From assembly GCA_018398815.1 (NCBI GenBank), contig CM031626.1:38326088-38390087 (forward strand): a DNA stretch of 64,000 nucleotides. Direction: 5' to 3'. The position numbers were made by a program, and so were the translations under genes. Shown here piece after piece: positions 1 to 64,000 of this stretch. The notes beneath the pieces were generated by a model. It was given only the letters and a program-made list of their open reading frames with translations. It made no database searches and was not told where the DNA came from. Each line of letters begins with the position of its first letter. Within the stretch, counting starts at the first letter, position 1. The stretch is from Conus ventricosus (lineage: Eukaryota; Mollusca; Gastropoda; Neogastropoda; Conidae).

Positions 1-330
1 AGCAAAATTTTAACCAAGGCATGAGGCATGTTAGACACCGTGTAGGCTTCGATGGATAAGGATCTTACCTCGCAATTTTTTGGGACAGCAGAGAGTGCGT
101 CTTCACTGCTAGCATTGTTACTTCGAAAAGGAAGCGCTTTTGCGCATGCCCAACCTGCATTAAGAATTTTGTCTTACCGGAAAATACCGGAATGATTTTT
201 ACGCATGTCTGGCTGCTTTAAGAATTTTGTCTTACCGGAAAATATCGGAATAATCGCACTCCGCCAAAAAATTCCCTTATGTCCCATAAGAAACTTTTAG
301 GCAATCAAACAAGTTGTCAGGTTCGTTACC
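1..330. other. Left edge, unassigned, with a two-copy tandem repeat
   Basis: No coding sequence is convincing here. About 133-255 holds two diverged copies of a ~65-bp unit, each containing the string AAGAATTTTGTCTTACCGG followed by a partly palindromic TTACCGGAAAATACCGGAA-like segment. This block sits where the reverse transcriptase of the minus-strand LINE to its right would be expected, so a second repeat has probably replaced or interrupted it. Confidence 0.4.
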
Positions 331-1802
331 CTCTGGCTCCAAAATACCGTGAACGTGTTGTTCATCATTGTCATTTAAGAGATTAGAAAAGTGACGAAAC
401 CAGTCTTCTTTTGGTATGTTATTTTTTAGTCTGGTTTTTACGTTTCCATTTCTTTATTTCTTTCCAGAATGCCTGCGAATTATGTCGATTGTTGACAAGT
501 CTATCTACAGTTTCCTTTTTGATTCTTTTTCCTTAATTCTAAGAGTAGTTTTATACTTTTTCCTTTCCTGTACGTACGGTGATCTGTTTTCTAGTTTCTT
601 GTTTCTATTAAAGATTCTTAACGTATTCTTGCGTTCTTCTTTAACAGGCGACAATCTTTGTCGAACCAAGGCTTACTTTGTTTAGAAGTGGGGCCCACCT
701 TTGGGGTTATTGGGACAAATCCGCTTGGTCATACACATTGCTGCATCTTTAATAGCACACGTAAAGTGTCCAAAGCATCATCAATTGATCGTTCGATCTG
801 AGCAGTGGCTTCTGCTATATGGTCCGAAAATGCAGGAGAAAAACAGGATTCATTGAGTCTATGTACTTCATCAGGGTTCCATATTATCTTATCAACAGAA
901 CAAGGAGAGCTGTCACATAAGTTATCTGCATCATTTTCTGTAAGCAAACGATTTACTGTAAGCACAAGGGGCATATGTACTGATTCCACTCTCTCTTCTA
1001 CAACCAAAATTTGTACATAAAGAAGCAATGTCCGGAGAAGCAATAAAGTAATCATTTACACTTGCGCCACTTGGAGAAACAAACGTAAATTGCTTTGATG
1101 CATCAGGGTAACAGAAACCGTTTAAAATCAAAAGTTCATAGCAGGCACACAGATCTAGAAGATGTCTCCCAAAGGCATTAAGAACCAAGTCTTCTGTCTG
1201 ACGGTCATCAACAAATAATGCACAGTTGTCATTCACCCATGTTTTCCAGCTCAGTCTGGAATACATCAGAATTGGGTTGAAGGTTTGCTGTTCTGCTGTT
1301 AAAATCTCCGCACAGTGAAAAAGGGCATCACCAAATTGTTCAAGCACATCTGCAAGGCACTGTTCTCTTTCTAACAAGTGACATTTATGTTGCACATAAT
1401 TATAAAAACGGAGAATCGATGGGGGGTACGTAGCAAGCCACAAGAAAAAACGTCACTGACAGTTCAAGGAGTGATTTATCTAATTTTAGAACAAGGACGT
1501 GGTCGTATGAAACCTCAACACGCGATCAAAATGTTCATATTCTTTGCGTATCAAAGTGATAATACCACCACTGCTCCCACCTCGACGAGAAAGCTTCACA
1601 GCAGGAGAGGAAAAACATGAAAAAGCTGACCAGCAATCTGGGGGGGAAACGAACTGTTGAGAAAAGTTTCAAATAAACACACAAAGTCAAAGTTATTAAC
1701 GTAATTTAAGAAATCCGGGTCGGAAGATATGTTCCAAAAGCCATCAATATTCCAGGACAAGAAAGACAGTGAAGGGCTTACAGTACGTTGGACTGTATTC
1801 AA
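331..1802 (-). pseudogene. LINE A ORF2: endonuclease and linker to RT, broken
   Basis: This is the apurinic-type endonuclease (exonuclease/endonuclease/phosphatase fold) of a non-LTR retrotransposon, which would nick target DNA for reverse transcription. The start near 1802 shows the N-terminal strand (FLSWNIDG) and the glutamate motif region (VCLFETF). A middle part in other frames reads RRGGSSGGIITLIRK and VACYVPPIDSPF. The C-terminal part (about 930-1443) has LLDLCACYELLILNG and the conserved serine-aspartate segment SVNDYFIASPD. From about 930 down to 331 the minus strand continues as a lysine-rich linker with the FWKEIKKWKRK type motif that usually precedes the RT domain. At least three frameshifts separate these pieces. 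The RT itself is absent from the window. It belongs with the ORF1 pieces at 1806-2805 and 17236-17280. Confidence 0.75.
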
Positions 1803-1805
1803 AAC

Positions 1806-2805
1806 CTAGGGCTTGGCCGACACATCATGCCTGGTTCGGTTTTGCTGTAGCTGCATCGTTGGGGGAGCTGGGTGGGCGCCTTCGTTTGGGGGATCGGGGT
1901 GACGCGTGACGGTGGCTCGAGGACGGCCCACTAGTGGTCGCACTGTTGCCACGGACAGGTGACCTGCTTCCGAGGTTAAGATTTCCGACTGACCCCCCTC
2001 TTGGATGACTGGAGGCTCGTTGTGGCGGCGAGTGCTGTCAGCGCTGCCGTTGCCGGAACGTTGCTGCAGAGGGCCCGCGACCACCAGCCTGTTGCCCTTG
2101 TAATAAGCATGTAGTCCTTTCTCGCGATGCTTTCTGATCTGCTCCGACTGTCTCGTTGTCAAGTCGCCTGCAACCTGAATTCCCTTTTGTTTTAGCACCA
2201 TACGTCCTTCGTCAAGACGTCCATCTTGTCTTGCCAACGGAAGAATTTGACAATCATTGGGCGGGGTTTGGGGTTAGGAGTACGGTTGGCAGCCATTGAC
2301 GCAAAGTTAGGTTTTTGACCCACTCTGTGGGCGCGCACAATGTCATCCACCGACCATGTTTTTTCCTGGCACAGTATCCTTCAGAGATTCTACCACTTTG
2401 CTGGCACATGACTCAAAAGTTTCACCAGGAGTTTCAACGAAGCCGAAAAAAACGAAGGTTTGTCCCGGCGCGAAAAGGCTTCTAACTTATCCAGTTCTTC
2501 ATCGTACCGTTTCCTCAGGTCCGTCAGATCTTCTTGCAGATCTTCGACAGACTCCGCCGAATCCTCCTGTTTCTCAGCCAGCGGGTCACAGGTTTTCTCC
2601 AGACTGGTGGTGCGGTCCTTCAAGTCTGCAATGTCACAGGCAATGGCTTGCACCGACGACAACACAGAGTTCATGTCAGCACGCAGAGCGCCAAGCTGTG
2701 ACGACAATTTTTCGTTGATAGCCTGTGTCTGTTGGTCGAGGATACGCTGGATGTCGGTCAGAGTGAGGGGCGAGGGTGATGTATCCTCCCGATCAGATAC
2801 ACAGG
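1806..2805 (-). pseudogene. LINE A ORF1, C-terminal part (coiled coil plus L1-ORF1-like RNA-binding domain)
   Basis: This is the nucleic-acid chaperone ORF1 of the same LINE. From 2805 downward it encodes a heptad-like coiled coil (residues such as AIACDIADLKDRTTSLEK and further DLQEDLTDLRKRYDEELDKLE), then DIVRAHRVG and RPMIVKFFRW. That order is what L1-type ORF1 proteins show at the junction into their RRM and C-terminal domain. The end (1806-2237) has RKHREKGLHAYYKGNRLVV, like the L1 C-terminal domain, then a proline- and arginine-rich tail. A frameshift lies near 2240-2400. Its N-terminus is cut off at 2805 by the Polinton-like insertion; the missing first codons are at 17236-17280. That the coding frame continues across the empty site is read from the sequence; the domain names are inferred from family pattern. 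Confidence 0.75.
2801..2805. repeat. Target-site duplication, left copy (ACAGG)
   Basis: ACAGG directly abuts the left TIR and recurs at 17236-17240 directly outside the right TIR. Removing the element and one ACAGG gives a continuous LINE ORF1 reading frame. Polintons typically duplicate 6 bp, so a sixth base may have been lost or the TIR edge may be off by one. Confidence 0.65.
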
Positions 2806-2981
2806 AGAGAACAGTATTATGCCGCTTTTGGCTCACCCACTCTCAACCGCCTTGGCCGGTCTCGGGCGGGCGACTCCAAAAGCGGCATATATCCGTTCTC
2901 TACTAAGCATGACTTTAATAACCAAAAAAATAACGACCCTACAAACATTACATACTGTGTAGGGTTATCTGTTTTCAATAC
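2806..2981 (+). repeat. Left terminal inverted repeat
   Basis: Matches the reverse complement of about 17065-17235 nearly base for base, including the run CTAAGCATGACTTTAATAAC and the following AACGACCCTACAAAC. The outer 96 bases (2806-2901) form an imperfect palindrome: arm 2806-2831 (AGAGAACAGTATTATGCCGC...) pairs with 2876-2901 (ending ATCCGTTCTCT). The centre is GC-rich and itself contains a CGCCTTGGCCGG palindromic core. The repeat stops about 24 bases before the ATPase stop codon at 3005-3007. Confidence 0.85.
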
Positions 2982-3004
2982 TAATTTACAAAACTTTTCA
3001 GATT

Positions 3005-3546
3005 TTAGTTTTTGTTTAATCTTATGTTTTTCTTGATCTTCTCAATAACATCATTTTCGCGCAAACATTCATCAAATGAGTCTCTGTCTTTCATGTGAAA
3101 TAAAACTACAGTCTTTAACTTTCTCTAAAGTCTTTTTAAAACCGAGTTATATTTTTGACATAAAATCCACACACTTATCCCAGCATGTCTTCCACTGAAA
3201 GCTAGTTTTGACAAAGCGTTTCTTTTTTTAATTAGTCTCTTTCTGCCGAACAGTCATCTATAATAATAGCGTCTGCGTTCCCTCAAACATTTTATTAAAG
3301 TGTTCTAAACACTCACTCAGTTTATTGCTAGGATCAACTAAATATAGTCATCATCTGTCCATATAAACCTTCTATTATGATATGCTTTGTTCCATTTAAG
3401 TGTTGGACAGAAAATCACAATGTGATCAAATTATAGCGATAAACTGTTTGTAATAGGTCTAGGACAAATATTGTTTTTCCACAACCAGTTTGCCCACAAA
3501 TTAATGAGCAATGAGGAGTTTTTGTCATAAAGTTTAACTGCTCCAT
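3005..3546 (-). pseudogene. Genome-packaging ATPase (A32/FtsK-HerA type), frameshifted
   Basis: This is the P-loop ATPase that in Polintons, adenovirus-like and NCLDV relatives pumps the genome into capsids. Starting at the ATG at 3544-3546, the minus strand reaches a Walker A motif GQTGCGKT (3472-3495) within the first ~25 residues. A Walker B-type segment ending IIDDCSAE lies at about 3241-3270, followed by ALSKLAFSGRH and a QKY sensor-type motif. The stop is at 3005-3007, just inside the left TIR. Expected length is about 180-230 residues. At least three indels break the frame (after the Walker A region, before Walker B and after it). The middle and C-terminal parts align closely with the plus-strand ORF at 59345-59751, which supports both calls. 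Confidence 0.8.
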
Positions 3547-3599
3547 GGTTTTATAACAGGATTTAATCTAATCCAGTTATTATATTTATCATACTTTCT

Positions 3600-4417
3600 G
3601 TCAAAACCTGTTCAGTATAATAAAACCCTACAGACCTAAAGGGTGAAAGATTTAATCCAATTCAGTTCTGTAAGTTTTGTTTCTATTTAAGTCAACATTG
3701 ATTTTGTTGCTTGTTGTTATAACCTTAATATCCTCACCATTGTGAAGAACGACGTGGTAACGTTAAGACGTTTAACGTCTAAGTTTTGCCAGCTAATATT
3801 AATTCCTTTTATAAGGACGTCACTAACGCCACAACCCCATCCCTCTCCACATCTTAAAGACAAAAATTTTCAAATATCATTGTGAACGTGTCTCCTAATT
3901 CCTGTGCGGAAAGAAACTGTAATTTTGTAGAAGTTTCCCTTTAAAACCGTTTCTTTCTGTGGAGGATGTACTGTTTTTTCCCATACGGCGTTATTTCAAT
4001 CTCTTTCCGACTATTGTCGCCGGCATAAGCTTACATGTAAAGGGCCAGAGTTGAATGCTTTTCTGAAACTTTTTTGTCGGCTTAAAAAATGTAAATGGGG
4101 CTTATAAATTCAAATTTTATTTCCCATTCTAAATATGGTTCTAAGTGCCATTTGAGGTCAGGTTTTCGAACTATTTTTATTCTATGGCCAACATTATTTG
4201 CTTTTTGATTGCGCAGTTGTTCTAGTTTAGGAAACTTTTTGCTGTCCCCAAAACCTCTTACGTTTATAATCACCATTTTTAGTGTACTCAAAACCATACA
4301 AAGCGCTATTTCACCGTTCTGTTAAAAGTCCTCAACGTCTGCAAGGTTTTTTTAATTCTAAAGTTATACACCTCAAGGTGCTAATGCAACTCCTGATTCA
4401 TCTGGCCCACGCGACAT
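3600..4417 (-). pseudogene. Conserved Polinton-like protein X (function unknown), frameshifted
   Basis: Begins at the ATG at 4415-4417 (MSRGPDESG). It continues in broken frames through YGFEYTKNGDYKR, FPKLEQLRNQKANN (4082-4297) and then KEIEITPYGKKQYILHRKK, fading out near 3600. The same string of segments, better preserved, is at 59894-60735, so the gene is about 270-280 residues long in its family. It lies 52 bp or more upstream of, and co-directional with, the packaging ATPase in both copies, which suggests a linked structural or assembly role. No enzymatic motif is visible. A minor capsid role is possible but is a guess from position only. Confidence 0.6.
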
Positions 4418-4512
4418 TTTTAGTACGGGCTTATTATTTTATTTCCAAAACAATGTTGCAGGTTATACATTTCACGATTTTCCCTGTTTTGTCTGAAATT
4501 TTTTTATTTTAA

Positions 4513-5130
4513 AATTGATCCGACCCTTCCACAAACTAATCTTTTAAACTGAAATTAGGGAATTGTTAATTTCATAATCGCAATAGCAGCTTTCCCTGAT
4601 GGAAGAGCTCTTAAAAACAGTTGAGGGCCTTCCTCATATAAGTTTCATCAGTGCTCAGCTCATCCAAATGAACATGAGTAATGAATGTAATGCAAGATCG
4701 AGCGGATTTTTCCCTCATAAGTTAGTTTTGTTTGGTGTAACTTCAAACTATGAACGGCTTGATTGGCAGTTGTAAAACTAACATTTTAGCTAGCTCTCCA
4801 TCAAAATGGTAACCTACTTCTTCTTCTTCAGGTTTGAAGGTCAACATTGTTTTCAGATTCGCATTGTTAAGTTTGAGAGTAATGTCAAAGTTACTCATTG
4901 CTTTTTAGTGAGCAAAACCCGTAATAACCATCAGGTATTGTTAACTGGCTAACTTTGGCCCCTGTTTTGTTAACTTTTAGAATCGTATTATTCTCCCTGG
5001 ATTCACTTATATTAAACCATACAACTTTGTAAAATATTTCATGAAGCGCAACCATTCTGCTTCCGCAATTGTTATTAATAGCATGTTCTAAAAACGAAGG
5101 GCTGTCTTGAGTTGTTATTGTTACAAACAT
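4513..5130 (-). pseudogene. Candidate minor capsid/penton-like protein, frameshifted
   Basis: The start at 5130 (MFVTITTQDSP) leads into VALHEIFYKVVWFNISESR and LTIPDGYYGF. After a frameshift near 4895 come further segments: FDITLKLNNANLKTMLTF, VGYHFDGELAKML, HVHLDELSTDE and RALPSGKAAIAI. The beta-strand-rich, short-domain character and the position among virion genes fit the small single-jelly-roll protein that forms pentons in Polintons. I cannot confirm the fold by eye. The start codon is only 18 bp from the divergent ATG at 5149, so the two genes probably share a promoter. No copy is present in the second cluster at 59-62 kb. Confidence 0.45.
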
Positions 5131-5148
5131 TTTTTAAAACAAATTAAA

Positions 5149-6252
5149 ATGAGTGCATTCAAATTACTGATGCAAATATTTGCTGGGGCCGCACTAAAAA
5201 CCTTAAAAATATAGCAACGTTTCTCTTGACATTTCTGTGACTCAGTCTGACCCCTTTCAAGTAAAGGTGAGTACTCCTTGGCCAATATCTTTAACCCCCC
5301 TATTAAAAGACTACATCCCGAAAGTGTGGTTTAGTCATCCGATGCAGTTTTATCAGAACCATTTAAAACTTTGCTGTGTTTTGGCATCAACTGGGTGTGG
5401 GAGTGTCGTTTTGTCTTTAAAATTTAAATCATCCTGACCTTTGTGAGGTCAGTGTATAGATTTCATTTTTATTACACCTTCAGACGTATTTTAAAATGAA
5501 CTGCAAGCGCCATTCCCAAATGACAAACGTTTAATCCATTCAGCAACCGATAGACATGAAGGCTTTGAAGGATCTGTAACGAATTCAATATTAACATCAA
5601 GCAGACTTTAGACAAAAGTTGGATCTTAATCATGGTCTAGGCACCCTTATTTTGGGGCGGCACAGAAAGTATAACTATGATGGAAATCTCCTTACACATC
5701 TTTCTCTTCAGGCAACACTGTTCACCTCGGGTCCATAGAGCAAGAGCATAAAACAGCATGGACAACATTTATCTTAGACTCTTCTAGGGCGTAACTAAAG
5801 CAGGAATAGAACGAATAAACGACTCTTTCGTACTTACGTTTGGTGTTTGCTAGGTTCGCAAGCACAAACGAGATCGAGCATAACTGATCCTTCTACTGGT
5901 TTTGATGCACAAAAACAATACTTAGCAAATTTAGAGGACGCCATTAATTCTACAGTTGATTTACCTTCAAGTATTAAAAGGTACCAAAATGTTTTACAAT
6001 ACGCAAGATCGAAAGTAGACTTTGCTGTTGGCACTGGTTTATACATGCTGCCTTCTGACCTCAGACTCCAGATAGGCACAATAATAAACTACAACAATGA
6101 AATCCTTGTGGCAGGCATATGAACAGAAGGTTGGGAAAAACGAAATAAATTCTGAGCCAGTAATATTGCAAGTAGTAAAACAAACACCCAAGAATAAGTC
6201 ATCCAATCCCTGTGGCCCAAAGCCGAAGGCCGTTGAGAAGTCAAAAAAATAA
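5149..6252 (+). pseudogene. Conserved structural-type protein of the Polinton-like element (unknown function), frameshifted
   Basis: The ATG at 5149 opens a short hydrophobic N-terminus (LLMQIFAGAALKTLK). The next pieces are QSDPFQVKVSTPWPIS, LLKDYIPKVWFSHPMQF and CGSVVLSLKF (5237-5437). A badly broken middle covers 5440-5790. It recovers as ERINDSFVLTFG and then the open stretch 5847-6122 with DAQKQYLANLEDAINS, LPSSIKRYQNVLQYARSK and GTGLYMLPSDLR. A last frameshift leads to a basic, lysine/proline-rich tail (PKPKAVEKSKK) and a stop at 6250-6252. Expected length is about 350 residues. It has no motif I can tie to an activity. The tail and neighbours suggest a virion or DNA-associated protein. 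It converges with the minus-strand gene ending at 6305. Confidence 0.5.
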
Positions 6253-6304
6253 TGACCATGAATATGAAAAGACAGCACTTGTTCTTGGATTTAACTGGCT
6301 AGGA

Positions 6305-7469
6305 TTACTTGGTCTTTATTTTACTAAAAATTAACCCGACTATTAAGAGAACTAATGTCCATAAGTGCTCGGCATAAAGCCAACTACTTTGCCTGCAGTA
6401 GACAAAAGCCAGCTAACGACACCCCATAATATACCTGGTAAAGCATTCACGGCTTTACCGGCTAATTTTTTTAAATAAACCCGCAAGATGATCAAGCTGT
6501 TTTTTTACCCATGATTTATCAGGTGGAGGGGGATGGCGGTGGAGGCACTGACCCAGCACCCCCGCCGCCTGTAATTACCCCATCCCAGTGTACTTATTGC
6601 AAACCCTAAGGCCGTTATAACGCTTACTAATGTGACTCCTTGTCTCTAAACAGTGTTCTATTTTTCTGCTAGTGTTGTGTCTTCATATAAAATTCTTTGG
6701 ATGTTTCTCTTATTCTGCTCACTTGAGTTCGTAATTGTTCTCGGTTAGTAGCAACACTTCTAGTCTTGCTGATCTCTCTTGTTCAAGATCTTTTGTCTTT
6801 GGGGTTATTCTTTCTTTAACACCGGGCCCCCTAAGTTGGCGTCATCCCCTCAACGAGTTTTTCTTTTTCTCTTTTTATATGCTCATTAGTTCACCTAGTT
6901 TTGCTAAATTGTTTGTTTAATTCGCCTCTGATGCTTCTCAAAGCATGATCAGGGCGTTATTTCTGCATGGGTAGCGGGGGGTCGTGTATAGTTTTATTGC
7001 TGTTTCTTCTGAAAAATGGTTTCTGCTTGCATTACTTTGTCTGCTGTTGACTTAATCTTGAAGTTCATGTTTTGTATTTGGCTATCTGTTGGGAGTCTTG
7101 TTGTATGTTTTGAAGTTTAGCAACTGCCTCAGCTCTTAATTTCGGTCTAACAATGCCAAGGCGATTTTGATCAGCCACTCTAAGTCTTTGTCTAATTGTA
7201 TTCATGCCTACAACTTTGATGGGTCTCGTTTATCTGAAAGCGAACAAGTTGTCTTGATCGTTTTTCACAAACAAATGGCCTTTTTTATTCTACATCAAAT
7301 CAATAGAAAATCGGGAGGTTTCTGGCCAGACTCTTGTAAAATGAGTCAACCTTACTTAATGTTAATTCATGCAACAGTGAGGTGTTGAGCGATGCTGTTG
7401 TGTCATTTCACTCATGTCGTCTCCAGGATCAAAAACATCATAATCTTCTTCACCTTCAATGCCTGCCAT
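6305..7469 (-). pseudogene. Coiled-coil protein with two hydrophobic segments, possible membrane-active virion protein
   Basis: Starts at 7469 with an acidic leader (MAGIEGEEDYDVFDPGDD). It continues, across many frameshifts, into helical charged stretches (IRQRLRVADQNRLGIVRPK, AEAVAKLQNIQQDSQQIAK, GELNKQFSKT), then a hydrophobic segment GVTLVSVITALGFAIST and a glycine/proline-rich linker at about 6517-6590. A second block follows: WVKKQLDHLAGLFKKI, then NALPGILWGVVSWLLSTAGK, then a membrane span LVLLIVGLIFSKIK before the stop at 6305-6307. An amphipathic helix next to a membrane span resembles membrane-disrupting capsid proteins, but that role is inference. The start is 39 bp from the divergent capsid-like ATG at 7509. 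Confidence 0.5.
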
Positions 7470-7508
7470 GTTTCTTTAATAATAACTTTTTATTTTGTTT
7501 TATAAAAA

Positions 7509-8785
7509 ATGTCACAAACATATGGCTCGATTCTTGACCCGCATAGAAGACTGAAAGAACCCTTTGGCGTGAAGGGAAATAAGCGGAATATGACTGTTCC
7601 AAATAATCCATCTACTATTGATGCGGATCAAATTCTTACTGTCAAATTTCCAGGCCTAGGAGCGGATGAAGTGATTGTGCCAGGCTCTGCGCGTCTTACT
7701 TTCAAAATAGAACTCGAATCAGCAACAGACCCAAACAGGACAGTTGTCCAGAATTTGGGACGGGCAATCGTTAAGAAAATTTCTATAAAACTTGAGGGGC
7801 AAGAAATATTTTCTTTACACAATGCAGACATATTTTTAACTTATTCTGATCTATGGCTAACCGGGAACGAAAGGGCTGATCTTGCGTTTCAAGGAATCGA
7901 AAAATGAAGAAGCACTAAAACATAGAATAGGCGCTGAAGATGCTAAAGACGGCAAAGGTTTGTAGCCGTAAGTTATGCGTATGGAAATCGCTTTTCTATT
8001 CCCTTAGATTTTGAGTTGTTAAAAGCGCATGCCCATACTTTCAAGGAGCATTAAAGACAGATTGTCATATGAACTAACTTTTAATGAATACAAACGGGTT
8101 ATCAAATCATCAGACACCGAAGCAAAGTACAGCATTTCTGACATCTCGTTAGAGTTTGACGTTGTTAGCAACCCTAATTTAGCAAGGCTGATTGAGCAAC
8201 AATATCACTCAAAATTAGCAATATATTACGAAAGAGTGATTCATCATACAACATATCCAGAAGCAGGGCAGACACTATATGGAATTTTAGTTTTAGTGCT
8301 GCGGCAAGATCGCTTAAAGGTATTTTATTGCTGTGTGAAGATGAAGAACCATTCAAAAGAGGAAGTGAAAAGTTTATTATCCTAAAATAACGAAAGTACA
8401 ATGTTCGATTGAGGGTAGTCCTAACCAAATCTACGCTGCGGGCTTAGACCTTATCAGCATTTTGACGAAATAAGAAAAACTGTTTGGAGGCGGGAGGTGT
8501 AGAAATCCAACAGTTGACTTGTGTCTAAAGATTTACATCTTCACAATGTTAGGCTTGATGATTATTTAACAACGAAATACGGTTTATGGATTGACCTAAG
8601 GTCAACAGAGGATAATCAGTTGATGGAAGCGGAGAGAACGGTTAAAGACGTAATAAACATTCAAATTGATAAAGAAGAAGACTGGCGATAAACCCCTTAA
8701 TGCACATTTGTTTTTAATATATGATGCGCAGCTCAATATTCAAGATAAGATTAAAAGATATACAATACTAAATTATTTTTTTTTA
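7509..8785 (+). pseudogene. Major-capsid-like protein of the Polinton-like element, frameshifted
   Basis: This is the candidate main shell protein (double jelly roll type in Polintons). The first ~130 residues are intact (7509-7907): MSQTYGSILDPHRRLKEP, then MTVPNNPSTIDADQ, then VQNLGRAIVKKISIKLEG and DIFLTYSDLWLTG. Later pieces are in shifted frames: RFSIPLDFELL, LSYELTFNEYKRVI (8029-8270), YSISDISLEFDVV, LARLIEQQY, KDLHLHNVRLDDYLTTKYG and finally LNAHLFLIYDAQLNI near 8695-8740. Total expected length is about 420 residues. At least five indels disrupt it. Identification rests on this recurrent segment order beside ATPase, PolB and integrase, not on a structure; it is the gene in the element with the best capsid credentials. 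Confidence 0.65.
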
Positions 8786-8798
8786 ATTTTTAAAAAGC

Positions 8799-9426
8799 AT
8801 GTCTGTTCAGCATTATCCGAGAGTACCTACAGCACCGGAGTCGCCAAACGAAGGGATAGTAGAAAACCCTAGCATAAAAACTTTCAGATTAACAAACATT
8901 ACACAAATGCAGCAAGTACTAGAGCAGGACCTTTCAAAATACAGCAAAGCCAAACGAAGGTATTCTGCTGCCTTTAATGCTGTTACATATGTTAATACTG
9001 GAGCATCGACTATAGTGCTCTATCAGCAGGAACGAGTGTTGGTCTCTTAGCAACGGGCATAGGCGCACCGCAGCTTTACCTTAGGCGGTTTGTCTTTAGC
9101 TCTTGGCCTATGTTCATTAGGTGTAGGTGCTGCTTAGCAAAAAATAAAAACTAAACTCCAAAAGCACACAGCTATGGTTCAACTAATAACAGCTAAACTT
9201 AGTTCCTTTAAGCTGATAATAAATAAAGCGCTAGCTGACTCAAACATCACGGATGAAGAATTTAATCGTTTACAGGCCGATTTTGATGACTACAAAAGAC
9301 AAAGTTTGATCTTCAAAGAAAGGCGAGGACAAGTTTTTCTCAACAGCCAGACCCCGAGCAGATAAAAAGGAATGCTTAAAAAAAGTAAACGAGACATTAA
9401 ACTCTGTTCTAAACAGCTCACATTAA
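8799..9426 (+). pseudogene. Small conserved hydrophobic-core protein, frameshifted
   Basis: The ATG at 8799 follows the capsid-like gene by about 15 bp. The N-terminus is proline-rich (HYPRVPTAPESP), then a helix QDLSKYSKAKRRYSAAFNAV. A glycine/alanine-rich hydrophobic core follows across frameshifts (SALSAGTSVGLLATGIGAP, GGLSLALGLCSLGVGAA). The C-terminal helical part is MVQLITAKLSSFKLIINKAL, DEEFNRLQADFDDYKRQ and a basic end at about 9426. The same architecture is at 60766-61316. The core could be one or two membrane-inserting helices. Function is unknown. The stretch 9427-9543 that follows is noncoding or a lost C-terminus. Confidence 0.55.
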
Positions 9427-9543
9427 CAACCCCAAAGGGCGTTTATACTTTAGTTTATGAGTCCAAGCACAAAAAGACCGTTGATATTGATTAATTATTT
9501 TTTTGATTTAAATAAATATTTTGAGTTAGAAAAGAAACTCAAC

Positions 9544-12500
9544 ATGGATAAATTATATGAAGGACCAGACGAATTTTTTGAAGCAATGCAAGAAAATTTT
9601 ATCAAGAGCACTAAATGATATGATCTAGAAGTCATTAATCCAGCAAACGTACAGGCAAGTGTTGCTCATGCTATTTCTCAAGTTCCAGGTAAACTAACAA
9701 TAGACCGCCAGTTAAAGTAATGTTAGCTGTTTTAATCGACTATATAACAATAAATGAAGAAAACCTAGAAGTCTGGGTCTCGACTAAACAGCAGACTATT
9801 CTTTCCTCTAATGACTTAACACCCGGTTGGGGCAGACGAACTGCTTACACAGTTTGATGTGGCCGCTGAAGAAGCCAAAATGAGAGGCTCCGGTTGGTCA
9901 GAGGGCGAAGTCTTAGAGATTAGATTAAACAGTCTAAGTATGCGCCGATTGTTGGCAAGTCTTACATTCCACTGCCTCCAGCATTAGTCGCAAAAAAAGC
10001 AGTTCTAAACATAAAGAATTATTCAGACAACAATGTTTTATGTGGTGTATTCTCGCAAGGCTGCATTATATCCGCAAAAACGCAGAGAGAGTGTCAACTA
10101 TCACCCTTACATCAATGATCTTAACTTTAGTGGGGTGTCCTTTCCTGTTAGCGTGGATCCATTGATCAGTTTGAAGAACAAAACAAACCATAACTGTTAA
10201 TGTATACACATGGGATGAGGAAACAAATCTACTACCCATTAAAGTGTCCAAGAACAGCCCAACAATAGGTGATCCAGATAAAAATCATGTTGACTTACTA
10301 CTGATGTTTTCACCAGCGGGGGGTACCGCATTACACATTGATACGAACAATGAGTAGATTATTGCGGCATTACTTCAAAGCATTACCATAAACAAGAATT
10401 CTGCAGAAATGTTTAACAAGAATTCCATCTGCTCAAGCCGCAAGCGAACATAAGAAACATTGTATCGGCCCAGTTGACTGTAATACAGAACTAATTACGC
10501 CCCCAGAAGGCAGTAAAGTTAGTTTTAAGAACTGGAAACGGCTGCAAAATTCTCCATACGTAGTTTTACGCAGACTTCGAATCACTCATTGTTCCTTATG
10601 AAGGGCCAGCGCCACAAAAACTTCGAAAAACAGTCTTAATGAGTAATCACCAGATTTGTTCATTTGCCTTCATTATTGTCAGGTCGGATGGTGCTCATTC
10701 AGCACCAGATTATATAGAGGACCAGATGCGGCTAGAAGATTTTTACAGCGCATGCAGCAAGTGCGTAATGACTGTTCTAATAATCTGAATTTATCTGAAA
10801 TCATGATGACGCCTGAAGACCAAGAACAGTATGACTTAGCCACACATTGTTGGATTTGTGGTTTAGAACTCAGTGAAGAAGCTAATCCAACAGTAAGAGA
10901 CCATGATCACATTAGTGGAAGGTTCAGAGGAGCAGCACATAGTAAATGCAATCTTCAACTAAAGTTTGAACAAAGACATGGAAGCTGCCTGTATTCTTTC
11001 ATAACTTGCGAGGTTACGACTCTCATCTTATATTGCAAGCAGTAACCAACGCCTTCAGGGTGTCATGCATTGCACAGTCATCGGAAAAGTACATGTGTTT
11101 CACTTTAAATAACATGTCTTTTTATGACTCTATGCAACACATGATGGGTTCATTAGAGTCACTGGCTATGTCCTTAAAGTCCTGCCCAATACGGAAGAAT
11201 ATCTTGACCCAACTCTCGTTAGAAGGGCGTTTACCCTTATGAGTACATGAACAGTTGGGGAAGGTTTGACGAAGACACACTTCCTCCTAAAGGCGCGTTC
11301 TTTTCTAGTCTTAGAGGAAAGGACATCAGTGATTCTGATTACCAGCATGCTCAAGATGCGTGGCAGAAGTTAGATTGTAAAACGTGGGAGACTATCATGA
11401 CTCCTACTTAATGGCTGATACATGTTTGTTGGCGGACGTCTTTGAAAACTATAGAAAGACCTGTATGAAACATTATAGCCTGGATCCTGCGCATTACATT
11501 TCTGCGCCTGGGATGAGTTGGGATGCTTTCTTAAAGTTTACTGGAGTACAGATTGATTTATTGTCTGACCTACCAATGATTCAGATGATTGAAAACGGAT
11601 TGCGCGGAAGGAATTAGTATGGCGTCGCATCATTACTGTAAAGCAAACAACAAATACTTGGACGACTATGATCCGAGTAAAAGGTCAACTATCTCATGTA
11701 TTTAGATGCAAACAATCTGTATGGATGGGCTATGGCGCAATCACTTCCATTACGTAACTTTTAAATGTACACTGGTGGTATTAAAAACATTCAAGAATTT
11801 GTAGAACATCTGCATACTCTTACAGCTGATCGTAAAAGAGGTCTTATTCTAGAAGTTGACTTAGAATATCCTCATGAACTCCATGACCTGCATAATGACT
11901 ATCCATTAGCAGCAGAAAGTCTAAAGACGAATCCAAGAGAGCCGCCTAAACTTGTGCCTAATCTTCGAGGCAAAAAAAATTATGTCTGTCATAACAGACT
12001 TCTACAATTTTATTTAAGACATGTTTTGAAGTTGACAGCTGTTCATCGTATAATTGCTTTTGATCAAGAACAGTTCATGAAACCATTCATCATGAAGAAC
12101 ACTGATCTCAGAACTAAATCCACAGATGCTTCAGAAAAAGACTTTTTCAAGTTAATGAACAACAGCTGTTTTGGAAAGACTATGGAGAATCCGCACAAGC
12201 GCAAAGATGTTAGATTGGTCACCAGAGAGAACGAAGCAATTAAGCTGACTTCTAAACCTATTATCAGGACTTTAAAAGATTTCATGATCAGCTTTTTGGC
12301 ATAATGATGAAAAAAAAGAAAGTCAAATTGGACAAACCTGTTTTTATTGGGTTTACTGTTTTAGAATTATCAAAGCTTTTAATGTTTAGAATTTCTTTAT
12401 GGACTACTTTAAGCCCTCGTATCCAGAGTCCAGAGTACTTTACACAGATACAGATAGTTTTGTTATAGATATCCCTACTGAAGACATCTATAAGACATGG

Positions 12501-12899
12501 AATCGAAGTGGCTAAAGGACATGCGGGATGGTACGACACGTCCGATTACCCTAAAGATTCGCCTTTGCATTCAATTATAATAAGAAGGTTTTAGGAAAGA
12601 TGAAGGATGAATTATCTGGAAAGGTGATCAAGGAGTATGTTGGGGTTAAGGTCGAAATGTACAGTATTTCGAGCCAGGAGAAAACCATTAAGAAAGCAAA
12701 AGGAATATCTCGCAGCGTTGTGCAGTCGAGCATATCGCATGACAACTACAAAGAAGCATTGTTTGACAATAAGACTTTTCATCATGACAACGTAAAACTG
12801 CGATCTAATCTACATGAGATCAACACAATGGTTGTAACAAAGAAGTCATTAGATAGAACAAACACAAAACGGGTGTTTGTTAATCCAGAGTTTTCATAG
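9544..12899 (+). pseudogene. polB: Protein-primed family B DNA polymerase with endonuclease VII-like insert, frameshifted
   Basis: This is the replicative DNA polymerase of the element (DNA_pol_B_2 type), with 3'-5' exonuclease and polymerase modules. The ATG at 9544 opens MDKLYEGPDEFFEAM. An exonuclease-type motif YADFES is at 10567-10584. A zinc/HNH-like module at 10845-10955 reads CWICG, then RDHDHISGRFRGAAHSKCN, the pattern of phage T4 recombination endonuclease VII. Further motifs: DYHDSYLMADTCLLADVFEN (11384-11440), LDANNLYGWAM as the palm Asp motif (11702-11734), KLMNNSCFGKTMEN as motif B (about 12146-12190) and YTDTDSF as the catalytic motif C (12441-12461). The C-terminus at 12600-12899 is open. 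Expected length is about 1100 residues. About a dozen indels or stops break it. The final 118 bp overlap the opposite-strand ORF that starts at 13228. Confidence 0.8.
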
Positions 12900-13228
12900 C
12901 AATAGGGCACTGGAGGACCGCATAAACAGGGGTTTTTATATTTTTCATCAGCTTTTATTATAAGATCAATCATAGCTTCATCCAATTCATTTAAATCTTT
13001 TCTCATGTTTGCTTGATGCGTTCGAATTTTTTTTATTATTTCAAGATATTCTTTTTCCCAATTTGGGGGTTTGAGTTGTAGGTGATCTGGATGATTTAGC
13101 ATGCATTGATTAATCTTCAAAAATGTTCCTCTAATAGCATTACACGCATCAAATGATTCCCGTATCATTTCCAAGGTCTCTTCCTTTACCATTCTTGTTT
13201 CGTTTGCACTTCCTTTCTGAGCTTCCAT
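12899..13228 (-). CDS. Small helical ORF convergent with PolB, unknown function
   Basis: The ATG at 13226-13228 begins MEAQKGSANETRMVKEE, followed by mixed-charge helix-like sequence (IRESFDACNAIRGTFLKIN, WEKEYLEIIKKIRTHQ, RKDLNELDEAMIDLIIKAD) and a Cys-containing end (NPCLCGPPVPYC). The frame stays open beyond 12899 to 12782, antisense to the end of PolB. I limit the call to the non-overlapping part, because the overlapping part may simply be a shadow. It sits 30 bp downstream of the integrase stop on the same strand, so co-transcription with integrase is likely. I recognise no domain. Confidence 0.5.
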
Positions 13229-13257
13229 TTTAAACTCAATATATTTACGTAAATTAA

Positions 13258-14212
13258 CTAAGCAACTGGAACTGTGTCTGGTGGGATTATCTGCAGTTCT
13301 TCTTTTACAAAAGATCTTTGAGGAGCTGGTTGTTTTGTTGTGTCAGTTTCTCGTAAATAAATACACGGGCGGATTCATTTTTACAATTCTTTTATTTCAT
13401 ATGGATCAACACTCCAAACTGGATCTGTTGCCCTGATGCGAGTGTCCCCTTCTGCTTCCCCCGGTAAATAAAGGTACCTTACTTTTAAACCAAACGGTAA
13501 TAGTTTGCCGGATGAAGACTCTCCTTCAACAACATTTATTGTTTTTCTTTTGATTGCTTGTACTGGTTTTTAGCCCTTTAAATTCTTCATTATTCATTGC
13601 GCGCAAAACTGAGGGCAGTCTTCTAACCCATTCTGTGTTGCGAGAATTGTCAATAAGCTCTCTGTGATACTGGTAGGAAAAAAGTCTTTCAGCTAACTGT
13701 TTGTTAAAGTTTTCAACTAAAGCCTGTGATCTGTGAACTCCTGGAATGCCTCTTCTAATGGTAACTCTATGTTTTAACAATAATTGATTCACTTGGCCTT
13801 TAAATTCTTTTCCATCATCGACTTGAATCATGCGAGGATAAGTTAAGGGGCCTCGTTGGTATATCAGTTGTATGGCAACAGCAACAGCAGAAGCACTCTT
13901 TTGTGTTAATGGTTCAGCATCTTTGTATCTTGAAGCTATGTCAATGACTGTGAGTGCGTACTTAAATCTTTTTCGTTTTAATCGTATCAGAGGGTAAATA
14001 TAGAAGATCCATTTGATGGGTGTCGTTTGGAGTTGTATTGACAAAGTGTGGTCTCTGTATTCGTCTAGGTGCAGGTAAATAAATTTGCCAAATCGCTTGT
14101 TTAGATAACCATTCCTTTGCTGTTTGTTCACTGACTCCCGCTGCTTGGCTTAGCTTTTTATTGCTGTGATTCCCTTCCAATATCCTTTTGGTGAATAATA
14201 GATTTTGTTCAT
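13258..14212 (-). pseudogene. Polinton-type rve integrase, frameshifted
   Basis: This retroviral-like DDE integrase would insert the element and make the short target duplication. The best ATG is at 14210-14212 (MNKIYYSPKGYW); an upstream in-frame open stretch to 14222 begins only with TTG. The N-terminal helix-turn-helix-like part has LSQAAGVSEQTAKEWL. The catalytic core shows the first Asp in HQMDLLYLP, then ALTVIDIASRYKDAEPL, the second Asp in IQVDDGKEFKG, and the Glu in ALVENFNKQL. After a frameshift near 13540 the C-terminal domain continues (GEAEGDTRIRATDPVWSVD) to the stop at 13258-13260. Two or three indels break it. The C-terminal part is closely matched at 61376-61585. Confidence 0.8.
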
Positions 14213-14218
14213 TTTTAT

Positions 14219-14624
14219 TCAACCAATATTATGTGCAATAAAATACACAATGGTCATACCAACGACAATAAACACGATTTCTTGCATCTTTTGTTTTTCT
14301 GATGGTTGATAAAAGTCACTAAATTTTGGCGGGGGCAATGTTTCGATTGGTTTGCCTGTTACAAGATAATATTCTTTTATTGCCTGGTCAACATCTTTAA
14401 ATGTGTAAGCTGCATGCCCCTGTTTTTTCAGTTTGTTATTAATAAATCTAACTGCTCAATTCTCTGCTTTTCATAGTGATCTTGTGCAGCTGCTAGTTGC
14501 TCCATAGCTTTGTTATGTCTTTTTCTCTCGCCGTCGTCCCGTAGCTTACTAAAAGCGTATTACTTCCGCTAAAAGCAAGCGCATTCACCACAGCGCCACC
14601 TATCATCATTACGAGTGAAGCCAT
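14219..14624 (-). pseudogene. Small protein with N- and C-terminal membrane segments, frameshifted
   Basis: The ATG at about 14622-14624 gives a hydrophobic start MASLVMMIGGAVVNALAFSG. A helical charged middle follows in another frame (HNKAMEQLAAAQDHYEKQR), then KKQGHAAYTFKDVDQAIKEY. The C-terminal membrane span is EIVFIVVGMTIVYFIAH, and the stop at 14219-14221 overlaps the integrase leader. Expected length is about 135 residues. Two frameshifts are present. The C-terminal part reappears, degraded, at about 62340-62490 beside the second integrase, so the integrase/membrane-protein pairing is conserved. Function is unknown; a virion membrane protein is possible. Confidence 0.55.
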
Positions 14625-14646
14625 TTTTTATAAATGTATTTTTTAT

Positions 14647-14877
14647 TTACATATTTATACTGTCTGGAATTATTCCTTGCTTAACTAGAAAATCTTTCGT
14701 GGCAAACGAAGCTGCAATGATAGCAATTAGCTTTGCTGAATCCTCAAAGTCTAGTTTGCCAAGATCTGCTGGTTTAATTCTTAACAAGCTTTTACCAAGC
14801 ATTGTGTATCCTACACTTAGACCTCCAATAACAGCAGAATGGTATACAAGGTTGGTAATAGTTTTTTCGGCGCTCAT
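14647..14877 (-). CDS. 76-residue membrane protein, intact
   Basis: This is one of the few intact frames in the element. ATG at 14875-14877, 76 codons. It begins MSAEKTITNLVYHSAVIGG and has a hydrophobic first half (SAVIGGLSVGYTMLGKSLL). A second hydrophobic helix is LIAIIAASFATKDFLV, after the charged stretch DLGKLDFEDSAK. It resembles short two-helix membrane proteins found next to integrase in related elements. It is separated by 32 bp from the divergent gene at 14910, so the two starts probably share a promoter. Activity unknown. Confidence 0.6.
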   Translation of the reverse strand: MSAEKTITNLVYHSAVIGGLSVGYTMLGKSLLRIKPADLGKLDFEDSAKLIAIIAASFATKDFLVKQGIIPDSINM

Positions 14878-14909
14878 TTTAAAAATAAAATAATTATAAT
14901 TAATAAAAA

Positions 14910-15817
14910 CATGAACACCGATGATCTATTAAACCTTCCTGAACTTATGATTACAAATGACCAGGTTGATGAGCAAGCTATTATGCCAAAAAAAAAAGAC
15001 TGTATTCTTTGGCAGCATGTGGAAAAAACAAAACAGTTCCTCGGAAATGAATTCAGCATAGAACAGATTCAACAGATGTCGCCGCCAAGACATTATAAAG
15101 TATCATAACAGGTATGAAGCGCAACTTGGATCAAGAATGGTAAAAAGTGTAGGGCAAACGGTTCTTAGTTTGTACACTAAACTAGTCAGTAGATTTGCTC
15201 CCATTGATTCTGAACAAGATCTTACGTATGATTTAACGCAAGATCCAGTTTTAACAAAGTCATTAGAGTCTCTAAGCTGTGATTTATATTACAGATTTGG
15301 AACATTGTTATCGCCGTTAATCATGGGATTAATTACTTTTAATCATATAGATTTATTTTCCCTTCAAAATGACCGAGCCAGAAAATCATCAGAATCAGAA
15401 AACATTGAATCCAGTAAAGAAAGTGACCAGCGAGAAGCATCTCATCCTGGGCGTGTTAAAGCAGGAAAAAAATTAGCAGAGTGGAACAGACAAAAAAAAT
15501 TAATGTTACAGAATATAACTCATCATGAAAACATAACACCGCCAACGCCAGAACAAGTTAATTCAATGCCAGCTATAAAAACTTCATGCGATTCAAGGGC
15601 CCCAAAGTCTTCATGGAATATTGAACTTAAAACTGTTGCCATTTTTGGCGCCATTGCTGCTGCTGGGGGCAGTTATTACGGTTATAAAATATATACACAA
15701 TGGCAACAAAAACAAAAGAAGTTAAAACAACCTGAACCACTAAATACAGAAAAAGACAACAGCACGCCAAAACCGCCAATAACAAAACATCATTTTGATC
15801 CATTTATAATGCAATAA
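14910..15817 (+). pseudogene. Conserved protein with basic linker and C-terminal membrane anchor, one frameshift
   Basis: The ATG at 14910 starts MNTDDLLNLPELMITNDQ. It continues through ILWQHVEKTKQFLGNEFS until an early stop at 15106. A frameshift there leads to YEAQLGSRMV and the long open frame 15137-15817. That frame carries QTVLSLYTKLVSRFAPIDSE, a hydrophobic stretch LYYRFGTLLSPLIMGLITF, and a basic motif PGRVKAGKKLAEWNRQKK that could bind nucleic acid. A membrane span TVAIFGAIAAAGGSYYGYK and a lysine/proline-rich tail end the protein. Total is about 300 residues. The combination suggests a protein linking DNA or core to a membrane, but that is inference. A single missing or extra base would explain the break. 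Confidence 0.55.
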
Positions 15818-15848
15818 TATTTTAAATTTTTTTTAATAAAAATAGATC

Positions 15849-16097
15849 ATGGCGGATTATTATTTGTTTAAAATGATGAAGTCAATAAATAAAGACATGG
15901 AGTCTATAAAAGACATTTCCATAGACCAGAATTGTAATTGCTTAGGATGTAAGAACTTCATTAAGATTTATGCTAACCGATCTTGCGCAGAGGACGTTGA
16001 GCAAGACATCCTCAACGATGACGCGTTTTTTGAGGCGTGTGTGTACTATATTAGACATCTACTATTTAAGATAAAACATAGATTGTATTTTTTTTGA
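15849..16097 (+). CDS. Short ORF with a Cys-X-Cys-X2-Cys cluster, unknown
   Basis: ATG at 15849, 82 codons, starting 32 bp after the preceding stop in a compact AT-rich gap. The sequence has MADYYLFKMMKSINKDMES, then a cysteine cluster in QNCNCLGCKNFIKIYANR and an acidic region AEDVEQDILNDDAFFEA. It could be a small metal-binding protein. It is the last gene before the noncoding right end of the element. I have no family for it and coding status rests on compact spacing and intact frame. Confidence 0.4.
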   Translation: MADYYLFKMMKSINKDMESIKDISIDQNCNCLGCKNFIKIYANRSCAEDVEQDILNDDAFFEACVYYIRHLLFKIKHRLYFF

Positions 16098-16100
16098 TAA

Positions 16101-16360
16101 TTATAAGATAACTTGAATAAGAACTTGGCTGTACTTAGAGGATGACTTAGTTATGATCTTAGGTTTACTTGGGTAAGAACTTGAGGATGACTTGAGGACG
16201 ACTTCAGTTAAGAACTTAAAAGTGACTTGAGGATAACTTGAGGACGACTTGAGGATGACTTGTGAATGACTTGAGGATGACTTGTGAATGACTTGAGGAC
16301 AACTTGAGTAAGAACTTAGAAGTGACTTGGAGTGACTTGAGTTAAGAACTTGTGGATAAC
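16101..16360. repeat. Degenerate short tandem repeat (GACTTGAGGAT-like)
   Basis: A run of imperfect copies of ACTTGAGGATGACTTG and ACTTGAGTAAGAACTT-like units of about 15-30 bp lies between the last gene of the element and the G-rich block. It has no coding appearance; open frames across it are low complexity. Confidence 0.75.
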
Positions 16361-16365
16361 TTGAG

Positions 16366-16600
16366 TGTGCATGCGTGGGGTGGGGTGGGGGTCGTGCGTG
16401 CGTGGGGTGGGGGTGGGGGGACGTGCATGCGTGGGGTAGGACAAAACAAACAACAAACAAACAACAAACAAACACACAATAGACAGTCCTGGGGTGGGGG
16501 TGGGGGACGTGCGTGCGTGGGGTGGGGGTGGGGGTGTGCATGCGTGGGGTAGGACAAAACACACAACACCAACAAACAAACAAAAAGCGGAACTACTAGG
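16366..16600. repeat. Two-copy G-rich repeat (~110 bp unit)
   Basis: The block GTGCGTGCGTGGGGTGGGGG, followed by GCATGCGTGGGGTAGGACAA and an AAACAAAC-rich tail, appears at about 16391-16480 and again at about 16509-16590. The G4-T-G5 tracts could form G-quadruplex structures. The proline/histidine-rich ORFs drawn on the opposite strand are by-products. Confidence 0.7.
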
Positions 16601-16777
16601 ACCATTCTTGCTTTGGGGACAAAAACAGGTTGTGTCCCGCGCGCAACCTCAATCAACTAGGTCAAGTGAATGTTGAAAAAAGAAACAATTAAAAAATGTT
16701 TAAAAAAAAAAAAAAATTGTTTTCATTGAGAATCCAAAGTAAAACAGGAAAAAAAAAACAAAAAAAAAAAAAAAAAA

Positions 16778-16815
16778 ACTAGGTCAAGTGTTCACAGATG
16801 AACACTTGCCCTAGT
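16778..16815. other. Near-perfect 17-bp inverted repeat (hairpin) inside the right end of the element
   Basis: The arm 16778-16794 (ACTAGGTCAAGTGTTCA) pairs with 16799-16815 with one mismatch around a four-base loop CAGA. It follows a poly-A tract. The string CTAGGTCAAGTG also occurs once more at about 16657-16668. It could be a terminator-like or protein-binding structure; nothing similar was seen inside the left end. Confidence 0.6.
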
Positions 16816-16819
16816 TTGC

Positions 16820-17064
16820 CGCTAAGCTTTGCAGGTGCTGCCGCGCTTTGCAGGTTGGGGAATGACTGAGCAAGATCCTTTCAACCACTTATAAAAATCT
16901 CGCTATTCAGAACTGCACTATGAGGTATTTAACTCTCGCTTTACAAATCCAACGATGCATGAGTGGAGACCGCTAGATTGCTCTGAATGCTTCTATTGAA
17001 ATCTCTGGGGAGTGCTGCGCTTCACTGCATGCCTTTAAAAAGAACAGCCTGCAGTGTGTGTGTG
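16820..17064. other. Noncoding right-end region of the Polinton-like element
   Basis: No ORF or motif is supported. It contains a short direct repeat of GCTTTGCAGGT at about 16825 and 16844 and leads into the right TIR. Confidence 0.4.
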
Positions 17065-17235
17065 GATTGAAACGGATAACCTGCACAGTATGTATGTTTG
17101 TAGGGTCGTTATTTTTTTGGTTATTAAAGTCATGCTTAGTAGAGAACGGTATTATGCGCTTTTGGAGTCGCCCGCCGAGACCGGCCAAGGCCGGTTGAGA
17201 GTGGGTGAGCCAAAAGCGGCATAATACCGTTCTCT
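17065..17235 (-). repeat. Right terminal inverted repeat
   Basis: Inverted copy of 2806-2981. Its fold-back arms are at 17141-17166 (AGAGAACGGTATTATGCGC...) and 17210-17235 (ending ATAATACCGTTCTCT). The arms are closer to perfect here than at the left end. Differences from the left copy are single-base changes and small gaps. Confidence 0.85.
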
Positions 17236-17240
17236 ACAGG
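17236..17240. repeat. Target-site duplication, right copy (ACAGG)
   Basis: Right-hand copy of the pentanucleotide at 2801-2805. On the minus strand it encodes the last codons of the ORF1 N-terminal fragment. Confidence 0.65.
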
Positions 17241-17480
17241 TAACAGCAACTTCTTCAGATTCAGAGGACGGGGACGCCATGGTAGTGGTAGCTGTGTGCC
17301 ACCGCCGACACGTGAGCGCGTGCAACTCAGGTAAACACCTTTGCCTCACGCCACCACAGCAGCCAGCAATGGAGAAAAATAAAATACAGGATAAATGAGA
17401 AAAAAACTTGAAGTCACTCAGAGACAAAATTTGTACATTCGATTCACCGAAGACTCACGAAGATGATGGTAATAATTGTA
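17236..17480 (-). pseudogene. LINE A ORF1 N-terminus and 5' leader, separated from the rest by the insertion
   Basis: On the minus strand an ATG at 17280 starts MASPSSESEEVAVTC, an acidic, serine-rich leader peptide, and runs straight into the right terminal repeat at 17235. The frame at that point (phase, and the shared pentanucleotide) matches the start of the coding fragment that leaves the left terminal repeat at 2805. The natural reading is that one ORF1 was split by the 14.4-kb element. The bases from 17281 to about 17480 would be the LINE 5' untranslated leader; nothing else is recognised there. Confidence 0.7.
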
Positions 17481-17582
17481 TATTTTTAATTTGCGCTTTG
17501 CCGAAAATAACTGGGAATTTTAACTAATAATGCCGCTGCTCCTCAAAGAATGGTGTTGCCAGTTTCATGAGCTTAAACTCAC

Positions 17583-17584
<2 letters not shown>

Positions 17585-17646
<62 letters not shown>

Positions 17647-17680
17647 AGACAAGACAAGACAAGACAAGACAAGACAAAAT
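17585..17680. repeat. (GA)n then (AAGAC)n microsatellites
   Basis: About 50 bp of GA dinucleotides is followed by six or so copies of AAGAC up to 17680. On the minus strand the pentamer reads TTGTC and lies at the 3' end of the retroposon-like tail at 17681-17820. Confidence 0.85.
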
Positions 17681-17818
17681 TCTTTATTTACGAGGATAAT
17701 AGATAAGCACTGATGTGCTTTTTTACATCCAGTCCTCGCCCTGAGTAGGGTCAACAATAAAATAAAAGGTAACAAAGGAAGCATGCAAAAGTGACTAGAA
17801 CTACAATACAATACAGGA

Positions 17819-17820
<2 letters not shown>
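17681..17820 (-). mobile_element. 3' tail of a retroposon ending in (TTGTC)n
   Basis: A non-repetitive 140-bp piece starts on the plus strand with TTCTTTATTTACGAGGATAA and includes TGCTTTTTTACATCCAGTCC. Its minus-strand end carries an AATAAAG-like signal and then runs into the pentamer array at 17641-17680. Simple-repeat 3' tails of this kind are typical of non-LTR retrotransposons that do not use poly-A. The body is missing, so the family cannot be named. Confidence 0.4.
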
Positions 17821-17853
<33 letters not shown>

Positions 17854-17929
17854 GAGAGAGAGAGAGAGAGAGAGAGACAGACGACAGAGACAGAGACGCA
17901 GGAGCGAAGGGAGTGCGGGGTAAGTCTGC

Positions 17930-17966
<37 letters not shown>

Positions 17967-18065
17967 GGTGGGGGAGAAAAAGGCGAGAGTGGGTGCGATA
18001 AGAGGCACGTTTAGAACAATTGACAATCAAACATTCCAAGGAGATATAGACAATCGAATTTGATG

Positions 18066-18103
<38 letters not shown>

Positions 18104-18260
18104 TAGAAATAAAGCCAATGGAGGTGGGAAATGCAAATGAAGCCCATCCCCAGGGGGGAGGGGATGTCAAGGGATAATAAATAAGTCATTCACAGAACCT
18201 TGAGAAGAGAGAGAGAGAAGAGAGAGGGAAGGAGAGAGGAGAGAGGGGAGAGAGAGAGAG
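17821..18260. repeat. GA-rich microsatellite cluster with poly-G run
   Basis: GA arrays at about 17823-17880, 17930-17966 and 18205-18260, and an uninterrupted G run at about 18070-18101. The long serine/leucine-rich minus-strand frame across this block is an artefact of CT repeats. Confidence 0.85.
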
Positions 18261-18299
18261 TCACAAAAGAATACAAGCTTGACAGAATGACAAAGGGCA

Positions 18300-18375
18300 G
18301 GGGGTGTGGGAAACCCAACCCACCACAACCCACACACCCCCAACACCCACACACACAACACACCACACCACACAC
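18300..18375. repeat. CA-rich low-complexity segment
   Basis: Imperfect CCCACACACC/ACACAACACACC repeats. No coding content. Confidence 0.7.
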
Positions 18376-18399
18376 ATGTATCTAAAGAATACTTACTAA

Positions 18400-20640
18400 A
18401 CAAAAAACAACTTCTTTTCAATCAAAAACACTTTCTAAAATCAGGTACTACTTTGATCTTTTTTAGTCCGAGTCCAAAGACAAATGTTTTTAGGAGGTTT
18501 TTTGAGTGTCGCTTGTGTAGGTAAACAATGGTTTGGAGTTTTAGCGCTAAACAGCCCATAGAGTAGTCCATAGTTATGTTGTTTGAATATGAGCTGGAAA
18601 AGAGCTTCTGAACAGGTCGAGAAGATTTGAATTGGAAAGGTTGATAAACTTTCTGTGAAACTTTTTGCATGTGAGGTTAGTGGTTCCCCACTAAATTTGT
18701 TATCAATTGTTATTCCTAGACTTTGAGGCATGAAACCTTTTAAAGGGTTCATTTTTAAGATTAAAGGGAAAAATTAAAAGAGTGAGTTTTTTCTTTTTTC
18801 CCTTTTTTGTGAAAAGCATGGATTTAGTTTTTTGAGGTGAAGGACTGTGTTTTTGTTCTGCCTTTGAGAGGTCTTCGCACTTTTTGTAAAGTGTGTGAAA
18901 AACAAACATCAGAATTTTTGTATGTATGTTGTACACAGCAAAAGTTCACAGGTGGAGGTGTATGGAGGTAAATCTTTTGATTAAAATTGTGCCCAGTAAG
19001 GGCCCCAGTGAGCCTTGTGGGCCCCAAGGGAAGTGTTGAAATGAAGGAAAGTTGTTTTAATTTTTACACTTTGGGCCCCCTTTTTTGTAATATAGTGAAA
19101 AAGGAAGTGTTTTTGGGGAAAAGCCATAAATTTTGTTTTCAAAGTAAGGTTATGGTCTATACATCGAATGTTTTTTTGAAATCAATGAATGGACACCAAT
19201 ATCGTTGTTTTTTGGTATTTAGCCAGTCAAAACCAGGTTGATTGGGCTAGTGGCATAAAGGGTTGGTCAAAACCCCGGACGTCTTGGTGAAGCAAGGGAT
19301 TTTATTAAGGGTTTATTGTGGCTTGTTTATGTGTTTTTCCAAAAGGGTTTTGGGGGAATACGGAAAATGATTGAGTTTGGGTCGTAGTTTGCGGGGTCTA
19401 GCTGTCCCCTGCTTTTAGATAGGTATGATTTCGCTTTTTTGAACCTGGGGAAAAATTATTTTTGTCGATCATAAATTTTAAAGAGTTTTAACGTGTTTTA
19501 AATTGCTGGAGCGATAGTTTGGGAAATTTTGCCGTCTATGCCATCCCCCCCGCGGTCCCTGTTTTTTTTAGGTGCGTTAGGTAGTGTAAACTTCAAAAAC
19601 TTTTATTGGGGGAATGAAGTTCGACTTGTGTTTTTATTTTGGAATATTTTTTCAGTTTTTGAGGGTTTGATCGGGAAAAAACGTCGTGCAATTTTATTGG
19701 AAAATAGTGCAAAAGTGGGTGTTAGCTGCTTGACAGAGATGTCTTTATTATGTTGTTTTTAAAAGAAGTTTGATTTTTGTAAGGTTAATGCTCTATCCCA
19801 ATTCTGGGTTTTTTTGGGGATATTTTTTCCGATAGTATTTCGTTTTTTCTCTGCGCTTCTGTGAATTTATTGCATTTCTCAGTTTCCTGATTTCTTAAAC
19901 CCATGTTGTTTAAGCAAATTTAAGGTAGCCGGGTTGTAACTCTTTAGTTTTACCTCCCGGGTTTAGGATTGTTTTCCTCAAATCTTTTTTAGAGGGGCGG
20001 GGTTTATAATATTTCAGAAAATGTTTTGACCCAAAATTCTCTGAAAGATCTGGATTAGTTAGTTGAAAATGAAGGAGATTTGAGTTAAAAAATCAGTAGA
20101 AAGGTTTGGTTTTTTAAAACTTGTAAGCAACGGTAGGTCTTTTGTTTTGTGCCTTTTTGGGGTTTTTTCCCTTTTTTTTTGGCCCTTTGGGACACAAACT
20201 GGAAAATGATCCTACAGTTGAACGGGACGCGACTTCTGTTATGTTTTTTTATTCTGAAACAAAATAGGTCGATAAGTGTCTTGGATTTTGTGTGACTTCG
20301 TTGGAGATTCGTAGTGATGCAGTTTGAAAAAACGAAATGCTGCGTCGTTTGGTTTTGACTTTAAAAGGTCTTGTTAAAGCCCCAAGTAAAATGATTTCCC
20401 TTGGATTCAAGCGGACTGCCCCATCTTGTAATTAATTTGTCGAAAATTTTTACCTTTTTCGTATGGGTTCCTGTAGAAACCCAACCAAAATAAAAGGGTT
20501 TCTTTTCAGCTTAATTTTTATCCAAACACATTACACCTTTTACTTTCTGGGTGGGGAAGTCTTTTTGAAGCAAAGGGGGTTTCGCTGATATAGAAGAAGA
20601 CCCGTCTCTTTCGAAATGAGGATCTTTCCGGATTGGTTGT
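18400..20640 (-). pseudogene. LINE B: endonuclease end, reverse transcriptase and C-terminal part, heavily degraded
   Basis: Read on the minus strand in many frames, the order is that of a Jockey/CR1-like ORF2. Around 20300 there is an endonuclease-like end (SLRISNEVTQNPRHLSTYF). Around 19550 comes the pre-RT segment GGDGIDGKISQTIAPAI. Around 19400 the first RT block reads LDPANYDPNSII, and around 19170 IDFKKAFD-like residues can be made out. Around 19020 lies the equivalent of the PQGS...LGP block, with the catalytic YADD region not readable. Around 18850 is LSLNPQKTKSMLF-like sequence. At 18422-18752 SLGITIDNK and the C-terminal segment LPTQATLKKP follow. Indels occur every few tens of bases, so no product is possible from this sequence. 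Some of the damage may be consensus error. Confidence 0.6.
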
Positions 20641-21480
20641 ATCCGGGAAATTTTACCTTGCGCTAATGGGGCCCCAAATTTGGATTCTGAGGCCCTAAGA
20701 TATGAAAAGGTTTACCGTTTCCCAATCGGTTGAAATATCTGTTTTTTTTACCTGCATGTTAAAATTTTAAGGGAAGTTCGGAGCCCTTCTTGCGGGCCCC
20801 ATGCAGAGGGGGTTTCTTGTCATTTTTTGTGTACTGAGGATGATAAAGGAGATGACGATTTTGCACGTTAATTGACGTTAAGTTTTGTATAATAAGGGAA
20901 ACAAAATAAAAATTCAAAAAAGGGAGAGAAAACGGGGGGTTTTCCACCGAACAATCTTAGAAAACCAGAAGCGTAGGAGGCCACAAAAACAAACAAAACA
21001 ACAACAAAAAACACCCAAATACAAAAAAAGAAAAAAAAAAAAAAAAAAATTATCTTCACAGTATATGCCCTTCGGCCCCTCCCAGATGATTACTTATGGA
21101 TCCCCTTTTGAATTTGAAAATATAATCCCTCACAAGGAAGCATTTTAAAAAGCAGAATTAAAGAAAGCAGAATTTAAATTTAAGGGGCAGAAAATGGGGA
21201 GAGAAAAAGGAACTAAAATTTAAGAAAAAAAGCAAAGCCCAACAACTAAAATGAAAATAAGGGGGGAAAAAAAAAAAAAAAAAAAACCAAACAAAAAAAC
21301 AAAATCATACCCGCACTTGAAACTACGAGTGGCAAGCACAAGATTGCCTTGCTCCCCGGAAACAGCAGTTTTTTTTGCAAATTTTGTCCTGCAGAGGCTT
21401 TTTCAGTCACTTTTTCTGTACGGACACGTTTTTGAATTTTTACGAAGTCTTTTTATAATATACGATTTTTAAGCCCCTTC
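20641..21480. other. A-rich low-complexity stretch, nothing identified
   Basis: Contains poly-A tracts at about 21020-21050 and 21266-21286 and scattered purine-rich runs. A remnant of the 5' part of LINE B may extend into its left side, but no motif is readable. Confidence 0.4.
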
Positions 21481-21519
21481 AGTTATAGAATCGCACTCCC
21501 GGCACGGGGTGAAAGTTAA

Positions 21520-21612
21520 AACACCCCCCAACACACACACACACACACACTCACACACACACACCAACACACACAACCCACACACCCCACACAAACACCA
21601 CACACACACATC
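21520..21612. repeat. (CA)n microsatellite
   Basis: CA dinucleotides with interruptions (CACACAACCCACACACCCC). It generates valine/cysteine-rich ORFs on the opposite strand. Confidence 0.9.
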
Positions 21613-23700
21613 GTGTGGGATTGAAGAAAAGAAAGGGACAATATGAAAAAATAGGCAAGGTCTGTACGAGGGAAGCTGGAGTGTGGGAGGTGGAAAGAAG
21701 GGCCCAACACCACGGATGATGGAAGGAGACAAGGTCCGTGGAAGGTAAAAAGGGGGGAGGGAGCAGGCAGGGGGGGGGAGGGACAGATTATTGAACCTGG
21801 GGGTGGGGAAAAGCCCTGAGGGCGCACTAGCGGACGGTACTTTGGTTGGGGAGGGGAGGCCCCTTGTGTTGTCACTCCCCGTACACAATCTGGCCCGGCG
21901 GGGTCTTGGAGGGGTTTTGCTGGAGGGGGGGGGTGCAATAGGGACAAGCTGTGTCAATGTTTTGGTTTTTTGGGGCAGCAGAGCGGAGGTGGTAAACCAA
22001 TTTTTTGTGGTCACTCTTTTGTACGCACCAGTGGCTGGAGGGGTTTTAAAAGGGGGTTCCGGGAGGGGGGGGGGGGGAGACAAATGAAAGTGCGAAAACG
22101 GGAGGAAAGGTTTGGGAATTTGAGGGGTGGTGGGGGAGGGAGGAGGGGGGTTTGGGGCGTCGGCGTGTTGGTAACACGGACTGGGGCGTGTAGGGGGGGG
22201 GGTAGGGGGCCTTTTGTCTGGGGGGGAAATTTTTAGTGCACCCGTTCCCCCCCTTCCCTGCGGGGTTGGAGAGTTTGGGGTAAACCCCAGCCCGGGGGCA
22301 CCGCGCGGGTGGGAAGGTGGCACAATGTGATAAATTTTAACCCCCCATTGCTAAAAGGGCCCTCCTGAAGGTGGCTTTGGGGGGGATGATGGTGTTCAGA
22401 GGGTGCCCCCCTTTTCCCCGGGGAAAATTGGGCAGGGCCCTGAAGTTGGGCTTTGGGGAAGATCGGGGGCACTCCCAAATGAGCTCTGCCCCCTGTTGCG
22501 TTAATTGCACAGTGGCGTGATGCTAAGAGCTCGTGCAGTCACCAGCCCCACATGGAAGGTACCCCTGCATACGGTGTGGGTGGGTGTCTGCTTTGAACCC
22601 GGGGTCAGACTGGGGACCGTTAGTCTTTGGGCACACTCCAACTGAGCGCGGCCCTAGGGAGTTAATACCTTTAGGTGCAGCCCTCGCAGTATTTGTAGAG
22701 GTTGTCTACAATGGAAACTTTTAAAGGGGGTGGGGAGGGACACATTGGGGAGATAATTTTTCAGGGAGAGGCGCCCTCTCAAAAAGGGGAAGGGTTGGAA
22801 AGGTGAGTTAGGGATTTTCAATTGTGGGGGTGGGTTGTCCGTATTTTGTCACTGTGATTTGGTTGGTGGGGCCCGAAGGGGGGGGGGGGGGGGACCCTGT
22901 ATACAGTGTGCAGTGGAAAAGGGGGGTGTGTTTTGGGTTTTGGGGGAGGAGGAGGGGTTGTTTTTTTGGGGTGGCTGAGGTTTTGAAGGGTTTACTTTTG
23001 ATTTTTTTTGTTTTTAGGGTTTTTGCGAGAGGATGATTTTGTCTTGTCAGATGAAGACTGAAGCAAGTTGGAGAAAGAGGTCGAGTTTTTTTTGAAGGCT
23101 GCTGGTTTCCTGTAGTGTTGATCTGGGGGCAGAGATTTGTCCGCGGGATGGTGTCCAAGGGAAATTTTTCCTTAGGCCACAGTGCATGACTACCTCAATT
23201 TGTGGGATTTTTCATCAGTTTTGGGTTCAGTCCTTTCATGACCGTCACAATTGTCGTGTCTTTTTGACGTTGCATTGGGGTTTTTGTTGTCGTTGTCGCA
23301 AGGTTTTGCTCAATGGGGCCCTTTGCCCCTTTGTCTTGTCAAAGCGTGTGGGTGCTTTTCGTCTTCCCTAGTGTCAGTTTTGGGTTTATGTGCTGTCTTA
23401 GAATGATTGTCGTGTTATCTGCAGGGTTACAAAAGTTTGTCTGTAGTGAAAGGGGGTTTTAAGTTTGTAAGTTTTGTGATGTAAAGTCATGAAAGGGAAA
23501 AAGGGGTGGGCTGAGTGTTTTTGTCCCCAGGAGGGGTGGTGATCCGGGCGAATGACAAAAAAGGGCATGGGGGGAAGGGGAGAAAAGGGTGGTCGTGGGG
23601 TGTGGGGGGGACAAAGGGGGAAAACAACCCAGCCTTTTAAAATTGAGGGGTGGGCGGTGGAGAAAAAATTTGCACTCTGAAGGGGGGGCTCCATTTCCCC
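21613..23700. other. G-rich low-quality stretch with a possible tRNA-like SINE fragment
   Basis: Long G runs (for example 22058-22078 and 22878-22894) and erratic homopolymers dominate. At about 22510-22610 the order GTGGCGTGATGCTAAGAGC, then TTTGAACCCGGGGTC, weakly resembles the A and B boxes of a tRNA-derived SINE. A string close to GGGCACACTCCAACTGAGC (about 22629) also appears, diverged, at 22468. The 284-codon proline-rich minus-strand frame at 21469-22323 is compositional. No gene is supported. Confidence 0.3.
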
Positions 23701-23744
23701 TAAAATGGGTGCTGTGTAGGAGCGGTGAAATGCACACGCTTCTG

Positions 23745-23920
23745 CGGGTTGCTACACACTGTAGCGAAGTGAGTGGTGCGGAGACGACTACACACGAGCG
23801 ACAGGGAGTGGGCGGGATGATCTACAACTGTAGCGACAGGGAGTGGGGCGGGACTGACACCATGTAGCGACAGGGGGGCTGCGGGACTGATCTACAATGA
23901 GGACAGGGGTGGCGGAGATG
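23745..23920. repeat. Minisatellite, TGTAGCGACAGGGAGTGG-like unit
   Basis: Four to five imperfect copies of a ~38-bp unit containing TGTAGCGACAGGGAGTGG and GGGACTGATCTACAA. No coding content. Confidence 0.65.
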
Positions 23921-24590
23921 ATCGGTGGGTTGATGCTGGCACCCCGGTCAGGTGTGTACAAGGGCCCCAGTATTTTGAATCCTCATTGACCCCCTTTGGC
24001 AGGCCCGGGCCCCGAACAAGGTTTTGTTGGTGGTAATAAAAGTGGATTTTAGAATTTTTTTTTTTTTTGGGTGTGTCGAGTGTAATTTAAGTGTTGATGG
24101 AAGGGGCTGGGGGGGTGTCTGGCGTTAGTGGGTTAATAAAGTTGTGATTTTTGGTCTGAGCTAGTGCCATGGCTGTTTGATGCCGGGGGGTTTTTAAGCA
24201 CCAACGTTTATGAAAAAAGTGTATCTCCATGTGGCATTTGGGTTTTAAAGTGTGTCAAAAATTTTCGTATGGGGCCATATGTGAGTGATACGCTTGAGAA
24301 AAAGTTCCCGAGGTGTCCTTTGCCTGGGGCATGGATACGTTAGGGCCCCGATTGAAAAGTACCCCGTGCCGGCGTTGGCTGAAGGGGGAAATAGGGATGA
24401 TGGGGCTTGTTCCTACGACCTGGGAAAAAATACACATCCACGTGAATCATTTAATGCCCACAATCACACACAACCCCCTTGAAGAAGTTAGAAAAGCAAG
24501 GTTTTTGTAAAATTTCGTTATTTACCCTTTTTTTGCCCCATTAAAAATTTAAAAACTTTGTTGTAAACCTGGATCTGTAAAAAAATCCCA
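23921..24590. other. No feature recognised
   Basis: Mixed composition with a T run at about 24057. Short ORFs on both strands overlap each other and show no motif. Confidence 0.4.
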
Positions 24591-24599
24591 TCGCAGAAA

Positions 24600-24643
24600 C
24601 GGAAAGGGGGGAGGGGAAGGGGAGAGAGAGGGGGAGAGAGAAG

Positions 24644-24680
<37 letters not shown>

Positions 24681-24905
24681 GAGAAAAAAGAGAGAGAGAG
24701 AGAGAAGAGACAGAAGCAGGCCCCGCAGACAGACAGACAGACAGACAGACAAGACAGAAGAGACAGGACAGAGACAGAAGAAGAGGGACAGAATGGAGAG
24801 AACGGAAAAATTCGGAAACCCCTCAAAAAAAAAAGTCATGTTAAAGGGGGAGGAGAGAGGAGAGAGAGAGAGAGAAGAAGACAGACAACGACAGACAGAC
24901 AAAGG
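24600..24905. repeat. GA and (GACA)n microsatellites
   Basis: GGGGAGAGAGAG arrays at 24605-24690, then GACA tetramers at about 24728-24752 and mixed GACAGA repeats to 24905. The arginine/glutamate and serine/leucine ORFs here are by-products. Confidence 0.85.
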
Positions 24906-25555
24906 CAGGTATCACGTGCAAAACACAACAAAACAAAAAAACAAAACAAGACGACGGCCGAAAAGACCCGCGATGGGGACAAAAAATAACAAAAAACAAA
25001 AACAAAGAACGATAAAAAAAAGCTGTACCATAAAAAATTCCGAGCGCCGACGACGCAAAAACAAAAGCAACAACAAAAAAACAAAGAAGCGTAAAAAAAA
25101 GCCGCGACCCTAAAAAATTCCCAAAATAAAACACAGTGGGTAAAGGATCCTTTTCCGACTTTTGACTCGCGTTTTTCCCAACAGGTTTTAAAAGGGGGAA
25201 AACGGATCGCGGTCAGAGGGAAAAACCCTGTCAAATCTTGTCTTTTAAAAAAAAATTTTTGTGGTAAAAAAAAAACGGGCAATTTACTGTCTTTTGTTGT
25301 TGTTTTAATTGTAAAACTGTTTTTTGAATTTTCAATTGTCTTTTTGCTTTGGTTTTTATAATGTGGTGGGTTTTTAGTTTTGTGTTTTTGTTATTATTCA
25401 TTTTTTTTTTGTTTTCCCCTGGAAAATTTTATTTTTGTTTTGCTGCCCGTTTTGTTGTTGTTTTTGTGGGTTTTTTTGTTGAAAATTTTTGTTGATTTTT
25501 GTTGAGTTTTCTTTGCATTAGTTGTTTTTCTGACTGATTTGTTCATGTTGTATTG
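24906..25555. other. A-rich then T-rich low-complexity DNA
   Basis: CAAAACAAAAA-type repeats to about 25130, then TTTTTGTT-type sequence leading into the 39-bp satellite. Nothing else identified. Confidence 0.4.
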
Positions 25556-25559
25556 TTTA

Positions 25560-26138
25560 ATAGTTTTTATTTTTGTTTTTCGAGGATTTTCTACATTTTG
25601 TTTTTAGTGTTGATTTGTCGAGGGGATTTGCTACGTTTGTTTTTTGTGTTTATTTGTCAAAGGGATTTTTACGTTTAGTTTTTGTGTTGATTTGTAAGGC
25701 ATTTGCTGTTTAGTTGTATGTTGATTTGCAGGGATTTGCATTTTAGTTGTTGTTTGATTTTTCAAGCATTTTCTAGTTAGTTTTTGTGTTGATTTTCAGG
25801 ATTTGCTCGTTTTGTTGTTATTGTTGATTTTTTTCAAGGGATTTTTCGTTTGTTGTTAGTTTGATTTGTAAAGGCTTTGTCGTTTAGTTGTTATTTTTGG
25901 GGTTGTCAAGGCATTTTATTTAGTTTGGGTTTGGTTGTTGTCAAAGGGATTTGCTACGTTTATTGTTTTGTGTTGATTTGTCAAGGGATTTGTACTTTAG
26001 TTGTTGTGTTTGATTTGCAAGCTTTGTACGTTTAGTTGTTAGGTTTATTTGTCAAGGCATTTGATTTTGTTTTTTAGTGTTTATTTTTTCAAGGGATTTT
26101 TCACGTTTTGTTTTAAGGGGGTTTTCAGGCATTTGCTT

Positions 26139-26176
<38 letters not shown>

Positions 26177-27710
26177 TTTTGTTTTTTAAAGTTGTTATGT
26201 TTTATTTGTCGAGGCTTTTTCACTTTGTTGTTTTGGTTTATTTTTCAGGCATTTTACGTTTTGTTTTTAGTGTGATTTGCAGGGATTTGCTACGTTTAGT
26301 TGTTTGTGTTGATTGTCAAGGCATTTGTCGTTTAGTTGTTAGTTGATTTTTCAAAGGGATTTGCACGGTTTAGTTTTTTAGTGTTGATTTTTCAGGCATT
26401 TGCTACGTTTTGTTTTAGTGTTGATTTTCAAGGCATTTGCTAGTTTTGTTGTTAGTGTTGATTTTTTCAAGGGTTTGCTGTTTTTGTTTTTAGTGTTGAT
26501 TTGTAAGGCTTTTCTACGTTTAGTTGTTAGTGTTGATTGTAAGGCATTTGCTTTTGTGTTGTGTTTTTTGTCAAGGGATTTGTGTTAGTTGTTAGTGTTG
26601 TTTTTAAAGGATTTTCTAGGGTTTAGTTTTTTAGGTTGTTTTTTTCAAGGCATTTGCTACGTTTAGTTGTTATGTTGTTTGTAAGGGGATTTTCTGTTAA
26701 TTGTTAGTGTTATTTGCCAAAGGGATTTGCTCGTTTAGTTTTATGTTGATTGTCAAAGGCTTTGACGTTTAGTTTTGTGTTGATTTGTCAGGTTTTTTCC
26801 TTTATTGTTAGTGTTGATTTTTCGGGGTTTTTACGTTTAGTGTTAGTGTTGATTTGTCAGGCATTTGTACGTTATTGTTAGTGTTGATTTGTCAGGATTT
26901 GTACGTTTAGTTTTAGTGTTTATTTGAGGCATTTTCTACGTTTGTTTTTTATGTTGATTTTCAAAGGGATTTGTACTTTATTGTTTGTGTTGATTTGTCA
27001 AAGGGTTTTCTACGTTTTTTGTTAGGTTGTTTTAAGGCTTTGCTACGTTTGTTTTTAGTGTTGATTTGTCAAAGGATTTGCTACGGTTATTGTTAGGGTT
27101 TATTTTCAAGGCATTTTTACGTTTATTGTTGTGTTGATTTGTCAAGGCATTTGCTAGTTTAGTTTTTAGTGTTATTTTTCAAGGCATTTTCTCGTTTAGT
27201 TGTTGTGTTGATTTGTGGGGATTTGCTTTTCGTTTTTTTTTAGTGTTGATTTGCAAAGGGATTTGTACGTTTTGTTGTTTTGTTTTTGTCGGCATTTTTA
27301 CGTTTATTGTTAGTGTTGATTTGTAGGTTTGTAGTTTATTGTTATTTTTGATTTGTCAAGGTTTGCTCGTTTATTGTTGGTTTTATTTTTTCGAGGCATT
27401 TGTACTTTTAGTTTTTATGTTTATTTGTCAAGGCTTTTTCGTTTAAATTTTTATTTTTGATTTGTCAAGGGATTGTACGTTTTGTTTTTATTTTGATTTT
27501 TCAAGGGATTTGACGTTTTGTTATTTTTTGATTGTAAAAAATTTGTACGTTAGTTTTTATGTTGATTTTTCAAGGGGTTTGTACGTTTATTTTTATGTTG
27601 ATTTTTAAGGTTGTAGTTTAGTTGTTTGTGTTTATTTGCAGGCATTTGCTCGTTTAGTTGTTGTGTTATTTGTCAAGGATTTTCTAGTTTGTTGTTAGTT
27701 TTTTGGGATT
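25560..27710 (+). repeat. 39-bp satellite array, about 55 copies
   Basis: A T-rich unit of about 39 bp whose core reads GTTGATTTGTCAAGGCATTT, followed by a GCTACGTTTAGTTG-like part, recurs end to end. Copies differ mainly by one- or two-base losses and homopolymer changes. A 34-G run interrupts it at about 26141-26174. No repeat/spacer alternation is visible, so it is a satellite and not a CRISPR array. ORFs inside are artefacts. Confidence 0.9.
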
Positions 27711-27862
27711 TGTTTTAAATTTTTTTTGGCCCTTTGCTATTTAGGTTTGGGGTTTTAGTTTTTTTTTTTGATTGGCGCCCAAATTTTTTGCACGGGTTTA
27801 GTTTTTGTTTGTTTTTGGGTTTTTTTGGGGTTTTTTAAGGCTTTTTTTTGGGGGGGCCCCCG

Positions 27863-28036
<174 letters not shown>

Positions 28037-28189
28037 CACCCCTTGAAATGAACATGTATATTGTTTTTTCAATAAAATGAGGTCAGTGTCGTGTCGGGGG
28101 CTCTCTCTCTCTTTTTCCAAGCCTAAACAAACCCATAAAAAATCAACCTGATGATTGGATGCGTTACAAAAAAAGCAAAGGAAAAAAAA

Positions 28190-28230
<41 letters not shown>
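28190..28230. repeat. poly-G run
   Basis: About 38 consecutive G just upstream of LINE C. Confidence 0.9.
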
Positions 28231-28231
<1 letters not shown>

Positions 28232-28259
28232 TAAAAAAAATTTTTGGGACTCAAGGGGA

Positions 28260-31200
28260 CCACCAGCGTGAAAAGAGTTTGGCTTTGTATGGACTGTAGC
28301 AAGCCCCCCACTTGGTCAATTCGGGGTATTGTTTTCCCTTTCCTACCGGGGGGGCATCATGGCGGGTCCTCATAGGAGGTTCTGTCTGGCTCGTGGGTTG
28401 GGGGCCGCCCCGCCCCTCCCGGTAAAATTACCCCGGTACTCCCGGATAACCGGGGCAATAGAGTCGTAAACCTGGGAAGGTAGCCCATCTGGTGAAGGAA
28501 AACACTAATCAAAAACCCCGCTGCCTTGCGGTTTAAACCCCACAGGGAAAGGTTCGGGAGTCAACCCGAGAAAAACCCGGGGACCCGGGAGTCCCGGGGG
28601 CCGGCGGCCTTGTCCTCAACCCCCGGCAACTTCTGCGACGCCGCTGGTCCCAAGCTGTATCGGCCTGTTTTTTCCTTGGATCCCCCACTGTGTGGAGGGG
28701 GGGGATCTGCTGCATGGGCAACACTTTTTCTCCATACCCCAACTTGCCAGGCTTGCCCCCTGAAGGGGGACACTTCGCTTCGGCAAAAGCGCGAAACAAC
28801 AGGGGAAGCAGCAGTTTACCGGTTAAAGCCATCCCCCTCGTTTGGGGCGAGAGCTGGCCCGGGGGGTTGTTTCCGTCGGGGGGAGAGATCATCTCTCTTT
28901 GGACAGCTCCCCCGCCTAAAGCTGGCAGCCCCCAGCCAATAGGGTCTGTCCCACCACAGTTCCCTCCCTTTACTGGGTGCTTGGGCTCAGGTACGGAAGT
29001 ACCTACAAGCGGACTGCACACTGCCCAGCAAAAGCGGGAAAACAAAATTAACAAGAAAAACTCCAGCTCTTAAGCTTGGCACCGGGAATGTAGGCAATGA
29101 CTCCTGGAATATCGGCGACCTCCGGGCTTTTAGCATGTTGGGAAAGATTTTCGTCATAAACATAACTTGTGAGACCCCAGGGACTCGCCACACTGCAAGA
29201 GACGAGGCTTGCTGACTCGGGAACCATCCGAAAAAGGGATTTCATTTTTTTTGGGCAAGGAAGACGCTGTGACACCAGAAATATGGCGTCGGATTTGCTT
29301 TCCGGAACCCTTGCTGGGGTTTTAAAGAACCCGAAACAAGGAAAAAAACTGTTACACTCCCCCAACACCAACGGGGCCCCGCTCCCGATCACTCTTGCGC
29401 CAACACTCAGCGCCCCCAAAGGAAAAAAAGGATATTTCCGACCAGTTTGACTCACTTACCAGGGGACCCCCAAAAAACAGCAACGTTACTGCTGGGTGAT
29501 TTCAACCCAAAGAGTGGGGCTGACCATGATTCCTGGCCCCCCCTGTCGGGGAAATTTTGGGTGTTGGAAAAGATGAAGGGAAAAATGGCAGGACCCTGGA
29601 GATGTGCTCATACCACGACCTCAGCATCACCAACTCCTTCTTCCAGAAAAACCCCCACAGAAAGTGTCAGGAAACCCTCGCCCCAAACCCTGGCATCAGC
29701 AGCCTGATTTTATCGGGCGGTCTCCTTGAGGTGTGCGTTTTTATCGCACCTTTCCCCACAGGGCCGACTGTGACACCGATCACCGGGGTGCTGCAAGATC
29801 AAGCCCGCCTAAAAGATACATCCCTAGGCCTAAAGGAAAACCCTCCCCGGGATGTGAACAAGACCACACTCCTGACAGGCGGCTTTTTAAACCCAACCCT
29901 CCCGGGGTGTTCGACAACCCCCCGGGTCACCCCATGAGAAGGGGACCACACAGAGAGACAGACACAGCACTGCCATGAAGTTTTTGGGGAAAAAAGCAGA
30001 CCAAGAACAACGACGGGTTTGAGGCCAACTCCTCCACCCTACTCCAGCCCGAAGAACGCCGCAGCGCCCCCCCGGGAAATAAAAAGCATCCCCCAGCCAG
30101 AAAACCCTCAGTGAACAGCTCCCAAAGACAAAGTACAAATTGGCAAGGCAGTCGCAAACGACTACGGCTTCAGCTATGTCAAAACATCCAATATCGGCCG
30201 AACGGAAACCAAGGGCATGTCCGACGGCACAAAAAAGCAATGGGCCCACCAAGAAGACTACAGCTCCCACGAAGTCTGCCACGGCAGCCATCCGGAAAAG
30301 GGACGCAGATGGAGCATGGGGGGAAAACCATTACCCAATTTTTACTCCAGCAAAAAACCACTCACCACGAGGCCTTGATGCGTTTGAAAGCCCCCCCTCA
30401 GGGCGGAACGGATGAGAAACCCACTCTGGCAGAACTAGAGAAACAACCAAGAGCCTGTCCCCGGGTAAAGCACCGGGAAGGATGGCATACCGCCAGAAAC
30501 ATCAAGGGGGCGGCATGCACTGCTCGAACATCTGCACAACCTTCATTCAGTGCGGGGAGGAAGGAGGGGTACCCAAGACATGAAGATGCCAAAAATTTTG
30601 CACATTTACAAAAACAAAGGAGACAAAAGTGACTGCAAAATAAGAGGAATATCTCCCCTGAGTTTTGTAGCAAAGTTTTTGCAAGAGTCGCCTGAACGGC
30701 TGCGAGGCTCCTGACAGAGGTACCCAGAGTCCAGTGGGGGGTTCCACTGGGAGAGATCAACCTCGACATGGTCTTCTCCATCAACAGCGCAAAAAAATGC
30801 GAGAGCAGCACAAGCCCCTTTTTGGCCTTCATCGACCTGACCAAGGCATTTGACTTGTCAGCAAGACGCTCTCAACGTCCCAACAAGATAGGGCCCACCA
30901 AGACTTTTGAGCTGATCCAGTCTTTCCCACGACGACATAAAGGCACAGGCATACGACGGCTCGCATCAATCCCTTCCATACGCTGGATAAAACAGGCTGT
31001 GTCCTCGCTCCCCCCCCTCTTCGGCATCTTCTTCCTGTCATGCTGAAGCACGTTTTTGGGACAAAATTTGAGGTGTCTACCTTTCCCCCCGATCAAGGGC
31101 CGTGTTCAACCGGGCTCGGGAAAGGAAAAGAGCAAATCATTGTGACCATCAGAGACTTTCTGTTTGCAGATGCGCTGTTTTGGGCCACCCACCCCGAAGC

Positions 31201-32070
31201 GAGTTACAGTCCCGTGGCCCGCTTTGCAAAAGCTTGTGAGAGTTTGGCCTGACAAAAACTTGAAAAACAAGTGTTGCCGGGAGTGAACAACCCCGCTCAC
31301 CATAAACAACCATGAATTAGGGGCCTTTTAAACCCCATAAGTACCTGGGTTTTCCACCATCCCGACAACCCTCTCTGGATACGGAGATCAACAGAAGGAT
31401 TGGGCAAGGCCTCTACCACCCGGGCCCCAGACATCTCGAGAGTGTGGAACAACGCTTTAAAGAACACTAAGATTGCGTGTATCGGGCCTTTTTGCTAAGC
31501 ACTCCCTGCCCATAAATCCGGGACCCTTATCCCTCCAAGGAAAGGCTAAGTGCCCCCACATGCCGTCTCCGGGCGCATATTGGGGATCGCAGGGAATGCC
31601 CCGTGGACAAAAAACAATGTGTTGAGAGTGCAAAGTTTCCCGCAGCCCACTCTTCTCCGACAGCGTCGCCTCAGGTGCTTGGTCATTGCGTCAAGGGACG
31701 ACGGCGGGCCCCCCCAAGACATTCTGTCGCAGAGCTTCCTCGGCAAAAAAACAAGGGAAACCACAGCTCCGTTTCAAGGAGTTTGCAAGCGCGACCGAAG
31801 GCTCTCGCCCATCGCCCCCAACACCTAAAAAGGCTGCTCGTGACAGATCCACTGGAGACACACTGTAAACAGGGGCTAAAAGTTTGGCGAAGAGAACCCC
31901 GGGGAAGCTTCCCCCGATGAAACGCGCACAGAAAAGAACAAGCAGCTGCTGCCAGCACTGCTGGGCCCTTAAAGGATAAAATCACAGAGATGCCACTCCC
32001 ATGTGGTTATACAGCCACACAAGCTGTATGACAACTAAACTTCGCAGAGGGGGCAAATCCTCGTCTTCGA
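28260..32070 (+). pseudogene. LINE C: RTE-like non-LTR retrotransposon, leader, endonuclease and RT, frameshifted
   Basis: A GC-rich leader (28260-29050) precedes ORF2. Endonuclease signs: LGT(G)N near 29080, LQETRLADSGTI (29187-29222), APTLSAPKGKK (29397-29427), LLGDFN (about 29489-29506, catalytic Asp and Asn), then EMCSYHDLSITNSFFQK (about 29599-29650) and a CDTDH-type end with a His (about 29770). RT signs: a GKAPGKDG-like motif at about 30462, FIDLTKAFDL with the first catalytic Asp (30825-30855), and a PTLFGIFF-like block at about 31010. FLFADAL at about 31157-31177 stands where F/YADD is expected. YLGF, then TLLRQRRLRCLVI (about 31645-31690), GRRRAPPRH and a Cys/His-rich end near 31990-32010 follow. 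The order matches the EEP-RT retrotransposons often mis-annotated as craniofacial development protein 2. Ten or more indels exclude activity as sequenced. Confidence 0.75.
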
Positions 32071-32329
32071 GACTAACGGATGCCAACAACAAATTTCCCT
32101 TGGTACTGGTTTAATGTTTTCCGGTAAAAATTTGCACCAGGGAAGGAAATAAAAAATATGAAATTTTGTTTTTCCCCTTCGGATTTGTTGTTGTTGTTAA
32201 CTTCTCGATGTGAAAAAAAAAAAAAAAAAGTAAAAATTATCTGCATCTTGTCTGCGGGCGCCAATGGATGAAAGTAAGCAAAGTTGAATTTTTCATTGAA
32301 GTTGGGGCCCTAAAGTTTTGCTAAACACA
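32071..32329. other. Junction between LINE C and LINE D
   Basis: AT-rich, with an A run at 32213-32229 and GTTGTTGTTGTT at about 32188; probably the 3' tail of LINE C. No ORF supported. Confidence 0.35.
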
Positions 32330-33440
32330 TGCTGTGACGAACTGGAATTGTACAACCAATTATAGACATACAACATAGTTTAATCGGGTTTAACATTGGG
32401 GAATAAAAGGGTTTTGGGCAGCCCTGCCAAACATCCAATGGGCAGAAAGCAAAGAGTAAAACTAAAAGCAAGGGAGCAATGTCTCTTGGGCAGATGTAAC
32501 AAGTGAGTACCAAAAGGAGTGTCTTGGGGCCCTGTCCCTTCGTTTGTATGTCAACGACCCCCAGATGTGGTGAAAAACCTGTGCATATGAACTGATGATA
32601 GAAGACTTTGACTCTTGGGATCCTGAAAATTTCAAGAAGATCTTGAAAATTTTTTGAATGGGTCGACAGGGGGCAATTAAAATTCATGCAACTAAATGCT
32701 TTTGTTCTTCCAGGGCAATGGCCATGATCATCTCATATGCAATGAAAACCTCGCAATCGGGAAAAGAGTTCCTCGGCAAAGCAAAAGCAAAAAGATTAGG
32801 GGCCCTGATAGACTCGGGTCTGCAGTTTTCAAAAACATTCAAAATGCAAGAAAAAAGACCAACAGAACCCGGGGGTTTGATCCGCAGACCTACTTTTCCG
32901 GACCCGGAGTCAAGCGACTTTTTTCACTGCTCTAGTAAGACCACATTGGAAATGCAAACTGGGTTAGAGCCCCATTAGAAAAAGACAAAAAGGTTTAATT
33001 GAAAAATGCCCAAGACCCACAAAGTATGTCCCGGTTTGGGTCATCTTGAGTAGAGGAAGATGAAGGTGGAAATTACCAGTATGAGTTACAGGAGAATCAG
33101 AGGAAAATTTAAAGAGGGATAAATAAACCATGGATGGGACTCTAAAAATTTGTGCCTCCACTTCATACTAAACCCCCAAAGGACCAACAAAGCAAAATTT
33201 TAAAACTAATGAAAAACTACAGTAAATCAACAAAGAAAAACTTTTTCATAAATGGGGTAGCGACACGGGGAACCGCTCGATACCAAGATGTGAATGCAGA
33301 AACTCTGAACAGTTTAAAATCATCTAGACAGACCTTCAAGGAACAAATGTCTCCTGCATTTTTAGCCCCCCACCAGACCACAAAAGAAATTATGCGGGAA
33401 GTCCCAAGCACAAGTAATAAAATCAGGAGAATGTAAAAAA
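32330..33440 (+). pseudogene. LINE D: RT palm-to-C-terminus fragment (CR1/Jockey-like), frameshifted
   Basis: Starts inside RT: a SVLGP block at about 32518-32532. Then follows FHATKC-like sequence (KWQLKFH equivalent) at about 32680, then FSKTFKMQEKRPTEPGGLIRR (32822-32890) where the KANRTLGLIRR helix of this LINE group is expected. A T/FALVRPHW segment is at about 32925-32945, and KATKYVP-type residues at about 33015. The C-terminal part 33152-33436 (LHTKPPKDQQSKILK, KKNFFINGVATRGTARYQD, NAETLNSLKSS) fits the end of such ORF2 proteins. The 5' two-thirds is missing, as is usual for 5'-truncated LINE copies. Confidence 0.65.
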
Positions 33441-34320
33441 TCGTTTTAGGATTTTTTTTATTAAGCAGTTTTAGTGTCGCCCAAAAAGACAGCAAAAGGC
33501 CTCGGGCCGATTTCTCACCCAGCGAATTTTGTATTTTTATTATTATTTTTTGGGTTCCCGTTCAGCTTTTGTTAAAAACAGTGAACCAACCAAAGGCGAC
33601 AGGGGTTTGTGTAGGAACAGATACGACTTGCTGGCCCCAAAAGTGATCATGCACATTGGATCATGAACTGAAAAAATCCAGCCAGGGGAAGGTGCCCCCG
33701 TCATTGGGGGGGGATCAATGAAATCCTTCTTTATTTCTCCATTTCATTTACGGGAAATTTTTAGAAAAATCCCTTTCATCTTGTCATTGTCGTTCTTGAG
33801 CATAGAACTATGACAGAAAAAAAATAAAGGGGACGCATCAGTGCTGCAGTGATAAAAATAGAAATTTACTTTTTAATAGATTTTTTTTCTTCTATGATTG
33901 TTTTCCCGCAAGCCATTTTTATTTAAATTAAGGTAGGTACATGACAAAATCACCATGAAACCAAATTTTGACTAAAACAACTAGCCCTATCAACAAAAGG
34001 GGAGAACTTTGGTGGGGGACAATTTTTAGTACAGCACATTAACAGAAGAAAAGGGTGAAAGGAGTAAATTCCCAAGTTCGTGTGTGCATGCTTTTCAAGT
34101 GTGTGCATGTTTGAGAGAGAGGGAGAAAAAGGAGAGAGATTAAAATGTTGTTTGTCTTTAAATAGTTTAATACGAAAGGGATGAAGATTTGGGCCAACCC
34201 CATCTTACAATCGTCCTTGCATGCAACATTATTTCACTATAAAAATCATACGACAATTAAACAAGCAACATTGTAATCAAATTTCTAGAATGATATTGAA
34301 AAGAAAACATTGTATTCAAA
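33441..34320. other. AT-rich, no feature recognised
   Basis: Short homopolymers and (GA) traces at about 34113-34140. No motif in any frame. Confidence 0.35.
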
Positions 34321-34394
34321 AAAGTAATGAACATGGGGGGGTTGAAACAGAAGGAACTTACAAATAAACAAACAAGCAAGCAAAAAAAAAACAA

Positions 34395-34418
34395 GAGAGA
34401 GAGAGAGAGAGAGAGAGG

Positions 34419-34461
<43 letters not shown>

Positions 34462-34470
34462 AGAGGGGAA
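34395..34470. repeat. (GA)n microsatellite
   Basis: About 75 bp of GA with GAGGA interruptions. It makes a spurious Arg/Glu ORF. Confidence 0.9.
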
Positions 34471-34689
34471 AAAAATATGTGTAAAGTGTTGATGCGTTGT
34501 GTGTGTAAAAAAAAAAAAAAAAACGGCCTAAGAAGGTGTCATTTGTTACACAAGTATTTATCTGTGTCTACAGACTGTGTGCCCCCAGGGCGTTTCTGTC
34601 ACGGGTGTGTCAAGGTAAAAATTAAAATCGATGCGCTGAAGAACAAAAACCCACCATCAGGTCATCCCAAAATTTTCCTTCCGTGATCA

Positions 34690-36680
34690 TGGGGAATTTT
34701 CCTGTTACATTGTTTCATTAAGACAGGAAATTCAGAGCACACAGTGCAGAAATTACCGGGTATTTACCTTCACCCCCCAACCCCTCTCAGTGTCTGTGGC
34801 GGACTCCAGGTCCCAGGGGAAAGAAAAAGGTTTTGACCCAATTCACACACTTTCCATGTCCACCACCCCAAGCTAAATTTGTCATTGTACCTTCCCCATA
34901 TCCATCCCACCATACTCACCTTTTTGTATAAGCCCCGTTGGTAAATTCAAAATCAATCTATTTCAGAATCAGTTTTTTTGTTGTTGTTTGTTTTGTTGTT
35001 GTTGTTTTTTTCCGGACATATACTGTCAGCAAATGGGTTTCTAAAGTTTTCATGTTCTATGTTACTTCACCCAAATCGGTGTGGGGTCGTAGCTTTTTTT
35101 CCTGATTGTATTTTTGTTGTAATTGCAGATTTATATGTTAAAAATTCTGGTTCCTACTGTATTTTGCCCTGTCTTCGGGGTGGGGGTTTGGTAAGCTCTA
35201 TTTTCCTGATTGTACATTGTGTTTACTTTGCAGATTAGTATGTTCTACTTCTAACTTCTATGTTTTTTTAACCTTAATAGAAGTTGGTTGTCCACCATTT
35301 TGTCTTCAAGTTTTGGGGTGTTTTAAATGTTTTTGAAGTACATTGCTTTTCAGTAAACTTTAAGGTAGGTTAATCCAAAATTTACAGATGCTTGTCTGTG
35401 TGTACTGCGAGAGATGGGAACGTTCTTAATCCCATGTAGGGACTTGAACATTGGACCAGCAGAAATGTACGGCCTATTCCCTTTAATTAAAACAGAAGCA
35501 CAAGTCATTGTATCGTCTAAACACGTTAGGGGAAAGACGTTAAAGAAGACACACACACACACACACAAAAATCATTACTCACAACTTCACCATCAGCGGA
35601 AAACAGCAATGTTTTGGGCAAAATTTTGGTACAGAGTTCCCCAGAATTCACAGTGAAAATCCCAAAAATTTGATGGGATAGTTGATCAGTTGGTGAAATT
35701 GCAATCCCAAAGTTTTTGTGGCGCAATACACCCCTTTCTGTCAGTCTGTGTCCTTTCACAAAAAGACAATTAAATTTTTTTGTACAATTGAGGAAGTCAG
35801 TCGTTGGAGTTTTTTTGTCAGACTTTTTGTGGTATGTGATAAAATGATTTCATTATGGGGAAAGACTTTGATAAGTTGCAACCTTGCCCTTTCTGGTTTT
35901 AAAGTTATAACGAAGCTCAGTAATTTGTTTTGTAAAATTTGGGGAGATGAATGAAAATTTTGCAAACATTAAAAAAAACCAAGATCTTAGTGTTTGAAAA
36001 CAGATTTTGGGGTTTTCTGAATCACAGAAGGTGAAATAATTGGTAATTTCACAAAAGTAGCCCAAACAGTCGATTCCCTTTGTAACTTTTTTTAAAAAGA
36101 GGGCAAGTGCACTTAAAAATTTTTTTAATTTCAGATATGTGTTTTAATTATTAGATTTGCTTTCATATTATTAAGAATAAAAAAAAAAAGATAAAAGGAA
36201 AGAAAGGAAACTAACCCACGACTGAGAATAGATGTTGCATATTTTTGTTTCCATTTGTATGAAAAATTATAAAAGAAACCATACTTGATGGCTTTCAGAT
36301 GTGTTTAAAATGTTTAATTTTAATTTGTGCCGCTTTTAATTTCATTGACTTTAAAATTGGAAACATGCAGACTTATTCATATTTAAACAAAAAAGACACA
36401 AAATCTATCATTCCTTTCCCAGGTTGTTTTAGCCGGTTTAAAATTTTTTAAATGGAAACAAAATGGTTTGCAGGGTGACAGAATGGGTTTGTCTAAAAAA
36501 CATGCTTTTTTGTTTTTTTATGCAGAAAAAGGTAAATGTTTTTTGGTAGCTTATCTTTAACCTTTAGCGTCTATTAACATGTGACATATTTTCTTTTTTT
36601 TGAACAATGACATATTGCTTGTTGTTTTTTACAGAAAATTTTTTTTTCTTTACTAATTTTCTGAATACATAATAATTCAA
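34690..36680. other. No gene; one imperfect direct repeat
   Basis: At about 35099 and 35204 two similar ~45-bp stretches begin TTTCCTGATTGTA and end near GCAGATT(T)A(T)ATGTT, about 105 bp apart. A short (CA)n is at 35548-35568. Open frames on both strands (for example 35350-35965) lack recognisable motifs. Confidence 0.35.
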
Positions 36681-36689
36681 AAGAAGCAA

Positions 36690-36705
36690 CACACACCACC
36701 CCCCA

Positions 36706-36744
<39 letters not shown>

Positions 36745-36985
36745 CACACACACATACACACCCTCAGCCTTAAATCAAACAAACACACCCCCAACACAAA
36801 ACACAACACACACAACACACAAAACACACACACACACACACCCCCACACTCGGCCACTCACTCACTCTCACGAAAACTCAAATTTTTTATCTGTGGCAAT
36901 CTGTGAATTGCTACACCCCCATGCACCACACACACACACCACACACACACACAACACACAACCCCAACACACTCACACACAAAGC
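36690..36985. repeat. (CA)n microsatellite cluster
   Basis: Arrays at 36708-36765, 36800-36845 and 36925-36982 separated by unique sequence. Confidence 0.9.
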
Positions 36986-37079
36986 AGGTTTCGGGAAAGG
37001 AAGATATACAACTGACCACTGGTCAAATTTTCGAATCAATTTAAAAAAACATTTTCCAGAAAAAAAAAGAACATTTGCT

Positions 37080-38900
37080 TTTTTTTTTTTAAAATTAAAA
37101 AAGCTTATGATAGTGTATGGCATGCTCACTGTTTTATAAGCAAAACAATTGAATAGTGGACAATGTATAAATTTAAAAAATGTTCTTGCGGGAGACTATT
37201 TGACAAGAATTGGGCACATGCTTTTTCGTCATTAAAGGGATTTTGATATTGGAATTCCTAAAGGGATCTATCATTGCTTCCTTTCTTTTTCTATTTTTTC
37301 ATGATCCCCCAAACTTCCCTCAACAATATCCACCCTTGAATATGCTGAGACATTGCTTTTGGGATAAATACAAACTCAAAAAAACAAACAAAAAAGAGGT
37401 TTTTTAAAACTTTAAAAAACTTTCCCCAAGTTAGCAGAAAATTTAAATTTTTATACATGAAAAAAATGGTTTAGAATTTTGGGGGAGAAAAGACACAATT
37501 AATGCTTTTTATTAATGGTTGCTCCAAAGACCCTCCCGCTGTTATAAAAGGCAACACTCTTAAATATTAAAGCGAAAAATTTTTGGGGGAGTCTATTTAA
37601 CCCCCAAAGTTAAAGGACGATTCAATTGAACACATAATAATAAAGCAGACAAAGAAAAATTTTTTCTCAAAAAAATTAATGCTCAGTCAGGGGAAAGATA
37701 TCAAACACTTTTACCCCTTGCTACCAGTTAGTTCGATCAAAATTAACTTATGTAAAAGGGGGTTTTTTTCCAGCTCCACAGACGCGCAAAAAAAAATTAC
37801 AAGCATAATAGAAAGGCTTTAAATTGGGCACTTGGTGTGCCATACACACAAATACGCTCAAAAAAAAACAGGCACTAATTTTTTAACTCTGAGAACCAAC
37901 GGAAGTTGGCCACCGAAAATAGTGACAAATGTCTTTCATTTTCAAATTTCAGTGCAAATGCATTTTTCTTGATTTAAGACGGATTTCCCAAAAGAGCGCA
38001 AAACATTTCATACTTAAACCATGAAACTATACAGGACTTTTTAAGATTTGTGATTTTGATATTACACAATCTCAGGTATCCCTAATTAACCCATTACCCC
38101 AAGGGGAGAAATTTTTCCCGCAGTTTCGTACAGATTATACAATCAAAAAAAAAGAGGATAACATCAATCTTATATCCGTTGAACCAAAAAAACATCAAAA
38201 AAAAGTACCAAATCATTTTAAAGATTTTTACAACGGTTCATTTTTGGGAATCATACACGGGGGCGGGTTTTGTTTCCCTCTTTCAAGAAAAAAAGCTTTT
38301 TTGTCTGGAAAAAAGGTTTTTCTGTTTTTACTGCAGAACTATATCAATTCTTTGGCCTTACCTTCTAGTTGATTTTTGATACTGCGAAAAAGCATTTTAC
38401 TTTGTGTTGACTAAAAATCGTTCTTTACAGCCCGGGCAAAAACGGGAAGAAAAAGTTCGAAAAGACTTGAAATTTGACTAAAATATTTAAAATTCATTAA
38501 TTAAAGGTAAAATGTGAATTTTGTTGGATCCTTCACTGTGGTTTTTGGGGGGAATAAATGGCTGATAATCACGAAAAAAGGGAGCTATTAGAAAACACCT
38601 ACATCCCAAAAAAATTTAGAAAAACTGAAAAAAATTTTCGATGTAGAAAGTCGAATAATGACAAAAGCTTCCTTAAAAGAAAAAATTTTACCGTTTTCAA
38701 TCCTTGTCTAGTCTCATTTACAAAATTCGATTAAATTCAGGGAAGACAAATTTTAAAAAAATTAGAATGTCTTGTGGTCTTTCAATAAAATTGAACATAT
38801 TCTTTTGTTGCCCATTGCAAACCCTTTTAAAAACTTTTCTGGATAGAGTACAAAAAGGGGAATCTTTAAAAAAATAACACCAAAAAATTAAAAAAATGAT
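37080..38900 (+). pseudogene. LINE E: reverse transcriptase fragment and C-terminal part, degraded
   Basis: LKKAYDSVWH with the first palm Asp is at about 37090-37120. Next comes the G(H)..KGFDIGIPKGSI-like block at about 37225-37275, then IFSLIFHDPP-like residues where the next RT block belongs. Around 37590-37700 there is KLKDDSIEHIIIKQTKKN-like thumb sequence. Around 37770-37830 SSTDAQKKIT..IIERL.IGHL is seen, and at about 37895-37920 TNGSWPPKIVTN. This order fits Jockey/RTE-type ORF2 C-termini with a K-rich post-RT domain. The region from 38150 to 38900 is probably the end of the ORF and the 3' leader. Every segment is in a different frame from the next. Confidence 0.5.
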
Positions 38901-38995
38901 CAGTTTTACCGCACTTTACTGCAAATTTATTGAAACATTAAATCATTTATAGAAAATTGTAAAATGTTTATACTACCTTCACAATGATGCATATT

Positions 38996-39121
38996 CCAAA
39001 ACACACACAACACACACCCACACACCACACAACACACACAACACACACCAGCACAGTAACAAACACACCACACACCACCACAACACACACACAGACACAC
39101 ACACACACACACACACCCCCA

Positions 39122-39152
<31 letters not shown>

Positions 39153-39180
39153 CACACCACCCACCCCCGCACACACGCGC
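38996..39180. repeat. (CA)n microsatellite cluster
   Basis: CA arrays with CCA and ACAAC variants ending in CGCGCGCG at 39176-39188. ORFs here are artefacts. Confidence 0.9.
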
Positions 39181-39239
39181 GCGCGCGCCGCGGGGCGCGA
39201 GCAGCTCGCAAACACAGACAAAAACCCTTTCACAGCCCT

Positions 39240-39475
39240 TTTTTTTTTTTTTTTTTTTTTTTTTATTTTTTTTTGGATTGGTTTATTTCTAGTTAAATCC
39301 CCATTTTGTGAACAGACGTTAAAAAAAAATCAATAAAATAAAATCAAACACACACACACACCACCCACACCCCCCCACCAAAAACCACCCCACACAAAAC
39401 AAAACACACACATAAAAACAACACACACACACACACACACACACCCCACACCACACACACACACACACACACACA
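39240..39475. repeat. poly-T then (CA)n arrays
   Basis: About 32 T at 39239-39273; CA arrays at about 39345-39415 and 39420-39475. Confidence 0.9.
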
Positions 39476-40045
39476 TATCCCTACACTTTAAACCAAACTT
39501 GGTATCTGTGGCAAGCTCTGCCCATTGTTTTTTAAATTTCCAAAGTATGGTAAACGTTGATTTAACCGGGCATTTTGCTTGGTCAGACGAGGGAGGGGTA
39601 TAAGAGGGAGGGAAACCGGTGTTTGTGTGGGGAGGAAGGGGGAGGGGAAATTGGGAGGGGGAGGGGGGGGCCAAACTCCTGTCAGGTGTTTGTGCTGAGT
39701 TCCATACAAGGTTTGGCCTTTTCTTTGTGAAGTGCTTTCAGCATCAGAATTTAAAGCACTAAAAAAAGCTGTATCATCGATCACTTTTCATTTTATGGTA
39801 TTTATTACAGCTTATTGTTATCATCTTCGCCCTTTATTTTGGTGGTGTTTTTAGGGTTTGGGTTTCTTTGGGGGTTTCTTTGTTTGGGGGTCATTTTTTC
39901 CACTTTTTAGTAAAACTTTTTTGGCAGAATGCCCTTTCAAGCTGGATGGCACCATCACGCTGATTTTTCAAAACGGATTTGGGTGTTCCAAAAAGGGAAA
40001 CCCTTCTTCTGCCTCTTTAGAAAAAAAATAAACATTTCAATTCAT
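39476..40045. other. No feature recognised
   Basis: Contains a G-rich stretch at 39585-39672. Nothing coding is supported. Confidence 0.35.
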
Positions 40046-40054
40046 TCAGCAGAC

Positions 40055-40220
40055 CCTCACTGTTTGGCTTTACCTTTCCCACTACAACCCCGGGTGCACT
40101 GACTGGTTTTCCCTTTTCCATACTAAGACCCGGTGCATTGACTTGGCTTTCCCTTTCCCTACAAAGACCCGGTGCATTGACTTGGCTTTACCTTTTCCAG
40201 CTACAAGACCCGGGCATTCA
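40055..40220 (+). repeat. Minisatellite, ~41-48 bp unit, four copies
   Basis: Imperfect copies of a unit with GACCCGGTGCATTGACTTGG followed by CTTTCCCTTTCC, most clearly at 40126 and 40167. Confidence 0.75.
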
Positions 40221-40519
40221 CTTCCAAAACTTGCCCCTTTTTTTGTGTCCTGAAATCCAAACAGGGAAATCTTTGTTTCTAGCTTTTAAAAAGCCAAAAT
40301 TTCTGGGAGTTATTTTTACAAAAACCGCTTTTTTTATCACATTAAAAAACCTTGAAAACTCTTTTCAAAAGCCTGAAAATTCTGCAGGGCATAGCCACAC
40401 TGACTGGAGCGCTGAGAGAAAAATTGCTGCCCTTTTTATAGCCTTGGGCCATTCTAAACGGACTAGGGTGTGTTGTGTACGCTCTGGAGACCCAGTTACC
40501 CGAAACACTTGGGTCCCCT

Positions 40520-40700
40520 TCTGCCAAGGACTGGTCCTGTCTTGGAGCATTCCACACCCCCCCATGTACAGCCCGCAGAGGCTTGGTCCTGTCTTTGGGG
40601 CATCCACACCACCCCAGGAAGCCTGCGGAGGGCTTTTGGTCCTGTCTTGGAGATTTCCCCCCACCCAGTGTACACCTGCAGAGGCAGGGGGAACCCCCAC
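40520..40700 (+). repeat. Minisatellite, ~65 bp unit, three copies
   Basis: The string TGGTCCTGTCTTGGAG recurs at about 40530, 40585 (variant with TTTGGGG) and 40638, each followed by a CCAC-rich part and a GCAGAGG end. Confidence 0.7.
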
Positions 40701-40959
40701 ATCCCTGTAGGCTGAAACTTTTCCTTCAAAACAATCTCAGATTGTTTTCCCGACTGGAAAAAACCCGCTTAGGACGTTTTTTATCCTCGTTTTAAAGGGG
40801 GATTTTAAGACAATCCCTTTTTTTGGGTTCCCATGCTTGGACTTGGGATGTACACTTTACAGAAAGCTTCTTGACTAGGGGTTGTGCCGATTTTGTTTTT
40901 TTCCACATAAGCCTCCCGGCCTTCTTTACACCAGAAAACCACTTTTATCTTTTTGCAAA

Positions 40960-41425
40960 GAACCCCCCATCCCAGGGATAAGGGCATTGTTTTCCCATCA
41001 CCCCAGGCATACAGGAATTGTTTGCCCCCCCATTACCCAGGAACAGGATTGTTGCTGACCAGTCCTCAGGGATACAGGGGATTGTTTGCTACCATCCCAG
41101 GGATCAGGGCATTGTTTGTGACCATCCTCAGGGATACGGGCATTTTTTGCTGCCATCCCAGGCATACAGGGCATGTGGCTGACAAGTCCCCAGCATACAG
41201 GGCATTGTTTTCTGACCAGTCCTCAGGGAACAGGGCATTGGTTTCGACCGTCCCCAGGTACAGGGCATTGTTTCCCACCACCTCAACTACAGGGGCATTT
41301 TTTTGCCCCCAGTCCTCAGGGATACAGGGCATTGTTTGTCACCATCCTCAGGAAAACACATTTTTTGCCCCCAATCCTCAGGCATACAGGGCATTATTTT
41401 TCCCCCCCATCCTCGGCATCAGGGG
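40960..41425 (+). repeat. Minisatellite, ~30-38 bp unit, about 13 copies
   Basis: The unit contains ATACAGGGCATTGTTT then a variable GCTGACCAGTCCTCAGG-like part. Copies vary in length by several bases. The LTR fragment begins exactly where the array stops. The ORFs across it (for example 40953-41534) are repeats, not genes. Confidence 0.85.
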
Positions 41426-41426
41426 G

Positions 41427-41760
41427 CACGCCCCAATGGGTGCGGTTATTCTTCACCTATTACCGACTCTTCCTCCCAATCGATCGCCCCCCTCTCACGA
41501 CAGGGCAATAAGAACAATTCAAATTTATTTTTAAAAAATAAGTGTATGTGGGCACTGTTTTGGATAAGTAAAAAAAAAAATAATAAAGTGTGGAAAAAAT
41601 CAACTTTTGAAAAAAAGTTGTCTTTTCTTGCACGGGCACTTAGAAGTTAAAGTCTGGAACCTGGGGCCCCCTTGTCACGTCTTGGAAGTTATTTGTCTTC
41701 AGTTCTTTAGCTCCAGATCTCCATCGGAAATACCGCAGTAAGAAGTTCTGGGCTTTATTC
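41427..41760 (-). mobile_element. LTR fragment related to the Gypsy element at 51.4-57.1 kb
   Basis: Aligns with 56497-56830: shared landmarks are TTCACCTATTA, CCAATCGATCGC, GACAG(A)GGCAATA, TCTTGCACGGGCACTTAGAA and CCAGATCTCC. Similarity begins at the LTR edge next to the primer binding site (CACGCC at 41427 against 56498) and contains no primer-binding-site sequence. It is therefore a solo or truncated LTR, not an internal fragment. It is far more homopolymer-noisy than the 56-kb copy. Confidence 0.7.
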
Positions 41761-42470
41761 ATGGACAACCCCTTTTGACCCCTTAGTTTTCCTCTGGCGG
41801 GTACTCCTGTTGGGACTTGCCAGTACTGTTCAAACCCTTTTCTAGGGGCCCGATTTTAACCCCTGATTTTAATTAACATCAGAAAAAGTACAGTGAAAGG
41901 AATTTTGTTAAAAAAGGGGTTTGACACAGGGATTAAATTATGGTTTTAAGCCCTTTTCCCTTTAGGAGACATTGAACTCATCCGGGGCCTCCACCAAAAT
42001 AAAAAAACCATGCGGGTTTCAAAATTTTAGAGTCCATGGAAACATAAAGCAGTTGCCTGTGCGTTGCAAAACAGGTACCTTAAATGTATGTTAATGAATT
42101 TTAGCTTTTTTGAAGCATTTTGCAAAAGGATATACAGGACTTGTTTTTACCCGCGGGCTTCCAAACTTTAGTTCAAGGCTTTTTGAAGATTCTATTAAAA
42201 AACTGCAGCTCAAAAAGCAAGTTTTTTACCCTATCTCACCCGACCGATCCCCAAAAAAAACTTAAATTTTTTCCTAATTTTTTTATCCCCCCCTATTCTA
42301 AACGATAAAAAACACTATCAAAAAGTGTAAATGAACTCCCAAACATTAAAGGGGAAAAAAAAAAATAAATGAACGTAAAATTTTTTTAATCTCTTTTAAG
42401 AAAAAGGAAGAACCCGTAATTTAGTCACGAAAAAAACATTGATGTTGTAATTGGAACAAAATTGGCTAGA
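41761..42470. other. Unassigned, possibly 5' part of LINE F
   Basis: AT-rich and noisy. No endonuclease N-terminal motif could be read with confidence. Confidence 0.3.
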
Positions 42471-42479
42471 AACTGAAAT

Positions 42480-45010
42480 CCGCAGGAACTTTTAATGGAG
42501 GATTTTTATTTTATAGAAAGACAGACTTGGAAAAAAGGTGGGGGAGTCTTGATTGATTAGGAAGAATTGCCATGGGTTTTTTTTATCAAGGCAAAAATAG
42601 TGAAAGTTTATTTTTTAGGGTTAAATTTTAAGAAAAAGAGACCCCGCATGTTGGATCAGTTTTCAGACCCCCGACTCAGAGAAAATGTAGTTTGCATTTG
42701 CAGGGGACATTTTTTATTGTTTTGGGCCAAAAGGAAGGGAAAAAATTTTTGGTTGGTGGAGACTTTTTTTTACCAATATTTAAAGGGTGAAGATGCCTAC
42801 TTTGGAATCAATACAGAAAAAAATTAATACTCGTTTTTGATGCCCCCAAAGACCTTGGGTTATACAGTCATTGAATCACCAACTGTGGTAAGGTTCCTGG
42901 ATTTTATTTTTTAAACCATTGTCCAGGGCTTTTGGCAACCGGAATTAATTCAGGCCCGGTGTCATGACATAGTTTTTTAGAGAGTAATTTAACCCTTCGA
43001 AGAAAACCCCCCAAAAGCCCCAACCTTGGGGAAACCCAACAATTTAAACCAAAATTGCGCGGGATACTCATAATTTCTGTCTTTTTTTGGGTCCCATATG
43101 TTAAAGATAAATGCAGTGATCTTTTGGGAAATGATAAAAACTAACTGGAATTTTTTATGGATGACAACAACCCATAAAAAACTTCAAGCAAGAACCACCA
43201 GCCCGGATTCTACAAAATAAAGTTTGTTTTAGAAAAAAATCGTTTCTTTTAAAAATTGAAACTACATCCCTAATTTAGAAAGATTATGGTTAGGTATAAA
43301 CATATTAAAAAGAAAGTCAAGAGATGTAGATTTCTCACTCCAATTATGTTAAAATTTGATGATTTTGGAAGGGGATCACAGAACAAGAAATTAGGTCTTA
43401 CAAAAGGAGTAAAGACAGGGCAACATTGGGGTTCCAGACCGAGAAACAACCAGAATAACCTAATACGGACCCTGAAGGGAAAACAAACTTACTAAACAAG
43501 CAGTTTTGTTTGTTTTTTCCAAAACCCAAACCTTTTAATTTAAATTAGACTAAAGGGTGAGAAAAACTCCCGAAATCAAAACATCAAAGTAAACAAAGCA
43601 GGGATTTAAATACGACCAAAATTACGAAAACAAAGCAACTCCCAATGGCGTTTCCTGGCAAGCTCTTTAAAAATTATTTTCCCAAAGTTTAGTGAGGGAT
43701 ACCAATTCTTACCAAGCTTCACTGGACCAGGAGTAATACCTATGAGTGGGGGTCGAGCATTGTTCCTTTTTTAAAAAGGGTGACAAAACAAAAGCAAGAA
43801 CTTTGACCGTATCCTTACATCCCTACGCTAAATACTTGAACACATAAATATAGTAGCATAAGGACCATTTTAAAAAATATGATTTTTTAAAAAACGCCCA
43901 GCTGGTTTTTTTGACAGCAAGGGTTTTTTGGACTCAACTTAAAACAACTCAATGATTTAGTAATTCTTTAAAACAGACAGCAAATAGTCAATTTTTTTAG
44001 ATTTTTTTAAGCCTTTTATAAGGTTTACCATGGGGCCCGCTGTTAAAAAAACCATTTGGGATTGGCGTTCTTTTCAAAATGGGCTAGACATTCCCGTTGG
44101 GAGAATCAGAAAGTTGTGTGGAAGGGCTCATCCCATTGTAACCAGTCTTGTCAGGGTTTCCACAGGGAAAGTTCTGGGGCCTTGTTTTTCTTAATTTATA
44201 TAAATGACATAAGTAAAATCTCTCTCCCGGAAATACTAAAGGCTTTTTTTCAGTGACAGTTTTTGTAAAATAGAAAAACAGAAGCAAGAATAACACGCAT
44301 TCCAAGAAAACTAAAAGTTTTTAAAGGGGAAAAAACTTTGGAAAATGGGAAATTTTACCCTCAAAAGTGCCAATGTTGCGTAAGTAAAAAAACCTCACTA
44401 ATTGATCGATTATTCTATCCAAATAATTTTTTTAAAAAAACTAAGCTGCAAAATATTTAAAGGGGGATTATAGATAGCGTCTCAAATGGAAAGAACATTA
44501 CAATTTATATGTAAGAAAGCAAATAACATCTTACTTTCTTACACAGGAAACAAGACGCCCCCAAAAAAGGGAAAGACACTGCTACAAAAAACTGGGTTTG
44601 ACCATACTGGAAAATGGTTGCTCAGTTTTGGGGGCCTTACCCTCTAAAGGACATTGAAAACCTTGAAAAGATTCAGAAGAAGCACACGGTTCGTACAGGG
44701 GAACCACATCAGAGAAAAGGGGGAAAACAGGAAGAACATGAGGAAAATTGAATGGAAAACCCCCAAAAGGAAGAGCTTTTTTAATTTAAAAAATTAAAAA
44801 ACCTTTTTTAAAGGGGAGCTAAAAATAATTGATATTCCCAAGGAACAATAGTATTGAATAAAATGCACCAGGATGGCGGTCAATTTATAATATACCTGCA
44901 TCAAATATTGACAGCCACTACATTCTTTTTTTCCCCTTCTGTCGGTTGTGGGAATCACTGCCGTGTCCATCAAGATTTTTCCCCCAAAAGCAATCTCATT
45001 CAAAAACCCA
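42480..45010 (+). pseudogene. LINE F: CR1/Jockey-like endonuclease, linker and RT, frameshifted
   Basis: A near-complete ORF2 in order. Endonuclease middle: ERQTWKKGGGVLID near 42510 and VKVYFLGLNF near 42600. Endonuclease end: LATGINSGPVS.H near 42945, the SDHD(I) equivalent. A basic linker (RYKHIKKKVKRCR, 43286-43330, and the 43286-43495 open frame) follows, then the pre-RT block KKGDKNKSKN-like at about 43780. Also visible are LEHINIVA, then the palm region near 43985-44040, and the TSL..VS.GKVLGP block at about 44140-44180 followed by LIYINDISK (44195-44220). The YADD region near 44250 is unreadable. C-terminal features include KKANNILLSYTG and DIENLEKIQK-like sequence at 44650-44680. The 3' end has LIDIPKEQ at about 44828. 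Indels every 30-60 bases. Confidence 0.65.
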
Positions 45011-45850
45011 AAATTTATTCACATTTTTAGATCTGCATATTTACGATTTTCTTTTTTACTTCCCTGATATTTTTACTATTACCTGGGCCTGAATTTGGCA
45101 ATTGCTTTTATCTTCTTGAATATCGAGTGCGCCCTTTTTGCTAAATTTGTCCAGGGGCCAAAATCGAGCGCACTGTTTTTTTTGGTATTTTATTTACTTT
45201 TTTAACATGCGCGCTGGTGACCCACTCGTTTTTGAGGAACCGGGGTTTTTTGGGAAAAAGTGAAGAAGAAGGGAACCGGGGGTTAAACTGGACCCGCTGG
45301 TTTGAATGCATTGCCATTTGGACCGCGGGCTGCCGTCGATTTACCCGGCCGACATTTTTAGACTGACAGGGGGTTTCCCAATCTCGCCCCAGGCATGGAG
45401 CTACCATTTCCTGCATTTCCGAAAATAAAAAAACGAGTGAAGACTGAGAGTAAAATCCGTGAAAAATGGGCAAACTAAAAAGAGACCATCGGAATGGAAA
45501 GGCAGGCCGTATGAAAACGGGCGTGGGGCTGCCTTTTAAACCCAAACGACGATCGACATGATTGTTGGTGGGGACAGTGACCTGATCCAAGGTATCAAGG
45601 GGGAGCAAACAATTTTAGAATACTTGAAAAGCCTCAGTAAAAGTGTGTGATCACTGAATTACATGGCATGTTACTGTTTTTGCCCTGTGTGTGAGGGAGA
45701 AAGAGCGGTGTTGTGTCAGCACTACAAACATCCAAAGTGTAGATGTGCGTGTCGTTTTCAGCATGCCCCTGTGAAGTCAATATAAAGTTGGGTTTTTGGG
45801 GTTTTTCCCCAAGCAAATTGTAAAGGCATGCAAGTGTAATCATGAGTTGG
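45011..45850. other. No feature recognised (one 155-codon ORF of uncertain status)
   Basis: The minus-strand open frame 45141-45608 is the longest simple ORF between 32 and 51 kb and is not low complexity, but it shows no motif, no composition bias like a gene and no neighbour in support. It may be a repeat leader. I do not call it a gene. Confidence 0.3.
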
Positions 45851-45864
45851 AAGTTAGTTGTGGG

Positions 45865-45972
45865 GGGGTTGGGGGGGGGGGGGGGGGGGGGGGGGTAGGT
45901 GACCGAGTTAAAGTTGGGTTTTTCATGCTTTAGTCATGTAAATGGGAATTTTTTTTTTTTTTTTTTTTTTGC
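45865..45972. repeat. poly-G and poly-T runs
   Basis: G-rich run at 45860-45895 (about 27 consecutive G) and a T run at 45951-45970. Confidence 0.85.
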
Positions 45973-45989
45973 AATTGGTTGTTTGAAAG

Positions 45990-46102
45990 GGATGTGTGTG
46001 TGTGTGTGTGTTGGGGGTCTGTGCGTGCGTTTGTGTGTGTGTGCAGGTGTGTGTGGCGTGTGTGTGGTGTGGGGGTGTGTGTGGTTGTGTGTGCAGTGTT
46101 GT
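45990..46102. repeat. (GT)n microsatellite
   Basis: TGTGTG arrays with GTGC and GGTG interruptions. Confidence 0.9.
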
Positions 46103-47720
46103 TTCTTTAACAAATGTGATGAATTTTTTAGTGTACAAAGGAACGTTCTAGGGAGCTGGAACAGGGTAGCTTTTGAGTTGCTCATTTTGACTTTAGTCAT
46201 TGTAAAGCAATTTCTAATGTTGGGAAAATATGTTATTTAATTTTGATAAAAACCATGTCAGTGATGAGTACTTTAAAAAAAACCTCCCCCCAGTCCCCGG
46301 GTTTTTCACCCGACCAACAGAAAAAAAATATGTGTAAAATTTTGTAATTTTAAATTTCCCCAATTTTAAAAAAAAACTTATTTACCAAACAACCAATTAG
46401 AGTTTGTAATGATAAATTATGTACCTTTCTTGACTTTTAAAGTTTTTATCAATATAAAAATCCTTTTTCAGGTGGGGGTCAAGACACATTCGGGCAGCAG
46501 CACAGATCTCCACCCAAAACTTGCAGTAGCTTGGTGATTTCAAATTTTAGATTCCGATAAACCCCAAACCCAAAATTCTTTGTTTGTCTCGATGCAGGAA
46601 AGTTTTGGGTTTTTGTGTGTGTGGTGTTTTTGGTTGTGTGGTGTGGTGTGTGTGCGTGTGTAGTGTGTGGAGTGTATAGTTTGTGATAGTGAAGTATAAA
46701 TTGCTGTTGGCTAATGGAAAGTATATTTTAATTTCTTTAGTTGTTTTGCATACATGCATGTAATTTAAAAACTCTGAAATGAAAAAAAACCCCCCAAAAG
46801 CATTTCTTCTACATAACTCATCAACCGAAATCACAGAGACATGTAAGAATGTTTACATATAATTGTGATTCAAGAACATTTCTTTTAGTAATGATCGCGA
46901 TGTTACAAAATACCACAGTGCATTTGTTTTCATGTTTTGAAAACTGAAAAATTTCTATGCTGGTCCCCACTTTTTGTGTACTGTCTGCATAAGTTTTTAA
47001 GTTATTAAACGTGTTAGGTATCGTTTCGCTCCGATTTTAAAAAATTGAGCTTTTGTCTGTTGCATAAGTTGTTTAAAAGTGTTTTGGGAGTCTGTTTTCA
47101 AATCCCATTATAAACCTTGGCTTATGTGAATCGATTTTGGGGGACAGAAATGTACAAAAAATTTGTAACTTAAGCTTTCCCGTTGTTTGAGAAAAAGATT
47201 GAAAAGCTAATCATGTTTCTTCTTTTAGAAAGCTTGCACACCCCAAAATTCAATATTCATGTTTCTGTACAAAAATTAATATGACAGATTATTGTACAAC
47301 AATCGAAGGCTATTATACATGGATTACTGTAAACAATCGGATGGGTTTATGACATTAAACTTTAAAACTTGTGAAGCATTCTTTTGGTGGAACATTTCCC
47401 CCTTTGAAATTTAAAACTGTTAAATGGGTTTTAAAAGCAAACAAATGCATGTATATACAGGACACTGGGCCACAGGATAAAATATTTCCCGGGATGTTAT
47501 TGTACAGGGTTAGAAATTGCCCTGAAACCACTACCTCCCAATGACAGTGAAGGGGTTTTTTGACACGATACATTTTTCCCTTTCAGCTCAAAACACCCGC
47601 CAACATAATAAGGAAGTGCTAAAAGCAACTAGCCGTGGACCGACCCTAATCCTAGACGTAATCTATCACAAAATAAGAAAATATTTTGAAAAGAAAAGAA
47701 AAAATTTGTCTGAACAAAGG
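46103..47720. other. AT-rich, one short (GT)n, otherwise nothing identified
   Basis: GT-rich segment at 46615-46665. All ORFs are short and overlap each other on opposite strands. Confidence 0.35.
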
Positions 47721-47724
47721 GGGT

Positions 47725-47855
47725 TTTCTCTCTCTCCTTTTCCCCCTTTTCCTTTTCCTTTTTCTCTCTCTCTCTCCCTCCCCTCTCACACAACACACAC
47801 ACACACACACCACACACACAACACCACACAACACACAACACACACAACACACACC
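47725..47855. repeat. (CT)n and (CA)n microsatellites
   Basis: CTCTCTCCTTTTCC-type tract at 47728-47785, then CACACAACACAC repeats to 47855. Confidence 0.85.
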
Positions 47856-49935
47856 AAGCCAAAAAAAAAAGGTGCAAAAAAAAAGCCCATAAAAACCTAA
47901 CGATAAAGGCAAATTTTTCATTTATTTTAACCTTTTCCAAAAACATTGGCCTTGCGCAAAAAAAAGATTAGTTTTTCCCCAAAAGGATCATGACAAATTC
48001 CAAAGGTAAATGAGAACTTTCATACACAAAAATACCGAAGGTCCCTTTTTTCCAAAATTGTTAAGTTATCCCGTACAAAAATAATTTGACCCCTTTTTTT
48101 AACAAAACTCCGTTCTTATCCTTAAAACAATTTTGTTTGTTTGGTATTTAGGGATGGGTTTCTTAAAATTTTTGGAAAAACATCTAGTAATTTTTATCTA
48201 TGGGAAAATTTTTAAAAAAAAACTATGAAATTACAAAAATTTAAGTTTTCTGGAAAAAATGGAGTGAAATTTAAAAAAAAATTTTTTAAGGGTTTTGGGG
48301 AAGAAAAGGGGGAATTTGGACAAAAAAATTTAAATGGAGCAACCACCCCCCCAGTGATTGTTTTCCCCCCTCCCTTTCCCTTGGCCCCCCTTGGGTTTTA
48401 TAATACCTCCCTTTTTCTGTTTTTGTTTTGTAAAAGTAAAATTTTTCGGAAATTTTTTGTCTGGGGAATTTCCAAAATTTGTGAATTTTTTGAAAATGGT
48501 TTGTTGGTGGGTGTTTTGTGTTTTGTTTGGGTTTTTGTTCTGGTTTTTTTCAATTTTTTTGGTCAAAACACGATTCGGACTTTTTAAATTGGGGGGGCAA
48601 AGGGGGCCATTTTGAAAGTCCTGAAATTTTTTTTGCCTGAATTTTGATAGGGGTTTTTAATAAGGGGTTTAAAATTTTCAGTTGGTTAAAAACATTGTTT
48701 TGCCCCAAACGTTTTTGGGAGGTTAATAAGGGCCTTTGCGCAGTATCTGCACAAATTTCCTTTTTTTCCCCAGCTTTTTTCTTCTTGAACAGCAATTTGA
48801 GCCAAAAGAGGGTTTTTTTTTAAAAACCAAAGTGCACCATTTGTCAATCCAAGGAACAGTTTGTGTGATTTCAGGTTTTTACGAAATTCCTTTGTTTCTG
48901 TTTTTTCGACCGGCAATTTCAGGTTTTTACATTTAAAAACAAAATGAACTTTCAAAGAAAAACATTTTTCCTCACTCATTAATTTACCCCCTTTTCATTA
49001 AAAAAATTATGTGAATCCAACAGGACAATGCATAACAAAACCAAAAAATAAAAAATTGAAACCATCAACTGGCCTGACAGAAGCAGTTCCCACCTCTAAA
49101 AGGCAGACACGCCCCAAGGCAAGAACTTCTGAAAGAAAGTCTCCCCTGATTCAGTGTTTCAGTTTCCCGTTTTTGCTTTGGACTCAAAAAAGGCCCCGGA
49201 AATGAATTATGAAATTTTAGGTTTTTAATTTAGGATTTTTCAAAAAACAAATTTGGGAAAACCCGCCTCGGAAATTTTGAATTACAGGAATTTAACTTTT
49301 TTAGGATGAAGGGAGGGCCCCCCCCGAAAAAAATGGTAAGGGAAATTACCCAAAAAATGGCAATGAACGCGGGGGGGCAAGTTAAAGGTTAACACGGAAT
49401 GGGAAAAACCTCCCCGAAGTTGTTCAAAAAAAACCCCTTCAATGGGGCCCCCCAAGCTGGCCCCGTATCCTTTAGGGAATTTTCTTTTCCCGTTTGAAAG
49501 GCCCCCAAACAAAAAATTTTTGTGTAAATTTTTTATTGTCTAAGAAAAAGCCCTGAGAACAAACAGGGGGTGTGGTGTTGTGGTGTTGGGGAAATGTAAA
49601 AAAATGTTGGGTGCATTTGTGTCCATGTAACAGACCCAAAAGGTGCAAGACCCCTTGAAAAATTAAATTAAATTTTTTGAATGCAGAGAAAGTTGTAATA
49701 AGTTAAAAATCAATGGTTTTAAAACAATTGGCATGGGCCCCGTTTTTTGGAGAATTATTCCAAATCCTAAAAACGATAAGTTTTTCCTAAAAATTTTTTT
49801 TCCATATTCTTTAATGTGAACAAAATTAGATGGGTTACCCCCATCACATTAAAAAAATTTTAATACCAACCCCAAAGGTTTTCCAAACGCATCCCCGGCT
49901 GGTTCCCGTTTTAGTACAGCAAAGTCAAATTTTTT
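47856..49935. other. Homopolymer-rich low-quality stretch, no feature recognised
   Basis: Runs of 4-9 A, T, C or G occur every few bases. Several 70-120 codon frames exist on both strands but none shows a motif. Confidence 0.35.
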
Positions 49936-49939
49936 AAAA

Positions 49940-50510
49940 ATCCCAACGGTGCCCTCTACCTACCCTTTGGGGGCCCCTTCTATAAGGTCCATGGCCCTCT
50001 CATCAAATAACCATGGCGGGAAAAGACCGTTTATGGATTTTCCAATCCCCCAAGTCCGGTACGAAACCATTTCTGGACTTGGGGGTTCTCAACAGGGGGG
50101 CTCCCCGATCCCGGGTCATTTTTTTTATTGTTGAGTTTAAATGTGGGAAGGAAAGGAGTACTTCCCGCTCTTTCGGCATGGTTTTTTCTCCACTCGTTTC
50201 CCTTCAAAAACTGATTTTTTTACCACGCCATAATTTTTCGTACTTGGGGAGCGTTAAAATAAAGTTCCGACACTTCGAACAAAATGTTTGGACACTCCGA
50301 AAGGGGGTTCACGAATGGGAACCAACTTAAATGAGAATTAGGACAATTGAACTGTCGCACAAAACGTAAAAAATTTTAACCGATAAGCTTGTCTTCCAAA
50401 AAATATGAGGGTGTATCGGGGAAAAAAAAAATGAAGAAAATGTTGCCTTGGAACAAAAATTTTCGACAATCAAAAATTTAGGGGTGACCTTTCAAAGTTA
50501 CAAAACCCCC
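49940..50510 (-). mobile_element. Degraded LTR-like repeat, related to 57.6-58.2 kb
   Basis: Aligns in the same orientation with about 57580-58180. Shared landmarks: GGATTTTCCAATCC, CAAGTCCGG, TTTTCTCCACTCG, AATAAAGTTCC, ACACTTCGAACAAA-like and GGTTCACG.AT.GGAAC. The match ends at about 50505 in a CCCCC run equivalent to the polypurine tract complement at 58180. It is the noisier of the two copies. Confidence 0.6.
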
Positions 50511-51419
50511 TCTTAATTTAAACTGGTTAAATCTTTTAATAAAAAAAAAATGTAATGGTAAAGACCAACATATTAAGATTAAGATGGGCGATAAAATATT
50601 TTAAAAACCCGAAATCAAACTCCGCAAATAAATATAACAACTCTAATTTTTGCCCTTTGAAAAATTAAAAAGATTTGGGTTTTTACAACAAGAAAAATAG
50701 ATACGAAAAAGTAACCATACGCGCCTTTTTCGGCTGCACTCTTGTTTTCCCAAACCGGCAATCCCTTAGCCACTAGATCCACGAAATCAAAAGGAAAGCT
50801 TAAAGAGAGCACCGAAGGACCTATGATTATGGATTCAAAAGAAAACGCACAACTACCCAAAGCGCCAGTTTTTTTTTACATGGCGACGGCGCCCTATGAT
50901 GGTGGAAATAAGCCCCTGCTTTTTAAAAAATTTACTGTACATCTGCCAGTTTTCTCCCAACCATGAACCCCAGTTTTCTCAAAAGGTGAAAGATGGACGG
51001 ATTACCCAACCAAAATCCCAAAATTATGACAGTCCGAGATGCCTACAAAGGGATCCCACAAAAATCTTTTGCTCTGAAAAACACAAAATACTGAAAGGAG
51101 CAAAAAAAATACTCAAAAGGGCCCCTCTAATTGTGGTGAATTTGAGAAATTTTTTGGGGCTTAAAAACCCCCGGGGGTTTTTAGGGACAAAAAATTAGTC
51201 ACCTACATGAACGAAAACCCCTCTAAAATTTAAAAGGTCCGCCAACCCTAACTTTCTCCCCCCTTCACGGAAATGATGCGATTTCGAAAATTTTTAAAAA
51301 ACCTTTTTCGCTAATAAAAAACCAACCCTCAATAAAAAAATTCAATTTTTTATAGAAGAAAAATCTATATCTGTCAGATTAAAAGGCCTGGGCCCTTTTT
51401 TTTCCAAACAAAATTCTAT
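50511..51419. other. No feature recognised
   Basis: AT-rich and noisy; short plus-strand frames at 50742-50966 and 50896-51198 lack motifs. Text quality changes sharply at 51420. Confidence 0.35.
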
Positions 51420-51420
51420 A

Positions 51421-52750
51421 TTACAAAGTACATACTGTCATATATTCAACATTCTCACATAATACACCTGATTTGTACACAATATATGAGTCTGCTGCTT
51501 CTACATTCTTGGATCTTAGTGGATTCCGAGACATGTAATCTGCGCCTATGTTCTCTTCTCCTGGTATGACGCGGAGGGAGAACGAGTGTTGCTGAAGTTG
51601 CAGTGCCCAGCGCATGAGTCTCCCGTTGTCTGTCTTGGATCTCCTCAGTATTCTAATGGGCGGTGATCCTTTTCCCAGGACAAAGTGAACTCCAAACAAA
51701 TATGGCTCAAATTTTTTCATTGCCCAAACTACTCCCAGGCATTCCTTCTCAATCGTCGAGTAGTTGAGCTCAGCTTTATTGAGCTTCTTGCTGCTGTATG
51801 CGACGGGCCTTAGGACATCATCCTTTTCCTGCAGTAATACTGCCCCCAATCCTTGTTTGATGCATCAGTCCTGAGGACGTATTCTTTTTCACAGTCTGGC
51901 AGTATGACAACCGGCTTCTCCGCAAGCCTCTGCCTCAAGTCTCAAATGCTTTCTCACATTCCTCGTTCCAAATATGTTATCGGGTTTCCCTTCTTGGTGG
52001 AATCAGTGAGCGGCATGGCTATTTCAGCGAAATTTGGGATGAAGCGACGATAGTATCCCGCCAATCCCAAGAAAGCTCTAACTTGCTTCTTTGTTTTTGG
52101 TCTCTCTGCATCGAGCAACTTCTCTACTTTGTCTGATTCGGTTTCAACGTCCATTTGCCAGTTCATGGCCCAAGAACGAAACTCCTTAAATCCAAAGAAG
52201 CACTTTGAGGGCTTAGCGGTCAAGCCCTCCTCCTCTAGCTTGCTGAGGATCTGATCCAAAGCCTCAAGTGATGTTCCCAACTGTCACTTGCGATGAAACA
52301 TCGTCAATAAAGTTGTGTATATTCTTCACGTTTGAGCGGTGCTAAAAGTTTCCTCATCATACGAGAAAATATTGCACTGGGGTTTTTCATGCCAAAGGGC
52401 ATTCGTTTCCAGCTGTATTGCCCTTCCGGAGTACTAATGCTGTTTTCAATTGATCCTCTTTCTTCATTGGGATTTGCCAAATCCCTTGCACAGGTCAAGT
52501 TTAGAAAAATATTTTGCTTTGCTTAGTTAGCAAAGATCCCGTCGATGTCTGGCATCGGTTCTGCATCAAACTGCGTTACTTGTTTAGCTTACGATAGTCG
52601 GTGCAGAAACGCACAGAGCCATCTTTCTTTTTCACCAGGACTATTGGTGCGTTATATGGCGAGGATGATTTTCTATAACGCCCATCTTTTCCATCTGGCC
52701 ACTTCTTCTCTGACTGTCTTCATCTGGGAATGTGGCAACGGATATTGATT
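51421..52750 (-). pseudogene. Gypsy reverse transcriptase and RNase H, frameshifted
   Basis: RT entry at about 52700-52580: [20 protein letters not shown]. Next come PFGMKN-type residues (52390-52405) and the catalytic block FIDDV at about 52302-52313 (F in place of the usual Y). The thumb has GLTAKPSKCFFGF (about 52190-52225) and KKQVRAFLGLAGYYRRFIP (52015-52090), a Gypsy hallmark. RNase H starts near 51900 and continues in 51421-51849 with GAVLLQEKDDVLRPVAYSS, NYSTIEKECLGVVWAMKKFE and RWALQLQQHSF, then the C-terminal ENIGADYMSR. Stops and indels at about 52285, 52500-52560 and 51855-51955 break it. RNase H is the last domain before the break at 51420, so no integrase follows RT here. Confidence 0.8.
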
Positions 52751-53036
52751 CACCCTGATAGGCTCTTGGATGGTCAGGGTTAGCTCACATTCTTCGAGCT
52801 TGGTGGTACCGGCAAGTCGGAGAAAACTTTCTTATGTTTGATGACATCTGTTCTATGTTTTCTTTATGACGTGGTTCCAGATCTTGACCTAGATTGACTT
52901 CGTGTGTGATCTTCCGTTTGCTTCAGTGGTAGTAATGGAACATTCTCTGTGTAGTAGTCATCCGACTCCTCCTCGTGTACAATCACTGAGACTTGTGCTT
53001 CGGGTTCCTCCCTTTCATGGTACTTTTTGATCAAGT

Positions 53037-54060
53037 TTATATGGTATAACTTTTCTTTCCTCTAATCTGGACTTGGTAGTCAACCCTGTTGACTTTCTTG
53101 TTGATAACAAATGGTCCCTTCCAAGAGAGCTGGAGTCTCTTGTGCTTATCAGGTAGTAACACTAATACTCTATCACCTTCTTCGAGCGTGCGCTCGTGCG
53201 CCTTCTTGTTGAATGCTTTCATGTACCGTTTCTTGGCTTCCTTCTGGCATTCTGCTGCGATCTGACAAGTTTCTTTCCATCTTGTTGCGCAGATCTGTTA
53301 CATACTCTGCGGCGCTTCTACCTTCTGGGTTTTCTTCCTCTTCCACCCAAACCTTTTTCAGTATCTCTAGGGGTCCCTTAACTGTCCTTCCATAAAGTAG
53401 TTCAAAGGGCGAGAACTGCGTTGAATCTTGTGGCACCTCCCGATATGCAATAACATGGCCGGAATGAACCTATCCCATTCTGTAGGCTGATCCACGCACA
53501 ATTTTTGAATCATTTTCTTGATCGTCCCGTTGAACTTCTCCACCAGGCCATTTCCTTGAGCATGGTATGGTGTTGTAGACTCCTTTTATGCTCAATAGAC
53601 ATACACTTCTTTCATCAACTCTGAGGTGAATTGTGGTCCTCTGTCGCTGATGATTTTCTGTGGAATGCCAAGTCTAGTCCCACATCTCGTATAGTGCTTC
53701 TGCGACTGTTACAGTGTCTACCTTTGGAATAGCAGCTGCTTCTGCATATTTAGTTGCATAATCTATCATAGTCAACACGTATCGTTGCCCCTAAGGGTGG
53801 GGCTGACTGGCCCAACGATATCAATCGCTACCTGTTGGAACGGCACACTTACCACTGGCACTGCCTGTAGCGGTGCTTTTCCTAGTCTTCCACGGCTCAC
53901 AAATCTTTGACACGTGTCGCATGAGATACAAAATCTCCTAATATCTGCATCAATCCCGGCCAGTGAAATGAACTGGTAATCCTGTCCTTTGACTTAATTC
54001 ATTCCAAGATGTCCGGACAGGGGAACGTCATGTGCTAATTCCATGATGGCATGTCTATAC
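53037..54060 (-). pseudogene. Gypsy integrase (HHCC, DDE core, GPY/F-like C-terminus), located before RT
   Basis: Zinc-binding N-terminus: ELAHDVPLSGHLG (about 54010-54050) and CISCDTCQRF (about 53905-53935). Core: the first Asp in QVAIDIVGP (about 53820), the second in ISDRGPQFTSELMKE (about 53615-53660) and the Glu in PYHAQGNGLVEKFN (about 53530-53575). Then come FSPFELLYGR (53380-53412) and the C-terminal LQLSWKGPFVINKKVNRVDYQ (53075-53140), the GPY/F module. Immediately after the module the frame goes on into the pre-RT region. Frameshifts are at about 54000, 53780, 53590 and 53450. The location between protease and RT is the unusual point of this element. Confidence 0.8.
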
Positions 54061-54181
54061 TTGCTTGGCACCACGATCTGTTCCATGTTCTCTGACCGTG
54101 CATGTACTTTCTATAAAGCACTCCTCTTTTCATGTAGTAGCAAGTCGTGCTCCATTGCTTCAGTGACACCTCGATCTCCCT

Positions 54182-54720
54182 TCATGCACGCTCACGTACT
54201 CTGCACAGACTTTCATCCTTACTTTGTTCTTCTTTCAGCTGTGAAGGCGTCACTGTTGCCAAGACTGATTGCTTGACTCTAAGCACCGATTTAGTTCCTT
54301 CCCGCGATGTTCCAGGATCTTCAATAGCTGCCATGGTCTCATTCTCTTCCTTTGCCTTCGCTGGAGCACAGTGATGTCTCAGGTTCACCTCCTTCTTTCC
54401 AATTTCATGTACTATGGGCTTGGCCTCATTCTTGTTCTCTTGCTTCTCATATCGCGTCCTGTTTTCGTTTCCTATCAAGACTGGCACGGGTGCGTCGTCT
54501 GCTACCAATACTTCTACCTTTCCACTGTAGTATGGCGTTTCCAGTTTCACGATCGCTGTGGGAGGTTTGCCGTCATGTTGTTTTGCATAACGAACAACTT
54601 TGCTACGACCTGTGTAGCATTTCGCTGGCACCCAAATTTTTTCTTTACTTGTGTTTGGGTGGCGCCGGTGTCCCTCATACCTTCAGTCTTCGTTCCTTCA
54701 ACCTTTACAGAGCAATAGTA
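54182..54720 (-). pseudogene. Gypsy aspartic protease region, frameshifted
   Basis: An active-site DTGA lies at about 54661-54672 within EGMRDTGA, followed in another frame by the open stretch 54631-54182. That stretch has SKVVRYAKQHDGKPPTAIVK, YYSGKVEVLVADDAPVPVLIG (the second, Leu-Ile-Gly part of a retroviral-type protease fold) and then a charged linker before integrase. The protease would cut the Gag-Pol polyprotein. One frameshift separates the active site from the rest. Confidence 0.65.
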
Positions 54721-54799
54721 CTTGTTTCGGTTCCCCTTTTCTAGAACCTGATGCTGCCTGTGTGTTTTCTTCAGGAACAGTATCTCCTATAATCACCGA

Positions 54800-55970
54800 T
54801 ACTTGTTCATTGCCCGGCAGTCTCTAATGAAATGTGGTCCTCCGCATTTGAAGCATCCCTTCCTATTGACCTGATGGAATCTTGGGGGTCCCTGTAGCTT
54901 CGGTAGTTTGATGTTCCCTCAGATTTCTCACCGGAGTGAATGTGGTTTCTCACGGTTTCGCCATTTCTTGTGAGATGTTACGCTGGTCTGTTTGGTTCCT
55001 ATTCTGGTTCTGTGGCTGCTGAGATCTCGTGTTGATCATCTTCCCATTGATAAATCTTCTTTCTGCAAGCCTAGACTCATCGAAGAGTTCTGCTGCAACC
55101 AACACTTCCTTCTTGCCTGCCGGAGCTTTCTCTCGGATAAATCTTGCCTTGTCCATTGGCAGGGTCTCTAAGAACTTTTCCATGATCAACATCTCTTTCA
55201 AATCTGCGTCATTTTTGTTTGACATCTCGACCCATCTCTTCAACATATGGTCGAGACGTTCCCAGTAGACACTATTTTCTTCGCCATCACGCGGTTTGCG
55301 CTGCGAAACTTCTTGCGATAGGTGACCGCGTTCAGTTGACTACGTTTTAGTAGCACATTTTTAATAATATTGTAGTCAGCACTATCCTCAACCGGTATTT
55401 GAATGTAGGCTTCTCTGGCCTCACCCTTCAGTAAAGGACCATCTAATACCCCATTCATTCTCACTCCACTTATTTAGCGTCGCGACGCGTTCAAACTGGA
55501 CAAGGTACGCCTCGATGTCCTCGCGATCCTCAAGAAAAGGCATTTTGACCTTGTGGATTGCTTGCGCGTGGTTGGCGTTGACTTTGCCGAGCTGCAACAT
55601 GCGTGTTCGACTCAATGCGTCTTATCTCCAGCAATCATTTTGTCCCCATATTTCGCGACTTTGCCTCTTCGCGTTCGGCAGCAAGTTTTTTCCTCTCGCT
55701 CTGCGGCGAGCTTTGCCTCTTCGCGCTCGTTCGCAGCAAGTCTTTTGTCCTCTCGCTCTGCGGCAGCTTTGCCTCTTCGCTCGCGTTCGGCAGCAAGTTG
55801 CCTCTCTATATAGGCAATCAAGTCGCCTTCTTTCAACCCAGGGCTTCGCCCTGTGCTTTTGTACATAACGAATGCAGGGTCCATTGCAACTTGACCTTGT
55901 GATGCTGTTACAGGAGTAGTAGACCTCTTGTCCCTTTGGCATCACGCAATTTATACGTGTATACAATTAT
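54800..55970 (-). pseudogene. Gypsy gag with CCHC zinc knuckle, frameshifted
   Basis: An N-terminal Arg/Glu/Ala-rich helix (AAEREDKRLAANEREEAKLAA, 55670-55760) precedes a capsid-like part: MPFLEDREDIEAYLVQFERV (55475-55545), then the SCAN-like helix run in 54950-55246 (KEMLIMEKFLETLP, DKARFIREK). A single zinc knuckle CFKCGGPHFIRDC lies at about 54820-54858. The order fits a retrotransposon Gag that packages RNA. Several indels (about 55460, 55250 and 54940) break it. The SCAN-like portion resembles Gmr1/Gypsy-derived capsids, by pattern only. Confidence 0.7.
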
Positions 55971-56477
55971 TTTTATCAAAAATTATCAAACTCAAGAAAA
56001 TCACTTATAATGACTCACAGATTAAACAATCCTTTCTACGATTGCGACAGTGTACTTTGATATGCAAATATATCTATCACTAAGTCGGTATAGGACTAGT
56101 GATCTCAATTCTCTTCTCTAGTCTGTCCGGATAAGACAAACCAATTACATACGACTAAATCTTCTTCTCCAAAACGATTGTATATAACCATACAAGAAAA
56201 TATGTCTGCAAAGTGGGCCGATTCTACCTGACAACTATATCCAAAGTGATATTGGAGCACTTCACAATAGACTAATGAAATTTACGACATACAAGATTAA
56301 TTTGGATTTTGTATAAGCTGTAAGAACTATCTAATGCTACACTATGAGGGACTATGTGTGCATCTAAGGAGAATCTGGGCTCCACCCAACCTCCCGCATC
56401 CGAAGTGAAGGAGGGACAATGATTGTCCGCAAAGCCGGAGCTATATGAAGGCGAACCGAGGGATCGAACGTATCCCA

Positions 56478-56490
56478 CCGCTGCCACCAA
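56478..56490 (-). promoter_or_regulatory. Predicted tRNA primer binding site
   Basis: On the minus strand TTGGTGGCAGCGG lies 4 bp inside the LTR boundary at 56495. TGG as complement of the tRNA CCA end and this distance are as expected for a primer binding site. The tRNA species is not assigned. Confidence 0.55.
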
Positions 56491-56494
56491 TTTA

Positions 56495-57110
56495 TGTCAC
56501 GCCGAATGGTGTGACGGTTGTTCGGTTCACCTATTAGCTCGACGACTTCACGTCCAATCGATCGCACCCACTCTTCACGACAGAGGCAATATGAACAATT
56601 CACAATTTATTAACGATAGTGTATGTGTGTGGACGTGTGGATGATAGTTTCAAAAAAAAAAAATAATGTGTGGAATAAATCAACTTTGAATAAAAGTTTG
56701 TTCTTATCTTGCACGGGCACTTAGAAGTTAACGTCTGGAACACTGGACAGTCCTTGTCACGTCTTGAGAAGTTATTTGCTCTTCAGTTCTTCAGGTCCAG
56801 ATCTCCCTCGTGAAGTTCCGCAGTGTAGTGAAGTTCTGGTCAATCGGCCCACCATGCGTGATCTGCACAGTATCCTGTATCGGAATATTTCTTCACCTGA
56901 TATTGTAAGCTGCCCGGCAAATCTATAATATTTATGTAAATTTGTATGATTAGATCTAAGACAAACATGACGACACTGATGAATACAATCTAGTGTGTGG
57001 TGTCATGTATGCGATGTCTACCGCGGGCACAATGATACAATAAAGATGAGATGGATGTAATATTAAGTGATCGATGTCACCAGACCAACCTCAGGTGCAC
57101 AGCATCCCAT
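56495..57110 (-). repeat. 5' LTR of the Gypsy element (outer edge approximate)
   Basis: The inner edge begins with TGTCACGCCGAATGG on the plus strand (ends TGACA on the minus strand). Its first ~335 bases are matched by the LTR fragment at 41427-41760, which supports that edge. The outer edge is estimated; I could not find a second full copy to fix it. Confidence 0.6.
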
Positions 57111-57279
57111 CTGAAAAGTTAAAAATTTAAAATATTATTTGCAATGCACGACTGAAATGATTTTAACCCAAATATAGGCTCAATCAATGTGTTTACTAAC
57201 ATATTACGGGGCCCGGGCCCTATAAATATTGCGAGGGAAAATTTTGCATATCAAACTACCAAAATTCGATAAGTTTTTT

Positions 57280-58445
57280 CAACAAAAACCCTTTTCCCTT
57301 TTTTCCCGATCTAATAGCAGCCAAAAAATTTTCGGAGTGGGTTGGCCCCCCTCACTCACATAGTAGAAAAATGTGATGGGGGGACCCAAACTCTCCAACG
57401 GGAATGCCAAACCCGGGGGGCCCCCCCTGGTCAGTACAGCACGGGGCGTAGTTTCAAAGGCTGGCGCGCGAAAGTTGCCCGTGCTGGGGCCGACCAGCGA
57501 CCGGGGGCTCCCTTGGGTACTAAGGGTTGGGGGGGGGTGGCCGTGGGGCATCAAGGGGAAGGCGAGTCGGGGGGAGGAGACCGTTGATGGCATGGATTTT
57601 CCAATCCTGCAAGTCCGGCGACGAAAACCCTTTTTGGGCTGTCGGGAGGTTTTTTCAACGACTTGGGGTTGGCGATCGCAGTCAGACCTCCAGAGAGTCC
57701 GTAGAATACTTTTTATTGGTTCCGGGCTTGCTGTATGGGCAAGGATGGATGTCACTTTCCAAACGCTCTCTGCTGCTGGCGATGCGTCTTTTCTCCACTC
57801 GCTCTGCTTCAGTAACTGACTTTTAGTTACGTCATCGCGCATGAATAGTCGTGTCTTGGAGATGCGATGAAAATAAAGTTCCTTGACAACTTCGAACAAA
57901 CATAGTATTGGACAGCTTCCAAAGGGATGCTGGTTCACGGAATAGGAACTCTCAACTTGAATGAAGAATGGTAAGTGACATATTGAATCTGCTTCTGGCA
58001 CAAAACAAGATAAAAATAAACGATGAGAGCAGGTCGTCTTCCGAAGAAAATGACGTCGCAGCCCGCGCCTCGTATCGTGACGTAAAGAATTAATGATGAA
58101 ATATGTTGAGCCTTGGAACCAGTTTGACGACAATCTAAAGTGTTAGGTCGTGAGCCTTACCATGTTACATACCTCCCCTACACGGCAAATCCGTGAGGGT
58201 CGGCCTCTCAGGTGGTGGGAGTTGGCACCGCCATCCCCACTGTCGTCCCTGCCCACTTCTCTGCCGGAGTGGGGATGCACCCGGAGCCGGCAGATGCGTT
58301 CCGGTCGGGACGTCATCTCCCTTCCACAGTCCGAGGGTGTGGCAGTTCCTCTGACTTCATCTGTCTCTTCAGGGTGGCAAGCGTCTTGAGGCCCACCGCA
58401 GTATTCCATCAGCGTGTGACTTGCGGGTGTGGTTGGTGCCCGTAG
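57280..58445 (-). mobile_element. 3' end of a second LTR element: integrase tail, polypurine tract and LTR
   Basis: On the minus strand 58445-58180 encodes a Gly/Arg/Pro-rich tail (RTATPSDCGREMTSRP, PSRICRVGEV) like integrase C-terminal ends. It is followed by a purine run (GTAGGGGAGG, 58180-58189) and then sequence starting TGTAACATGG that would be the LTR. The LTR carries an AATAAA at about 57870 and is repeated, degraded, at 49940-50510. The long minus-strand ORF 57279-58133 is the LTR itself, not a gene. The internal part of the element to the right of 58445 is missing. Confidence 0.5.
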
Positions 58446-59344
58446 GGAGGGAACCGCGTTCTTCGACGTGTCACAACGTTCCTCTCCTATTTCGTATCAA
58501 GCGCTTCAGTGAAGGTTTTGTGTTTTGGCGGTGCATTAGTGTGAGAGCGCCGTCAAGCAGACCGACGTTTTCATAACCATATCGGGAAACGCTGTGTTGC
58601 CGTTGTTTTTTTTTTTTTTGTGTGTGTGGTTTTTTTGTTTTTTTTTGGGAAGTTTTTTTTGGTTTTTTTATTTTTTTGCCTGTGTCAAGTACCCGCCAGG
58701 GACTTCGGATGAAGTATTGAAAGTACAACATTGGGTGCGGGTTACCTGAACAATTGGTGTTGAACATTTGGGGTTAAGCTTTGGTGTCCGATGGTTTGAC
58801 ACCGGCACATAAAAATTAGTATAAAGAATACATTTGAAAGAAAAGCATTGCGTGGGCATCTCGGGTTTATGACGTATCAACCTTGCTTGATATTTCAGCC
58901 CGGGATTACCAGGTGATGTGATTTCACCCTTGTCCCCTCTGGTATTGGCCTTTAGTGGGCTGAGGTGTGTATCTGTGCCTCCTGAGGGAAGGGTTGTTAT
59001 ATGTAAACGTGCAGCACACGCGTGCACGGGTATGCATAAGGGGCCATGCGCTGATGGTCGGGTATTGATAGTATTGTTGGATTCTTTGCGGTTTGTTTGT
59101 TCTTTTTGTGTGTGGGGGTGGGGGGGGGGGGGGAAACTGCCTATGTGTCGGATATATAAAGGTATTGGTGTTTCATCTGCCATTCTGTGGGTAAGTGTGC
59201 GTGTGTGAATGCAAATAAAGCCTTCTGTTTGTGCACTGTATTTTCTTTTGTGTGTGTTTGTTGTGTGGCGTTCATACTTAGTAAAAGGGGGAAAGGGGTG
59301 GTTATAACGGGGGATATATTAATGCATATATCCCTGTCTACTGT
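58446..59344. other. Unassigned, with an LTR-like TATA/polyadenylation pair at its right end
   Basis: Contains T- and G-rich runs (58605-58670, 59105-59134). A TATATAAA box at 59153-59160 is followed 54 bp later by AATAAA (59214-59219), a spacing more like an LTR R region than a gene. No ORF is supported. Confidence 0.35.
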
Positions 59345-59751
59345 CCTATACAGTGACAACAACCATTAAGGACAACAAGTCTTACAAAGAAAGGAAGTTT
59401 ATTTGGACAGACGAGAATATATTTCTAGTTGATCCTAGCGACAAACTGAGCGATTGTTTAGAACATTACTATAGACTATTTGAGGGAACTGAAACACTGT
59501 TTATTATTGATGACTGTTCAGCTGAACGAGACATTGTTAAAAAAAGAAAAGCTCTGTCAAAGCTAGCCTTTAGTGGACGCCACGCCTTAGTTTCTGTGTG
59601 GCTCTTAACTCAAAAATACAATGCTGTCTTAAAAGACTTTAGATCGCAGTTAAAATCGGTTGTATTATTTTACACTAAGGACAAAGATAGTTTTGAAAAA
59701 TGTTTAAGTGAAAATTATATAATAAGGGACAAAGATGAGCTAAAAAAATAA
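59345..59751 (+). pseudogene. Packaging ATPase, N-terminally truncated copy
   Basis: An open frame of about 133 residues homologous to 3005-3546. It has RKFIWTDENIFLVDPSDKLS, the Walker B-type segment ETLFIIDDCSAE, LSKLAFSGRHALVSVWLLTQK, then a charged C-terminus. The Walker A half expected upstream is absent: the sequence turns into the unassigned LTR-like region at about 59345. Without Walker A it cannot act as an ATPase. This frame is uninterrupted, in contrast to the copy at 3 kb. Confidence 0.8.
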
Positions 59752-59893
59752 AAGAGCAGTTGGAAAAATCTAAGCACGCTAAGCTATGCTTACGGACTGA
59801 CCACCCCAGTTCAATACGTTTGTTATTGTAGATTGTTTATTGTAGATTGCTTATAACAATTTGTTTATTATAATTTTTTATATTATAAAAAGA

Positions 59894-60735
59894 ATGTCTA
59901 TAGGGCCAGAATCAAAAGCGCAGCTAGCTCCTAAATGCACTGCAGTAGAGCTAAAAGACCTAGCAGACACAACCGAGTTTGATCTAATAGGAGTGCCAGG
60001 AAATGTTTATGGATTTGAATACACAGATGATGGGGTTTACAAACGAACAGAAATTGAAGACAAAAAACGACAGCAATATCCTACCTTAGAAGAGATACGA
60101 AATTTAAGGGCAAACGATTTTGGTAAACATGAATACAAACTTCATAAAAGAGAGAATGCTTGGGCGTTGCTTCCTGAAATTGCTTCGAATTTAAAGTTTG
60201 AACTACGAAGCCCTAATGTATACTTTGATAAGAAAAACAATTTTAGAAAAGCTTAAATGAAGGGCCCATTCTTGTTAGCCTAGTCCCAGGAACACAACAG
60301 AAAAAACAGATTGAAATAACTAGGCAGGGTTCTGAATATATGCTACAGAGAAAGAAGTCCTTAGCTGAAGTGGGGGATGACACCGTCGGCTTAGAATTTA
60401 CCCCGACGCTACAGTCACTACCTAGACAAATGACGATGATTTTTCGCTTATTTATTACTCCGAGGGAGGGCGATACTAGTTTGCCAGAACATACGTTAAT
60501 CAGAGGTGTACAAATAAAGGCTGAAACCTTGGATGCCCCTCTTAAGCTCAGTATTGCAATTACTAAAAATGGAGACAAAATAATCCCCCATATATCATCT
60601 GACAAGGTTACTGTGATGGTTGACAAAACCAAACTAACAGTACTGGACTCTATTTTCATTAAATATGTTGATTTTATTGCGTTTTACTCTGTTGATGAAG
60701 TGCTGCTAGAAGGATTAATAAGAAGATATGTATAA
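59894..60735 (+). pseudogene. Conserved Polinton-like protein X, one frameshift
   Basis: The ATG at 59894 (MSIGPESKAQLAPK) is matched by the start of the copy at 4417. It is preceded by a gap with repeated TTTATTGTAGATTG units. The first 121 codons run to a stop at 60254-60256. A one-base shift there joins them to the frame that continues through QIEITRQGSEYMLQRKK, GLEFTPTLQSLPRQMTMIF and TLIRGVQIKAETLD. The end is TKLTVLDSIFIKYVDF. Total is about 280 residues. The C-terminal half alternates hydrophobic residues in a beta-rich manner, which would suit a jelly-roll or similar structural protein. No catalytic motif. Best-preserved copy in the window. Confidence 0.6.
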
Positions 60736-60765
60736 GATTGATTTAAAAAATAATCTTATTTAAAA

Positions 60766-61316
60766 AATGGAGGTTCAACAGTTTAGGTTAGAGAAATAAC
60801 TGAACTTCAAAAGGAAATAGAAAGCGACTTGGATAAGTATAGAGTTACTAGAAAGAAATATGCTAAAGCTGTAAATACTATTTCTTATGTAATTACTGGC
60901 TCATCAGCTGTAGCTAACGTAAGTGCTGGGTCTAGTGTTGCTGTTTTAGCTACTGGGGTTGGAGCGTCAGCCTCTTTAGCATTAGGGGGCCTTGGGTTAG
61001 GTTTAGGCGCCATGTCTATGATTGTAAGTGCTGTTGTAAAAGAAATTAACTCCTAAATGACAAAGCACACTGCCATTGTTGCCCTAGCATCAGCAAAACT
61101 TTGTTCATTAAGATTAAGAATGAGCAAATCATTACAGGATGAAACATTACGGACGAAGAATTTCAGAAGCTTATGGCCGATGGTGAGGATTACAGACGAC
61201 AAAAAATTGAACTTCAAAAGGAGTGGAGAAAGACTTTTACTTCACGACAGGTAGACACTGATGCAATTAAACAGAACATTGAAAAACAAACACACGATCG
61301 GTTAAACCCAAAATAG
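60766..61316 (+). pseudogene. Small hydrophobic-core protein, frameshifted
   Basis: The ATG at 60766 lies about 30 bp after the stop of protein X. One indel near 60790 and another near 61056 break the frame. Segments: ELQKEIESDLDKYRVTRKKY, a Gly/Ala/Val-rich hydrophobic core of about 55 residues (for example AVLATGVGASASLALGGLG), then KHTAIVALASAKLCSLRLR, DYRRQKIELQKEWRK and a stop at 61314-61316. The same plan is at 8799-9426. Function unknown. Confidence 0.6.
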
Positions 61317-61375
61317 TCTAAAAAAAAGTTTAACAAAAAAAATAAGTTTAGCAAAAATAAATACTATTTTTTTTG

Positions 61376-62300
61376 TTAACTCACTGTGTTTGGTGGGACA
61401 ACTTGCAGCTCTTCACGAACAAAGGGTCTTTTAGGGGCAGGCGTTTTAGAAGTGAGAGTCTCTCTTAAATAATATACGGGAGGGGTTGTTTTCATGATTC
61501 TTTCAACTTCATATACATCTACGCTCCATATAGGATCTGTGGCTCTAATTCTAACATCGCCTTCTGCCTCTCCAGGAGCATACAAGTATCTTAAATTTTA
61601 CCCAAACGGCAAGAGTTTTGAGTCCCCTAACTCTTCAGTAATGCTTTTTTTTAATTTGATCGCTTTTACGGGTTTAACCCCGTTCTTTAAATTATTCATT
61701 GTTCATGGCGCTAAAGATGGGCAATCCCCTAACCCATTCGTGTTGCGTTCTCTGTACTTCGTATTTTGTCCAAAATTTCTCTTGTATTGAAGGAAACAGG
61801 CGTTAGCAGATTTTAAAAAAGTTTTCTACAAAAGGCTTGTATCGATGGTTGCCGGGGATCCCCCTTTTAACTGAACATGGTTTTAAAAACAAGGGTTTTA
61901 CAGAACCTTTTAAACTCTTTTTCCATCTCAACCGGGATATCCTGGGAATTTTAAGGACCTCGCATGATATTTTTTGTAAAGCCACAGCCCAGCATTGACT
62001 TTTATCCATTATGGTTTTCAGGTTTTATATATTGAAGCCATGTCAACAACTGTCAAGATATTTAAACTTTTTCTTCTAATTTGTCATGGGAAATACAAAA
62101 GTCCATTGGGGGGTTTTCTTTGGGGAATGATTAAAAAATCAGGCCTTATTATTCTTTGGGGGGGGGCAGATAATTCCCAAAATTGCCTTTTTTTAAAAGC
62201 CATCTTTCGCATCTGATTCAGACACTCAGCAGCTTTATCATTTTTTCAAAGCAGTTTTTTCCTTTCCAAACCCTTTGGAGAAAAATTTTTTGTACTTCGT
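61376..62300 (-). pseudogene. Polinton-type integrase, C-terminus preserved, rest degraded
   Basis: The C-terminal 69 codons (61376-61585) are clean: YAPGEAEGDVRIRATDPIWS, then VYYLRETLTSKTPAPKRPF and EELQVVPPNTVS. They match 13258-13480. Upstream, 61600-62010 retains LKGVKPVKAIKLKKSI-like and NNEEFKG equivalents, and IPGNHRYKPFVENFFK with the catalytic Glu region. The rest to about 62300 is too noisy to read. It converges with the small hydrophobic gene across an 60-bp AT-rich gap. Confidence 0.65.
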
Positions 62301-62334
62301 ATTTTTTCATTTTTTAAAAAGCTTTTATTTTACA

Positions 62335-62490
62335 CAAGAAATGAGAAAAAATCGACGAGGTCATGCCAACCGCAATAAAACTTCTCTGCATCTTCGGTTT
62401 TTCTCAGGGGTTTCATAAAAGAGACAGTTCTGGCGAGGCGATGTTAAAACTCTTTCCTTCACAAGTAATACTCATTCATTGCTCATCTCA
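62335..62490 (-). pseudogene. Remnant of the two-span membrane protein next to integrase
   Basis: Compares with 14222-14390: both have ACCAACGACAATAAA / CAACCGCAATAAA-like sequence, CTTGCATCTTTTGTTTTTCT / CTCTGCATCTTCGGTTTTTC and the region before the GGCAATGTT / GGCGATGTT match. Only the C-terminal third is left, degraded. Confidence 0.5.
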
Positions 62491-64000
62491 TCATCATGTC
62501 CTCTCCGGCCTGCGGCGCTTGGGCTAGGCAAAGGATTCCCGGCTCTGCCCGGGGGCACTCGGGGGCTGGGGGTTGAAGTCAGTCCTTTGCCTTTCGCTCT
62601 CTTTTATTGTCCTCCCAGGTTTCCTTCGGTCGCCCCCGTTTTCTTTTACCTGGGGGGTCCAGCGCGGGGCTTTCGGGGATGGCTGGGGGCAGCAACAGAC
62701 ATCCCTAGCCATCCCATCGACGCGCCGGGAAATGGTGCCTGTATTGTGGAGACCCCTGTTTGTCCCAGTTTTTCGTTTGAGAGATGTTTGGGCCAGAAGA
62801 CCCGGGATATGTCGCGACATTGTTCGGAAACCTTTCCCAGCTTTTTCTAAATGGCGACGAGTCTTCCACACTCTGAGCCAACAGGGGACGCTGAGGAATT
62901 CTTTTGAGGTAAATCTTCGTTTGGATGCTGAGGAGGTGGATCCCCAATGGCCTAAGCATGGAAAGCTTGGTTGGGCTTTGCTGATTCTGGCATTGACTCC
63001 GGGTTTGCAGTCCCCGTTGGGAATTGCCCCCCGGGTATACAAATTCCCTAAACATCTCAAGTGGTTTGCCGTTAGCGGTGATGGGGTTTTTTTGTGCATT
63101 TTCCTCTGACCTGCGTCTTCCTCTCGTTGCCCTTCCCCAAATGGGCTGGTGCTCGCTGGGGGCTTTCTGTCTCTCCGGGCGTCTGGGCTTTGTGACAGCT
63201 TTCCCGGGTATCTGCGTAGTCAATTCCCCCAAAACGGGTAAAACATCCCCCGGGATTCCCCGTTCTTTCCCCGGTGACGTTTGCATCTACCAGCTGGCCA
63301 AGGGGAAGAGATTGTGACAGTTGCGCCTTTTTTCACCCGGGTCCAATTGAAGGGTTTCCGTCAGCGGGTTTTTGTGGATGATGCGACCTCAAAGCTCTCT
63401 ACGGGGACTGGATGTGTTGACCATTTTCGGGGGAATGCCGTTGTCGTAATCTTCCAAGGAAGCGCGGTGAAAAACTGTCAAAGCTTTCTCGAAATCAATG
63501 AAAACCACGTAAAGGGGGTTTTCCATTCATGGGATGCTCGGGGATCTGGGTAAGACGAAAATGTGCAATGATATCTCCCCGCTCTAAACCCGCCTGCTCT
63601 TGTGAAGTAGGTCATCTCCGCTTTCTTTTAAAAACGCGGGTAAGATGGACTGAAGACTTTGCTGGTGATTGATAGTAGGGTGATCCCTCTCCAATTTTTT
63701 GCATTCCCCTAGATCCCCTTTTTTTTGGTAATTTGATGTGTACCATTCCCCAGTCAGGTGGGGGTTGTTCCTAGCCCCTAGTCCGCAGGATCGTTGGAGG
63801 TAGGGGGTCCTGTTCTTCTCCCTTTCAGATTGGGGGCAACAACTTCTCCTGGAGCTTTGCCATTCTTCAGCTTCGGATAGTTTCCTTACCTCATCTACTT
63901 ATGTCCCATGTTGACGCCCGGGTTCCTCTCCATAGGAATGCCCCGCTGGTTTTGGTGGATCGGGCGGTTTAGGATCCTCTGGAAGTGCTTTTCCCCACCT
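62491..64000 (-). pseudogene. LINE G: RT and C-terminal part, frameshifted
   Basis: Runs off the right end. From 63900 down: LKNGKAPGE (about 63845-63870), IKLPKKRGS-like (about 63720), EQAGLERGD near 63590, then the FRKAFDSFH-equivalent near 63495-63480. Next are FDVASSTK-like and TGVKQGC-like residues near 63370-63340 (TRVKKGATVT in sequence). The post-RT domain at 62705-63286 has TANGKPLEMFREFVYPG, SQCQNQQSPTKLSMLRPLG and SIQTKIYLKRI. Then come SGPNISQTK and a PARRWDG-like end. This is a BovB/RTE-like or related LINE with endonuclease missing. It truncates the Polinton-like cluster at about 62490. Confidence 0.65.

What the first reader, a model, noticed from the sequence alone, without database searches (positions are those of the whole stretch)
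2806..17235. A Polinton-like virus-derived element split a LINE ORF1 and its exact ends can be read
Seen directly: inverted repeats of ~175 bp, flanking ACAGG pentamers, and on the two outer sides the N-terminal and C-terminal parts of one minus-strand ORF1 in matching frame. Known: ATPase, PolB and rve integrase with TIRs define Polintons/Mavericks. Inference: the accessory genes form a coherent virion gene set from one lineage that I do not recognise as a named vertebrate-type adintovirus. This gives a boundary-resolved reference copy and a relative age (younger than LINE A).
Basis: partly seen in the sequence, partly recalled or inferred. Interest (0 to 1): 0.9.

Follow-up and report, generated by a model that had tools for sequence, protein, structure and literature searches.

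The report
Capsid-gene provirus with palindromic genome ends
A 14.4-kb virus-like mobile element sits at a base-exact insertion site inside a repeated host gene, it is one of many copies in this large genome, and its ends are long palindromes whose two halves change together, a sign that the ends may fold back on themselves.

Summary
TIRs of 174 and 170 nt (2806-2979, 17066-17235), flanked by ACAGG, bound a 14,430-bp element that splits a repeated minus-strand host ORF (LINE ORF1 by eye); uninterrupted copies in the same genome carry one 5-bp copy at that point. The assembly (3.52 Gb) holds many further copies of the TIR. Of 17 two-ended insertions read, 12 have exact 5-bp duplications and no clear 6-bp one was seen. 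Genes: double-jelly-roll major capsid protein (modelled on a relative 69% identical to the first piece), A32-type ATPase and PolB pieces with weak scores, and a retroviral-type integrase. It is an endogenous Polinton/Maverick-type virus; five scans of IMG/VR found no relative. Frameshifts in the window are weak evidence of decay: a second assembled copy of the same insertion differs mainly by indels. The new point: the outermost ~97 nt in each of 73 TIR ends aligned is a palindrome, and 68 of 73 have matching arms at three variable positions (44 of 49 distinct rows; shuffled mean 13.2, maximum 25). I infer a fold-back step in end replication or repair. Passages read do not describe this, but key Polinton papers are not held.

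The parts
931..2800 (-). host repeat (LINE by eye) downstream of the insertion: rest of ORF1 (2390-2800) and further coding fragments by eye (931-1452)
   Evidence: 2390-2800 matches many genomic places, 80-99% identity over 40 of 57 candidates scored; ORF lists; no Pfam hit for 931-1452
2801..2805 (.). target-site duplication ACAGG, left copy
2806..2979 (+). left terminal inverted repeat (174 nt)
2806..2901 (+). terminal palindrome of the left TIR, partly mismatched
   Evidence: ssDNA fold z -6.07; aligned with 45 other ends; limits
3125..3567 (-). packaging ATPase pieces (Walker A piece 3415-3567; second piece 3125-3253)
   Evidence: Pox_A32 E 1.2e-3 and 1.8e-3, both below Pfam's cut-off, at profile positions 10-44 and 112-141; on the first piece AAA_23 scores better (6.7e-4, also below cut-off)
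4743..5133 (-). unassigned gene, two pieces
   Evidence: ORFs; no useful Pfam or PHROG hit
5799..6252 (+). unassigned gene, two pieces
   Evidence: ORFs; no Pfam or PHROG hit for 5799-6122
7512..8771 (+). major capsid protein in pieces of different frames (7512-7904, 8023-8385, 8518-8691); 3' limit by eye
   Evidence: first piece 69% identical to P0136 (426 aa), 120 relatives at E 1e-3; second and third pieces align further along P0136, the last piece tried (8657-8872) did not align sensibly; model of P0136 is a double-jelly-roll capsid protein
8787..9365 (+). two small unassigned genes
   Evidence: ORFs; no useful Pfam or PHROG hit
9820..12899 (+). family B DNA polymerase in pieces, with an endonuclease-VII-type domain at 10647-11045; limits by eye
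   Evidence: Endonuclease_7 E 1.9e-5, above cut-off; DNA_pol_B_2 E 6.8e-4, below cut-off; DNA_pol_B E 0.1 on 12390-12515; four other pieces gave no family
12782..13342 (-). unassigned open frame
13381..14228 (-). retroviral-type (rve) integrase in pieces
   Evidence: rve E 2.9e-8; 275 relatives, best 67% identical over 91% of the piece; model of relative P0001 matches retroviral intasome integrases
14219..14925 (-). small unassigned genes
   Evidence: ORFs
14821..15817 (+). conserved gene of unknown function, in two frames
   Evidence: 14 relatives, best 79% over 44%, aligned
16157..16365 (+). 11-bp minisatellite inside the element
17066..17235 (-). right terminal inverted repeat (170 nt)
17141..17235 (-). 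terminal palindrome of the right TIR
   Evidence: arms 17139-17173 / 17203-17237, 80% complementary; ssDNA fold z -9.53; limits
17236..17240 (.). target-site duplication ACAGG, right copy
17241..17520 (-). host repeat upstream of the insertion (start of ORF1 included)
   Evidence: in uninterrupted copies such as C1, C16 and C35 this match ends 5 bp from the left-flank match

Best explanation
This is an endogenous Polinton/Maverick-type DNA virus, one of many copies in its host genome. Shown: base-exact insertion with a 5-bp duplication into a repeated host ORF; a gene set with double-jelly-roll capsid protein and rve integrase, and weaker matches for ATPase and PolB; TIRs whose outermost ~97 nt form a palindrome with co-varying arms. 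Inferred: a linear genome is copied by the protein-primed polymerase and packaged in an icosahedral particle; the integrase joins its AG...CT ends to staggered cuts 5 bp apart; during end replication the single-stranded terminus folds back on itself and part of one arm is templated by the other, which keeps the arms complementary while their letters drift. The confidence given is for the identity; for the fold-back step I hold about 0.4.
For: Ends and empty site. Family: (40 of 1069 and 40 of 1831 candidates scored). Duplications in 17 two-ended insertions: 12 exact 5 bp (10 of 13; C12116 and C35), C10 5 bp by eye, C29b with one mismatch, C7 ambiguous by eye (5 or 6), C4a and C8 none. Capsid: pLDDT 84.6, pTM 0.87; PBCV-1 and iridovirus capsid chains, E 7.8e-17, prob 1.00, TM about 0.6, 9-10% identity. 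Integrase. ATPase and PolB. Palindrome: fold z -6 to -13 in 5 of 5 ends tested; in 46 ends, 33 distinct, 27 cells changed on both sides against shuffled mean 9.9 and covariation score 0.062 against 0.019, both 0 of 500 shuffles, and at most 2 such cells with the partner slid by 1-3; 68 of 73 ends concordant at positions 8, 9 and 12, 44 of 49 distinct rows against shuffled mean 13.2, maximum 25 of 10,000; six concordant three-letter states, so at least five coupled changes if there was no recombination.
Against: Nothing shows particles, replication or a protein on the DNA ends. PolB and ATPase rest on short pieces mostly below Pfam's cut-offs; no protease or penton gene was recognised. For the fold-back step: one measure, further pair types, was not raised (5 against 5.7; 487 of 500 shuffles as high) and pairs with a change on both sides only weakly (3 against 2.0; 18 of 500). 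Near the loop (positions 23 and 25) the outer arm differs alone in 24 of 73 ends and is matched in one (L118), so complementarity is not kept along the whole arm. The loop has one orientation in 73 of 73 ends, so there is no parvovirus-like flip-flop. Ends were drawn by similarity to two query TIRs and copies are related, so shuffles overstate significance. 5 of 73 ends are discordant, the window's left end among them.
Confidence: 0.93

Rival explanations
1. The terminal palindrome is a dyad-symmetric protein-binding site (integrase or terminal protein) conserved by selection for binding, not for base pairing or copying.
For: Integrases act on paired ends as multimers (established knowledge); 15 of 26 arm pairs never vary.
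Against: A sequence-specific site should conserve letters; here letters change (three states at position 8) while complementarity is kept in 68 of 73 ends.
Confidence: 0.25
2. The coupled arm changes reflect a few old subfamilies, each with one double change, then inheritance; no ongoing fold-back process.
For: Copies are related; 19 and 35 of 73 ends share two states; the shuffle controls ignore relatedness.
Against: All four combinations of G/T at position 8 and T/A at position 12 occur with matched arms, plus two more states, which needs repeated coupled changes or recombination in both arms. No tree was made.
Confidence: 0.3
3. The window copy is a dead fossil, as its broken frames suggest.
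For: Capsid, PolB and integrase are each split over several frames; the left palindrome is mismatched; the piece 13720-15777 differs from C1783 by 87 mismatches.
Against: Over the pieces compared with C1783, leaving out two left-right TIR cross-matches, there are 257 gap openings against 122 mismatches in 8563 columns, and 20 against none over 9232-11224: the pattern of long-read assembly errors. The two host flanks together show 15 gap columns against 5 mismatches.
Confidence: 0.35
4. The element belongs to a commensal or contaminant, not to the organism whose genome this is.
For: The closest relatives come from short contigs of public assemblies.
Against: It interrupts a repeat with many copies in the same chromosomes, and TIR and capsid matches lie on chromosome-scale contigs.
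Confidence: 0.02

Closest known systems
Polintons / Mavericks of animals (class Polintoviricetes)
   Same: rve integrase, double-jelly-roll capsid protein, TIRs beginning AG and ending CT, copies of 14-18 kb; PolB and A32/FtsK-type ATPase by weaker matches
   Different: 5-bp duplications; vertebrate Mavericks are reported with 6-bp ones and (AG)3 or (AGT)2 end motifs (PMC8097293, passages read), though 5-6 bp is given for the group or its kin (PMC8547959, PMC12220804, passages read). Palindromic TIR tips are not mentioned in the passages read.
Adintoviruses (now Eupolintoviridae)
   Same: PolB and integrase in an integrated element
   Different: the chromodomain named in their definition was not found by Pfam; hexon BLAST and PolB OTU domain not tested (definition from PMC11071296, passages read)
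Meldviruses with giant-virus- or poxvirus-like virion proteins (e.g. Meld23486)
   Same: integrase and PolB beside a capsid protein that matches giant-virus capsids best in fold searches
   Different: no sequence comparison was possible; the Hydra Polinton capsid also finds PBCV-1 VP54 (PMC4028283, passage read), so this fold match is not unusual
Bidnaviruses
   Same: Polinton-type PolB and inverted terminal repeats
   Different: their inverted terminal repeats are reported not to form hairpins (PMC4061559, passages read); parvovirus-type capsid
Parvovirus terminal hairpins
   Same: self-complementary linear genome ends (recalled knowledge)
   Different: loop orientation fixed in 73 of 73 ends, no flip-flop; no Rep-type gene recognised
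Kalilo linear plasmid of Neurospora mitochondria
   Same: a PolB-bearing linear element with a hairpin-forming derivative, by the title of a reference listed in PMC11071308
   Different: only the title was seen; not an integrating animal element

Membership tests
Polinton/Maverick | retroviral-type integrase | tested here: met
[quoted passage not shown]
   pieces match PolB below Pfam cut-off; terminal-protein and OTU domains not tested
Polinton/Maverick | packaging ATPase | tested here: inconclusive
   two pieces match Pox_A32 below cut-off
Polinton/Maverick | double-jelly-roll major capsid protein | tested here: met
   fold made on relative P0136, not on the broken window gene
Polinton/Maverick | minor capsid protein and Ulp1-type protease | tested here: inconclusive
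   no piece scanned was recognised as either; broken frames were not read through, so a miss means little
Polinton/Maverick | TIRs and 5-6 bp target-site duplication | tested here: met
Adintovirus (Eupolintoviridae) | integrase with C-terminal chromodomain | tested here: inconclusive
   Pfam on intact relative P0001 finds rve only up to E 1; C-terminal strands in the model were not compared on their own
Adintovirus (Eupolintoviridae) | hexon recognisable by BLASTP | not testable with these tools
   no adintovirus hexon sequence was at hand; fold matches to named adintovirus, adomavirus and MELD entries are at 9-13% identity
Parvovirus-like hairpin transfer | both orientations of the terminal loop | tested here: not met
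   73 of 73 ends in one orientation

The most novel reading that the evidence does not exclude
A lineage of integrating capsid-bearing PolB viruses carries self-complementary genome ends that are kept matched by fold-back copying of the terminal ~20 nt, an end-maintenance step not known to me for Polintons, lying between protein priming and parvovirus-type hairpins.
Probability: 0.35. Interest if true: 0.75.

Novelty: new variant of a known kind. Interest (0 to 1): 0.55.

Why it matters
It gives a boundary-resolved Polinton-type element with its empty site and exact 5-bp duplications in a series of insertions in one genome. The co-varying terminal palindromes are a new handle on how such viruses keep their linear ends, and can be tested by sequence alone in other lineages. 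It also warns that frame breaks in such assemblies may be sequencing errors.

Tried and rejected
Relatives in IMG/VR: integrase piece and integrase alignment, alignment of the gene at 15062-15817, capsid alignment, and a TIR pattern gave none; phage and plasmid records none for the integrase piece. PHROGs (10 proteins): four families for P0001, three of them transposases, and one weak family of unknown function for 14647-14925. Capsid profile against PDB sequences: one match at E 1.3, taken as chance. Parvovirus-like hairpin transfer was set back because no flip-flop was seen. A 6-bp duplication was looked for and not clearly seen; the C7 pair could be read as 5 or 6. The idea that the giant-virus-like capsid match is unusual was dropped: the Hydra Polinton capsid does the same (PMC4028283). 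A first script for arm concordance used a pairing shifted by one base and was replaced. Copy number: 41,246 first-look candidates for the capsid protein is a loose count with no control; only 98 were scored, and whether they lie in elements with this TIR was not checked. Tree-based tests were not made. The host species was not identified.
Full report
Boundaries. ACAGG flanks them at 2801-2805 and 17236-17240. The host sequence on both sides is one repeat: left flank (411 nt) and right flank (280 nt) were searched in the window's own assembly (G000, 3.52 Gb, 12,740 contigs; window = C32:38326088-38390087). Left-flank matches of 80-99% occur at 39 further places (40 of 57 candidates scored), and in many of them, such as C1, C16 and C35, the right-flank match ends exactly 5 bp away (40 of 43 scored). 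In 10 copies fetched, 8 passed the script, each with a single 5-mer at the join. The joined host flanks read one ORF through the site; of the 10 copies 5 read through it in the same frame. That the repeat is a LINE and the frame its ORF1 is judged by eye; neighbouring ORFs gave no Pfam family.

Second copy of the same insertion. The unplaced contig C1783 holds an element in the same site with the same duplication; its flanks match the window's at 99.6% and 99.4% outside gaps. Over the pieces compared, leaving out two left-right TIR cross-matches, 8563 columns hold 122 mismatches and 257 gap openings; the piece at 9232-11224 has 0 and 20. The piece at 13720-15777 is an exception, with 87 mismatches. 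Of 196 indels in three pieces, 88 lie next to a run of three or more equal bases. I read the indel excess as assembly error; the broken frames are therefore weak evidence of decay.

Family in the genome. TIR searches scored 40 of 1069 and 40 of 1831 candidates. Six places match the second query exactly, the query itself and the other end of the same C12 copy among them, which points to recent activity. Two-ended insertions were read by their flanks: of 13 (C1783 left out as a duplicate), 10 have exact 5-bp duplications, C10 has one by eye after an indel, C4a and C8 have none; lengths 14.1-17.7 kb. One search adds C12116 and C35 (exact 5 bp; the C35 ends lie 37 kb apart) and C29b (one mismatch in five); C7 is ambiguous by eye (5 or 6 bp). 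Of 20 ends tested for a partner 13.5-20 kb away, 8 had one. Near the ends, 74 flanks show A at 0.50 nine bases out, T at 0.51 eight bases out and T at 0.08 five bases out; no fixed target motif was seen.

Genes. The first unbroken capsid piece (7512-7904) has 120 relatives at E 1e-3, the best full-length ones 69% identical. Relative P0136 is listed with a contig of 13,209 nt, the same length as the longest contig listed for the best integrase relative P0001 and for P0123; this suggests one genome but was not checked. The AlphaFold2 model of P0136 on 35 sequences (pLDDT 84.6, pTM 0.87) matches PBCV-1 and iridovirus capsid chains (E 7.8e-17, TM about 0.6) and giant-virus, adomavirus, adintovirus and MELD virus proteins. 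The integrase piece has 275 relatives; the model of P0001 (pLDDT 77.7, pTM 0.57) matches retroviral intasome integrases (E 8.9e-13). PolB and ATPase are recognised from pieces with weak Pfam scores; an endonuclease-VII-type domain lies inside the PolB region. In the host genome, 98 capsid loci were scored out of 41,246 first-look candidates; 87 have no internal stop and 11 have one. They are the best-scoring loci, so the share is biased upward; the candidate number has no control; and it was not checked whether they lie in elements with this TIR.

Terminal palindrome. One search already shows the right TIR folding on itself (17139-17173 / 17203-17237). Aligned TIR ends (46, 33 distinct) share arms at alignment columns 1-26 and 74-99. 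Single-strand DNA folds have z-scores of -6.1 and -9.5 in the window and -10.6 to -13.1 in three other ends. With the named structure 97.3% of cells pair; 27 cells carry changes on both sides (shuffled mean 9.9) and the covariation score is 0.062 (0.019), both 0 of 500 shuffles; pairs with a change on both sides are 3 (2.0; 18 of 500), further pair types 5 (5.7; 487 of 500). With 27 more ends, 68 of 73 are concordant at positions 8, 9 and 12; among 49 distinct rows 44 are concordant, shuffled mean 13.2, maximum 25 in 10,000. Six concordant states occur (GGT 19, TGA 35, AGA 6, TGT 4, GGA 2, TAA 2). Over the 26 arm pairs, 38 ends have no mismatch, 29 one, 4 two and 2 four. Against a full-length constraint: positions 23 and 25 vary on the outer arm alone in 24 ends and are matched in one (L118). 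The loop has one orientation in 73 of 73 ends. A model that fits: in strand-displacement replication the free terminal strand folds back, is trimmed and re-extended on the inner arm, so that only the outermost ~20 nt are kept matched. This is inference; subfamily history and protein binding remain rivals, and no tree was made.

Literature. Search listings and passages only were read. Vertebrate Mavericks: 6-bp duplications and (AG)3 or (AGT)2 ends (PMC8097293). 5-6 bp for Mavericks and kin (PMC8547959, PMC12220804). Hydra Polinton capsid and VP54 (PMC4028283). Meldviruses and the adintovirus definition (PMC11071296). Bidnavirus repeats do not form hairpins (PMC4061559). Renaming to Eupolintoviridae (PMC12451622). 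The word 'hairpin' is absent from the held texts of PMC8097293, PMC10328495, PMC11071296, PMC12220804, PMC4642659 and PMC8547959; PMC6431247 uses it for Helitrons in the passages shown; PMC11071308 only in the title of a cited work on a hairpin-forming kalilo plasmid derivative, a possible precedent I could not read. The original Polinton paper, the adintovirus paper, the nematode Polinton paper and the 2024 review are not held. Searches for hairpin or palindromic Polinton ends; no listed title or abstract start describes them, which is not proof of absence.

Verdict. The finding is confirmed and its interpretation supported. As a Polinton it is a new member of a known kind; the co-varying terminal palindrome makes it, as far as I could check, a new variant.

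Noticed in passing
window 16157-16365 and 16378-16568: 11-bp minisatellite and a pair of G-rich repeats inside the element near its right end
   Followed up: no
G000:C35:11385354-11422498: Two matching TIR ends with a shared 5-bp duplication lie 37 kb apart, more than twice the usual element length; possibly nested insertions
   Followed up: no
C4a (L052 and L072): The two ends carry different palindrome states and no shared duplication, as if two elements had recombined
   Followed up: partly
window 10647-11045: Endonuclease-VII-type domain lies within the PolB region
   Followed up: no
P0051-P0120: Many of these related integrases are listed with contigs of hundreds of kilobases to megabases, so kin are probably integrated in other large genomes
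   Followed up: no
P0169, P0177: Capsid relatives are named in Candidatus Thiodiazotropha MAGs; I suspect host DNA binned with a symbiont
   Followed up: no
G000: 41,246 first-look candidates for the capsid protein hint at a very large number of capsid-gene copies in one genome; uncontrolled
   Followed up: partly
window 17571-18277: Long GA-rich simple repeats next to the insertion
   Followed up: no
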